Source: a virus. From it: a DNA stretch of 39,524 bases. This document shows positions 1 through 39,524 of this stretch, in pieces. Numbering within the stretch: position 1 is the first letter of the stretch; every line of letters starts with the position of its first letter. The DNA lies in IMG/VR virus record IMGVR_UViG_3300048686_000082, positions 1 to 39,524 of that record, one strand, 5' to 3'. The notes under the pieces were generated by a model. That model was not told the DNA's origin. It worked only from the letters and a program-made list of their open reading frames with translations, and did not search any database. A program made the position numbers and the translations under genes.

Positions 1-371
1 TAGTAAGAGTTGATAGTGTCGTTGATAGCCTTCTTGATAGATACTCTAGGGAAGGTAGGGGCTAGAGTTACTTGGGCATAACGTGCGTGAGGTGATGCTG
101 TTGTTCCCTGGAAACCGCGACCAATCGGGTTTGCAGGAGCACCCATTACATTCAGGGTGTTAGTGGTCTTGTTGAAAGAATCAATCCAGATGAGTTCGTC
201 GTCAATCTCAATCAAACCTTTAGCAAGGTTATCTGAAGAACCAACTTGGATTTCTAAACTGGTAGTTGTCAGACCAGCAGTGTTATTTACATAAGTGATG
301 CGATCTTGACGGAGCGAATAACCTTGTAGGTTAGTTCTCACCTCGTCGATCATCTCGGACAGTGTTGGCAT
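1..371 (-). CDS. Neck / head-tail adaptor protein, N-terminal part (continues at 39524)
   Basis: This gene is cut by the window edge: the ATG is at 371 and the reading frame is open to base 1, giving 123 codons plus two bases (TA). The first base of the right end read on the minus strand (C) completes a Tyr codon and the frame continues to a stop at 39233, for 220 aa in total. The N-terminal half contains the stretch GRGFQGTTASPHA followed by FPRVSIKKAIND, a pattern I associate with adaptor proteins joining portal and tail in podovirus-like phages. Its start overlaps the end of the glycosyltransferase gene by 41 nt. A GGAAGGAAAC sequence just upstream is a usable ribosome binding site. The adaptor role is inferred from motif style and from its place between capsid and tail genes. 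Confidence 0.75.
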   Translation of the reverse strand, partial: MPTLSEMIDEVRTNLQGYSLRQDRITYVNNTAGLTTTSLEIQVGSSDNLAKGLIEIDDELIWIDSFNKTTNTLNVMGAPANPIGRGFQGTTASPHARYAQVTLAPTFPRVSIKKAINDTINSY

Positions 372-1431
372 TGTTTCCTTCCGTATACCAGCCATCTCCC
401 CACAGAGTTTCTAGTCTGTGGAAGTATTGTTCGTATTGCTTTGCAATAACATCTACGGAGTAGAGCGATACTGCTCTATCCCTGATTGCTTTGCGGTCTA
501 AGTTCTTGACGTTCTGCGTTGCCAAGATAAATTCTTCTACGTTGCGGCATCTATACCCTGTCACACCTTGTACGACAGTTTCTGTAAATGCTCCCCAGTC
601 TGTAGTAATAACTGGAGTTCCACAGGCTTGTGACTCGATGTTCACATTGCCAAATGGCTCTAGGTATAGCGTTGGCACGAATGTAGCGATTGCTCCACCC
701 ATCAACTCTGCACGCTTCTCAGGTCCTACTGGACCGATATATTCACCATAGTTTGGTATATGTTCACCAGGGCCTGCAAGGATTAGTCTTGCACCGATGG
801 TCTTGCAGATATGTGCTGCAATATCTACACCTTTGCGAGCAATCATTCTGCCCACATACAGGTAGTAATCTCCATCGCCTTTGCCTAGCGGAAACATCTC
901 AGGGTCTAAGTAACCTGGAATCACCGCATCAAAGAATGAACCATCTGCTGTTGCTGCATCTCTATGTTGAGCGTAGATGCTGTGCATCCAAGCGTAGGAT
1001 TCAAATACTCGGTAGTTAGAAAATACTCCAGAGTATCCGACACCAAACTCTACGACCATCATTCCTGGCAGAGCCAGTGCTATCGGTTGATGTGAGCCAC
1101 CACCGATAACGCATACAAAGTCTTTCTGTTCTGCACGCTTGCGTATCTCATCTGCAACTTTCTTGTTGAACTTCTGCCAGTGAGGTAACTTGTAATCAAA
1201 CGGTGCTTCTACATATGGTTTCTTGCCTACGACGATACGTCGTTGCGTTTCTGTGATACAAGGGATAAGTTCATCTACATCAGCCTCATTCTCTTCACCT
1301 GCATAGAGATAGACTGTGTGGCCTAAGCCCTTCATCATATTGCAGAACCTACGTACCTTTTCAGTATACGCACACCCTGCGTAATCTTTAGTTGTCTGGG
1401 TATGTGGTAGTGATACGACGTGAAATCTCAT
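331..1431 (-). CDS. Glycosyltransferase, GT4-like (GT-B fold)
   Basis: The 366-aa protein has the layout of a GT-B glycosyltransferase of the Glycos_transf_1 type. The acceptor-side half is at residues 1-185. The donor-binding half has GRMIARKG (194-201) and the EPFGNVNIE E-x7-E motif (E258, E266), followed by GTPVITTDWGAFTE, typical of retaining family 4 enzymes. It would transfer a sugar from a nucleotide-sugar donor. The acceptor is unknown. It sits inside the late structural operon, 10 nt after the collagen-like gene, which suggests that it decorates a virion protein rather than host wall polymers or phage DNA. That is inference. No signal peptide or membrane segment is visible. Confidence 0.85.
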   Translation of the reverse strand: MRFHVVSLPHTQTTKDYAGCAYTEKVRRFCNMMKGLGHTVYLYAGEENEADVDELIPCITETQRRIVVGKKPYVEAPFDYKLPHWQKFNKKVADEIRKRAEQKDFVCVIGGGSHQPIALALPGMMVVEFGVGYSGVFSNYRVFESYAWMHSIYAQHRDAATADGSFFDAVIPGYLDPEMFPLGKGDGDYYLYVGRMIARKGVDIAAHICKTIGARLILAGPGEHIPNYGEYIGPVGPEKRAELMGGAIATFVPTLYLEPFGNVNIESQACGTPVITTDWGAFTETVVQGVTGYRCRNVEEFILATQNVKNLDRKAIRDRAVSLYSVDVIAKQYEQYFHRLETLWGDGWYTEGNNANTVRDDRRGEN

Positions 1432-1441
1432 AGAGAGATTA

Positions 1442-2265
<824 letters not shown>

Positions 2266-2269
<4 letters not shown>

Positions 2270-2619
2270 GTAGTCACGGCTCCTGTCACGATGAACTTAC
2301 CTTCAAGTATTCTTGTTATGGTAGTTCCTGAATCTAAAACTAAATCGTAGGCATATCGACCAGCATCAATATCGCCTGTGATGGTAGATGACAGAGTTAC
2401 TGTTACTCGACCATTGATTGCATCAAAGACCATACGACCATTGGCAGTAGATGCAACGACAGTTGTCGTAGATGCGCCAACGAATGGGCGTACTGTCATT
2501 GTGCCTGTGTAACCAGTCAGGTTCCAAGGAGTGGCTGTACCACTGACATTGTTCTGTACTTGGAACTGGAAAGTGAATGTGGTTGCCTGATCGCAGACCA
2601 GATTGTATTTAGCACTCAA
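2266..2619 (-). CDS. Hypothetical virion protein, beta-rich (BppU-like N-terminus)
   Basis: The 117-aa protein begins with a beta-strand-rich pattern ([30 protein letters not shown]) reminiscent of the immunoglobulin-like N-terminal domain seen in BppU-type baseplate/receptor-binding proteins. The likely start is TTG at 2619, overlapping the previous TGA, with an AGAGG nine nt upstream. It lies directly before the collagen-like gene, so the two may form one surface appendage. The function is inferred from fold style and position only. Confidence 0.7.
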
Positions 2620-2903
2620 GATGAGATTCCTCTGAGAGCCTGCGCTGCAGCCAGCCCAGAAGTAGAAGCGAGGTAATTACATACACCATTGAAATCAAGC
2701 CACTTACTTTTATCAGTAATGCCAGCAATTTGATTGAGCACCCCCACTGTATCTGTAACTGTAGTGGTCACTGTACGAGCCGTTGCCCATTGCTGGGCAG
2801 CAAGAGCCATATCAACCATATTGCCCATTGAGCGATAGGTTCCGCCATTTGCTAGGCGATTCAACTCATCATTGAGAGTTGTACCATAAACTCCGAGTGC
2901 CAC
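2616..2903 (-). CDS. Hypothetical conserved virion-operon protein
   Basis: The 95-aa protein starts MALGVYGTTLNDELNRLAN and contains SKWLDFNGVCNYLAST, a pattern I recognise from uncharacterised proteins of marine and freshwater phages. No catalytic motif is visible. It is translationally coupled to the next gene (TTGA overlap at 2616-2619). A minor virion role is inferred from its place among structural genes. Confidence 0.75.
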   Translation of the reverse strand: MALGVYGTTLNDELNRLANGGTYRSMGNMVDMALAAQQWATARTVTTTVTDTVGVLNQIAGITDKSKWLDFNGVCNYLASTSGLAAAQALRGISS

Positions 2904-2913
2904 TATCTACTCC

Positions 2914-3072
2914 TTACTTCTTCTTTTTTGCTACTGCTGCGTTATCTACCAAGTTTGGATATGGACGACCAGCAGCCTTAGCACGCTTCTTAGCGGCAGT
3001 CTTCTGCGCTGGTGTCAGTTTCTTAGATGTCTTGTTAGGATTCTTTGTATCCCAAAATGCTTTCTTCTTCAC
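2914..3072 (-). CDS. Small Lys-rich basic protein
   Basis: This is a 52-aa protein rich in Lys (about a third of residues), starting at GTG 3072 in a GTGA overlap with the preceding stop. Its end reads RPYPNLVDNAAVAKKKK; the RPYPNLVDN patch is familiar from small phage proteins of unknown role. It is the last of four consecutive highly basic mini-proteins (2914-3635), which suggests DNA or RNA binding, possibly in the virion. Confidence 0.75.
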   Translation of the reverse strand: MKKKAFWDTKNPNKTSKKLTPAQKTAAKKRAKAAGRPYPNLVDNAAVAKKKK

Positions 3073-3350
3073 CACTTCACCTTATCTGCCCAATATGCGG
3101 CGCTCATTTTGCCTTTAGCAATGTTCTTTGCGTGACGTGCCTTGAATGATTTTTGTCTAGCAGTAGGTTGTCTATCGCCTGTTACGCCTTGTTGTCCGAA
3201 TCGGATGGTCTTGACTTGACTTCCTTCTTTGGCGACAACGACGTGGCTCTTAGTTGGGTGAGAAGGCGTACGCTTGGGTTTGTTGAAGCCCGCAACGCCA
3301 GCACGTGCCAAACGCGGATCACGCTTTGTTTTTCTTTCCATACTCTCCAT
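3069..3350 (-). CDS. Basic conserved protein (DUF6321-like)
   Basis: The 93-aa basic protein contains KTKRDPRLARAGVAGFNKPK, HPTKSHVVVAKEG, KTIRFGQQGV and, near the C-terminus, FKARHAKNIAKGKMSAAYWA. This combination matches a small conserved phage family (DUF6321 by my recollection; the number should be checked). Its function is unknown. It may start at 3350 or at the second Met (3341). Strong net positive charge and its basic neighbours suggest nucleic-acid binding. Confidence 0.8.
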   Translation of the reverse strand: MESMERKTKRDPRLARAGVAGFNKPKRTPSHPTKSHVVVAKEGSQVKTIRFGQQGVTGDRQPTARQKSFKARHAKNIAKGKMSAAYWADKVKW

Positions 3351-3462
3351 ACTTTCCTAGCACTGCTCTTACTGTGCCGTTCTTGTTGAGTCTGACAACC
3401 ATCCCGTTTCTGATAATGACAGAGTTGAACTTCTCACGTCGGCGGAATTGACCCGACGACAT
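3319..3462 (-). CDS. Small basic protein
   Basis: This 47-aa protein (MSSGQFRRREKFNSVIIRNG at the start) is Arg/Lys-rich. Its ATG at 3462 overlaps the preceding TAA (TAATG) and it overlaps the start of the next gene by 32 nt. No domain is recognised. It belongs to the run of four basic mini-proteins. Confidence 0.65.
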   Translation of the reverse strand: MSSGQFRRREKFNSVIIRNGMVVRLNKNGTVRAVLGKYGEYGKKNKA

Positions 3463-3635
3463 TACTTCTTCTTTGCCTTCTTCTTAGCCTTGGACATTCC
3501 TGCTTCAGATAGAGCAATGGCAATGGCCTGCTTCTTGGATTTGACTACTGGTCCCTTTTTGCCTGAGTGCAGGGTTCCACCCTTGAACTCACGCATTACT
3601 TTGGCGACCTTCTTAGCGCCCTTTGCTTTCTTCAT
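3462..3635 (-). CDS. Small Lys-rich protein (DUF6496-like)
   Basis: This 57-aa protein has the central pattern GGTLHSGKKGPVVKSKKQAI followed by AIALSEAG and a poly-Lys tail. I recognise this as a widespread small phage/bacterial family (DUF6496 by memory; the number should be checked). About 40 percent of its residues are Lys. Start and stop are both coupled by TAATG overlaps. The role is unknown; binding of packaged DNA is a reasonable inference. Confidence 0.8.
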   Translation of the reverse strand: MKKAKGAKKVAKVMREFKGGTLHSGKKGPVVKSKKQAIAIALSEAGMSKAKKKAKKK

Positions 3636-3778
3636 TACTTGCCCTGCTTTGGCGCTGGCTTACCCATTGCCCCTGACATCAATTTGTCATAGGTCATAAA
3701 TGGCTTGTCATTGGTATCACTAGGCCAAGGTAGGAAGTCTTCTTCCATCTCGTATTGCTTTGGGTCGTTTGCTGGCAT
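3635..3778 (-). CDS. Small hypothetical protein
   Basis: The 47-aa protein (MPANDPKQYEMEEDFLPWPS at its start) is acidic in the first half and basic at the end. The ATG at 3778 has AAGGAGTAACAA just upstream as a ribosome binding site, and the stop overlaps the next ATG. No family is recognised. Confidence 0.65.
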   Translation of the reverse strand: MPANDPKQYEMEEDFLPWPSDTNDKPFMTYDKLMSGAMGKPAPKQGK

Positions 3779-3781
3779 TTG

Positions 3782-4069
3782 TTACTCCTTGTAGGTGAGT
3801 TTAGTTCCATCGAAAGCCTTACCAGCCTCGTTGGAAAGTTTTACTGCGGCATCAATATCTGGCTGCCGTGTACTGCGTGGTTCAATCCCTTGACGCACTG
3901 CGTCATAGTAGGAATTGACTTCTTTGTCCCACTTTTTTTCTTTATCTTTATCCCAGTGTTGCCGAGTAGGGAAGCACCCTGCAAAGCCGAAGTTTGCTGC
4001 TTGTAAGCAATCTGAGTAGGAATCGTGGTCTTGGGTTTTACACCCTGATCTGCAATGAGGATTTGTCAT
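3782..4069 (-). CDS. Cys-rich hypothetical protein
   Basis: The 95-aa protein has a Cys/His-rich N-terminus (CRSGCKTQDHDSYSDCLQAA), a probable zinc knuckle also seen in small proteins of actinophage structural operons, followed by a charged helical region. The start overlaps the preceding stop by 4 nt (ATGA). Its function is unknown. Confidence 0.75.
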   Translation of the reverse strand: MTNPHCRSGCKTQDHDSYSDCLQAANFGFAGCFPTRQHWDKDKEKKWDKEVNSYYDAVRQGIEPRSTRQPDIDAAVKLSNEAGKAFDGTKLTYKE

Positions 4070-4389
4070 AGTTGTGTAAGGTAGGAGGAATAGCCAGCAT
4101 CAATAAAGATCTGTGCTTCGGAGTCACTAATAATATATTCAGCACCACCAAGGTAGTACGAATCAGCAGCAGCCAGCGTGTCTTGACTTGGTGTCTGCTC
4201 TGTTGTCACTGTCGTTCCATTGACAATGAATGTATATCCACGTGGAATATCTGTTAGGTATGGATTAGTCGTACCTGTGATTGAGCCACCAGTAATAGGT
4301 CTAGCGGCAAGACGTGAATACGGAGTGAACTCTGTGTAGTTCGCGCCCCACGTTTCCCAACGCCAAGGTGTTGTCAATCTATAGGTCAT
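4066..4389 (-). CDS. Hypothetical head/neck-region protein
   Basis: The best start is ATG 4389, preceded by AGGAAAGGAAGTT, giving 107 aa. The frame stays open to 4431 but that extension lacks a better site. The sequence begins MTYRLTTPWRWETWGANYTE and ends YIISDSEAQIFIDAGYSSYL. It directly follows the major capsid gene, where head-completion or decoration proteins usually lie. No family is recognised. Confidence 0.7.
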   Translation of the reverse strand: MTYRLTTPWRWETWGANYTEFTPYSRLAARPITGGSITGTTNPYLTDIPRGYTFIVNGTTVTTEQTPSQDTLAAADSYYLGGAEYIISDSEAQIFIDAGYSSYLTQL

Positions 4390-4454
4390 AACTTCCTTTC
4401 CTAATTTGTTCACCACCAGGCAGGGTTTCAAGGCCCTGCCCGATAGACAACAAA

Positions 4455-5384
4455 CTAGTTGATTGTTGTTGCAGTCTCGATGCGGTATAGAGCCGCTTCA
4501 CGGAGACGGTTCCAGCCAGCAAATGTGTACCAGCCGATGGTGCGGAAACGACGGAGTGCGTCGATTTCTGGACCGATGACAACGGATGTGTCTTGAGCAA
4601 GTGCTTCTGCAAGTGCTTCACGACCAGCAACTACTGCCTTGTAAACAACGACAGAAGATGCGTTTGTTTCGGAAGGAACGCGTGGTGTCTCAACGATGTA
4701 AGCACCTTCCAACGCTCCGACTGCACCAGCGACGAACGGTGTGCGCTCGACGTACTTGGTGAGTTCCTGGAATCCACCAGTACCAGATTCAGCACGAAGA
4801 TCGGCTGCCTGACGTGGGTGAACATATGCAGCATAGAGTTCGCCGATGCGAGGAACGGCCTTGTTGCTGCGGAGTTGTACAACAGCCTTACGGATAAGAG
4901 CGGTTGTCATTGTTCCAGATGCTGTTACGGATGCAGTACCAGTTGCGGTTCCGCCGTAGAGAGCATTGGAGCCACCAGTCAAGACGGACGATACAACGGT
5001 GTCGATTGAATCTGCAGCGTTGTACGCAATGATGTCAGCGAGTGCTGCATCTACGTCGTTGAAAGAAGTGAGGTTCAACTTCTTGGTGGTTGTTACGGCT
5101 GAGCCGTACTCGTTTAGAGTTACAGTAACCTGATTTGGGTTACCAAGTGCGATTGAGGAAACATCAGAAGTTTCTGTCAAAGTACCAGTCGCTGTTGCGA
5201 GATCTGAGTAGATGGAGAATACAACTGACGAACCTGGCATTGCTTGCTGTACTGGCTTGACATCAGCCAACGCACGCATCACTGGGATGGAGCGAAGCGC
5301 CATACGAACGTATTGATCATACGCTGTTTGGACGAGGTTGCTGATTGTCGAAGACGAAGTAAGCGTACCTGTAGGAATTGCCAC
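4455..5384 (-). CDS. Major capsid protein (HK97-like fold, probable)
   Basis: The 309-aa protein directly follows a scaffold-type gene. It shows the profile of a small HK97-fold capsid protein: an N-terminal helical arm with YVRMALRSIPVMRALADVKP, a hydrophilic loop, an A-domain-like region with AAYVHPRQAADLRAESG, and a C-terminal FRTIGWYTFAGWNRLREAALYRIE. The start ATG 5384 is preceded by a purine-rich site (AAAGGCAAGATAAGTGG). It would form the icosahedral shell. The call relies on position, size and capsid-like composition, since no short diagnostic motif exists. Confidence 0.85.
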   Translation of the reverse strand: MAIPTGTLTSSSTISNLVQTAYDQYVRMALRSIPVMRALADVKPVQQAMPGSSVVFSIYSDLATATGTLTETSDVSSIALGNPNQVTVTLNEYGSAVTTTKKLNLTSFNDVDAALADIIAYNAADSIDTVVSSVLTGGSNALYGGTATGTASVTASGTMTTALIRKAVVQLRSNKAVPRIGELYAAYVHPRQAADLRAESGTGGFQELTKYVERTPFVAGAVGALEGAYIVETPRVPSETNASSVVVYKAVVAGREALAEALAQDTSVVIGPEIDALRRFRTIGWYTFAGWNRLREAALYRIETATTIN

Positions 5385-5410
5385 TTATCTTGCCTTTCGG
5401 ATAGGTTCGG

Positions 5411-5875
5411 TTAGAGTCCAGACGCTCTAATGATTTCATCCAACTCTTCACGGCTACCAGCATTCATCAACTTCTGATGAATCTGTGCTTGGAACTCAGG
5501 AGTAACTCCCTGTTCTACAGCATTAGTCATCCGTTGATATGCAGCGGCCTGCTTTGGATCTACATTAGGTGTTGCCTGGGTTTCGGTCTGCTGAACACCG
5601 AATATATCGGCGTAATCTGCAAGCCATTTAGATACAGACTCTTCAGTTGGGTCTATATCCTGTGGGATAAACGCTGCAATTTTGCTGTTTACCCCGCGAC
5701 TAGCGAGGGCATCTTTGATTGCTCGTTCTCTGTTTGCTTTTGCAAGTGACTCATACTGCGCCTTTAGTTCGGCGAGTTCTTTGTCTTTTGCCTTTGTTGC
5801 TTTACGCAACTGCTTGACGAGATCTCCACCATCTGTGGTTTCAAAGTCATCGTCTTCGTAGTCGTAGTTGGACAT
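5411..5875 (-). CDS. Scaffolding protein (probable)
   Basis: This 154-aa, acidic, helix-rich protein opens with an Asp/Glu run (DYEDDDFETTDGGD), followed by a Lys/Glu/Ala-rich coiled-coil segment (residues about 20-55) and a Gln-rich C-terminal half. This size and composition immediately upstream of a capsid gene is typical for scaffolding proteins, which organise procapsid assembly and are then lost. AAAGGGAGAAGGACCT precedes the ATG. Confidence 0.8.
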   Translation of the reverse strand: MSNYDYEDDDFETTDGGDLVKQLRKATKAKDKELAELKAQYESLAKANRERAIKDALASRGVNSKIAAFIPQDIDPTEESVSKWLADYADIFGVQQTETQATPNVDPKQAAAYQRMTNAVEQGVTPEFQAQIHQKLMNAGSREELDEIIRASGL

Positions 5876-5904
5876 AGGTCCTTCTCCCTTTGTTAGTTGG
5901 TTTC

Positions 5905-5947
5905 GTAGGCCTCATACAGATTCGGGGGCTTTCTGTATGGCTCCTAC
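5905..5947 (-). promoter_or_regulatory. Intergenic hairpin upstream of the scaffold/capsid genes
   Basis: Perfect 7-bp arms (CATACAG 5913-5919, CTGTATG 5933-5939) are flanked by a second 5-bp stem (GTAGG/CCTAC). No U-run follows in the transcript direction, so it is not an ordinary terminator. An mRNA-processing, stabilising or attenuating role ahead of the capsid cistrons is inferred. Confidence 0.55.
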
Positions 5948-5966
5948 TACTGGTCTTAATCTCTCT

Positions 5967-5990
5967 CTAACGGGCCAGTCGTTCCGTTAG
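5967..5990 (-). promoter_or_regulatory. Second intergenic hairpin upstream of the scaffold gene
   Basis: CTAACGG (5967-5973) and CCGTTAG (5984-5990) form a perfect 7-bp stem with a 10-nt loop, 20 nt from the first hairpin. The two sit in the 120-bp gap 5876-5995, the largest gap in the late operon within 331-19536. Confidence 0.5.
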
Positions 5991-5995
5991 TAGGC

Positions 5996-7279
5996 CTAGA
6001 ATTGCCCTGCTCGTTCACGGGCTAGTGCGCTCTTAGCAGCACCTGTTTGTCCACTAAATTGTGCTTGCTCCAACTCACTTAACAACTTACGTTGTCTAGT
6101 TGCTTCAGCAGCACCCTTCAAGCCGAATGCTTCTGTCTCAGCAATCGCTTGGGTATATGGACCTTGCTTGTAAATCTCAGCCAGAGTTCCTGCTCGTGGA
6201 AGTAACTGAGCAATCTTTCCGTATTGCTCTTGCGCTGCAGCCTTAGTAATACCTGCTGCTGCTAGTTCTTCTGCTCTAGTAAGACCAGTTGTCAATCCAG
6301 CCTGTAGTGCAGCGCCACCAATTTCTGCTGCTGCAATCTTGCGCTCAAGTTGTGGAAGCGCAGTTTCTGGATCTAAAGCATAAGCAAGGATTTCTCCGCT
6401 TGTAATGTTTGGATAGAACTGACGCATAGCCGTCATTACTTCTGGGTTAGCATCAAAGATACGAGCCTGAGTATTTTGGATTCTCTTCTCAAGTTCTACA
6501 TTGGATACATCGGCTGCGATAAGTTTCTGGAAAGCCTTCTGGGTTCCGATATCATCGCGTTGGTAATATGTTTCTGGTAGACCATAACGACGCATTACGT
6601 CCTGATACTGGTCTTCGAGTGCTACATAACTTGCTTCGTCTAGAACACGTAGACCTTTTTTGAGACGTTCTTCATTAGCAGCAAAGCGTTGTTTATAGGT
6701 AGGAGTCTGTCTCAACTGGAACGCATACTCTGCTGGAGGAGTTCCTTCGACAAGCAATCTTTCTACATCTCCTACAAGTTTACCAATACCATAACGGTCA
6801 AACTCTTCTTTTAGAATTTGGAATGCAGAGCGACGCTGGGTCAAGTCTTTCTCTTTTGTGGCAGCAGTTTCATTGAGCATTTTCTGGTAATTAGCGAATG
6901 CTGATTGATCTGTAAACTTAGTTCCATCAGTTGCTGTATATGTAGCCGTAGGTAATGAGGAACCAGAGGAAGATGATGCTGAACTACTGGAGCCTGCACC
7001 TGAAGACCCCGATGCCTTTGCTTGTTTTGCGGCAAGCGCTTTATTGATCGCAGCACCTCCACCTGCCGCCGCTGCTGCAGCGTACTCTTCTGGAGTTAGG
7101 CTTGTGGCTGCATTCCAAGAATCTCCATAATAGCCAGAGGCATCTACGCCACCGCGATAGTCATAGTAACCACGAGCATCTAGTCCAAACTGTCTTCCAT
7201 TTGAAGCAAGGACTTGCTTAGTTGATTCTGAAAGTTGATCAAATGGCACTGGTCTGAATAAAGGATCTACTTTAGCCAT
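5996..7279 (-). CDS. Putative virion/ejection protein with Ser-rich linker
   Basis: The 427-aa protein has an N-terminal YYDYRGGVDASGYYGDSW segment, an Ala-rich run and a Ser/Gly low-complexity linker (residues about 90-108). The rest is a long, mostly helical region rich in Ala, Gln, Arg and Glu. This resembles the elongated helical internal virion proteins ejected by podoviruses. It is the last of four genes (14962 to 5996) between portal and scaffold. ATG 7279 follows closely on the previous gene (stop at 7282). The role is inferred from composition and position. Confidence 0.7.
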   Translation of the reverse strand: MAKVDPLFRPVPFDQLSESTKQVLASNGRQFGLDARGYYDYRGGVDASGYYGDSWNAATSLTPEEYAAAAAAGGGAAINKALAAKQAKASGSSGAGSSSSASSSSGSSLPTATYTATDGTKFTDQSAFANYQKMLNETAATKEKDLTQRRSAFQILKEEFDRYGIGKLVGDVERLLVEGTPPAEYAFQLRQTPTYKQRFAANEERLKKGLRVLDEASYVALEDQYQDVMRRYGLPETYYQRDDIGTQKAFQKLIAADVSNVELEKRIQNTQARIFDANPEVMTAMRQFYPNITSGEILAYALDPETALPQLERKIAAAEIGGAALQAGLTTGLTRAEELAAAGITKAAAQEQYGKIAQLLPRAGTLAEIYKQGPYTQAIAETEAFGLKGAAEATRQRKLLSELEQAQFSGQTGAAKSALARERAGQF

Positions 7280-7281
7280 TG

Positions 7282-8841
7282 TTACCCTACCATTCCAAAG
7301 TCACGAAGAATGTTATATGCAACTGTTGATGCTTCTTGGCGAGCATTGTCAGTGTTTTGCCAACGAGGATCTTTACGAAGGTCTACTTTGAATTTATAGA
7401 CAGGAACAAATCCTTTATCTGTGATAGCCTTTTGTAAAACATCTTTCAATGTAATTGAGTTTGGGTCTATCTCAAGAGTAGACGCATAGGCATTCTTGTA
7501 TGGAGACAAGATAGTATCTAGGTTCATACCTTGGTCAAGCATTCTGCCGATATCTTCAGGAAGACCAATCTTGGCAGCATTACGAATGATGGAGTTGAAG
7601 GTTTCTACATCTTCACCTTTACTCATACGGGTAATCCAATTATCTAGATTGCCTGCAAAATCTTTTTCAAGGTCAAGTCCATTTGCTGCTGCAGTTTGAC
7701 GTAGTACCTGTAAGCGACGACCTGACAATCCACCAAGAGTTGAACCTGGGGCATAGGTATATTCAGCATCTACAAGATTCTTGATTTGTGGAGAAGATGG
7801 TGAAAGCCCAAGTGAAATAGCCTGGTTTGTGATGCGAGTGATAGCAGCATCATCAAGGCTGAAACCTTGCTGAACAATCCAATCTGTAATTGCTTGTTTG
7901 TAGTCACCGATTCTTGCTGTGCCTAAAGCAGTGTTATAGCGAGAATCGGAATATAATTTAGGCTCAAATTCTCCAAGTGAGATTCCACCTTTATCTGTGA
8001 ATACACCAACAAGTAATGGGTCATCTAGTTGAATCTGATCTGCAGATACGCGGAACGTGGTGGCAATAGCATTGATATATGGATTGTATATATCACGAAG
8101 GTTGTTGCCTTCTTTGAGAAGTTTCTGTATATAAGGATTCGTTTCCTTTGCTGCAGCAGCGTCACGAATCTCTTGATAGATAATTTCTGGACTTTTGCCT
8201 AGTCGAATATCTTCTGTCCACTTAGGTAATTTGTCTGCAAAGTCGGTTTGTAGATTAAACCCGTTCTTTTGGGCAATCATACCAAGAGCAGTTAGAGGTG
8301 CCTTTTCTGGACCAAGACCAGTACCTTGAATCTTCTTGTAAGCATCTTCATAGATGATGGTGCTTGAAGTTCCCTTAAGGAAATAATCTTCTAGTTCTTT
8401 ATCTGTAAGGTCAAGGTTGTTTCTAGCAAGTTCTTTTTTTATCGGTACAAGCCACTCACGCAATGCTTCTTTATAGGCATCTGTATTCTTTAGTGAGAGA
8501 GTATATCGGTCTAATCCACTTACAGTAAGTTTATTAGATAAGAAGAACTTCTCAAGTTCTGCTTTTGCTCCAGCAAAATCTTTAGCATCGTAAAGTTTCT
8601 TTACCCTTAGCAAACCATCTTTATATTTTGATACATCAGTAAGAAGAATTGGGGAAATACCAAGGGTTGCTTCAAGAGCACTATCAGTAGCATTGACTGC
8701 AGTTCCAGTTGGACGACCATTAGGGTATTTTTCATTAAAGGCTTTTTGTGCCGCCACCATAGCAGGACCAGGCGACATATTATCAATGCGATTAAGTTCT
8801 GCGTCGTAAGCAGCCTGTTCAGGCGTAATAGTCTCAGCCAC
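7282..8841 (-). CDS. Putative virion/ejection protein with internal tandem duplication
   Basis: The 519-aa protein contains two long related units, residues about 112-285 and 301-477, with the beginning of a third at about 493. Matching landmarks are: an RY-NT segment then a YKxAIxxW-type helix; NGFNLQTDFADKLPKW versus NGLDLEKDFAGNLDNW; EGNNLRDIYNPYINA versus QGMNLDTILSPYKNA; and FTDKG versus ITDKG. The period is about 190 residues. No enzyme motif is visible. It uses a GTG start at 8841 overlapping the previous stop by one base. Position suggests a DNA-ejection or internal head protein. Confidence 0.75.
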   Translation of the reverse strand: MAETITPEQAAYDAELNRIDNMSPGPAMVAAQKAFNEKYPNGRPTGTAVNATDSALEATLGISPILLTDVSKYKDGLLRVKKLYDAKDFAGAKAELEKFFLSNKLTVSGLDRYTLSLKNTDAYKEALREWLVPIKKELARNNLDLTDKELEDYFLKGTSSTIIYEDAYKKIQGTGLGPEKAPLTALGMIAQKNGFNLQTDFADKLPKWTEDIRLGKSPEIIYQEIRDAAAAKETNPYIQKLLKEGNNLRDIYNPYINAIATTFRVSADQIQLDDPLLVGVFTDKGGISLGEFEPKLYSDSRYNTALGTARIGDYKQAITDWIVQQGFSLDDAAITRITNQAISLGLSPSSPQIKNLVDAEYTYAPGSTLGGLSGRRLQVLRQTAAANGLDLEKDFAGNLDNWITRMSKGEDVETFNSIIRNAAKIGLPEDIGRMLDQGMNLDTILSPYKNAYASTLEIDPNSITLKDVLQKAITDKGFVPVYKFKVDLRKDPRWQNTDNARQEASTVAYNILRDFGMVG

Positions 8842-9644
8842 TATCTACCTCCCACAACATCCTTGGGTGCATTCTGGCGAACCCAATCCATAAATGAAAT
8901 TTCTGACTGACGTTGAACATCTGTTGGTTTAGCAGCAGCAATAGCCTGGGCTGCAGCAGCCTGAGCCTTTTGTTCAGTAAATCCAACCTGTTGTTCGGTA
9001 ACTTTGAATCCACCTTTAGTGTAAGTCTTTTGGGTAACTCCTTGTTGGACCATACCCTCAATAGCCTTAGTAAGATTCTTATACCAAGACTCTTTCATTT
9101 CATCTTGCGATATACCTTTATCACGTGATGATAGAGATACCTGTTCAATAATGTCAGCAATCTGTTGTGGTGTCTTTGGATAGATTTGCTTGGTTGGCAG
9201 TTTGCCTGCACCAGCAGCAGCACCAGATCCTGCTGCCGCACGTAAGAATGATTCAACAGTTACGTTCTTTGCAACCTCTTCATCTTTAATCATATTGGTA
9301 GCAAGACGACCTACCCAAGCGCCGAGACTTGTAGGGTCGCTGATAGTTCTGCCAGTTACTTGCTTGACTGCGTTTTGAACTTTTGCATAAGCAGATTTGT
9401 TATTCTTGATGAGATTTACTATGAATCCTTCTACCTCAAGAGGAAGCACTCTTTCATTGATTCCAAAGCCAAATAGAACTCCATTATCCTGACCACTATC
9501 TGGAGTGTTCCAATCAAGGGATGGTTTATTAGCGGTGCTCTGTTGTTTTACGAATGCAGCCTGGGCTTCGTTATTGAGTTTAGAATCACTCCACTTAGGG
9601 TTTGCCTTACGTAGTTCTGCCTTGATTTCTTCAAGAGTCTTCAC
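8841..9644 (-). CDS. Putative virion-associated protein
   Basis: The 267-aa protein starts with GTG at 9644 overlapping the preceding TGA (GTGA). It opens with MKTLEEIKAELRKANPKWSD, has an Ala/Gly-rich hinge (AAAGSGAAAGAG, about 139-150), and ends in a Gln/Ala-rich helix and WVRQNAPKDVVGGR. It is mostly helical and charged, with no catalytic signature. It is sandwiched between the giant protein and the duplicated 519-aa protein, so an internal virion role is inferred. Confidence 0.7.
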   Translation of the reverse strand: MKTLEEIKAELRKANPKWSDSKLNNEAQAAFVKQQSTANKPSLDWNTPDSGQDNGVLFGFGINERVLPLEVEGFIVNLIKNNKSAYAKVQNAVKQVTGRTISDPTSLGAWVGRLATNMIKDEEVAKNVTVESFLRAAAGSGAAAGAGKLPTKQIYPKTPQQIADIIEQVSLSSRDKGISQDEMKESWYKNLTKAIEGMVQQGVTQKTYTKGGFKVTEQQVGFTEQKAQAAAAQAIAAAKPTDVQRQSEISFMDWVRQNAPKDVVGGR

Positions 9645-12600
9645 GGCTTTATCACCTCTAAGTTATCGTTCTCTAGGTAACGGTCATATAGATCGGAGAA
9701 TCCATTGGACCATAGTTTCATATTCAAGATGTAGTTATCCCATCTATCTTTTAGATCTGCGTTGGCTTGGTTATCAAGAGATGAACTTCCGCCAAGTCCT
9801 TTTCTTCTTGCAAGTTCTTGTGATAAGAACGTACGATTTGTAAGGAAGTCTGATACCGCTTCCATAGTATTGATACCAGTCTTCTTGGTATCTCCGTATG
9901 TATTCATCCACTTCTTATCAGATGCAATCTGTGTTAGAGAACGGATATATCGCTTCGTCTTATTGAAGTCCATAGTTCCGAACTGTCTTTCTGTTGCCCA
10001 GTTTGGATATGTTGCCTCTAGTTGTGCAACCTTAGACTTCCAAGTCTCTTCAAGTCCTAGTTGTTTAGCAGCAGCGGAGTTGATGCTGGATGTGTTATAC
10101 CCCTTCTTTCTCCACTGGGCTAGGACAGCATCGCGTTCTTGTGCAAGTTTTGTATACTGCGCCCAACCTAAACTTATCTCACGATCAACAAGAATCTGTT
10201 CGATATCTCGTTGTTCGGTGTACTTATATGTACCACCTGGACGAACTTCTCTGTTACGGAAGTAATTGGCTGCAGCGTCAGAGTAACGATCTCCAGTTAC
10301 ACCATAGTTAGCAAGGAATCCAATAAGACCTGGAGTTTCATTCTTATCCATCTTACCAAGAAGATAGTTGAACTCTTTCTGGTTCTTTACTGCTCCACCT
10401 GTTGCAGCGACACCAGTCTTGTTGATACTTGTAGGAGCAGTAAGGATATAACCAATATCTCCATACTTGCCAAGGATGTAATCGTCTACCTTTGTAGGAC
10501 CTACCTTTGGATCAGCGATAGCGCTACGGTAGTCATCCATAATAAACTGCCATTCTGGACGGAATGTAAATGTGAATGGCAAGCCAAGGTTTACTCTGAT
10601 GCGGATGTTGTATAGTTGATCAGCCAATCGTTGAGCGTCTGCAAATGTAGGTTGCTTACCAACACGACCATTCATTTCCCATTCATATTGCTGGGTCTTC
10701 ATAGCCGATGCTACTGCTCGTGCATATCCTTCATCGCTAAGACCAGCCTGCATTGCTTCAAACTTACGGGCTGCTGCTGGAAGAATAAGATCCCAAGGAT
10801 TTGCTGCTGCTCTACCAAACGGTAATAGTGAACCGAATACGGTATCTGCAGCCTCTTTCCCTAGGTTATTTGTTAGCCAAGTACGTGCATCTTCCACAAC
10901 CTCTGGTCGCTTATTAGCGAACATTGAGACTGGAAGTGTTACTGGGATACCGAATGCTGGAGCAAGTGGGTTCTCACCTTGTAAGAAAATGTTGAGGCTG
11001 TTCTTTGGAATAGATACTTGGTATCCCTTTGGAATACCGAACTTACCCTGCAATCCTTCTGGGATTGTAAAGAGCATAAACTGCGGTGTAGATGGTGGCG
11101 CTCCTGGTGGAACTTCCTTACCCTCTTGATCCACTACAGTTGCTACACGGTTTGGTGCATTCCAAATCATAGATGCACGGATTGCTAGTGATGGATCCTT
11201 AGCAATCAAACTTCCATAGACCTTGATAGCGTTATATTGTGCGTTGAAGAACGGCACCAAGAAACGCAGAGCGCTTGACAAACCACTGTTATTAGTTACG
11301 CGATAAAGCGTTTCATTTGTGGTCTTGAGAGCCTGAGAATGTGCGCTTCGCTGCATCTGAATGATGAGGTCTGGGTCCTGAAGATCCTTACCAGCACCTT
11401 CTGCTAGGTTGATTTCCTTTTGCAGTTGACGCTTGTAGAGTTTCTCATAGAAAGGCCAGGATACAAGATTGTTTTCTGGGGTAGTTCCAATGACTTCAAA
11501 CAACTTAGATATAGTTGTATTGATAGTTCTTCTGATAGCACCAGAGTTGTATCCAAATACACTTTCCATAACCTCACGTCCAGGGACGTTGGCAAGGTTT
11601 GGTTGATTACGCATTAGAGCATCGAACTGCTGTGGAGTCATTTCCTCACGAGCAATAAGAGATCTAATCTGCTGATCTGGGAACAACTTGTATACACGTG
11701 AACGTGCTACTTGAATATGGTTCCTGATTTCTGATGGGGTTATATCAGCATCAATCTCGCGTAGATAGAACTTTCCATTGCTACTACGTAGCCATTGCGA
11801 TATCTGATCATCCGATTCGCCCTTAAGTAGGCGCATAGCCAACTGGTCTTTGCGGAATCGATTGTTAGCAAAGTTAGCAAGTTCAGTAAAATACTGTGGG
11901 TCTGTTGGTGCAACAACCTTGTTGTATTCTGTTCCTAGTCTTTGGAATGGCTTTCCGTAACTAGCACCTTTGGCAGCATCATAAGCAAGATACGTTTGAC
12001 CCTCTGTGAGCCAGTTAAGAGTACGGTCAGAGGCTGCATCTTGGCGAACCAACATACCTGCTGGGCCAGCAAAGGCTCCATCTGCCACAACAGTTTTACC
12101 ATTAGGGCTTACATATTTGTCACGGCCTTCACCGCTACGAATAATCTTTAGTTCTGAACGGATTGCTGCCAGACGTTGAGACTCAAGAATCTTGTCATTG
12201 ATTTCATTCTCTGCTTTTTCAATCTGTTCAGTATATGTACGCACTCTACGCATCTGATCTTCGCCGATGATATCTGCGATATCTTCATAGTTGCGACCGC
12301 GAGATATTTCGTAGGATGTAATGATGCGGATATCTAATTGAGCACCAGGTTCTTTGGCTCGTAGATTTACTTTCTTGCCAGCCTGCACTTCCATTTCCAG
12401 CATAGATGCTGGGATACCTTTGCGTGGTTCCATAACTGGATACGCACCTTTAGGAATGCGACCCTTAGTTCCAGGGATTTTGTAGAAAACTTTACCACTG
12501 AGATAGTCTGCATAGACCATTGTGGTTCCTTCAGGAAGATTAGGTACAACTTCCTGGCGAACATATTTACCGAAGGCTTCTTCACGTAGTCTCTGGTACT

Positions 12601-14962
12601 TGGCCTTCTCTTGACCAAACAAAAGACCGCCTTGAGCATCTTTTTTCTTAGTCAATTCAAAGTAAGAGTCGCGCTTCGAGCCAGTTAGTAGTGGCTTTGT
12701 CTTAGATGTCATAGCCAGTTCAACCATAGATGGTTCTACCATCTTGCCGAATGTACCAGCAGCACCAGCATAGTAAGCCTGTGGTGTTAGTTCATCAAGG
12801 ATTTGATTACGAACATCGATGAAACCATTCTTTTGTGCAATAAGGCGACCAGTTTGCTCACGCAATTCTCCAGGATTCTTCAACTGGATAGAATCCATAA
12901 TAAAGTTCTTACCGATTTGTGCTCTGGTCTTGAGGTTCTTTCCGAAGTTCTTGAAGAAATCATCGGTCTTAGCCATCTGACCAAGCACTAGCGCTGCACG
13001 AAGTTGACCATCAATGGTGTTACGTACTGGATAACCAAAGCGGGTAAGCACTGAAGCCTTGAATATAGAGTTGGCTAGGTCAGCAAAGTCTGTAATTTCC
13101 TTACCAGCAAGGCGTGTAATTGCAGCAGCCTCAAGGACTTTCTCTCCACCTATTGACCAACGGCTGTAAAGTCTCATTACTGAATCAAAATCTTTGAAGT
13201 CCATCATAGGGACAACGTTGGGCATTTCAGATTTCCAGAATGGAGATGTAATCAATTTGCCGTTATCATCCACCCAATATCCGTGATCACGCATAGAGGA
13301 CATAAGCGCAGTTCTCATATTGCTGAATTGTTGGTAAATCTGTCTAGCCTGATCCAATGGGATGTCATAGCGAAGTGCGCTGATTTCAGCAATCTGCTCT
13401 TCGATATTCTTGACAGCCTGCATACGCTCATTAGCATTGCGAGCGTTGAGATAACTACGAGCCAATTCATTCTTTACGCCAGCATATTCAATGCCGCGTA
13501 GTTCTTTGACTGAATTGAGTGCATACTTGATTTCATTGAATGAATCAGATGCTAAACCACCGTCTACTCTTACAGTACCGCGTGGAAGTTTGTTGAAGAA
13601 TGGGGCTACAATATTGACAACTGGGCGAGTGTATGGGTTCTTTTGATATTGCTCAGTGTAGAAAGTAAGGTTGTGACGTGCTTCGCTTGCCTTAGCACGA
13701 GTCTTTTCAATGGCAACGCCAAGGTTTTTATCAAAAAGTGTGACATCTGCAGCCGATGTATATTCATTGATAACACGGTAGTTACCGATGTTCTCAGATA
13801 AAGCCTTATCTAGGGCTGCATCACGGACACGAAGATCTTCCAGAACCTTAGTTAGTCTGTTGTATTCTTCGATTGTTGGCAAATGCTGTTCTGGTTTTGT
13901 AGCCGAACCCCAAGGAATGTCATTCATTCTTTTCTGGATAGGGTCTAAAATATCTTTTGCGTTGATAATCTCATCAGCAACAGATGCCTTTGTGCGCTCA
14001 AGTTTCTTGAGGGAGGCCATATCTCCCGCTGCTGCAGAAAGAAAGTCTGCTACCTCATCAAATGTCTTGAGTTCTCCAGTGACATCTGCAACAAGATTGC
14101 GTGCAGTAGTCCTTCTGACAAAGACATCATCAAAGTTTTTTACTGCATCACCTTCAGTTAGGCGTTGTGCGATGACACCCATTGGTGTTTCACGACCAAT
14201 CTTGCCACCTGATTTGAGCCACGCACCGTGTGCATCTAGTTCAGAACGTAGGCGAGCAATGTCATCTACGGTTCTAATAGGCTGATCAAGGCCAAGGGTT
14301 CTTACTACACCCAATCCCTTACCAGTAAGTACTAGCGGATCTGCGTACCACGAGAGTAATCCGTCTACTCCACCAGTAAAAAACTTACCAAAGATTTCAT
14401 CTTGGAAAGCCTGCTTACGCTGGTCTGGATCTGCGATGTTGAAGTTTGGATCTAAGAACGTGGGAAGCGGAACGCCTTGTTCTTCTAGTAGCGGAGTTAC
14501 TCCAACTCTTTCTCCAACAGCACCAACATATCCACCAAACGCCTGCCCTGGAGATACATCCTTTGCAAGTTTCCAGTTCTTGATGAAGTTATATCCTTCA
14601 CCTGAAATGTTATCTGCCTCTGCAAGAAGTGCTGTAGATATAGGCCGTGTTACTATTGGCTTTACCGTTGTGTAAAGTTTATCTATTTCATCTGCAGCAA
14701 GATTGAACACAACATCTGCACGAACAATCTCTGCTGGCTTTGCCAAAGTATTGATATATCTTTTACCAAACTCTTGCGTTACTTTATCCGCTAAAGCCTT
14801 TTCGCCAGCAGCAAAATCTGGTGCTACCTTTGGTGCCATAGGTGCAACACGTGCTTGTGTCATTCCACCAGCAAGTCCGATGGCAGCCTTTACTGGTGCG
14901 CCGACGGCTGTACCAATGGCTTTGCCAACTTCTTTTTTGATGGTGTCCCAGTAATTAGGCAC
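9641..14962 (-). CDS. Giant internal virion / DNA-ejection protein (1773 aa)
   Basis: This is the largest gene, 1773 codons from GTG 14962. It is mostly helical with scattered hydrophobic amphipathic stretches. The N-terminus (KKEVGKAIGTAVGAPVKAAI, then GLAGG) could insert into or disturb membranes. Mid-protein landmarks include KASVLTRFGYPVRNTIDGQL and, later, SWPFYEKLYKRQLQKE and ALRFLVPFFNAQYNAIKVYG. The last two recall the large polyvalent-protein type C-terminal domains (LPD38-like) in giant virion-ejected proteins. In T7-like phages the analogous large internal protein (gp16) lines the ejection conduit. Here the gene lies between portal and scaffold rather than after the tail genes. Only the size, composition and operon position are firm. 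Confidence 0.75.
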   Translation of the reverse strand: MPNYWDTIKKEVGKAIGTAVGAPVKAAIGLAGGMTQARVAPMAPKVAPDFAAGEKALADKVTQEFGKRYINTLAKPAEIVRADVVFNLAADEIDKLYTTVKPIVTRPISTALLAEADNISGEGYNFIKNWKLAKDVSPGQAFGGYVGAVGERVGVTPLLEEQGVPLPTFLDPNFNIADPDQRKQAFQDEIFGKFFTGGVDGLLSWYADPLVLTGKGLGVVRTLGLDQPIRTVDDIARLRSELDAHGAWLKSGGKIGRETPMGVIAQRLTEGDAVKNFDDVFVRRTTARNLVADVTGELKTFDEVADFLSAAAGDMASLKKLERTKASVADEIINAKDILDPIQKRMNDIPWGSATKPEQHLPTIEEYNRLTKVLEDLRVRDAALDKALSENIGNYRVINEYTSAADVTLFDKNLGVAIEKTRAKASEARHNLTFYTEQYQKNPYTRPVVNIVAPFFNKLPRGTVRVDGGLASDSFNEIKYALNSVKELRGIEYAGVKNELARSYLNARNANERMQAVKNIEEQIAEISALRYDIPLDQARQIYQQFSNMRTALMSSMRDHGYWVDDNGKLITSPFWKSEMPNVVPMMDFKDFDSVMRLYSRWSIGGEKVLEAAAITRLAGKEITDFADLANSIFKASVLTRFGYPVRNTIDGQLRAALVLGQMAKTDDFFKNFGKNLKTRAQIGKNFIMDSIQLKNPGELREQTGRLIAQKNGFIDVRNQILDELTPQAYYAGAAGTFGKMVEPSMVELAMTSKTKPLLTGSKRDSYFELTKKKDAQGGLLFGQEKAKYQRLREEAFGKYVRQEVVPNLPEGTTMVYADYLSGKVFYKIPGTKGRIPKGAYPVMEPRKGIPASMLEMEVQAGKKVNLRAKEPGAQLDIRIITSYEISRGRNYEDIADIIGEDQMRRVRTYTEQIEKAENEINDKILESQRLAAIRSELKIIRSGEGRDKYVSPNGKTVVADGAFAGPAGMLVRQDAASDRTLNWLTEGQTYLAYDAAKGASYGKPFQRLGTEYNKVVAPTDPQYFTELANFANNRFRKDQLAMRLLKGESDDQISQWLRSSNGKFYLREIDADITPSEIRNHIQVARSRVYKLFPDQQIRSLIAREEMTPQQFDALMRNQPNLANVPGREVMESVFGYNSGAIRRTINTTISKLFEVIGTTPENNLVSWPFYEKLYKRQLQKEINLAEGAGKDLQDPDLIIQMQRSAHSQALKTTNETLYRVTNNSGLSSALRFLVPFFNAQYNAIKVYGSLIAKDPSLAIRASMIWNAPNRVATVVDQEGKEVPPGAPPSTPQFMLFTIPEGLQGKFGIPKGYQVSIPKNSLNIFLQGENPLAPAFGIPVTLPVSMFANKRPEVVEDARTWLTNNLGKEAADTVFGSLLPFGRAAANPWDLILPAAARKFEAMQAGLSDEGYARAVASAMKTQQYEWEMNGRVGKQPTFADAQRLADQLYNIRIRVNLGLPFTFTFRPEWQFIMDDYRSAIADPKVGPTKVDDYILGKYGDIGYILTAPTSINKTGVAATGGAVKNQKEFNYLLGKMDKNETPGLIGFLANYGVTGDRYSDAAANYFRNREVRPGGTYKYTEQRDIEQILVDREISLGWAQYTKLAQERDAVLAQWRKKGYNTSSINSAAAKQLGLEETWKSKVAQLEATYPNWATERQFGTMDFNKTKRYIRSLTQIASDKKWMNTYGDTKKTGINTMEAVSDFLTNRTFLSQELARRKGLGGSSSLDNQANADLKDRWDNYILNMKLWSNGFSDLYDRYLENDNLEVIKP

Positions 14963-15110
14963 TTGGCACCTCTTGTGTTAGAAAACTAATGAACTGGTCA
15001 CGATCTGCTTCGGACTCCCAAGGAATTTTGGCAAGCGAAATAATGATCGCTGGCTGGTCATAACCAAGAGCATCTACAAATGCGGTAACGTCCTTGACGA
15101 ATTGATTCAT
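14955..15110 (-). CDS. Small hypothetical protein
   Basis: The 51-aa protein (MNQFVKDVTAFVDALGYDQP at its start) has a TAATG overlap with the gene before and an 8-nt overlap with the giant gene after, so it is translationally coupled. It looks like a compact helical domain. No family is recognised. Confidence 0.65.
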   Translation of the reverse strand: MNQFVKDVTAFVDALGYDQPAIIISLAKIPWESEADRDQFISFLTQEVPSA

Positions 15111-15544
15111 TAGGCAGGGAATATGTTCGCTTGTATACTACGGACGAAGATACGGAATGATTCTGGAGTATCTGGGGCAGCAGCCATAGCGTCCATAGCA
15201 GGTAGATACTTTGCTAAAACTTCATTATCAGATTCTTTGATTTGATTCATACCAAGAGCACTTGACCCGACATCAGGACCACGATCTGTTCCTGCCATAA
15301 TGTCTTGCTCTGGGTATGCACTCTGATCAAACAAGCCAGCGTTACGTTCTACATTGCGACGAAATGTTGATGGTGCTTCACCTTTGAAATCTGCAGATTT
15401 TGCTAAAGGTGCTCCGCCTTTGATGGCAGCATTTTCTGTTCCTGCTCCATAGGAGTCTGACTGGAATCTTAAGTTGTCTGTACGTGTAGAGTATGGACCA
15501 GGACCTGCGGCTCCAGCCAAGGGATTCATTGGTTGTTTAGCCAT
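15110..15544 (-). CDS. Hypothetical structural-operon protein
   Basis: The 144-aa protein has a disordered Gly/Ala/Pro-rich N-terminal two thirds (MAKQPMNPLAGAAGPGPYST) and a helical C-terminal part (NEVLAKYLPAMDAMAAA, then FRIFVRSIQANIF). It lies three genes after the portal. It could be a small adaptor or chaperone for the giant virion protein; that is speculative. Confidence 0.65.
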   Translation of the reverse strand: MAKQPMNPLAGAAGPGPYSTRTDNLRFQSDSYGAGTENAAIKGGAPLAKSADFKGEAPSTFRRNVERNAGLFDQSAYPEQDIMAGTDRGPDVGSSALGMNQIKESDNEVLAKYLPAMDAMAAAPDTPESFRIFVRSIQANIFPA

Positions 15545-15755
15545 TGTTGTCCTCCATCTTCTCTAAATCTGATGTGAATTGTTCCCACACTCTGGAAACT
15601 TTTGTTTTTCTATTTGCGTTATACACTGCTAAATCTAATAATTCTGAAGTGAGCATCTCTATGGCTCTAACTATGTTTACTGCGAATCCTGATATAACTA
15701 CTAAGAAATCTGCGAAAGTGACAGAACGTGGTACATAATCTTTATCTTCGTCCAC
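15537..15755 (-). CDS. Small protein with a hydrophobic helix
   Basis: The best start is GTG 15755, preceded by AAAGGACAGAGC, giving 72 aa; GTG 15770 is an alternative. It contains one hydrophobic helix (FADFLVVISGFAVNIV), then a charged C-terminal helix. A membrane or capsid-internal location is possible. No family is recognised. Confidence 0.6.
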   Translation of the reverse strand: MDEDKDYVPRSVTFADFLVVISGFAVNIVRAIEMLTSELLDLAVYNANRKTKVSRVWEQFTSDLEKMEDNNG

Positions 15756-15776
15756 GCTCTGTCCTTTCACATAACA

Positions 15777-15908
15777 CTAAGCCTTCTTGCCTTTGCGAGC
15801 CTTAGCAGCATAGCCAAACTTGACCATCCCGCCTTTTGGCATCGGAGCCTTCTTTGAGCCTTCTGTTGGCTTCTGTACTGAAGCCTTTGCACGACCACCT
15901 TTTTTCAT
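15777..15908 (-). CDS. Small Lys/Gly-rich basic protein
   Basis: The 43-aa protein (MKKGGRAKASVQKPTEGSKK at its start; MVKFGYAAKARKGKKA at its end) has an excellent SD (GGGAGGTGTGAT then ATG at 15908). It resembles the basic mini-proteins encoded at 2914-3635. Nucleic-acid binding is inferred from charge alone. Confidence 0.75.
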   Translation of the reverse strand: MKKGGRAKASVQKPTEGSKKAPMPKGGMVKFGYAAKARKGKKA

Positions 15909-15920
15909 ATCACACCTCCC

Positions 15921-17651
15921 TTACCCTGCAATAGATGCGAGTAATGACGCTATATCTGGACGAGAGCCAGCAGCAGGGGCCGCACCCATTTGTTCTGGAG
16001 TTGGCTGCGAGGCAGGAACGGGGGCCATACCTGCTGCTGGAACTTCTGCGCCCATCGGCACTTCTGGTTGTGGTTCAGGGGCTGGGAATACTTCCTGAAC
16101 AATCGTCTCTAGTTGCTTACCTTTTTGACGACCTTTGATTACTTCGGCGATTCGGGAAACGATTTGAGAAGGATCTTGACCTTGTGCTGCAATCGCTGGA
16201 ATAGCCTGGGCGTACTGAGCAACAGCAACACGCAAAGAATCGCGCATCTCTTCAATATCCACACGCTGTTCTTCTTGAGTGACATTCAACTCCATTGGGA
16301 TTTCACGACGTACATAGTCGCGGCTTACAAGTTTATCGCTACGCATCTGTAGCAAAGCAATGATGGCGTTGTTGGGATTCATACCAGACATAATGCCGTA
16401 ACGAACATCTACGCCGTATTCACCAGCAATCTGCTTGCTTGGTACATACTTCATATTGAATGGTGTACCGTCATCTACGCCTTTGATTTCCTTGGTCATA
16501 TTGCCAAAGATTTTCTCATCTACCTCAAAGCAGAGAGAAACAAGTTCAGTAAATAGACGTGCAAACTGTGCTTGTGCTGCACGTACCTGAGTATCAAACC
16601 CTGCTTGGAGCGCTTGAACTCCACGACCTGTGATGATAGAAGCATCGACGTTACCGCTGCGTACTTCTGGATAACGAGCACCGAGACGAAGTTCACGCTC
16701 TAGCACGCCAGATTCAGTAAAGACTCCAGGTGGTAGTTCTAGCGGTACGCGACGGATTGCTTGTGGATTAGCAGAGCGCATAATCGCATCAGGACCGAGA
16801 GCAAGTTCTTGTACATCTTGCGGAATAGCAATCGGTGCTTGGATAGATTTTTCTGCTGCTTGAATTTGCAATACTGCAAAGCGAGCGCGAGCAAGTTGTA
16901 CAGCCAAGATGTCATCAAACTGACCGCGTGCTTCACCGTCCAATGATGAGCGTACAGCAACACGTGCCATACATTTGCCAACAGCATTAGGCAAGTTAGA
17001 AAGAATAAGGTTATTGCGGTCTGGTACGTAGATAAGATCTTGGTCTTTATCGTGGTAGCGAACCATAGTGATATATGGCGAGCCTGATGCGTATTGATTC
17101 TTTGCAACAATCTGGTTGTAGAACTCTGGGTATTGCATTGCCAAAGATTCAGCATCGGTATTGACTACCTGAGTGATAGAGATACAACGACCGAAGCGGT
17201 CAAGTTCAGGATAGACACCGAATGGATTGAGCAAGCGGATACGTGGATTGTTTGTCTCGTAATCCATCTCTACGATTGCTGGAAGCATACCGTAGGTGTT
17301 GAACCAGTCAGCGCCTGTATACATCTGAATCTGTAGTTCAGACATTGAAACATAATAGTTGGCGATACGAGTTCTAGTATCTGCGCTCTTGCGTGCTGAG
17401 TCTGAAACCATATTGGTAGCAGCACAGTTGAACGATGGCAGTGGTGCCATCACTTCTGCTAGATCGCGTGCGGCTACATCGACGAAGTTAGCAACCAAAG
17501 GCTTTGGGTACTCTTCAGAGAACATCGCAGGATAAACCTTGCTGATGTCTCCTTGACGTACCGATAGCACATCACGCATACGCTGGTCACGTGCTGCGTA
17601 CTTAGACTGCAGCCGCGCTACCTTAGCGATGACCTCTTTGGTTGTAAGCAC
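15921..17651 (-). CDS. Portal (head-tail connector) protein
   Basis: The GTG at 17651, six nt after AAGGAG, gives 576 aa; the open frame upstream to 17699 lies inside the terminase gene and is not needed. The protein follows the terminase by 10 nt, has the usual size of a podovirus portal, an N-terminal region with NFVDVAARDLAEVMAPLPSF, a stem/crown-like segment with ITGRGVQALQAGFDTQVRAA, and a disordered Pro/Ala/Gln-rich C-terminal tail. It would form the dodecameric ring through which DNA is packaged and ejected. Order and features make the call reliable, although there is no short catalytic motif. Confidence 0.9.
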   Translation of the reverse strand: MLTTKEVIAKVARLQSKYAARDQRMRDVLSVRQGDISKVYPAMFSEEYPKPLVANFVDVAARDLAEVMAPLPSFNCAATNMVSDSARKSADTRTRIANYYVSMSELQIQMYTGADWFNTYGMLPAIVEMDYETNNPRIRLLNPFGVYPELDRFGRCISITQVVNTDAESLAMQYPEFYNQIVAKNQYASGSPYITMVRYHDKDQDLIYVPDRNNLILSNLPNAVGKCMARVAVRSSLDGEARGQFDDILAVQLARARFAVLQIQAAEKSIQAPIAIPQDVQELALGPDAIMRSANPQAIRRVPLELPPGVFTESGVLERELRLGARYPEVRSGNVDASIITGRGVQALQAGFDTQVRAAQAQFARLFTELVSLCFEVDEKIFGNMTKEIKGVDDGTPFNMKYVPSKQIAGEYGVDVRYGIMSGMNPNNAIIALLQMRSDKLVSRDYVRREIPMELNVTQEEQRVDIEEMRDSLRVAVAQYAQAIPAIAAQGQDPSQIVSRIAEVIKGRQKGKQLETIVQEVFPAPEPQPEVPMGAEVPAAGMAPVPASQPTPEQMGAAPAAGSRPDIASLLASIAG

Positions 17652-17661
17652 GTGGTTCTCC

Positions 17662-19536
17662 TTAGATAAACTGTCGTTCTTGCTCAGCAAGGAGTTCATC
17701 TATGTTGATAACTACTCTCTTGCTTTTTTCATAACGTGATAAAAATGGATTTTTCAAATGATGTGTTGCGTGGATACCCTGATTGAGCATCTCCCTTGCT
17801 CTAATCTCACAGAACCACAAAGCCATCACCATATCGGTCTTACCTTTAGTGGTAGGTGACCAGGTAATAAGTTGCTCGATAAATGATTTGATATTCTCAG
17901 TTTGATCATTCGGTAGGTGAATGAGATTATCTCGGTGATGCTTTCCATCTTGCTGCTTTGTGCCAAACAATGTAGACATAGAAGCAACACCGAATCCTGA
18001 ATCCCATTTGTTATTACCTGTATGGTGTTCTCGCAGTAGCGTTCCCTTAGAAGCCAGGAACTGGCGAATGCCTTCATCTTGGGTGAGGAAGGATTGGAAT
18101 GCGTTGCGTTCTACAATCCACTCAGAAGGGGTATAGACATTTGTCCAGTCAGTAATCAACTGACGAATTTGTGCTGGAGTAGGTCTGGTAATCTTTATCG
18201 CGTCAACAACATAACGCTTATGGGTAATACGATCAATAGCATAGCAAACAGCGGCAGTGTCGCCAACCATTGCAGGGTCCAGACCACATATAAAACTAAA
18301 GCCGCTAAGATCACGAGGATGACCTGGATGCCCAGGGACAAGACGACCAGACTTACGCATACCATCAATAGAACCTTTGACGCAGACAGGATCGAAGATG
18401 GCATCGTCTGAGATATCTTGTTGCTGGTAGATGAGCGCCCAGGTACTGGCATCCATTGCTTGTCGTTCTGCATATAGATGTTTTCCATTCCAACGGGGGT
18501 ATAGACCCTCTTCGTTTTTCTGGTCTTCTGTTTGTCCATCAAAGGGTTGATCTGAGTAAGGCCATAGAGTGACCCACTTGTTGGCATCTTCGTGGGTTTC
18601 CAATAGGGCTGGCATAGCCAGATAAGTCCAAGGGACTAACCCACCTGGATAGCGGTCTGGGTTACGTAATTCTTTATAGAGGTCTACGGCTGCAACTCTG
18701 GTACCTACCACAATCAATTTACCTGTGGGGTTCAAACGAGAGCGCACATCTTGGGTAAGCCACTTGATTTGCTTTTCAAAGTCATTTGCATTGGATAACG
18801 TCACCGCGTCATCTATGATGATCATATCGGCACGCTTACCGTAAATCTGACCGCCAATACCTACGGCTTCTAGGTTCGGATCCTTCTCTGAAGATTCCCT
18901 GAGTTCATCACCAAAGGTGACGCGGGTAGCCTGCCAGGAAGCGGTCTTAGTATTGAACCCAACCCCAGCGGCATATGCCTGCTGTAGTTCTTCGTACATT
19001 GGGTGCGTCAGTCGCTGCTTGATAGCATAAAGGAAGTCAGCCGCTAAACGCTGGGTTTGGGAAACTATGAGAACTCTAAAGTTCGGATTATTGACAATCT
19101 TGTAGGTTACATAATCCACCGTCACGGTAATAGATTTTGCGTGGTTTGGTGGGATGTTCAAAAGGATACGGTTATCTGCCAGACCCTTTTCATACTTCAT
19201 AGAGGGATGGAGCCAGGATGGTTCACGGCCTTCTATGACATCTATTAAATTCTTTTGATGAGGGAAAGTCTCTTGCTTGAGATACTTCTTACGCCAGGTA
19301 ACAAAATCTAAATCCTTAGCAGTCTCTTCTGCAAAGTTCTTTTCTAGGCTACCAAGTCTTGTTCTATCAGCCAACTGCTTGAAGACAGCATCAGATCTAC
19401 GATAGTACTCATAGGTCTTGATTGACTTGCCAGCCACCTTGCAGGACTGCTCAACGGTCATACCGTCGGCTATACACTGGAGGATAACCTTCTTGGCTCG
19501 TTCAGCCTCTTTTACTTGATTGGGATTGTGGACCAT
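17662..19536 (-). CDS. terL: Terminase large subunit with N-terminal HTH-like segment
   Basis: Starting at ATG 19536, the protein is 624 aa. The ATPase domain has a deviant Walker A (IPPNHAKS, 128-135) and Walker B (MIIIDD, 238-243). The nuclease domain shows CGLDPAMVGD with Asp420 and a later WIVERNAF with Glu476, as expected for an RNase H-fold packaging nuclease. The first 60 residues (CIADGMTVEQSCKVAGKS, then KTYEYYRRSD) look like a helix-turn-helix that small terminase subunits usually carry. No separate small subunit gene is seen. The open frame continues upstream to 19704, but that stretch is palindromic, GC-rich, non-coding-like DNA, so the shorter start is preferred. Confidence 0.93.
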   Translation of the reverse strand: MVHNPNQVKEAERAKKVILQCIADGMTVEQSCKVAGKSIKTYEYYRRSDAVFKQLADRTRLGSLEKNFAEETAKDLDFVTWRKKYLKQETFPHQKNLIDVIEGREPSWLHPSMKYEKGLADNRILLNIPPNHAKSITVTVDYVTYKIVNNPNFRVLIVSQTQRLAADFLYAIKQRLTHPMYEELQQAYAAGVGFNTKTASWQATRVTFGDELRESSEKDPNLEAVGIGGQIYGKRADMIIIDDAVTLSNANDFEKQIKWLTQDVRSRLNPTGKLIVVGTRVAAVDLYKELRNPDRYPGGLVPWTYLAMPALLETHEDANKWVTLWPYSDQPFDGQTEDQKNEEGLYPRWNGKHLYAERQAMDASTWALIYQQQDISDDAIFDPVCVKGSIDGMRKSGRLVPGHPGHPRDLSGFSFICGLDPAMVGDTAAVCYAIDRITHKRYVVDAIKITRPTPAQIRQLITDWTNVYTPSEWIVERNAFQSFLTQDEGIRQFLASKGTLLREHHTGNNKWDSGFGVASMSTLFGTKQQDGKHHRDNLIHLPNDQTENIKSFIEQLITWSPTTKGKTDMVMALWFCEIRAREMLNQGIHATHHLKNPFLSRYEKSKRVVINIDELLAEQERQFI

Positions 19537-19579
19537 AATTCTTTCTATTGTGGAATAGATACAACTATCCCCACTAAAA

Positions 19580-19728
19580 GCGGAGCCGCGCTCCGCACCT
19601 TGATGGTGCTTGAGCGCCCGAGCAAGCCACAGCGCAGCGAGGGGTACGATGGTACCCCTTTCAAGGGGCGCGTAGCGCCAGCGCAGCGCCCTTGTCGGTC
19701 GCAAATGCTAGGGCTGTTCCGCATTTGC
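19580..19728. promoter_or_regulatory. Cluster of GC-rich inverted repeats upstream of terL
   Basis: Nested stems follow one another: GCGGAG/CTCCGC (19580-19596), GCACC/GGTGC (19595-19609), GGGGTAC/GTACCCC (19641-19658), the alternative CCCCTT/AAGGGG (19655-19668), AAGGGGCGC with GCGCCCTT (19663-19693), and a perfect 8-bp pair GCAAATGC/GCATTTGC (19701-19728). Base composition is visibly GC-richer than the flanks. Possible roles are a structured 5' leader, a packaging (pac/cos) signal or an origin element. The density of dyads is observed; the role is inferred. Confidence 0.65.
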
Positions 19729-19775
19729 TCCCTCTACTATATATAAGGCAGAAAAAATAGGTCATTTCTCTATTA

Positions 19776-19791
19776 TGTGACGAACGTCACC
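19776..19791. promoter_or_regulatory. CRP/GlxR-like operator
   Basis: TGTGACGAACGTCACC fits TGTGA-N6-TCACA except for the last base and contains a perfect 6-bp inverted repeat (GTGACG/CGTCAC). In Actinobacteria CRP-family regulators (Crp, GlxR) bind TGTGA-N6-TCACA sites. It lies between the AT-rich TATATATA near 19739 and a TATACA at 19808, so it could control leftward or rightward transcription. Confidence 0.5.
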
Positions 19792-20101
19792 TTATTCACG
19801 GCATCTTTATACACAAATCGGACAAAGATCTCACTTTAGCAGAGATATTTGTAGTGGGTATATGTATATCGGGCGGTCAAATTTTATCACTACGGGGTCA
19901 CCTTTGCTGACTGTTGGCTTCTTTTTTGGCAGGCAGGCAGACCAAGCAGGGCAGAAAGGAGAGAGAACAGGGCAGACAGAGAGAGATGTTCCACCTTCGG
20001 CAGGGCTTCCCCCTTATCGCTTGCCTACTTTCTAATATCCTGCCGTGAGCCGTTTCTAATAAACTCAGACAATTCTCAACCCTCAACCTATTGTTTAGAT
20101 C

Positions 20102-20115
20102 CGAACAACTGTTCT
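20102..20115. promoter_or_regulatory. LexA/SOS-box-like operator
   Basis: CGAACAACTGTTCT contains GAAC-N4-GTTC, the core of LexA boxes in Actinobacteria and Firmicutes. Two outer positions deviate from the best consensus. It is located about 100 nt upstream of the promoter candidate for the rightward cluster. A phage regulator with a similar dyad could equally use it. Confidence 0.4.
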
Positions 20116-20201
20116 ATTTCGCAACAGTATTGTTTCGTAATTACCCACCGACACCGATAAAGGATTGACCGAACATAACCGACACGCCCGCCCTTTTCCC
20201 C

Positions 20202-20229
20202 TTGCGTGTTAGGTAAGCCTCGTTATACA
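20202..20229 (+). promoter_or_regulatory. Candidate sigma-70-type promoter for the rightward cluster
   Basis: TTGCGT (20202-20207) and TATACA (20224-20229) are separated by 16 nt, about 48 nt upstream of the first rightward ATG. The -10 box is good and the -35 box weak. The transcript would begin at the hairpin at 20232-20246. Confidence 0.4.
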
Positions 20230-20231
20230 CT

Positions 20232-20246
20232 CGCCCCGAAGGGGCG
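20232..20246 (+). promoter_or_regulatory. Hairpin in the 5' leader of the rightward cluster
   Basis: CGCCCC GAA GGGGCG is a perfect 6-bp stem with a 3-nt loop, just after the promoter candidate and before the SD of the first gene. It may stabilise the 5' end of the transcript or be a regulator site. Confidence 0.45.
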
Positions 20247-20263
20247 CACTCCGCGCTCATTCT

Positions 20264-20279
20264 GAAAGGATAAGAAATG
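20264..20279 (+). repeat. 16-nt translation-initiation repeat, copy 1
   Basis: GAAAGGATAAGAAATG, containing SD and start codon, is identical before the genes at 20277 and 20976 (second copy 20963-20978). These are the only two genes of the cluster not coupled to an upstream gene, so the repeat marks independent translation starts. Confidence 0.8.
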
Positions 20280-20546
20280 TCACACACAATTACCGAATGT
20301 GAATACGCTTCAACCGAATATCACGACACCTGCCCCGAATGTGGCGAACTAACCGCCTGTGTCTGCCTTGCTTCCATAGTCTCAGAGTGGGAAATTAGCC
20401 CCACAGGTCAGACGGGCGCGTTTGCCTATCGTTACCAATACAAGGAAAAAGCGAGCGATTTGGTAGAGCGTTTCGGGTATGCCGAAACCTACCGCGAGGC
20501 TATGGACTCAATCGCTCATTCTGTAAATTGTGAGGGGAAGCGATGA
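20277..20546 (+). CDS. Small zinc-ribbon-like protein, first gene of rightward cluster
   Basis: The 89-aa protein has a Cys-rich N-terminal part (TCPECGELTACVC) that could bind zinc, followed by FAYRYQYKEKASDLVERFGY and a helical end. It has an independent ribosome binding site and the first position after the promoter candidate, so it is likely early and well expressed. No family is recognised. The stop overlaps the next ATG (ATGA). Confidence 0.75.
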   Translation: MSHTITECEYASTEYHDTCPECGELTACVCLASIVSEWEISPTGQTGAFAYRYQYKEKASDLVERFGYAETYREAMDSIAHSVNCEGKR

Positions 20547-20704
20547 AAAAGCAGAAATTAGAGAGAGTTCAATTTATCGCACGAAAAGGTGACGAGGCTT
20601 TTCAATTAGAAATAGTTGAGGGGCGATTTTATGAAATTGAGATTATTCGGGAATTAAACCGCCTTCTCAATGAGGGCTACACCTTAGAAAAGGCGGGGAA
20701 ATAA
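20543..20704 (+). CDS. Small hypothetical protein
   Basis: The 53-aa charged protein starts MKKQKLERVQFIARKGDEAF. The start overlaps the upstream stop (ATGA) and the stop overlaps the next start (TAATG), so it is translated by coupling. No family is recognised. Confidence 0.7.
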   Translation: MKKQKLERVQFIARKGDEAFQLEIVEGRFYEIEIIRELNRLLNEGYTLEKAGK

Positions 20705-20886
20705 TGAAAGCGGAGATGAGCGCGGTAAATCTGATCCAATGCCTAGCGGGGGAGATGTTCTGTCACCCTGCCGATGTAGTTCAAGCAATACAGGAGGACG
20801 AGGAGGTTCGCGCCTTAGTTCGTAGATACGGCAAGGGCGAGGTTTCTTACGAGGAGGTGAGAAACGCGGTCAATGCTATCTGCTAA
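20704..20886 (+). CDS. Small helical hypothetical protein
   Basis: The 60-aa acidic helical protein (MKAEMSAVNLIQCLAGEMFC at its start) ends the first subcluster. A hairpin at 20898-20925 follows. No family is recognised. Confidence 0.7.
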   Translation: MKAEMSAVNLIQCLAGEMFCHPADVVQAIQEDEEVRALVRRYGKGEVSYEEVRNAVNAIC

Positions 20887-20897
20887 TGCTTGCCTAT

Positions 20898-20925
20898 CCT
20901 CGCAGGGTTAGTCTATCCTGCGGGG
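20898..20925 (+). terminator. Hairpin after first subcluster (possible weak terminator)
   Basis: CCTCGCAGG and CCTGCGGGG form a 9-bp stem (one G-U pair) with a 10-nt loop, 12 nt after a stop codon. There is no T-run, so termination would be weak or protein-dependent. mRNA stabilisation or processing is also possible. Confidence 0.4.
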
Positions 20926-20962
20926 GTGGGGAGGTCTTAGACCTTCACACCAACAACAGATC

Positions 20963-20978
20963 GAAAGGATAAGAAATG
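20963..20978 (+). repeat. 16-nt translation-initiation repeat, copy 2
   Basis: This is identical to 20264-20279 and includes the SD and ATG of the gene at 20976. Confidence 0.8.
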
Positions 20979-21326
20979 ACAACGAAAGAAACAACCTGCG
21001 AGGAACGCATTGACGCACACCTCAACGCACTAGAGGAAGATATCGCAGGCGTTATCGAAGGCTACTACAACGGCGAGGAGGACGGCTTCGAGGGTTGGAA
21101 CAATTACCCTCTCGCGGTATCTACCCGTCAAGAAACGAAAATTGAACTATCGTGGGGCGGTCCAAGTGATTTCATCTCTGTAATACACGAAGGCTCAGAG
21201 GTTATCTCCGTCACCTATCATTTCCAAGATTGGTTTGACGGCGCGGTGCGCCAAGTAAATCAAGGCTCAAAGGTTTGGGAGTATGTCCGAACTGTTATTG
21301 AAGCCCGCGAGGAGTGTGGCTACTAA
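20976..21326 (+). CDS. Hypothetical acidic protein
   Basis: The 116-aa, strongly acidic protein contains GYYNGEEDGFEGWNNYPLAV, ELSWGGPSDFISVIHEG and TYHFQDWFDGA. This pattern is familiar from small phage proteins of unknown function, with an alpha/beta look. Acidity and early position would fit an inhibitor or a DNA mimic, but nothing proves this. Its stop overlaps the next ATG (TAATG). Confidence 0.75.
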   Translation: MTTKETTCEERIDAHLNALEEDIAGVIEGYYNGEEDGFEGWNNYPLAVSTRQETKIELSWGGPSDFISVIHEGSEVISVTYHFQDWFDGAVRQVNQGSKVWEYVRTVIEAREECGY

Positions 21327-21448
21327 TGTTTGAGGTGTCATTGAATTGGCTCAACGGATTAGGCCAGGTCATAACCTACGCCCTGATTATTGGTGGCGTG
21401 TTGTGGGTGCTGAGTAAGGTAGAAGTCAAGGATAAGGAGGGCAAGTAA
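21326..21448 (+). CDS. Single-pass membrane mini-protein
   Basis: The 40-aa protein has one transmembrane helix (QVITYALIIGGVLWVL) and a charged C-terminus (SKVEVKDKEGK). It is coupled on both sides (TAATG upstream, TAAATG downstream). It might be a membrane-acting host-takeover or superinfection-exclusion peptide; that is speculation. Confidence 0.65.
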   Translation: MFEVSLNWLNGLGQVITYALIIGGVLWVLSKVEVKDKEGK

Positions 21449-21601
21449 ATGGACAAATGTCGTTTTTGTGGGTTGCGTGGGTTGGTGTTATCCACCGCCA
21501 ACGCTGACTATTCCTGCGAGCATTGTGGAGAGTGGCAGGAGGCTATTCTCGGAAGCGTGTGGGAAATTGTAGGCTACGAGAAAGAGGAGGCAAGCAAGTG
21601 A
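21449..21601 (+). CDS. Zinc-ribbon mini-protein
   Basis: The 50-aa protein has two CxxC knuckles (CRFC and CEHC) 22 residues apart, the layout of a treble-clef or zinc ribbon, and an acidic C-terminal helix. It starts immediately after the preceding stop. It is a likely protein- or nucleic-acid-binding module. Confidence 0.7.
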   Translation: MDKCRFCGLRGLVLSTANADYSCEHCGEWQEAILGSVWEIVGYEKEEASK

Positions 21602-21723
21602 GCGCATTACAAGAATTAGATGAGGCTATGACTAGCCTCTGGTATCAAGCAGAAATCAGCGACCAAGCCAAGATGTATTGGAACGACCTGGTGGCAAAAC
21701 TAAAGGAGGAGGAAAGCAAGTGA
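21598..21723 (+). CDS. Small helical hypothetical protein
   Basis: The 41-aa protein begins at GTG 21598, overlapping the previous TGA (GTGA), and ends overlapping the next GTG the same way. The sequence is helical and acidic (MSALQELDEAMTSLWYQAEI). A longer upstream frame is not needed. Confidence 0.65.
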   Translation: MSALQELDEAMTSLWYQAEISDQAKMYWNDLVAKLKEEESK

Positions 21724-21959
21724 AGGTGGAAAACTTACGATTAGAACTAACGAATTACGAGAATGATGAGGAGATTATCGTTCTGTATTTCGACAAGGTG
21801 GCAGTAACAGATCACCTTGAGCAAGAAATAACGCCCGAACAATGGGCTAAAACTGTCGAGAAAGTGGAGGCTATTCCAATGGCAGAAATCCACGAAATCT
21901 TTGACACGATAACCGAACAGGCAGAGGAAGTTCTACGAGAGGAGAGGGCTAATGCCTAA
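21720..21959 (+). CDS. Small acidic hypothetical protein
   Basis: The 79-aa protein begins at GTG 21720 (GTGA overlap, AAGGAGGAGG upstream as SD). It starts with a beta-like segment (ENLRLELTNYENDEEIIVLY) and ends in an acidic helix. No family is recognised. Confidence 0.7.
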   Translation: MKVENLRLELTNYENDEEIIVLYFDKVAVTDHLEQEITPEQWAKTVEKVEAIPMAEIHEIFDTITEQAEEVLREERANA

Positions 21960-22098
21960 GTATATTTTTTATGTAGAGAAGTCTTATGAGGTAGAAGCGC
22001 CCACGAAAGAGGAGGCTCTCGCTTTGATCAACTCAGAACGCGAATATAACTATCTCAAAGATGAGAATTGGCAAGTAAAGGAAATTGCTAATGTGTGA
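21952..22098 (+). CDS. Small hypothetical protein
   Basis: The 48-aa protein (MPKYIFYVEKSYEVEAPTKE at its start) looks like a small beta-alpha-beta module of the kind found in many short phage proteins (strand, then TKEEALAL helix, then strand). It overlaps both neighbours by 8 nt. Confidence 0.65.
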   Translation: MPKYIFYVEKSYEVEAPTKEEALALINSEREYNYLKDENWQVKEIANV

Positions 22099-22195
22099 TC
22101 TCTGTTTCGATTATGGCGTTCAGACAGTAAGCGTTAGGAAAAATACGAAGCAGGTAAAGGTCTGCTTCAAGTGCCTAGAGGAGGCTAATAAGTGA
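22091..22195 (+). CDS. Zinc-knuckle mini-protein
   Basis: The 34-aa protein is made almost entirely of two CxxC knuckles (MCDLC and CFKC). The start overlaps the preceding gene by 8 nt and the stop overlaps the next GTG. It is too short for reliable family assignment. Confidence 0.6.
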   Translation: MCDLCFDYGVQTVSVRKNTKQVKVCFKCLEEANK

Positions 22196-22371
22196 GCAAC
22201 TACAACAAGAACGATGAGTGCGTGGGGTGTGGCGAACATATCTCCACCTATCACGGGAGAGGGTGCGTTTATGATCCCGATTATGAGAGCCAATGGGAGG
22301 CGTGTGGTGCGTGCGGTGAGTATGGCGTGCCAAGCGAACACAACTGTTCTGAGGAGGTAGTCAATGCCTAA
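22192..22371 (+). CDS. Cys-rich mini-protein
   Basis: The 59-aa protein begins at GTG 22192 (GTGA overlap, GAGGAGG upstream). It has eight Cys-region residues arranged as CVGC, CVYD, CGAC and a final HNC, suggesting one or two zinc sites. Confidence 0.65.
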   Translation: MSNYNKNDECVGCGEHISTYHGRGCVYDPDYESQWEACGACGEYGVPSEHNCSEEVVNA

Positions 22372-22537
22372 GTGTGGAGTGTGCGGTTGGTCTTTCTCAG
22401 GGTGGGCTATGACGAAACACGCCGAAACGCCCTGCGGTGAGGAAGATAGCAAGGCAGAGGCTAGACCTTATGCGCCTGAAATAGATGACATCATAAAACA
22501 ACTAGAGGAGGAGGAAAGTAATGGCAACAATTACTAA
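22364..22537 (+). CDS. Zinc-finger-like mini-protein
   Basis: The 57-aa protein has CGVCGWSFSG, then MTKHAETPC, giving a C-x2-C ... H ... C set typical of a small zinc finger, followed by an acidic tail. It overlaps both neighbours. Confidence 0.65.
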   Translation: MPKCGVCGWSFSGWAMTKHAETPCGEEDSKAEARPYAPEIDDIIKQLEEEESNGNNY

Positions 22538-22649
22538 AGTTTGGTTTTGTATAGACTGTGATACACAACTAACAGAGAGCGAAACCCACATACACGAGTG
22601 CGTGGGAGATGACATTCCGTTTATGATAAAAGGAGAAGATAATGACTAA
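22521..22649 (+). CDS. Zinc-finger-like mini-protein
   Basis: The 42-aa protein has FCIDC followed by HIHEC, again a C-x2-C ... H-x-H-x-C set. GAGGAGGAGG lies upstream of its ATG. It overlaps the previous gene by 17 nt and the next by 8 nt. Confidence 0.6.
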   Translation: MATITKVWFCIDCDTQLTESETHIHECVGDDIPFMIKGEDND

Positions 22650-22959
22650 GGAATACAGAGAATACCCTGACGGAGGGGTTTATTGGGCAAGGATAAAGTT
22701 AGATCAACAGGCAGACGGCGTGCTATTCACCTCGCCTGTTGATAACGCAACGCACCTAGTCAAGGGCGCAACGCTAGAAGTGATCAAAGGTCAATGGTGG
22801 AATAGCGATTTCTATAGCGGGATACTTGACGCAATAGCAGAAATGGGAGGGTGTCGTTGGGTGCTTGGTTACACAACTGACTATGAATACTACGAAGGGG
22901 AAGGCGAGCATTACCTAGAAGTAATGGAGAACGGCAGACAAATGGAGGAAGCGTTATGA
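22642..22959 (+). CDS. Hypothetical protein
   Basis: The 105-aa acidic protein has alternating strands and one helix (GGVYWARIKLDQ, HLVKGATLEVIKGQWWNS, YSGILDAIAEMGG). It is preceded by AAAGGAGAAG. No family is recognised. Confidence 0.7.
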   Translation: MTKEYREYPDGGVYWARIKLDQQADGVLFTSPVDNATHLVKGATLEVIKGQWWNSDFYSGILDAIAEMGGCRWVLGYTTDYEYYEGEGEHYLEVMENGRQMEEAL

Positions 22960-23129
22960 ACAAGGAATACTATCAAGCAAAGGCAGACCTATGCCGTGAC
23001 CTTGCGGTCAAGCAAATGGTCGAGGGAGATAGCAAGAGGGCAGGGGAGAACCTGATCCGTATGGTCAATGCCCTGAACGAACTAAACCTAATCAACTATA
23101 AGGAGGAGAAGGCAAGTGAAACTGACTAA
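22956..23129 (+). CDS. Small helical hypothetical protein
   Basis: The 57-aa helical protein (MNKEYYQAKADLCRDLAVKQ at its start) has an ATGA overlap upstream and a 14-nt overlap with the next gene. No family is recognised. Confidence 0.65.
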   Translation: MNKEYYQAKADLCRDLAVKQMVEGDSKRAGENLIRMVNALNELNLINYKEEKASETD

Positions 23130-23340
23130 TTTCTACGAGGTAATGGATCGCAAGGGAGATATTGCGTGGGGAGGGGCGAGCGTAACCGATGCGGTCGAAT
23201 GGTTTAGACGAGGCTTAGATAACTCTATATTCGTATCGGTATGGAACGAGGAAAATATTGAGGAGCCTGTCCTTGTCACCGACAAGATAGAGGTAACTGC
23301 CCTCGTGCTGGCTACGATTACGAGTGAGAGGTCACGATGA
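23116..23340 (+). CDS. Small hypothetical protein
   Basis: The 74-aa protein begins at GTG 23116, with AAGGAGGAGAAGG upstream. It starts MKLTNFYEVMDRKGDIAWGG and has a central AVEWFRRGLDNSIFVSVW, a small alpha/beta profile seen in early phage proteins of unknown function. Confidence 0.7.
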   Translation: MKLTNFYEVMDRKGDIAWGGASVTDAVEWFRRGLDNSIFVSVWNEENIEEPVLVTDKIEVTALVLATITSERSR

Positions 23341-23432
23341 TATTCTTGGCTACTATCTTTGTTTGTCTGATCGCTTACGCTATAATCTGTCTTGATGATT
23401 ACCTCAATGAAAGACCGAGAAGGTTTCAATGA
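23337..23432 (+). CDS. Membrane micro-protein
   Basis: The 31-aa protein consists of a hydrophobic helix (MIFLATIFVCLIAYAIICL) and a charged tail (DDYLNERPRRFQ). Both ends are coupled by ATGA overlaps. This is short, but the coupling and clean membrane topology support it. Confidence 0.5.
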   Translation: MIFLATIFVCLIAYAIICLDDYLNERPRRFQ

Positions 23433-23731
23433 GCCTAGATAAACGAGAACGAATGGCGCGTAAGCGAGCAGTCTGGCTACGCAATTACCAACGAGCACGA
23501 GGGCGAGCGCTGACTCGCCTAGCACAACAATACCCCGACCAATTCAAGGAAATCTTGGAAGAAGAGAGGCTATCTGATGAGGCTAATGGAAAGGCGTGGT
23601 TGGATATTAGTGGCGCTACCGCTACTGACGCTGGTTTTTACCTATCTCCACCTAGATCAGGTGACACACCTCGACCCGAAGAAACCTACGCAAATCAGCA
23701 GAACAAAGGCAACAATGGAGGAGAAGCGTGA
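23429..23731 (+). CDS. Arg-rich actinophage-type hypothetical protein
   Basis: The 100-aa protein has a basic N-terminal helix (RERMARKRAVWLRNYQRARG), then RALTRLAQQYPDQFKEILEE, a pattern I know from small uncharacterised actinophage proteins; the rest is disordered. The last 155 nt overlap the lytic-transglycosylase-like gene in another frame. DNA binding is suggested by the Arg-rich helix only. Confidence 0.7.
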   Translation: MSLDKRERMARKRAVWLRNYQRARGRALTRLAQQYPDQFKEILEEERLSDEANGKAWLDISGATATDAGFYLSPPRSGDTPRPEETYANQQNKGNNGGEA

Positions 23732-24002
23732 AAATAAAAGGATCGCAAAAGAATATGCGTGGGTTGCGTTTGGTTGGCGAGGAAGAGAATGGGAATGCCT
23801 TCTCGCTTTATGGACCAAAGAGAGCAGGTTTGATCACTACGCCCAGAACCCACGATCAAGCGCTTTCGGAATTGCTCAGTTGCTTGGAGAGAGAAGTCGA
23901 AGACCTGAACTCCAAGTATTGCGAGGCTTACGTTACATTGATCAACGTTATGGAACACCTTGTAAGGCTTACAAGTTTGCTCTTACCCACAAACACTACT
24001 AA
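23577..24002 (+). CDS. Membrane-anchored lytic transglycosylase-like protein
   Basis: The 141-aa protein has an N-terminal signal-anchor (residues about 9-26, ILVALPLLTLVFTYLHL), a basic linker, then an SLT-type fold. WECLLALWTKESRFDHYAQN carries the catalytic Glu82, SSAFGIAQL supplies the G-x2-Q motif, and RYIDQRYGTPCKAY is the usual end of actinobacterial transglycosylase domains. It would cleave peptidoglycan from outside the membrane. It starts inside the preceding gene in another frame, with AAGAGAGG eight nt upstream of ATG 23577. It is on the opposite strand from the holin/endolysin genes. Confidence 0.75.
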   Translation: MRLMERRGWILVALPLLTLVFTYLHLDQVTHLDPKKPTQISRTKATMEEKRENKRIAKEYAWVAFGWRGREWECLLALWTKESRFDHYAQNPRSSAFGIAQLLGERSRRPELQVLRGLRYIDQRYGTPCKAYKFALTHKHY

Positions 24003-24026
24003 GATAAAGGACTGCTGACCCGTTCC

Positions 24027-24206
24027 TTATCCTTTCGAGTCAGTAGTATAGAAGCCTCCGCCCTTGAAAGAGATAGCGGGGGCTTCATACTTTCTACTCA
24101 TAAGCGTATGACAACTAGAGCAGGTGGGAGAGGACGCTTCGGCGTGGATAGATCTCTCGACTACATACTCAATACCACAGGTAGGGCAGGAGTATTCGTA
24201 TTTCAT
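24027..24206 (-). CDS. FmdB-family zinc ribbon protein
   Basis: The 59-aa protein has Cys7-x2-Cys10 and Cys29-x2-Cys32, ending with APAISFKGGGFYTTDSKG. This matches the FmdB/putative regulatory zinc-ribbon family (typical ending FKGSGFYxTD). It is the last gene of the leftward replication operon, coupled to the methyltransferase by an ATGA overlap. FmdB-type proteins are thought to be regulatory; a role in transcription is inferred. It converges on the rightward cluster with only 24 nt between stops. Confidence 0.85.
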   Translation of the reverse strand: MKYEYSCPTCGIEYVVERSIHAEASSPTCSSCHTLMSRKYEAPAISFKGGGFYTTDSKG

Positions 24207-24667
24207 CTAATCACCACGACCGCAGAGGGAAAGGGAGCGGAGTTCTTTTGATTACCAAACTTGAGGCGACCCTTGATAAATCTAACCTCGTGTTGGATAC
24301 AATATGAGTGCCACCAATTCGTATCAGTTCGAGCAGGAACAAGGCAGACTACTACCCCCCCCTCTTGCGCTTCCAGATTTGCTTTCTTCATCCAATCACC
24401 GATAGTTCTTCCGTATGGAGGGTTGAGCCAGATAGGTTTATTACCAGCATCAATAGTCCAAAGACGTTGGAAAGCATCTCTGCGTATAAGTTGAGGATGA
24501 TCTGGTCCATACCAATTATCAGGAACGAGGGTAGAGGAGGCCAGAGCAGCAGCGTCTAACCCGAAGTGAAACTCATCATTCAACTTATCAAAGAAACCTC
24601 TAGGCGTACTCCACGTATCATCGTTAGATGTCTTGAACGTATCAGTCTTGTAGAAACCTTCAGTCAT
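24203..24667 (-). CDS. Phage DNA N6-adenine methyltransferase (Dam family)
   Basis: The 154-aa protein has DTWSTPRGFFDKLNDEF at the N-terminus, GLDAAALASS, and IWLNPPYGRTIGDWMKKA with the NPPYG catalytic motif (82-86). This set defines the short phage N-6-adenine-methyltransferase family (Dam, PF05869 type). It would methylate adenines in phage DNA using S-adenosylmethionine, probably as protection against host restriction. It is coupled upstream to a possible nuclease gene (ATGA) and downstream to the fmdB-like gene. Confidence 0.88.
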   Translation of the reverse strand: MTEGFYKTDTFKTSNDDTWSTPRGFFDKLNDEFHFGLDAAALASSTLVPDNWYGPDHPQLIRRDAFQRLWTIDAGNKPIWLNPPYGRTIGDWMKKANLEAQEGGVVVCLVPARTDTNWWHSYCIQHEVRFIKGRLKFGNQKNSAPFPSAVVVIR

Positions 24668-25146
24668 ACAACCAGTCTATCAACAGGAACGCGCCAGCCT
24701 TCAATAGAAGGATCGGCGAACTCATCATTCATATAATCATCAGCCTGAAACTTGCCATAGATTTCTACCAAAGAATAGTATTCATCATCGAGGACTTTGG
24801 CACCTACGATAGTGCGCCCCGCGTCTTTTTTCCAGAAGGGGATAGCGCTCTGCGTTCTGATAGTGCGAACCTCAAGGTCGCCCACGTCAGAGATGTTCTT
24901 GCGTGCCTTGTGTAAATCGTTGGGATACCAAGGCATATTCCAGCCGAGGTTGTAGTGGCGAGCGACTGCCCACTCAGCAACGTTGGCTCTGATGTTTGCG
25001 TTGATCTCTGGTTCTAACTTACCGAACTTTTTACCAGCAGCGTAGTTCGGTCTATCTTCTGAACCGAACTTGACTAGCCAACGTTCAACGGCGATGAGAG
25101 CACATACTCTCACCTCCGCTTGGGAAAGTTGTATGACTATTGCCAA
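24664..25146 (-). CDS. Hypothetical protein, possible PD-(D/E)xK-like nuclease
   Basis: The frame is open from 25197, but the best start is TTG 25146, with GGAGG nine nt upstream and a 10-nt overlap with the sigma gene; this gives 160 aa. It contains NIRANVAEWAVARHYNLGWN, then SDVGDLEVRTIRT. A helix with Glu followed by D...ExR strands resembles restriction-endonuclease-like folds, although the catalytic Lys would be replaced by Arg. It overlaps the methyltransferase start. The nuclease call is tentative; it could be a protein of unknown fold. Confidence 0.6.
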   Translation of the reverse strand: MAIVIQLSQAEVRVCALIAVERWLVKFGSEDRPNYAAGKKFGKLEPEINANIRANVAEWAVARHYNLGWNMPWYPNDLHKARKNISDVGDLEVRTIRTQSAIPFWKKDAGRTIVGAKVLDDEYYSLVEIYGKFQADDYMNDEFADPSIEGWRVPVDRLVV

Positions 25147-25772
25147 GGTGAATCGCCTCCGATATTGTTTTGTAGTTTGCGTAGGGCTTGGGTACATTTA
25201 CGATCAACAGTAGAGATAGCGCACTCTAAGTATTCAGAGATAAGTTGAAGAGTGAGGTTGTCGTGGTAGCGAAGGCGCAGAATATCTTGTTCATACTTCT
25301 CTAACTTCTCATAAGCCTTCTTGATATCTACCAGCATAGCCAGCAGGTTGCCACCTTCAGCAGGGGCGCTAGGTTTGCGAGGAGTTCCGTCATTGACAAG
25401 TATCTGACTCTGCTCTAACGCAGTGTCACTGATAACACTCTTGATTACAAAAGGTAAAAGTTGGGCGATAGTAACTGTGTCGTAGTATGCCTCATCATTG
25501 ATTTGATATCCAGACTTAGTTGCCTTCTCTTTACGAGCGTAACGTTCTAAACATCTGCGTATCTGCCACGCTACCTTCTTCTCATTCCACTTACGCTGGA
25601 CCTCATTCTCATCAGAGAGGACCTCGTTAAAGTGGTCAGCACGAGATAAGACAAAAGCCCACGCCTCTTGGAGGAGGTCACCGCGTTCGGTGTATGCCCG
25701 AAACCTGCGGTGAATGGTGGTCACCACAGAGGGAACGAGGTCATCGAGTATTGGATGTAGTTGATTTGTCAT
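25137..25772 (-). CDS. Sigma-70-like transcription factor
   Basis: The 211-aa protein has a region-2-like segment (TERGDLLQEAWAFVLSRADH, about 28-48) and a region-4-like helix-turn-helix at the C-terminus (YEQDILRLRYHDNLTLQLIS, then EYLECAISTVDRKCTQALRK). Region 3 is absent, as in ECF-type and compact phage sigma factors. It would direct host RNA polymerase to phage promoters, most plausibly the late operon, since no phage RNA polymerase is present. It overlaps both neighbours. Confidence 0.8.
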   Translation of the reverse strand: MTNQLHPILDDLVPSVVTTIHRRFRAYTERGDLLQEAWAFVLSRADHFNEVLSDENEVQRKWNEKKVAWQIRRCLERYARKEKATKSGYQINDEAYYDTVTIAQLLPFVIKSVISDTALEQSQILVNDGTPRKPSAPAEGGNLLAMLVDIKKAYEKLEKYEQDILRLRYHDNLTLQLISEYLECAISTVDRKCTQALRKLQNNIGGDSPWQ

Positions 25773-25881
25773 TGGCTCTCTTATTCATCTCATCTACGTA
25801 TCGGTCAGCCTTATCACGTTTTTGTCTAGCAATTTCTTTTCGGCGTTGGTCTGCCTTGTACCACGAATACTTCTCAGTCAT
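25741..25881 (-). CDS. Small basic hypothetical protein
   Basis: The 46-aa, highly charged helix (MTEKYSWYKADQRRKEIARQ at its start) has its ATG at 25881 overlapping the preceding stop; it overlaps the sigma gene by 32 nt. No family is recognised. Confidence 0.6.
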   Translation of the reverse strand: MTEKYSWYKADQRRKEIARQKRDKADRYVDEMNKRANDKSTTSNTR

Positions 25882-26251
25882 TGGATTCCCTTACAAATTC
25901 TTTAGGGACTGCGGCATACCAGTAAAATTCTTTGTATTCAAATGGCCTTTGGTAGTAATCCTCGCCGAATATCCACTCTGAATTACTATCCATATTCCAT
26001 TCCGAATATTTTTCATAAATTTCATCTGGAACTTCTGCTCCATCTTTGCGAGAAATAATGTAGCGAGTATGGTCATATCCTTCTTTCAACTCCCATTGCC
26101 CATCCCAATCAGGAAAATGTTTGCTCTTTGTTCTATCAAATTCAAACTGCAATGTTTCTTTTATTGCCTCAATAAAGCCAGTGTTTTTCTCAACAACTGA
26201 CTTGCTTACCTGTAGACCACCAGCAAACTCTATAAACTTCATATCAATCAT
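25874..26251 (-). CDS. Hypothetical acidic/aromatic protein
   Basis: The 125-aa protein is rich in Glu, Asp, Tyr, Trp and Phe (for example EKYSEWNMDSNSEWIFGEDY). It may start at 26251 or at the Met at 26242. Its look is of a single alpha/beta domain. No family is recognised. Both flanks are coupled. Confidence 0.65.
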   Translation of the reverse strand: MIDMKFIEFAGGLQVSKSVVEKNTGFIEAIKETLQFEFDRTKSKHFPDWDGQWELKEGYDHTRYIISRKDGAEVPDEIYEKYSEWNMDSNSEWIFGEDYYQRPFEYKEFYWYAAVPKEFVRESND

Positions 26252-26342
26252 CTGGTAACCCTTCTAACAATTTCTCTATGACCTCATCTGCAATCTTTAT
26301 GAAGAATTGCCGATCATAAACCTCTAGAATATATTCAGTCAT
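26244..26342 (-). CDS. Micro-protein
   Basis: The 32-aa peptide (MTEYILEVYDRQFFIKIADE at its start) fills the gap between two genes and overlaps both (ATG at 26342, 8-nt overlap each side). It is supported by context only. Confidence 0.45.
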   Translation of the reverse strand: MTEYILEVYDRQFFIKIADEVIEKLLEGLPDD

Positions 26343-26547
26343 TGTCACCTCTGACAAGTTGAGCAGCAAGATAAAAAGTTTTAGCACGAACCGCTGTGTC
26401 ATTGAAGTTGTACTCGTCGCTTATCATTGCGCGAGTAGCCTCTCGCTCTAAATTGTTGGCGAGTTGATTACGAGTAACTTTCACTATGTATTCATAGTAT
26501 TCTATAGGAATAGAATTACCATCAGGAAGTGCGTATTGATTAGTCAT
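26335..26547 (-). CDS. Hypothetical protein
   Basis: The likely start is ATG 26547 (8-nt overlap with the preceding gene), giving 70 aa; the frame is open to 26589. It contains EYYEYIVKVTRNQLANNLER and a helical end. No family is recognised. Confidence 0.6.
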   Translation of the reverse strand: MTNQYALPDGNSIPIEYYEYIVKVTRNQLANNLEREATRAMISDEYNFNDTAVRAKTFYLAAQLVRGDND

Positions 26548-26956
26548 TGGGTAGTTCAGGCCACTTCTTATCAAGCACCATAATTGCAATGGCGCTGTAG
26601 TTCAGTAGGTCTACGAAAGAGTCGCGGAGGGACTCGTTACTGGGAGAGACCTTGCTATCAAGGAGGTTATTGATGCGAGCCACTTTGTCCCACATTCGCA
26701 CGCGGAGTCCGTTGAGTGGACCACCTGGACTGTGAGCGATGTTCTTCGGGCCGTAATCGTGATGCTTGCGGATGAGCAGATTTCCTGCTCCGTCAAGGAT
26801 TCTCCAGACATCGGTGATGAACTCATCATTTACTTTCGTACTGGCATTGGTTGGCAGGTTATTGTCCCAGCCTTGTAATCTATCGAAACTATTATCATCC
26901 CCATATCCATCAATAATCTGGCTGCCTCTTGGAGATCTTTCTTCTTGCTCATTCAT
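26540..26956 (-). CDS. Nucleotide-modification-associated domain 1 protein (DUF1599-like)
   Basis: The 138-aa protein has the family pattern LLIRKHHDYGPKNIA, GLRVRMWDKVARINNLLDS, then NESLRDSFVDLLNYSAIAIM. This matches the phage family once called DUF1599, which is distantly related to MazG-type all-helical nucleotide pyrophosphohydrolases. It may act on nucleotides used for DNA precursors or modified bases. It lies between the primase and sigma genes, coupled by ATGA to the primase. Confidence 0.78.
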   Translation of the reverse strand: MNEQEERSPRGSQIIDGYGDDNSFDRLQGWDNNLPTNASTKVNDEFITDVWRILDGAGNLLIRKHHDYGPKNIAHSPGGPLNGLRVRMWDKVARINNLLDSKVSPSNESLRDSFVDLLNYSAIAIMVLDKKWPELPND

Positions 26957-27597
26957 CTCGCTCCTCCTAATAGGGTTGATAGTTCTTCTGGTCCGTGTTG
27001 TAAATAAAACTCATTGATATCCATACCTAGCGGTAATTGTACTATCTGCGAGTTCACAACTTCACTCGCCACGCGCTTAGAAAACTCTGCTCCTGGATTA
27101 GTTCCATCCTCTTTTAGATCGTTGTCTCCGACAACATAGACGGTATCAAAGCCCGTCAATAACTTGGTGTAGTACGGCTTCCACGCCGCTACTCCTGGCA
27201 CTCCCACTGCTGGGATACCTAACACTCCTGAGATAATCACAGTATCTAACTCACCTTCACAGACCACAATGTGGTGACTGTCTTGGGTTACATCAACCAC
27301 ATTATACAGGTGTAGTTTCTGCCCTGTTGGTTGTCCATACTTAGGCTTGCCATCATCTAATCTTCTAAACTTTACACTCGTTGCAATTCCAAGAGCGGTG
27401 ATATAAGGAATGGATAGCCACCCTTCAAACTGCTCGTGACCAGGTGAAGGATCAATAACTGTTCCGAGCATAAAGGCTTGTGCTATATCCTTAGATACTC
27501 CACGTCCGTCTAGATAGGCCAGCGTTGCCTCGTCTATGCTTTGACTGTAACGTGTGACCGCTTCCAGTAACAATTTCGACTGCTCGTTTGACTGCAT
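26953..27597 (-). CDS. DNA primase, Toprim catalytic subunit
   Basis: The 214-aa protein carries a DnaG-type Toprim fold: VVCEGELDTVIISG with Glu114, GIPAVGVPG (127-135), and YVVGDNDLKEDG with Asp158 and Asp160, the metal-binding acidic residues. It lacks the CHC2 zinc finger, which is on a separate upstream gene. CTGGAG precedes ATG 27597. The two halves overlap by 107 nt in different frames. It would synthesise RNA primers together with the helicase encoded upstream. Confidence 0.88.
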   Translation of the reverse strand: MQSNEQSKLLLEAVTRYSQSIDEATLAYLDGRGVSKDIAQAFMLGTVIDPSPGHEQFEGWLSIPYITALGIATSVKFRRLDDGKPKYGQPTGQKLHLYNVVDVTQDSHHIVVCEGELDTVIISGVLGIPAVGVPGVAAWKPYYTKLLTGFDTVYVVGDNDLKEDGTNPGAEFSKRVASEVVNSQIVQLPLGMDINEFYLQHGPEELSTLLGGAR

Positions 27598-27868
27598 CTT
27601 TGAACTCCAGATTCTCCTTCTCCATCACAATAGCGACGGATGACCCACCCTTACCACAGGTATGACAGAAATATAAGTTGTCATACGTATTCATTACTGC
27701 ACTACGCCTTGAGTCATCGTGGATACAACACTTGACACTGGCGCTCTTACCCTCTTTTACTTCCCCACCATAGTAGGAAACGATTACTGCTACGGGGATT
27801 GAGTCTGCATCTGCGGTACCTTTGATCCTCTTTTTACGTACCACCCTGGACCAGTCTTGTGCTGGCAT
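27491..27868 (-). CDS. DNA primase, CHC2 zinc-finger subunit
   Basis: The 125-aa protein has the CHC2 signature: Cys48-x-His50 (CCIHDDSRRSAV) and Cys68-x2-Cys71 (FCHTCGKGGSS), followed by the helix VMEKENLEFKDAVKRAVEIV seen at this place in full-length primases. ATG 27868 has AAAGGAG seven nt upstream. The last part (about residues 90-125) overlaps the Toprim gene in another frame and is Arg/Lys-rich, unlike a normal primase continuation. Either it is a stand-alone template-recognition subunit or it is fused to Toprim by frameshifting. Confidence 0.85.
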   Translation of the reverse strand: MPAQDWSRVVRKKRIKGTADADSIPVAVIVSYYGGEVKEGKSASVKCCIHDDSRRSAVMNTYDNLYFCHTCGKGGSSVAIVMEKENLEFKDAVKRAVEIVTGSGHTLQSKHRRGNAGLSRRTWSI

Positions 27869-27966
27869 CCGCAGTCTCCTTTACAGTACCCGTGTAACTC
27901 TTCTGACTTTTCATACTTACCTTGTGAGTTGAAGTCACCACCCACACTGCAGTCATCGCAGATCAT
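27790..27966 (-). CDS. Cys-rich small protein (zinc-binding)
   Basis: The 58-aa protein has CDDC and, later, HGYCKGDCGCQHKTGPGWY, a pattern I associate with small actinophage zinc proteins. Its start overlaps the preceding stop (ATGATC over TGA), and its last 79 nt overlap the primase zinc-finger gene in another frame. Confidence 0.6.
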   Translation of the reverse strand: MICDDCSVGGDFNSQGKYEKSEELHGYCKGDCGCQHKTGPGWYVKRGSKVPQMQTQSP

Positions 27967-28118
27967 TCTGCCTTCTTCTTTCTAGTTTTAGGTTTGATAT
28001 CAAAAGTTTCTTCTGCAACTTCTTCTTTCTGTTCGACAATAGTTGGTTCCTCTGGAATTACTACCTCTGGTGTATTCCAAAGTTCACTACTTGTTATCTG
28101 TCCTTGTGGTACTGGCAT
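27963..28118 (-). CDS. Small hypothetical protein, acidic then basic
   Basis: The 51-aa protein (MPVPQGQITSSELWNTPEVV at its start) has an acidic centre and a Lys-rich end, probably disordered. AGAAAGGACAAGCA precedes its ATG. It overlaps the resolvase end by 32 nt. No family is recognised. Confidence 0.6.
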   Translation of the reverse strand: MPVPQGQITSSELWNTPEVVIPEEPTIVEQKEEVAEETFDIKPKTRKKKAE

Positions 28119-28470
28119 TGCTTGTCCTTTCTACTAACCATTGGTCTAAGTCTTGGATTACCCAAGCCTTCTCTACTCCGTGTTGTCTACGTTTTACTAT
28201 AACGAAGGCAGGAGGAGTCGCAACCATCCCCCGTGCCTTCGCATAGTTCTTTGCTTCTACCTGTGCTTCGTCCCAGAAGGCAGGAAGATTAAGTGATTTG
28301 CGATTCTTACATTCTAAAATATAGGTCTGACCTGCGATTATGGTAACGATATCGCCTTCGTCATTAGCGCCAGCCTTAGCCAAACGCTCGGCAAAGTGAC
28401 CAAGTTTGCGTAGATACTTCATTACATCTGTCTCAAACTTAGATCCTTTAGCCTTGTTGTAACTACTCAT
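28087..28470 (-). CDS. Holliday-junction-resolvase-like nuclease (Hjc-type PD-(D/E)xK)
   Basis: The 127-aa protein has KGSKFETDVMKYLRKLGH with Glu13, ERLAKAGANDEGDIV with Asp40, and YILECKNRKSL with Glu53-x-Lys55. This is the E...D...ExK arrangement of archaeal-type Hjc resolvases and related phage nucleases. It would resolve branched recombination or replication intermediates before packaging. It overlaps the helicase gene by 4 nt (ATGA). Confidence 0.85.
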   Translation of the reverse strand: MSSYNKAKGSKFETDVMKYLRKLGHFAERLAKAGANDEGDIVTIIAGQTYILECKNRKSLNLPAFWDEAQVEAKNYAKARGMVATPPAFVIVKRRQHGVEKAWVIQDLDQWLVERTSNASTTRTDNK

Positions 28471-29306
28471 CGTGTCACCTGTAAGTTGGAATGTAGATAT
28501 GACCGTCCTTGTGCATCAGAGTCACCAATCTGACACGCCCCAAAGTTTGTAAATAGTGTTGCCCACCGTGAAGCATCAGCGTAGTGAGGTCCAAACCGAT
28601 TCTTCACGGCAGCAACCCGAAGCATTCCTTGGGAGGGGTCATAACCAAGGGTCAGAATGATGGCAGGTAATTGACTTACCTTTCCGTGTATGGCACGACG
28701 AGGAGGGGGCATCGTGGGAGATCCATACTCACTCTGTTCTGATACGTGATGAAGCACTAGCACACAGGCTTCGGTCTTGCGTGCCATATCGTGTAACTCC
28801 ATCATAATTGCACGTAGTCCAGCCCATTCATTATCTGTTTCGGCTGCTACATTCATTAGGTTATCTATCACTATAAGTTCTGGTGCGATTCCATACAGTT
28901 CGATATATGCCTTTATCTCCATCTCGATGTCATCGAGTGACGGACTGGAGTCAAAGACCCACTGTATGTTCTGCATCTTAGAAAGGTAATCCTGATAGTG
29001 ACGTGGATTTTTATGTAAATTAGTTTCAACTGTCAGTTGTGAATGACCTGATAGATGAGCAGCAGTTCTAATCATCACCGTTGCGGTGTCAGTATCTGCT
29101 GAAAAGAAGAGCGTTGGTATGTTGGCCTTTATCGCATAGACCAGAGCAAACATAGACTTACCTGCGTTGGGTGCAGCAGCAACCATACAGACTTGTCCAC
29201 GTCTGAACTTCACATTCACATCAGTAGAGTTGAGAGACTTCCATACATCGGGTAGGGGTGTAGCCTTGACGTTCGTGGATTGCCACGCACGTGAAAGTCT
29301 AAGCAC
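28467..29306 (-). CDS. DnaB/RecA-fold replicative helicase (short form)
   Basis: The 279-aa protein has Walker A AAAPNAGKS (43-51), Walker B LIVIDNLM (144-151) and the downstream VLVLHHVSEQSEYGSP, typical for the C-terminal ATPase domain of DnaB-like helicases. The N-terminal DnaB domain is missing. It probably forms a hexameric ring with the split primase. It begins at GTG 29306, just after an AGGAG sequence and overlapping the WhiB stop. A RecA/RepA-like ATPase is the alternative reading. Confidence 0.85.
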   Translation of the reverse strand: MLRLSRAWQSTNVKATPLPDVWKSLNSTDVNVKFRRGQVCMVAAAPNAGKSMFALVYAIKANIPTLFFSADTDTATVMIRTAAHLSGHSQLTVETNLHKNPRHYQDYLSKMQNIQWVFDSSPSLDDIEMEIKAYIELYGIAPELIVIDNLMNVAAETDNEWAGLRAIMMELHDMARKTEACVLVLHHVSEQSEYGSPTMPPPRRAIHGKVSQLPAIILTLGYDPSQGMLRVAAVKNRFGPHYADASRWATLFTNFGACQIGDSDAQGRSYLHSNLQVTR

Positions 29307-29559
29307 TTCTCTCCTCCTTGACTACAATGTTTCGCTGTCTTCTTATTTGCTTGCGTTGGAACTCTGATAAACCACCCCAGATTCCGTAACGTTCGTAATG
29401 GATGCCCCATTCTGCACACTCAATTTGATGGATACACGAGTTACATATACTTCTAGCGTGTACGGCTTCTTGCGTTGATCCAAGTCCTGGTTCAGGGAAC
29501 CAGAAGTCACCGCCTGATTGAGCGCAGAGAGGACTCTCGTACTCACGAGGTCCTCGCAT
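29299..29559 (-). CDS. whiB: WhiB-like iron-sulfur transcription factor
   Basis: Starting at ATG 29559, the protein is 86 aa with four conserved cysteines (Cys12, Cys39-x2-Cys42-x5-Cys48), the beta-turn GIWGG (59-63) and a basic C-terminal tail (FQRKQIRRQR). This is the WhiB (Wbl) signature. These proteins bind a 4Fe-4S cluster and sigma-A region 4 and are confined to Actinobacteria and their phages. The open frame extends upstream to 29703 but that part overlaps the previous gene. Phage WhiB proteins can repress host whiB genes or alter promoter choice; here regulation of host transcription is inferred. Confidence 0.93.
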   Translation of the reverse strand: MRGPREYESPLCAQSGGDFWFPEPGLGSTQEAVHARSICNSCIHQIECAEWGIHYERYGIWGGLSEFQRKQIRRQRNIVVKEERSA

Positions 29560-29563
29560 TGGG

Positions 29564-29947
29564 TCATCGAACCCAGATAGCGTCGCACTTGTCTGGCGCA
29601 CCCTTTGGTGCAGCGCACATCCAAGCCTTCCAAGGACCCTTGGCTCCATTGCCAGTACGGAACTGCATCTGTCCGTGCTTACATTCTGGAGTCTGTCCTT
29701 CAACTACTTGTGGTTTTGCTGGTGGGTTTGCCCTGTCATCTAATCTATTGAATCCACCAGATGATACGGGCGCAGCAGGTCTAACGCCTGAGAAAGATTG
29801 GCTAACGCTTCCAATAAGGGCGGAAAAGTCTTGCGCTGCGGTCAGCAGTGCTTCTAGTTCCTCCTTGTTTGCAGCGTAGAGATTGATAAGAGTTCCATCA
29901 GGTGATTTGAAATTCACTTGGAACTTGGTTGATTCATTTGCAGCCAC
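29564..29947 (-). CDS. Hypothetical replication-operon protein with C-terminal zinc motif
   Basis: The 127-aa protein has an N-terminal beta/alpha part (FQVNFKSPDGTLINLYA, then a Leu/Glu-rich helix), a disordered Pro/Ser linker and a C-terminal zinc-like module (CKHGQMQFRT ... CAAPKGAPDKC). It lies between the Cas4-like nuclease and WhiB. A single-strand DNA binding or recombination role is suggested by neighbours only. Confidence 0.7.
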   Translation of the reverse strand: MAANESTKFQVNFKSPDGTLINLYAANKEELEALLTAAQDFSALIGSVSQSFSGVRPAAPVSSGGFNRLDDRANPPAKPQVVEGQTPECKHGQMQFRTGNGAKGPWKAWMCAAPKGAPDKCDAIWVR

Positions 29948-30909
29948 TATTTACCTCCAGTATGTTTGATTGAAAGTCGTAGACTTTCCTTACCTTCTAA
30001 TGTTGGAACAAAGCCTAGAAGTTCTTGGACCAGTTCCTTATTTACTTGTTTGGCACCAGCCACAGAAGACCAACGAACCTCTACTCCTGTGTCAGTGACA
30101 CCGACAACACCAGCAAGTTCTTCTTTCAAAGACTCTTTCTGATTTGTCAATTCTTTTATTTGGCTATCCAGTTGGAGATAGGTCAGTGCTTTGTCAGCAG
30201 CAGATCTATCTTCTATCAACGGTAATTCAGTTTTTGTACGTTCTTTTTTTAGACCAACGCATCCCATCTCACCTGATGCGTCGTAGTATTTACAATAGAA
30301 CTTACAGTAACTCTCGTCCTTCTCTGGCTCTGGTGGAGTCTGTGACTCTTTGATACCAGCCAACCAAGATAAGGCTTCAAGCGCGATGGAAGTATCGTAC
30401 TTCTCTGAGTGGACCTTTACATCGCGCTCGTCACCGTCTCGTGGTATTGCCACAAGATGCACATTGTGGACCTTCCCCAATCCACTTTGTTCTATTAGGT
30501 ATCCGTAAGTATGTACCTGCCAGCGTTGCTGGAGGCTTGGAAAATAGGTCAGGTTCTTCACCTTTACTGTCTTCCAATCAACTACATCTCCAGTTCCTGG
30601 GATGTAGAGATCTACGTGTGCTTTCATACCGTTATGTTCAACGGTCTGCTCAATCAAAACTTCTTTGTTATCTGCCAATGCTTTCTCAATAGCAGTATGG
30701 ATGGCTGTTCCCATAATGGCAGCCAACTTCAACTCATTCTCATTAGTCTCAGGCTGGTTGTTAAGTTTGTACCAGACCTTACGACGGCAGCCACCTAACT
30801 CTGATGGACCTATCTGCACCTGAGTAGAACGTGGTCGTTTATTCTCGCGCTCGTGTAGAGCCTTGATAAGTAACTCTTTTGGGTCTAGTGCCACCGTATG
30901 TTTTCCCAT
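29947..30909 (-). CDS. Cas4/RecB-like PD-(D/E)xK nuclease
   Basis: From ATG 30909 the protein is 320 aa; a TTG at 30951 would add 14 residues. Motifs are SELGGCRRKVWY, His71 (GTAIHTAIE), Asp100 (AHVDLYI), DVVDWKTVK with Asp111-x-Lys113, and QRWQVHTYGYL with Gln131. Cys41 and a later YCKFYCKYYD ... GC could hold an iron-sulfur cluster as in Cas4/AddB. The C-terminal 90 residues form a coiled coil and an extra domain. It probably processes DNA ends in recombination. It overlaps the previous gene by 25 nt. Confidence 0.85.
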   Translation of the reverse strand: MGKHTVALDPKELLIKALHERENKRPRSTQVQIGPSELGGCRRKVWYKLNNQPETNENELKLAAIMGTAIHTAIEKALADNKEVLIEQTVEHNGMKAHVDLYIPGTGDVVDWKTVKVKNLTYFPSLQQRWQVHTYGYLIEQSGLGKVHNVHLVAIPRDGDERDVKVHSEKYDTSIALEALSWLAGIKESQTPPEPEKDESYCKFYCKYYDASGEMGCVGLKKERTKTELPLIEDRSAADKALTYLQLDSQIKELTNQKESLKEELAGVVGVTDTGVEVRWSSVAGAKQVNKELVQELLGFVPTLEGKESLRLSIKHTGGK

Positions 30910-31073
30910 CGTGTAATTGTAATGTTTAAGAATAACAAATCTATCTGACAAATTCTAGCCATTATCACAAATAGCGTTGATTCATATTCGTGGTAGTAGT
31001 TGATACCTAAACCCCAGTTTTGCAGGCTATTAGGATTGAGATAAATACTCCACTGTGACCAGTTCTTCTTCAC
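30885..31073 (-). CDS. Small hypothetical protein
   Basis: The 62-aa protein begins at GTG 31073 (GTGA overlap, GAGGGAG upstream). It contains NWGLGINYYHEYESTLFVIM, resembling short beta-rich phage proteins that end in a hydrophobic strand. No function is known. Confidence 0.6.
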   Translation of the reverse strand: MKKNWSQWSIYLNPNSLQNWGLGINYYHEYESTLFVIMARICQIDLLFLNITITRWENIRWH

Positions 31074-31636
31074 GATAACTCCCTCATCTGAGTTACCAAC
31101 TGTATGGGTGGACAAGTATTCACGTCAAGCATTGAAGCAATTTGAACGGACTTCTCGGCGTGTTGCTCTACATTACCAATAGTGAGACGACCCAGACGAT
31201 CATAAAGATAACCAAGAGCATAAGCGCCGCCACTACCGATTCCATAAATCTTGTGATCAGATTTGATGAAAGATAAGTCCGTCGCGATATGGAATACATT
31301 CCCATCAAACGCGACAATGTAGTCGAATCCTGAGTCTTTATCTTTCGACGCTTCATAGGGGTCATATCCATTCTCTTTGAACGCCGTGAGTATCGACGGC
31401 ATAACTTTCTTACCCATCCACTGTATGGGATCTGCACCTTTGTATGCAGGTGGAGTCCAGTTGTAGGCAAGGATATCTCCTGGCCTAGCATCACCGACAA
31501 GACCTAGTAGATACTTACCGACGTGAATAATCTTAGGCGTGGCAGTGCTAATAGTTCGTAGGCTATCCTCAGTAATCTGGGAATCTGCTGCTAGAACTGC
31601 TCTATCTTCTAGTTCTATCGCTACTAATGTCGTCAC
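31070..31636 (-). CDS. Proteasome-beta/HslV-like Ntn hydrolase
   Basis: Read from GTG 31636, the 188-aa protein starts M-TTLVAIELEDRAVLAADS. The catalytic Thr1 follows the initiator Met directly as in HslV, Asp17 is in place, and a Lys follows at 34 (TPKIIHVGKYLLGLVGDA). IYGIGSGGAYALGYLYDR matches the HslV/beta-subunit GSGG motif. Such subunits self-assemble into barrels that degrade unfolded proteins with an ATPase partner; no ATPase partner gene is seen here. A GTG at 31681 would add 15 residues that would need removal. It heads the replication operon. The target could be host regulators or virion precursors. Confidence 0.87.
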   Translation of the reverse strand: MTTLVAIELEDRAVLAADSQITEDSLRTISTATPKIIHVGKYLLGLVGDARPGDILAYNWTPPAYKGADPIQWMGKKVMPSILTAFKENGYDPYEASKDKDSGFDYIVAFDGNVFHIATDLSFIKSDHKIYGIGSGGAYALGYLYDRLGRLTIGNVEQHAEKSVQIASMLDVNTCPPIQLVTQMRELS

Positions 31637-31642
31637 TGGATA

Positions 31643-31648
31643 ATGGTA
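31643..31648 (-). promoter_or_regulatory. Candidate -10 box for a leaderless operon start
   Basis: On the minus strand TACCAT lies six nt before GTG 31636, the spacing of leaderless transcripts common in Actinobacteria (TANNNT about 7 nt from the start codon). No SD is present at usual distance. This is weak evidence on its own. Confidence 0.35.
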
Positions 31649-31663
31649 ATGGATATATACGGC

Positions 31664-31681
31664 GTGTCGCCCCTGCGACAC
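31664..31681. promoter_or_regulatory. Operator-like inverted repeat upstream of the replication operon
   Basis: GTGTCGC CCCT GCGACAC is a perfect 7-bp dyad with a 4-nt centre. It lies around the -35 position of the candidate leftward promoter, which fits a repressor site; it may also be a leader hairpin. Confidence 0.55.
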
Positions 31682-31720
31682 ACTGATGGATGATTACAAT
31701 ATGAGCCGAAGGCGAATAAA

Positions 31721-31738
31721 CGGCACCTGTCGGTGCCG
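31721..31738. promoter_or_regulatory. Hairpin in the divergent region
   Basis: CGGCACC TGTC GGTGCCG has a perfect 7-bp stem and is followed by GGCCGAAGGCC and GGCGACCGACC. Together they form a GC-rich structured leader of the rightward gene at 31780 that could sequester or expose its AAGGAGG SD. Confidence 0.5.
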
Positions 31739-31779
31739 AGGCCGAAGGCCGAGAGGCGACCGACCTCAAGGAGGGAGCC

Positions 31780-32019
31780 GTGCAGAGAATGTGGTTCCGT
31801 CTACTTCGGCTGCTGAAATATAAAGACAGCCTACCACCTATCATTGCTGCTGATCTACGTACTCTTGGTCCAACCCACGCTTGTACTTGTGGTTGTACAG
31901 TCTTTTCTATCTTTGCACAGTTCGATGACTACGAGATTGCGTGGTGGGCATTGGATGGTCAATGTGCTAACTGTGGAAACCTAGTCAAAGTTCCCTGCCC
32001 TATCGATAAAGAGGCATAA
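31780..32019 (+). CDS. Actinophage-type zinc-ribbon protein
   Basis: The 79-aa protein begins at GTG 31780 with AAGGAGG just upstream. It contains PPIIAADLRTLGPTHACTCG, CTVF and a second knuckle QCANCGNLVKVPCPIDK. I recognise this as a small conserved actinophage protein; its function is unknown. It is the only rightward gene in this half of the genome and has its own structured leader and terminator, so it is regulated independently. Confidence 0.8.
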   Translation: MQRMWFRLLRLLKYKDSLPPIIAADLRTLGPTHACTCGCTVFSIFAQFDDYEIAWWALDGQCANCGNLVKVPCPIDKEA

Positions 32020-32027
32020 AAAAATAA

Positions 32028-32058
32028 GCCCCCATCCCGTTAGGGACAGGGGCCTTTT
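32028..32058. terminator. Bidirectional intrinsic terminator
   Basis: GCCCC-CA-TCCC and GGGA-CA-GGGGC form a GC-rich stem (internal CA/CA mismatch, GTTA loop, 32028-32053), with TTTT on the right and an A-run (32016-32026, a T-run on the minus strand) on the left. It lies between convergent genes, closing both the rightward zinc-ribbon gene and the whole leftward late operon. Confidence 0.8.
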
Positions 32059-32077
32059 GCCTCGCGCTATCTACAAA

Positions 32078-32263
32078 CTACTCTGCTCCGCGACCAAATT
32101 CTTTAGCCGATGGATCGAGCCACTTCAGTACTGGTCCAAGGAATCCAGCAAGTGCTGCTGCTCCAAGGGTTTTTACATCAGTTTCTCCTGCTAGGTAAAG
32201 TGCAATAGCAGCAGAGGCTGCAGCACGAAACCACGTCAGCGATATTTGCTTGAGTGTTTCCAT
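32078..32263 (-). CDS. Holin-like membrane protein
   Basis: The 61-aa protein has two short hydrophobic segments (RAAASAAIALYLAG and LGAAALAGFLGPVL) followed by KWLDPSAKEFGRG. The WLDP ending is familiar from actinophage holins. It is the last gene of the late operon and directly follows the endolysin. It probably forms holes in the cell membrane to release the endolysin. Confidence 0.75.
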   Translation of the reverse strand: METLKQISLTWFRAAASAAIALYLAGETDVKTLGAAALAGFLGPVLKWLDPSAKEFGRGAE

Positions 32264-32811
32264 TAGTTGCCTTTCGTTCGTTTATTGTGAACCTTACAGC
32301 AGGTGCAAGTTGGTGCTAAATTTGGTACCGAATTTGGTATCCAAATGCCACCTTTTGCCACCTTCTTTTTTGCTTGGGGCTGCAGGGCAGCCTTGAGTTG
32401 GTTCACAACTGTAGGTTGATTCATCCACCAAAACCAAGGGCTAGTGTCATTAGCGCTATCAGCGTTGATAGAAATATGAAGATGCTTAGAGTGAGGGTTA
32501 CTACCACTGTAAGGCCTATTGCCAGACTTAGCCTTGAGGCGTGACCAAATTTTCTTATTGAAGATGAGGTAAGCAACCCTTTCATCTTCCTTGAGTTTTT
32601 CAAATATCTCGGCACAGTCAATACCTGCCTTTGGATCGTGGGTCAGGTCTACCGCTAGTCCCGTGTTGTGATCTGAGTTAGGGCTTGCCTTGATGTGAGC
32701 CTTGCTTGGTAGGAGTCCATCCGATAACTTGCTCCGCTTGGGTACAAGCGCAGTTGCCTGCCGTAGAACGGCAATAGCAGCAGGTGTTGCACGTTTTGCA
32801 ACAGGTTTCAC
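32263..32811 (-). CDS. Endolysin, M15-family (VanY/endopeptidase-type) peptidase
   Basis: The 182-aa protein carries the M15 zinc-peptidase motifs SDHNTGLAVDLTHD (His48, Asp55) and HSKHLHISI (His112). It would cut peptide stems of peptidoglycan. There is no signal peptide, so a holin is required. The C-terminus has a Lys-rich linker and a CTCCKVHNK zinc-like or wall-binding tail. It lies between two small membrane-protein genes, a standard lysis cassette. Confidence 0.85.
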   Translation of the reverse strand: MKPVAKRATPAAIAVLRQATALVPKRSKLSDGLLPSKAHIKASPNSDHNTGLAVDLTHDPKAGIDCAEIFEKLKEDERVAYLIFNKKIWSRLKAKSGNRPYSGSNPHSKHLHISINADSANDTSPWFWWMNQPTVVNQLKAALQPQAKKKVAKGGIWIPNSVPNLAPTCTCCKVHNKRTKGN

Positions 32812-32814
32812 GGG

Positions 32815-33018
32815 TCATCTCCTCAGTGCTTCTTTGACTAGTTCAGTAAGCAAATCTACTTTTTCTTCTAGAGCGTTCACCTTATCCTTCATAGAACTAC
32901 CGCCATTAGGCTTGAGTTCATACAAGAAGGACTTGACTATCCAACGTAGTCCCATAAACAAAGTTGAGGCTATTCCAAGTATTGTGGCAATAAGCATTGC
33001 CCAATCTGCTACTGTCAT
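32815..33018 (-). CDS. Membrane protein, second holin-type candidate
   Basis: The 67-aa protein has one transmembrane helix (WAMLIATILGIASTLFMGL) and a C-terminal coiled coil (MKDKVNALEEKVDLLTELVK). One-helix proteins of this type are often annotated as holins or antiholins. It begins in a TAATG overlap with the tail gene. Confidence 0.7.
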   Translation of the reverse strand: MTVADWAMLIATILGIASTLFMGLRWIVKSFLYELKPNGGSSMKDKVNALEEKVDLLTELVKEALRR

Positions 33019-35231
33019 TATACGCTCCTGATTGTCACTACAAGAGTCCCACCAAAGCCAGTGAATCTCTTATCTTGCGGTGTGCGGTTGATAAAATCCA
33101 TCTCTTCAATCAGGCCAATATAGGATTCACCTGTACGGAAGTCCTCTATTCGGATGGTATCGCCTGCATTTTCTACTGCTTCAAGTTGTTGCATACGGTC
33201 CCAAGCAGAACCTTCATAACCTACTTCCACTCCGAACTTATCGCTCTCGTGGTCATAGCAGAATAGCGGATACTGAATCAAGCGCTGACGTGGTACGGCA
33301 GGTAGAGACTTGAGTTGGTAGCCAGTAAAGAGTGGACCAGCAGCGTTAGATGTTGTCGATCTGGTCAGTACAAACTTGAATCCTAGATACTCCTGTGCTC
33401 CGACAGGATATGGAATACCGATTTCCTGGACAGTAGATTCTTGTGCAAATGAACCAACAGAGTATTCAGTCTCATCATAGGCAATCGAATAGATATTCAA
33501 TCCACCATTGGTGGTATCAATACGTGGGGTAAGCAGTTTGAATATCTTACCTTCCAAGGTGTTGTAGCGTACAAAGCCTGTACGTAACTCTCCTTGGTAT
33601 ACAAAGTCAGTGTCAGACTCTATGTAGACAGAGCCATCAGTAGCGTCATAATTAGTTGTAAAGGCCAATCTATCGGTGCCATTGAGGAAGGCGCAGGCAG
33701 TGGTATAACGGCCTGTAATACGGCTTCCAGCCGTCTCTGGGAAGTAGTAGGTGTCCCAAGCATAAGGAAATACTAGAGGAGCAATCTGTGTGCCAAGGTC
33801 TACACGGGTAGTTCCAGGAGCGCCATCAACATTAGTAGCACACCAAACATAACGGTCACGGGCTGCAAAGTCATAAACAGGTTGCTCTGATTCAAAGACC
33901 AATGGGCCATAGGCTAGTGAGCCATCATCAGATACTGCCGCTACGCGTAAGCCTTTATCAGTTCCAATGAGCATATAGCCAAGATAGTAATAAATTCTAA
34001 AGATGCGCTCACCGCTAGGCATTTCAGCAGCAGTAATAGCACTGGTCAAAGTAGGCATTGTCCCATTAGATGCCAAGGTGAACTTCTGGATATTGGACTG
34101 AGATCCGCTATAGCCAGTTACATAGATAGCAGCACCGCTTGATGTGATGCTGGTATAGGTAAAGTCATCTACTGGGTGGGTATAGACGGCAGTAGGCAAA
34201 GCAGATGCAGTCGTAGAAATCTCAAATACTTTGTTGTTGATACAGGCAACGATACGTTCCTTGGTGAACTCCATTACCGCATCACTAACCACAATCGATG
34301 TGGTCTTGAACATTTCAGTAGCAGATACAGTTGCATCATCAGTCAGCAACTTCTTATACATAGCGGTCTTATCAGTACCAGCATCATCAATCAGGGCTAT
34401 CCAGTAGGCATAGACTCCATCATCGCAATAGGCGTAAACCTTGTAAGCACCAGATGCAGCATAGTCTTGGAAATGGGTAACACTGCTACTAGCAGTACCT
34501 GTAGCAGCAGTGGATGTTACGTTAGATGCAGTCTTGGCATAAGAGAATGTAGTAGTCGAACCGATTGCAGTAATGGTGTAGGTACCATTGAATGTGGCAT
34601 CTACTCCAGATACCACCACGCTCATACCAGTTGAGAAGCCGTGAGCAGCGCTGGTTGTTAGTGTGGCTACGTTAGAGGTCAGAGCCTTATTAGTAACGCT
34701 TGACGTTATGGTTGCATAAATCTTGTCAATGTCATAGCCATCAAGCATCAAGCAACCGTTGTAATCATTACTGTTCTTGGTCCACTTGATAGAACGCAGG
34801 AACTGTCCTGGTCTGTCATTTGATTGGATAGCAGTTTCAGTAACGTGAGTAGGTTCAGCATCATAGATAAGACTGACCTGACCCTTAGTCCAGACATCTA
34901 AACCTTTGGATTCTGTGTATTGGAAGCGTAACGATTCATCTTGAGCAGGCTCAAAGTACTTGATGCCTTGACCTAGATGGAATGATGACTGAGATCTGAA
35001 CCACCAACCAGTCAGGGATTGCTCGCCTGCTTCTCTGGTCTGGTCATACTGTTGCTTGCGGTACTGAGCCGTGACGCGACGATAGGGTGAATCATCGCTG
35101 GCTGCCAAAAAGAATGGCAAGCCGTTGATGGCTATATCGTAGGAAACTCCTGTGGCTTGAAAGTTAGTCGAGCCAGCAGGGTTAGACAGGGTATAGGGAA
35201 TACCCTCGGTAATATCGTCACCGTAGGACAA
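33018..35231 (-). CDS. Tail nozzle/tubular-B-like protein with inserted beta domain
   Basis: The 737-aa protein begins at TTG 35231, seven nt after AAGGAG. It shows repeated beta-propeller-like strands (GYMLIGTDKGLRVAA, DRYVWCATNVDGAPG) like nozzle/tail proteins of podoviruses (T7 gp12-type). Residues about 178-250 form an insertion with AHGFSTGMSVVVSGVDATFN, a small adhesin-like beta domain common in phage structural proteins. No tape-measure gene exists, which supports a short tail. The exact family is not certain. Confidence 0.75.
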   Translation of the reverse strand: MSYGDDITEGIPYTLSNPAGSTNFQATGVSYDIAINGLPFFLAASDDSPYRRVTAQYRKQQYDQTREAGEQSLTGWWFRSQSSFHLGQGIKYFEPAQDESLRFQYTESKGLDVWTKGQVSLIYDAEPTHVTETAIQSNDRPGQFLRSIKWTKNSNDYNGCLMLDGYDIDKIYATITSSVTNKALTSNVATLTTSAAHGFSTGMSVVVSGVDATFNGTYTITAIGSTTTFSYAKTASNVTSTAATGTASSSVTHFQDYAASGAYKVYAYCDDGVYAYWIALIDDAGTDKTAMYKKLLTDDATVSATEMFKTTSIVVSDAVMEFTKERIVACINNKVFEISTTASALPTAVYTHPVDDFTYTSITSSGAAIYVTGYSGSQSNIQKFTLASNGTMPTLTSAITAAEMPSGERIFRIYYYLGYMLIGTDKGLRVAAVSDDGSLAYGPLVFESEQPVYDFAARDRYVWCATNVDGAPGTTRVDLGTQIAPLVFPYAWDTYYFPETAGSRITGRYTTACAFLNGTDRLAFTTNYDATDGSVYIESDTDFVYQGELRTGFVRYNTLEGKIFKLLTPRIDTTNGGLNIYSIAYDETEYSVGSFAQESTVQEIGIPYPVGAQEYLGFKFVLTRSTTSNAAGPLFTGYQLKSLPAVPRQRLIQYPLFCYDHESDKFGVEVGYEGSAWDRMQQLEAVENAGDTIRIEDFRTGESYIGLIEEMDFINRTPQDKRFTGFGGTLVVTIRSV

Positions 35232-35241
35232 CGGTTACTCC

Positions 35242-35466
35242 TTACTTAGAAAGGGCTGCGATCTCTTCTGCGGTCAATCCGAGTGCTGCTAGTTTGGCTT
35301 CGGCTGTAGCCTTGGCTGCTGCCTTTGCTTCTTCTGCTGCGATGCGTTCTGCTTCTGCTACAGCGAAGGCTACTGCATCTGCTTCACGCTGTGCGATTTC
35401 TTCAGTGGTAAGTTCCACCTCTGTGGTAATTCCTGTTGAGCAATCTACTACGAGTTTATGTGTCAT
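35242..35466 (-). CDS. Small Ala/Glu-rich protein
   Basis: The 74-aa protein has an N-terminal strand pair (MTHKLVVDCSTGITTEVELT) and then a long Ala/Glu helix, ending GLTAEEIAALSK. I associate this pattern with small proteins of phage tail operons, perhaps chaperones of fibres. An A-rich SD (AACGAAAGGAAAACA) precedes the ATG. Confidence 0.75.
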   Translation of the reverse strand: MTHKLVVDCSTGITTEVELTTEEIAQREADAVAFAVAEAERIAAEEAKAAAKATAEAKLAALGLTAEEIAALSK

Positions 35467-35479
35467 TGTTTTCCTTTCG

Positions 35480-36004
35480 TTAGGAGTTTTTTATGCCGTA
35501 TAAGGTGGCGGTGGAGTATTGCATCCAACTAAAACCACCAGATGGTGTGAGAACTATAGATGTGATTGCGGATGTTCCTGTCCATCTACCTGCTACTAAA
35601 GGCGAAAGAGCAGCAGTAGCATTATTTTCTGTCACAGAATCTTCGCTAGTAGATTTTTGATTTGAAGAAGTATAGTTGGGGATATAAAGCGAAGCATTGC
35701 TAAAAGTATTTGCTGTAGTTCCATTTGAATTAGGTCTTACGGCACCCAATGATGTTGCCGCAACGCTTTCACCTGAACCTGCTGCACTTCCAGTGCCATA
35801 AACCTCTTTTGCGTAGTAATTGCTTCCTGAATCCCCATTGAAACGAAGGGTTGCAGCACCCCAATTACTTGAGGTATCTGTTGAGCGAAGTGAAGTAAGT
35901 AATACTAGGTCTGTATATGTTCCAGGTATGCTAGAGAAAGTAATATTGCTCGCCCCACCGCTACCAACAGTCACAGTCGCTATTGCTGTATATGTATTTG
36001 CCAT
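35480..36004 (-). CDS. Tail-fibre/adhesin paralogue 3
   Basis: The 174-aa beta-rich protein begins MANTYTAIATVTVGSGGASN, has FSSIPGTYTDLVLL, and ends STATLYGIKNS. It shares this frame (TVGSGGA ... SIP.TY ... LYGIK) with the genes at 36577 and 37145. Such compact domains often decorate tail fibres and bind receptors. It is probably a receptor-recognition or fibre-tip protein. Confidence 0.75.
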   Translation of the reverse strand: MANTYTAIATVTVGSGGASNITFSSIPGTYTDLVLLTSLRSTDTSSNWGAATLRFNGDSGSNYYAKEVYGTGSAAGSGESVAATSLGAVRPNSNGTTANTFSNASLYIPNYTSSNQKSTSEDSVTENNATAALSPLVAGRWTGTSAITSIVLTPSGGFSWMQYSTATLYGIKNS

Positions 36005-36564
36005 TATGCCTTCACCTTCTTTGCCAGCAGTTCAGGAGCGTAGCGCTCAAGAATCTCTTTCGCATATTTCACTTTATCCTCCACTCTCTGACCAGCAGGT
36101 TGAGCCTTTGACCATAGTTCTAGATTACTTAAACGATTGTCTTTTCTATTACCGTTCTTGTGATGTACTGATTCTTCAGCAGACAGCCATCTACCAAGAT
36201 GTTCTGCCATCACGAGGCGATGTTCATACACATTGCCACTTTTATTAGCCATCGGATGATTAGGTAGATGTAACGCTATGTATCCACCTTTATCGGAAAC
36301 ATAACCTATGGCTTGTACTGATTCAGGATGGTCGTATAGCGCTACTCTGCGGTAATGCATTCTGCACATACCTTTGGCTGTATGCGCCTTCTTGCATTTG
36401 CCTATAGTGCAATGTTTGTACTTACTAAAGTTTCCTCTAGGTAATACTTTGGCGATGTCGCCGTGAACTCTTAAGCGCTTGGCGTGCATAGCGCAGAGTC
36501 CTCTTTCCTTGCGAGACTTCTCGCATCCTTTTACCCCACAAGGGTAATGATTCTTATATGGCAT
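36004..36564 (-). CDS. HNH endonuclease (homing-type) with duplicated Cys/His knuckles
   Basis: The 186-aa protein has EHRLVMAEHLGRWL (114-127) and HHKNGNRKDNRLSNLEL (134-150), the HNH_3 motif pair. Two similar C-x4-C ... C-x2-H modules (Cys9, 14, 24, His27; Cys52, 57, 67, His70) precede it and probably bind zinc and DNA. It sits between two fibre paralogues, as free-standing homing endonucleases do, and overlaps the next gene's start by one base. Confidence 0.9.
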   Translation of the reverse strand: MPYKNHYPCGVKGCEKSRKERGLCAMHAKRLRVHGDIAKVLPRGNFSKYKHCTIGKCKKAHTAKGMCRMHYRRVALYDHPESVQAIGYVSDKGGYIALHLPNHPMANKSGNVYEHRLVMAEHLGRWLSAEESVHHKNGNRKDNRLSNLELWSKAQPAGQRVEDKVKYAKEILERYAPELLAKKVKA

Positions 36565-36576
36565 AGGGAAAGTATA

Positions 36577-37113
36577 TTACGCGGATGCCTTGATGCCGTA
36601 GAGAGTTGCAGTAAATCCCGATGCAAAAGTTCCTGCATTTGGCATTATCTTAATGGTATTTATTGCACTAGTAGAACGCCATAAATTCACCAGAGTTTCA
36701 ACACCAGAATATGTTGCATCTCCAGGCTCAACCCTGCTGTTAGCAAGGATTGTTTTGTATGTCGTGGTGTTTGAATAATTCATAAAGTGCATCTGTGACA
36801 TTCCTGCTTGGCTAGTAGTAATTGACGTGTACCAATTTGACCTACCAGTAGTAGTTGTATCTAATCTATTACTGAATGGGGTTGCGGAATATGCGCGGGC
36901 ACCCATTGTGGTATAAGAATAATTTGAGCCAGTATCTACCGAACCATTACCTACTTGAAAGTTGACGCTCTCAGTACCACTAGACAATTTTGCATTAGAA
37001 AATATCAAAACCAAATCAGTATAACTACCACTAATGCTTGAGAATGTCACACTGCTCTGTGCGCTACCTAGCGTTGTCGTTGCTATCGGCTCGTATGTTG
37101 CTCCTGCTGCCAT
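36577..37113 (-). CDS. Tail-fibre/adhesin paralogue 2
   Basis: The 178-aa protein shares SVTFSSISGSYTDLVLIFSN and the ending ATLYGIKASA with its neighbours. The middle part (YSYTTMGARAYSATPFSNRL) is divergent, as expected of receptor-binding surfaces under selection. Confidence 0.75.
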   Translation of the reverse strand: MAAGATYEPIATTTLGSAQSSVTFSSISGSYTDLVLIFSNAKLSSGTESVNFQVGNGSVDTGSNYSYTTMGARAYSATPFSNRLDTTTTGRSNWYTSITTSQAGMSQMHFMNYSNTTTYKTILANSRVEPGDATYSGVETLVNLWRSTSAINTIKIMPNAGTFASGFTATLYGIKASA

Positions 37114-37144
37114 TACGCACCTGCCTTTGTAAAGTTAGTTGTCA

Positions 37145-37720
37145 TTATGCACTCTTGATTCCATATAGGGCAAAGTGGGAGTATTGTGCCCAGTTTCCAT
37201 TATTGCCAAATATCTTTATACTTGTAATAGCGTTTGTGCTAAGCCATAAACCAGAACTATAGGTGAGTGCTCCGCTCCCATTTTTATCTAAACCATTTAG
37301 ATTTCTAACTGTTTTATATTTATTTGTATTTGCATAATCTAAAATGTCAAATACACCAGCGGAAAATATGCTTGCTGATGTTTGTGCGGTAGAAACTTCA
37401 CCGATAACAATTTGTCCCTGAACACCCGCTGCAAGAGCACCAGCAGTAACGGTGGAACCATCTCCAAGAATCCAGTGATAAGATACGTAATTTGCAGCAG
37501 TTGTATCACTATTGAATTGTATTGAAAAGTTATCCCCGCTGGCGTTTCTTGTATCCCTTGCTAATAATCTCACTTGTAAATGAGAATATGTTGCAGGAAT
37601 AGATGTAAATTCTGCACTTGTAGCACCACCACTACCAACAGTTACAGTAGCAATAGACTCAAAAGAAGTACTAGCGACATTGGTTGCTGAAGCAAAGATG
37701 CCAAGAGATATAGGTGTCAC
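37145..37720 (-). CDS. Tail-fibre/adhesin paralogue 1
   Basis: The likely start is GTG 37720 (GTGA overlap, GGAG upstream), giving 191 aa. It contains ATVTVGSGGATSAEFTSIPA and ends HFALYGIKSA. It is homologous to the 36577 and 35480 products, with different middle sections. Confidence 0.75.
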   Translation of the reverse strand: MTPISLGIFASATNVASTSFESIATVTVGSGGATSAEFTSIPATYSHLQVRLLARDTRNASGDNFSIQFNSDTTAANYVSYHWILGDGSTVTAGALAAGVQGQIVIGEVSTAQTSASIFSAGVFDILDYANTNKYKTVRNLNGLDKNGSGALTYSSGLWLSTNAITSIKIFGNNGNWAQYSHFALYGIKSA

Positions 37721-38070
37721 GCTGACAAGTCTCCTATCAGAACCCAAGTGTTGGTGTCACGCTTGACGATAGTCGCAGCAGACCACTGTGCTCTTAGTTT
37801 CAACCCTGGAGTTCCATTGACTGTTACTGTTGCAGCACCTGCCACAGTCACCTGACCTGCGCCAGTCTGTAAGATGTTGACCTGTGATCCGATAGGAAAT
37901 GCGGTAGTCGCATTTGTCGGTACAGTCAGAGTAATGGCTGAAGCGTTGTTGAGTTCAACCATAGTGTTATTTGAATCTGTCAATGCAATGGTATAGGTAG
38001 TTCCAGTCTGAGCATTAGTTGTATATGCCGTAGATGGACTTACTGTTCCACCAATAATTGCTACGCTCAT
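37717..38070 (-). CDS. Small tail-fibre domain protein
   Basis: The 117-aa protein contains TNAQTGTTYTIALTDSNNTM, ASAITLTVPTNATTAFPIGS, GAGQVTVAGAATVTVNG and WVLIGDLSA. It is nearly the same domain as the C-terminal 100 residues of the 38390-39223 product, but as a separate gene. Beta-rich; fibre or tip protein. Confidence 0.78.
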   Translation of the reverse strand: MSVAIIGGTVSPSTAYTTNAQTGTTYTIALTDSNNTMVELNNASAITLTVPTNATTAFPIGSQVNILQTGAGQVTVAGAATVTVNGTPGLKLRAQWSAATIVKRDTNTWVLIGDLSA

Positions 38071-38390
38071 CAGTTACCTTCCGATCCGAACGCTGAGAAC
38101 GATGTATTTCCTGTCGTTGAATAGACTGTGATGACATCTGTGTTAGCCAGCGTGATACCGCCTTGGATGCTAAATACAGCACCTGCTGCTAGTGGTACGC
38201 CATAGGCGATGTAGTGCTGGTTAGCCAAGGTTGCACCTGCTGGACGGACTGCAACGCGGATTGTGTCCTGAGTAGAGCCAATGTTTGAAGCATTGAGTGT
38301 AGATACAATCGTTGCACTACCTGCAGTGAGAAGGGTTGTGGCAGTAGCAGCAGTAGGTGCGCTCTGCGCTAGTACTTTATATGTAGGCAT
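38070..38390 (-). CDS. Hypothetical tail-associated protein
   Basis: The start is at ATG 38390 (TAATG overlap), giving 106 aa; the frame is open to 38420. The sequence MPTYKVLAQSAPTAATATTL and later NQHYIAYGVPLAAGAVFSIQ resembles small beta-sandwich proteins in phage tail operons. It sits between two genes sharing a duplicated domain. Confidence 0.72.
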   Translation of the reverse strand: MPTYKVLAQSAPTAATATTLLTAGSATIVSTLNASNIGSTQDTIRVAVRPAGATLANQHYIAYGVPLAAGAVFSIQGGITLANTDVITVYSTTGNTSFSAFGSEGN

Positions 38391-39223
38391 TAGGCGCTCA
38401 AGTCTCCAATCAGTGTCCAAGAATCAGTGCCAGTCTTGACTAAGGCTGCCGCTGAATACTGTGTCCGTAACTTTGTTCCAGTTCCTGTAACTGTCACACC
38501 TGCTGCTCCAGCCACTGTTACCTGTCCTGCTCCGATTTGCTGGATGTTGATTACTGCGCCAGTGGCGAATGCAACAGATGAGTTCAGCGGCACAGTCAGT
38601 GTTATGGCAGCAGCATTGCTCAAGGTAACAAGGCGACCATTATCGGTTAGTACCAAGGTGTATGTCGTACCAGTCTGGGCGTTGAGAGTTAGATTTTGTC
38701 TAGCATCATTGATGGTAGGCGTATTGAGAGTTGGACTGGTTAGTGTCTTATTAGTCAACGTATCTGTTGTTGCTTTACCTACCAAGGTATCTGTCGCTGC
38801 AGGCAGGGTAAGTGTGGTTGTACCTGCTACTGCTGTTGCTTGGACTGTGGTAGTACCAGAAGTAGAACCAGCAAATCCTACGTTTGTTACAGGCGATATT
38901 GATGCTTTGAAAGCATTGAGATCATCGCTAGTAAGTACGTGCTTGATTGTTGCACCTGCTGAGTGTTGCACACCAGAGGTTCCAGCACGTGCTCTAGTGA
39001 TTGTGAATGTATCACTTGATGATGCTGTAATAAATACAATTTCTTCAGATGTGGTATCTGGGTCAAGAGCAACAGTGAACTGGTCTACGTTACCTGCTGC
39101 GAGTGTGACTCCACCAAGTAAGGCAGAGCCAGTTCCTGCTGCCACAGTCATTGTGGTGGCGCTAGACGATATTGTTGAGGCAAGCGTCGTCTCAACGCTA
39201 ATCGACGAGTATTGTCTGGTCAC
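38390..39223 (-). CDS. Tail-fibre protein
   Basis: The 277-aa protein begins at GTG 39223 with AAGGAAGG upstream. Its N-terminus (TLASTISSSATTMTV, ITRARAGTSGVQHSAGATI, KHVLTSDDLNAFKAS) resembles attachment domains of short fibres. The centre has TDTLTNKTLTSPTLNTPTIN, a common fibre repeat. The C-terminal 100 residues match the separate gene 37717-38070. It probably attaches to the neck/tail and carries binding domains. Confidence 0.8.
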   Translation of the reverse strand: MTRQYSSISVETTLASTISSSATTMTVAAGTGSALLGGVTLAAGNVDQFTVALDPDTTSEEIVFITASSSDTFTITRARAGTSGVQHSAGATIKHVLTSDDLNAFKASISPVTNVGFAGSTSGTTTVQATAVAGTTTLTLPAATDTLVGKATTDTLTNKTLTSPTLNTPTINDARQNLTLNAQTGTTYTLVLTDNGRLVTLSNAAAITLTVPLNSSVAFATGAVINIQQIGAGQVTVAGAAGVTVTGTGTKLRTQYSAAALVKTGTDSWTLIGDLSA

Positions 39224-39232
39224 GGGCCTTCC

Positions 39233-39524
39233 TTACTTTGTGTAGTGGATTCTGATGGGATACTTGTCTTGCAGTTTCAACGCTTCCTCCTGTAGTCGCT
39301 GTTGATACAATGCAAAGACATAACGAGAAGCAGATGCACCAGAGTTGTATGGGTTCTTGGTGTCATTGAGATCAGCCTCAGCACTGGATAGATTTATACG
39401 TCCAGCGTCAAGGAAAGACAGAAGTTTGTAGCAAGCGCCAAGGATAGTAACGTCAGCAGTGCTGCCAGGAAGACCAGAAACATCTTCATAATCGTCGGTG
39501 CCAGCATCAAGGGTATTGGGCGTG
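39233..39524 (-). CDS. Neck / head-tail adaptor protein, C-terminal part (continues from base 1)
   Basis: The open frame enters from the right edge and ends at TAA 39233. It encodes 96 residues from TPNTLDAGTDDYEDVSGLPG to DKYPIRIHYTK. The edge base C completes the codon TA|C left open at base 1. The C-terminal half is helical (ILGACYKLLSFLDAGRINLS; YVFALYQQRLQEEALKLQDK). Confidence 0.75.
   Translation of the reverse strand, partial: TPNTLDAGTDDYEDVSGLPGSTADVTILGACYKLLSFLDAGRINLSSAEADLNDTKNPYNSGASASRYVFALYQQRLQEEALKLQDKYPIRIHYTK

Follow-up and report, generated by a model that had tools for sequence, protein, structure and literature searches.

A translationally coupled operon of zinc-motif mini-genes, with an intercistronic RNA hairpin and a double-coded transglycosylase, as a probable early accessory locus of an actinophage

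Organization of the mini-gene cluster

The window, i.e., the whole 39,524-nucleotide stretch analysed here (IMG/VR record IMGVR_UViG_3300048686_000082), belongs to a freshwater-type actinobacterial phage. It carries 19 rightward mini-genes of 31–141 codons at 20277–24002 and a 20th, overlapping gene at 23728–24018. A divergent terminase gene flanks the cluster on one side and a convergent FmdB/Dam/sigma block on the other. The control region and the genes of the 5′ and middle part are as follows.

19706–20276, no strand: divergent control region between terminase and cluster; conserved blocks in alignments of relatives
20277–20546, +: g01, 89 aa; N-terminal Cys4-5 zinc motif (C8, C19, C22, C28, C30) and predicted β-β-β-α domain
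20543–20704, +: g02, 53 aa; ATGA-coupled; called independently; only near-identical relatives
20704–20886, +: g03, 60 aa; TAATG-coupled; 12 sequences, dN/dS 0.28
20976–21326, +: g05, 116 aa; 8 sequences, dN/dS 0.22
21326–21448, +: g06, 40 aa; single-TM mini-protein; 33 sequences, dN/dS 0.31
21449–21601, +: g07, 50 aa; zinc-ribbon-like (C4, C7, C23, C26); 43 distinct sequences, dN/dS 0.08
21598–21723, +: g08, 41 aa; GTGA-coupled; 5 sequences, dN/dS 0.11
21720–21959, +: g09, 79 aa; acidic; GTGA-coupled; 8 sequences, dN/dS 0.36
21952–22098, +: g10, 48 aa; called independently; no diverged homologue
22091–22195, +: g11, 34 aa; C2-C5/C25-C28 zinc mini-protein; 5 sequences, dN/dS 0.32, Cys invariant
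22192–22371, +: g12, 59 aa; nine Cys/His, double-zinc-ribbon-like; 8 sequences, dN/dS 0.19
22364–22537, +: g13, 57 aa; C4-C7-H19-C24 finger and conserved acidic PEIDDLIK tail; 30 sequences, dN/dS 0.21
22521–22649, +: g14, 42 aa; CxxC...HxH..C zinc mini-protein; called independently; L004 copy identical, no diverged homologue
22642–22959, +: g15, 105 aa; 2 distinct sequences, dN/dS 0.12

Stop and start codons overlap at 15 of the 18 junctions (ATGA, GTGA, TAATG, ATGNNTAA, and longer overlaps), and the non-overlapping junctions include one whose gap does not exceed 15 nt. The first-pass annotation, made by a model from the letters and their open reading frames, had described about 18 coupled rightward mini-genes, two of them encoding membrane mini-proteins. 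This layout was borne out; the membrane mini-proteins are g06 (21326) and g18 (23337), and a hydrophobic anchor is likewise present at the N-terminus of the SLT protein, g20. The annotation overstated that most genes fall below usual gene-calling limits, since all have at least 31 codons. An independent caller (dynamic programming on codon usage and SD) agreed almost exactly with the annotated genes, deviating only in that it missed the 31-aa g18 and called the SLT gene shorter. Scans of the region for sigma-70 promoters and terminators gave no excess over shuffles.

Coding status of the frames

We compared the cluster with eighty IMG/VR terminase relatives. Outside overlapping frames, dN/dS was 0.06–0.36 in each gene with diverged homologues, and the cluster frames are considered real because these values hold wherever homologues occur. 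Frames unconserved in related phages or devoid of a coding substitution pattern would have counted against the annotation; neither was seen in any gene with diverged relatives. That the frames are spurious products of a stretch rich in GAGGAG is extremely improbable, even though their lengths are short, open frames arise in purine-rich sequence, and one ORF (20886–20972) is indeed no gene. Third-position excess and low dN/dS were found in every testable gene, the cysteines are invariant, SD and coupling occur throughout, and gene order is kept across dozens of contigs. By these sequence comparisons the spurious-ORF explanation is refuted for all genes except g02, g10, and g14, which are without diverged relatives. 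These three, with (almost) no diverged homologues, are putatively coding by their codon usage and SD or coupling.

Zinc-motif mini-proteins

The six products that the first-pass annotation had named as zinc proteins are exactly the six that contain C-x2-C and a second Cys/His pair (g01, g07, g11, g12, g13, and g14). Six of 19 products compares with 0.32 expected, and none of 2000 pooled-residue shuffles reached six. Cysteine made up 2.9% of residues in the cluster and 0.67% elsewhere in the window. The ligand cysteines were conserved at 98–100% in g01, g07, g11, and g12; all Cys were invariant among 11 distinct homologues of g01 (dN/dS 0.24), as were all nine Cys/His of g12 (8 sequences). In g13, C4, C7, and H19 were 100% invariant and C24 was conserved at 73%. 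In g14, the motif is present, but the gene is without a diverged homologue in which its ligands could be compared. This ligand conservation suggests that the mini-proteins bind zinc.

The term "knuckles" in the annotation did not hold: the spacings are zinc-ribbon- or treble-clef-like, and the classical CCHC spacing (C-x2-C-x4-H-x4-C) occurs in none of the six products. None of the six matched a named Pfam zinc family above the cut-off; the best sub-cut-off matches were Zn_Ribbon_TF (3e-4, g07) and FYVE (3e-3). The AlphaFold core of g01 had a pLDDT of ca. 80, and its zinc part was poorly modelled. Fold searches with g01 gave no significant match (Foldseek E of at least 0.18 and Z of at most 6.6, within background); the neighbours listed at this background level (dsRBD, HPF/RaiA, SPO1 Acb4, and T7 Gp1.2) serve as leads only.

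In the clusters of 50 relatives, 169 of 802 called genes were zinc-like, compared with ca. 11 expected from summed per-locus shuffles. Zinc-like families number 79 in about 50 related clusters, and CxxC...CxxC is the sole feature common to them. The annotation's view is supported in that the operon is dense and coupled and its zinc-type mini-proteins are real and differ from one another.

Intercistronic RNA hairpin

Between g03 and g05 lies a structured element that spans from the stop codon of one gene to the start of the next.

20883–20976, +: RNA hairpin element (MFE, covariation); imperfect hairpin of ca. 60 nt at 20883–20942, and leader GAAAGGATAAG

Its MFE is −39 kcal/mol (z −4.6), the covariation score is 0.321 vs 0.161 when shuffled, and double changes number 41 vs 14.3 ± 3.3. 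The g03 stop codon sits within the outer stem, and homologues of the element occur in dozens of related contigs. The 28-codon ORF at 20886–20972 overlays this covarying hairpin and was rejected as a gene. A simple promoter (TTGCCT...TATCCT) was also rejected because the putative −10 tracks stem covariation, not the consensus. As for an intrinsic terminator, a T-run is absent downstream. Covariance models found no Rfam match to the element in the window at gathering score.

Phage T7 early mRNA carries RNase III sites. Like these, the element is a long, stable, conserved hairpin between podovirus cistrons, which are early in T7 and presumed to be early here. Unlike the T7 sites, it takes up the stop codon of the preceding gene and recurs between other pairs of genes; RNase III cleavage is hypothetical here. 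Searches of open-access papers on intercistronic phage RNase III hairpins yielded no description of such an element. To our knowledge, this structured and strongly covarying intercistronic RNA is an undescribed element.

The 3′ core and a double-coded transglycosylase

The last six genes, g16–g21, are fixed across relatives, and g18–g21 form a fixed block.

22956–23129, +: g16, 57 aa; helical core protein; 64 sequences, dN/dS 0.27
23116–23340, +: g17, 74 aa; core protein with confident β-β-α-β-β-α model; 72 sequences, dN/dS 0.20
23337–23432, +: g18, 31 aa; single-TM mini-protein; 8 sequences, dN/dS 0.22 (21 sequences in another comparison)
23429–23731, +: g19, 100 aa; core; 31 sequences
23577–24002, +: g20, 141 aa; N-terminal hydrophobic anchor and SLT lytic-transglycosylase domain, catalytic Glu82
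23728–24018, +: g21, 96 aa; +1 frame inside g20; GTGA-coupled to g19, SD GGAGGAG

The g17 model had a pLDDT of 93.7, and no fold match with E ≤ 0.001 was found in PDB or BFVD. g20 scored 22.4 bits against SLT (PF01464), above the curated cut-off of 21.3, and matched phrog_15428 (1.2e-24) and phrog_12661 (4.3e-16). E82 and S83 (ES motif) and S94, A96, G98, A100, and Q101 (S-x-A-x-G-x-A-Q) were invariant in 31 sequences. g20 is predicted to be a membrane-anchored SLT transglycosylase of the PF01464 family.

Two genes in the +1 frame together cover almost all of g20. The 3′ half of g19 overlaps it in another frame (g19 pS 0.554 in the single-coded part vs 0.400 in the overlapped part), and the C-terminal codons of g19 double as the SD of g21. 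Since synonymous shuffles keep the g21 frame open in ca. 1–40% of cases per sequence, its openness in one genome proves little. Double coding of g21 rests on a frame that 60 of 63 relatives keep open, an RTGA start and SD at a fixed position, and suppressed synonymous change in g20 within the overlap (pS 0.377 vs 0.53–0.67). Searches of open-access papers on double-coded endolysins yielded no description of such an overlap, and the transglycosylase gene offers a clean case for the study of overlapping genes. Mini-genes, RNA element, and double coding are all missed or blurred in routine annotation.

Exchange and company of the slot in relatives

The 821 genes called in the same slot of relatives fell into 268 families, 142 of them singletons. 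These comparisons indicate that the slot is rapidly exchanged, with the 5′ and middle part shuffled and the g16–g21 core fixed. Relatives carry there ArdA (E 1.7e-18), ArdC-N (1.7e-8), and SNase (7e-20), as well as LPD29, DUF7249, DUF3846, a beta-clamp-like protein, amidoligase/GATase, and a RusA-like match, and clusters with such company sometimes also contain homologues of g01, g03, and g06. In the window, Pfam scans of ten cluster genes gave no match to ArdA or ArdC (PF07275, PF08401), and none of the window genes scanned, zinc proteins included, matched an anti-defence family.

Comparison with known phages and islands

Megablast of the cluster region against phage records returned no match, so nucleotide similarity at the level of the genus Immanueltrevirus was not found. 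A distant likeness to the Streptomyces phage Immanuel3 (Beephvirinae, Immanueltrevirus) was seen in TerL (42–43% identical over 98%), the sigma factor (ca. 25–27% identical in phages of this type), and a similar primase/helicase/exonuclease gene order. Small genes of its distal right arm run against the direction of the terminase, and one is annotated as an anti-restriction protein, but these genes are larger and more widely spaced and are accompanied by many tRNAs; our tRNA search found no tRNAs. The terminase had no match in bacterial and archaeal genomes, searched for a host or prophage.

In tblastn against a 50,697-record phage collection, g05, g07, and g17 had no match, and g01 had one weak match, to Caudovirales sp. 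ct2KA10 (OX376640/OX376641). ct2KA10 has an equivalent locus in the same orientation (TerL 46%), with rightward mini-genes, zinc proteins, a TM mini-protein, and SLT as the last gene. It differs in having WhiB-like and SNase-like genes (named by sequence resemblance) inside its cluster and in lacking any significant hairpin-element copy; the record is unannotated.

Of 193 mycobacteriophage genes tested, 45 were toxic to the host, often through binding of host proteins (PMC7474061). Actinobacteriophage small-gene arrays such as genes 143–171 of mycobacteriophage Wildcat resemble the present cluster in consisting of small, dispensable genes whose function is not known. We know of no report of a comparable density of distinct zinc mini-proteins or of standard hairpin joints in such arrays, and searches of open-access papers on phage zinc mini-protein arrays yielded no description. 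Plasmid leading regions likewise contain early-entering, exchangeable small genes, including ArdA-type anti-restriction genes (PMC11541004), here seen in the relatives' slot. The present island differs in being phage-borne and translationally coupled, and none of the window's own genes scanned belongs to a known antirestriction family.

Probable role of the operon

With a probability of roughly 0.65, we read the cluster as an accessory "early" operon with host-directed or counter-defence functions, in a lytic-type actinophage that is a distant relative of the Streptomyces Immanueltrevirus podoviruses. An early host-takeover or defence-evasion toolkit is probable because the slot is where relatives swap small genes, including anti-restriction genes, and the company of ArdA, ArdC-N, SNase, clamp-like, and amidoligase/GATase genes makes this the best reading. 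Synteny points to early timing. The first-pass annotation had suggested an arsenal for host takeover, perhaps including anti-defence proteins; position and company agree with this, but the zinc proteins of the window match no known anti-defence family.

The SLT enzyme and the two TM mini-proteins are a counterpoint to this reading, as they could indicate lysis or envelope work. In a lysis or cell-envelope operon, the TM mini-proteins would be holin-like, SLT would degrade the wall, and the zinc proteins would be helpers. The anchor and invariant catalytic Glu of g20, the single TM of g06 and g18, and the fixed g18–g21 block speak for it. We consider it unlikely, since most genes are soluble and fast-exchanged, which is untypical of lysis, relatives' operons also hold anti-restriction genes, and a leftward ORF near the tail genes (32263–32811), which by its sequence looks like an M15-type peptidase, may be the endolysin. 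Similarly improbable is an operon for DNA transactions, in which the genes would be replication, recombination, or packaging accessories and the zinc proteins DNA binders. The beta-clamp-like protein, SNase, and RusA-like match in relatives and the weak resemblance of several zinc proteins to transcription-factor zinc ribbons are consistent with this, but the replication genes (primase, DnaB-like, Cas4-like, and sigma) form a separate leftward block, and the accessory genes are non-essential, judged by their patchy distribution. Since the transglycosylase ends it, the early accessory operon would not be purely counter-defence.

In such an early operon, a single polycistronic message, running rightward and away from terminase and virion genes alike, would carry about 20 small genes. 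Successive cistrons would be translated by coupling through stop/start overlaps of 1, 4, or 8 nt, with the standard hairpin as spacer between stop and start wherever coupling breaks. Among 770 junctions surveyed, the overlap was 4 nt in 214, 1 nt in 166, and 8 nt in 146, and an SD was found at 485 of 601 coupled junctions. The C-termini of many products are E-rich and end in EE because their final codons also serve as the SD of the gene that follows. Because each junction is self-contained, the small genes could be exchanged as cassettes; we infer both this exchange and the host or defence targets. The products of the operon would most likely be early-acting, small host-directed and counter-defence proteins. 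The zinc mini-proteins among them would fold stably around a metal and probably have host proteins or nucleic acids as binding partners, and g20 would be an exported, membrane-anchored peptidoglycan transglycosylase. The slot is a directly testable reservoir of 79 zinc-like families, nearly all without known relatives, in company with ArdA/ArdC genes. Should even a small number of them counteract host defences, the locus would be a source of counter-defence proteins from phages that infect uncultured actinobacteria.

More tentatively, the operon may be a cassette platform for tiny counter-defence proteins, in which each mini-gene brings its own joint, the message is processed or gated by the hairpin, and the end is formed by a transglycosylase gene that is double-coded over almost all of its length. 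A joint would consist of the next SD within the final codons together with a stop/start overlap, or of a stop-codon-clamped hairpin from a new family of structured RNA. It would permit phages of this lineage to insert, delete, and swap zinc mini-proteins while polycistronic translation stays intact.

Setting of the mini-gene cluster

The mini-gene cluster lies in the window (39,524 bases, an IMG/VR virus record) as a rightward island flanked by the terminase gene and a gene for an FmdB-type zinc ribbon.

Features of the window
1442-2269, leftward: collagen-like GxT-repeat protein (GATGPTGP...), among the left-end genes
9641-14962, leftward: ORF of 1773 residues, resembling in size and place Immanuel3 gp09 (hypothetical protein, ~1650 residues) of a Streptomyces phage; possibly an ejected internal virion protein
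17662-19530, leftward: terminase
19706-20276, divergent intergenic region: conserved blocks, common to a dozen relatives: CTACTATATATAAGGCAG, TTTAGnnGAGATATTT, and a GTGAC-GAA(A/C)-GTCAC palindrome, the palindrome being a likely operator
20883-20976, cluster strand: hairpin element
23577-24002, rightward: g20, lytic transglycosylase (SLT) gene
23728-24018, rightward: g21, further frame
24027-24206, leftward, adjoining the cluster end: FmdB-like zinc ribbon (Zn_ribbon_8, E 2.4e-6, below cut-off), a further zinc mini-protein on the strand opposite to the cluster
24-31 kb, leftward: WhiB-type regulator, Dam-type methylase, sigma-type protein, Toprim primase, DnaB-like helicase, and Cas4-like nuclease

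The terminase showed 42-46% identity to those of Immanueltrevirus-type Streptomyces podoviruses and of the unannotated Caudovirales record ct2KA10. ct2KA10 has the same island, holding WhiB-like and SNase-like genes, with the SLT gene last. Searching bacterial and archaeal genomes with the terminase found no host; because of the WhiB-type gene and the nature of the relatives, the host is presumed to be actinobacterial.

Coding capacity and putative zinc mini-proteins

The cluster comprises 19 genes (g01-g20, g04 omitted) and g21. A gene caller using codon usage, Shine-Dalgarno (SD) motifs, and coupling, whose codon model had cluster-gene homologues among its training sequences, independently recovered the genes of the first-pass annotation except the 31-residue g18 and the exact SLT gene start. 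The stop/start coupling described there was seen as overlaps at 15 of 18 junctions, and its two membrane mini-proteins (g06 and g18) are single-TM products. Precisely the six products it listed as zinc proteins (g01, g07, g11, g12, g13, and g14) carry C-x2-C plus a second Cys/His pair (0.32 expected).

The first-pass annotation had called for conservation and coding substitution patterns, and we compared the frames with metagenomic contigs (80 terminase relatives fetched, ca. 50 containing enough of the island). All genes with diverged homologues outside overlapping frames showed a third-position excess of changes and dN/dS of 0.06-0.36 (simple pooled NG86 on related sequences, adequate to tell coding from non-coding), with 0.08 for g07 (43 distinct sequences). 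No diverged relatives of g02, g10, and g14 were present among the sequences compared; therefore, these three are only probable genes. Putative ligand cysteines were 98-100% conserved in g01, g07, g11, and g12, and all nine Cys/His of g12 were invariant, while C24 of g13 was lost in some homologues. The conserved tail of g13 (22364-22537), PEIDDLIK, occurs without the zinc finger in some relatives (compared with L037, L047, L055, and L058), so that the two parts look like separable modules.

In the relatives, 169 of 802 genes encoded zinc-like products versus ca. 11 expected, summed over per-locus shuffles that ignore relatedness of the sequences. These products fall into 79 families with little in common except CxxC...CxxC; Pfam and NCBIfam recognised almost none, ArdA being one of the few. 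Predicted-structure comparison found no neighbours of g01 (20277-20546) above background. Its predicted b-b-b-a domain is weakly like dsRNA-binding domains and HPF, within background; an RNA-binding role is conceivable, as the operon also contains a long RNA hairpin.

Gene order and joints

The order g16-g17-g18-g19-g20 at the 3' end was kept in most relatives and g06 was usually mid-cluster; the remaining genes were patchy and reshuffled. The relatives also have, in the cluster slot, genes for ArdA, ArdC-N, SNase, LPD29, DUF7249, DUF3846, an amidoligase/GATase pair, and a clamp-like protein. The 821 called genes formed 268 families (142 singletons), single linkage joining some small families loosely, notably g13. 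Overlaps of 4, 1, or 8 nt accounted for 526 of 770 junctions, and an SD-like motif was present at 485 of 601 coupled junctions. Glu made up 18.7% of the last nine residues versus 9.8% elsewhere. Since GAGGAG doubles as Glu-Glu codons and the next gene's SD, tails such as EESK and EEANA, which recur in the products, are explained without any protein function. From the mosaic order and joint structure, we infer that the mini-genes are cassettes.

Hairpin element

The 20883-20976 element recurs between other gene pairs in ca. 20 relatives. Its predicted fold is a long imperfect hairpin (-39 kcal/mol, z -4.6), a shape shared by the copies in relatives. In 19 sequences, whose alignment was not fitted to the structure although the structure was derived from one aligned member, pairing-preserving two-sided changes occupied 41 cells versus 14.3 ± 3.3 in shuffles that ignore relatedness, and sliding the partner strand abolished the signal. 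A covariance model gave 47 cluster-strand matches with E<0.01, one of them the window's own copy; weak mirror matches at the same places on the opposite strand are expected of a hairpin. No Rfam family matched. Where tabulated, the stop codon of the upstream gene mostly ends 7 nt inside the element and the next start lies 0-1 nt past it. A strict pattern scan of IMG/VR found 58 copies; the 57 contigs that carry them all contain cluster homologues, and the stop codon was at this fixed place in 46 copies. The element may serve RNA processing or end protection, as T7 RNase III sites do, or the terminating ribosome may use it to gate translation. By eye, alternative pairing of its 3' arm with a CCTCC or GACCT that follows closely seems possible, as would fit a switch.

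Double-coded transglycosylase gene

The SLT profile matches g20, whose catalytic residues are invariant. Two other genes overlap it in +1 frames, g19 over its first third and g21 over the remainder. The g21 frame lacked stops in 60 of 63 distinct relatives, versus averages of 3-8 stops in the +2 and three reverse frames, and nearly all relatives keep its GTGA/ATGA start and GGAGGAG-type SD in one fixed position. Where g20 overlaps g21, its synonymous rate was 0.377 [0.326-0.431] versus 0.53-0.67 in single-coded neighbours (matched genome pairs). The naive dN/dS of g21 was 0.92 because its third positions are first positions of g20. Double coding of g20/g21 is thus well supported by sequence comparison, the g21 product itself being predicted.

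Role of the island

We consider early host takeover and counter-defence the probable role (roughly 65%), because the island lies opposite the virion genes, its genes are small and rapidly exchanged, and anti-restriction genes occur in the same slot of relatives. The takeover and anti-defence reading of the first-pass annotation is partly supported by position, size, exchange, and relatives, and two rivals are still live. One is a lysis or envelope operon; g20, the sole gene with predictable biochemical activity, would act in exported wall cleavage. The other is a DNA-transaction operon. Small-gene arrays in actinophages (PMC7474061) and anti-defence islands (PMC11541004) are already known kinds; this island stands apart by its density of putative zinc proteins, its standard joints, its family of hairpins, and an SLT gene that is double-coded. 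In three relatives (L025, L027, and L028), amidoligase-like and glutamine-amidotransferase-like genes in the cluster slot suggest a peptide-ligation module.
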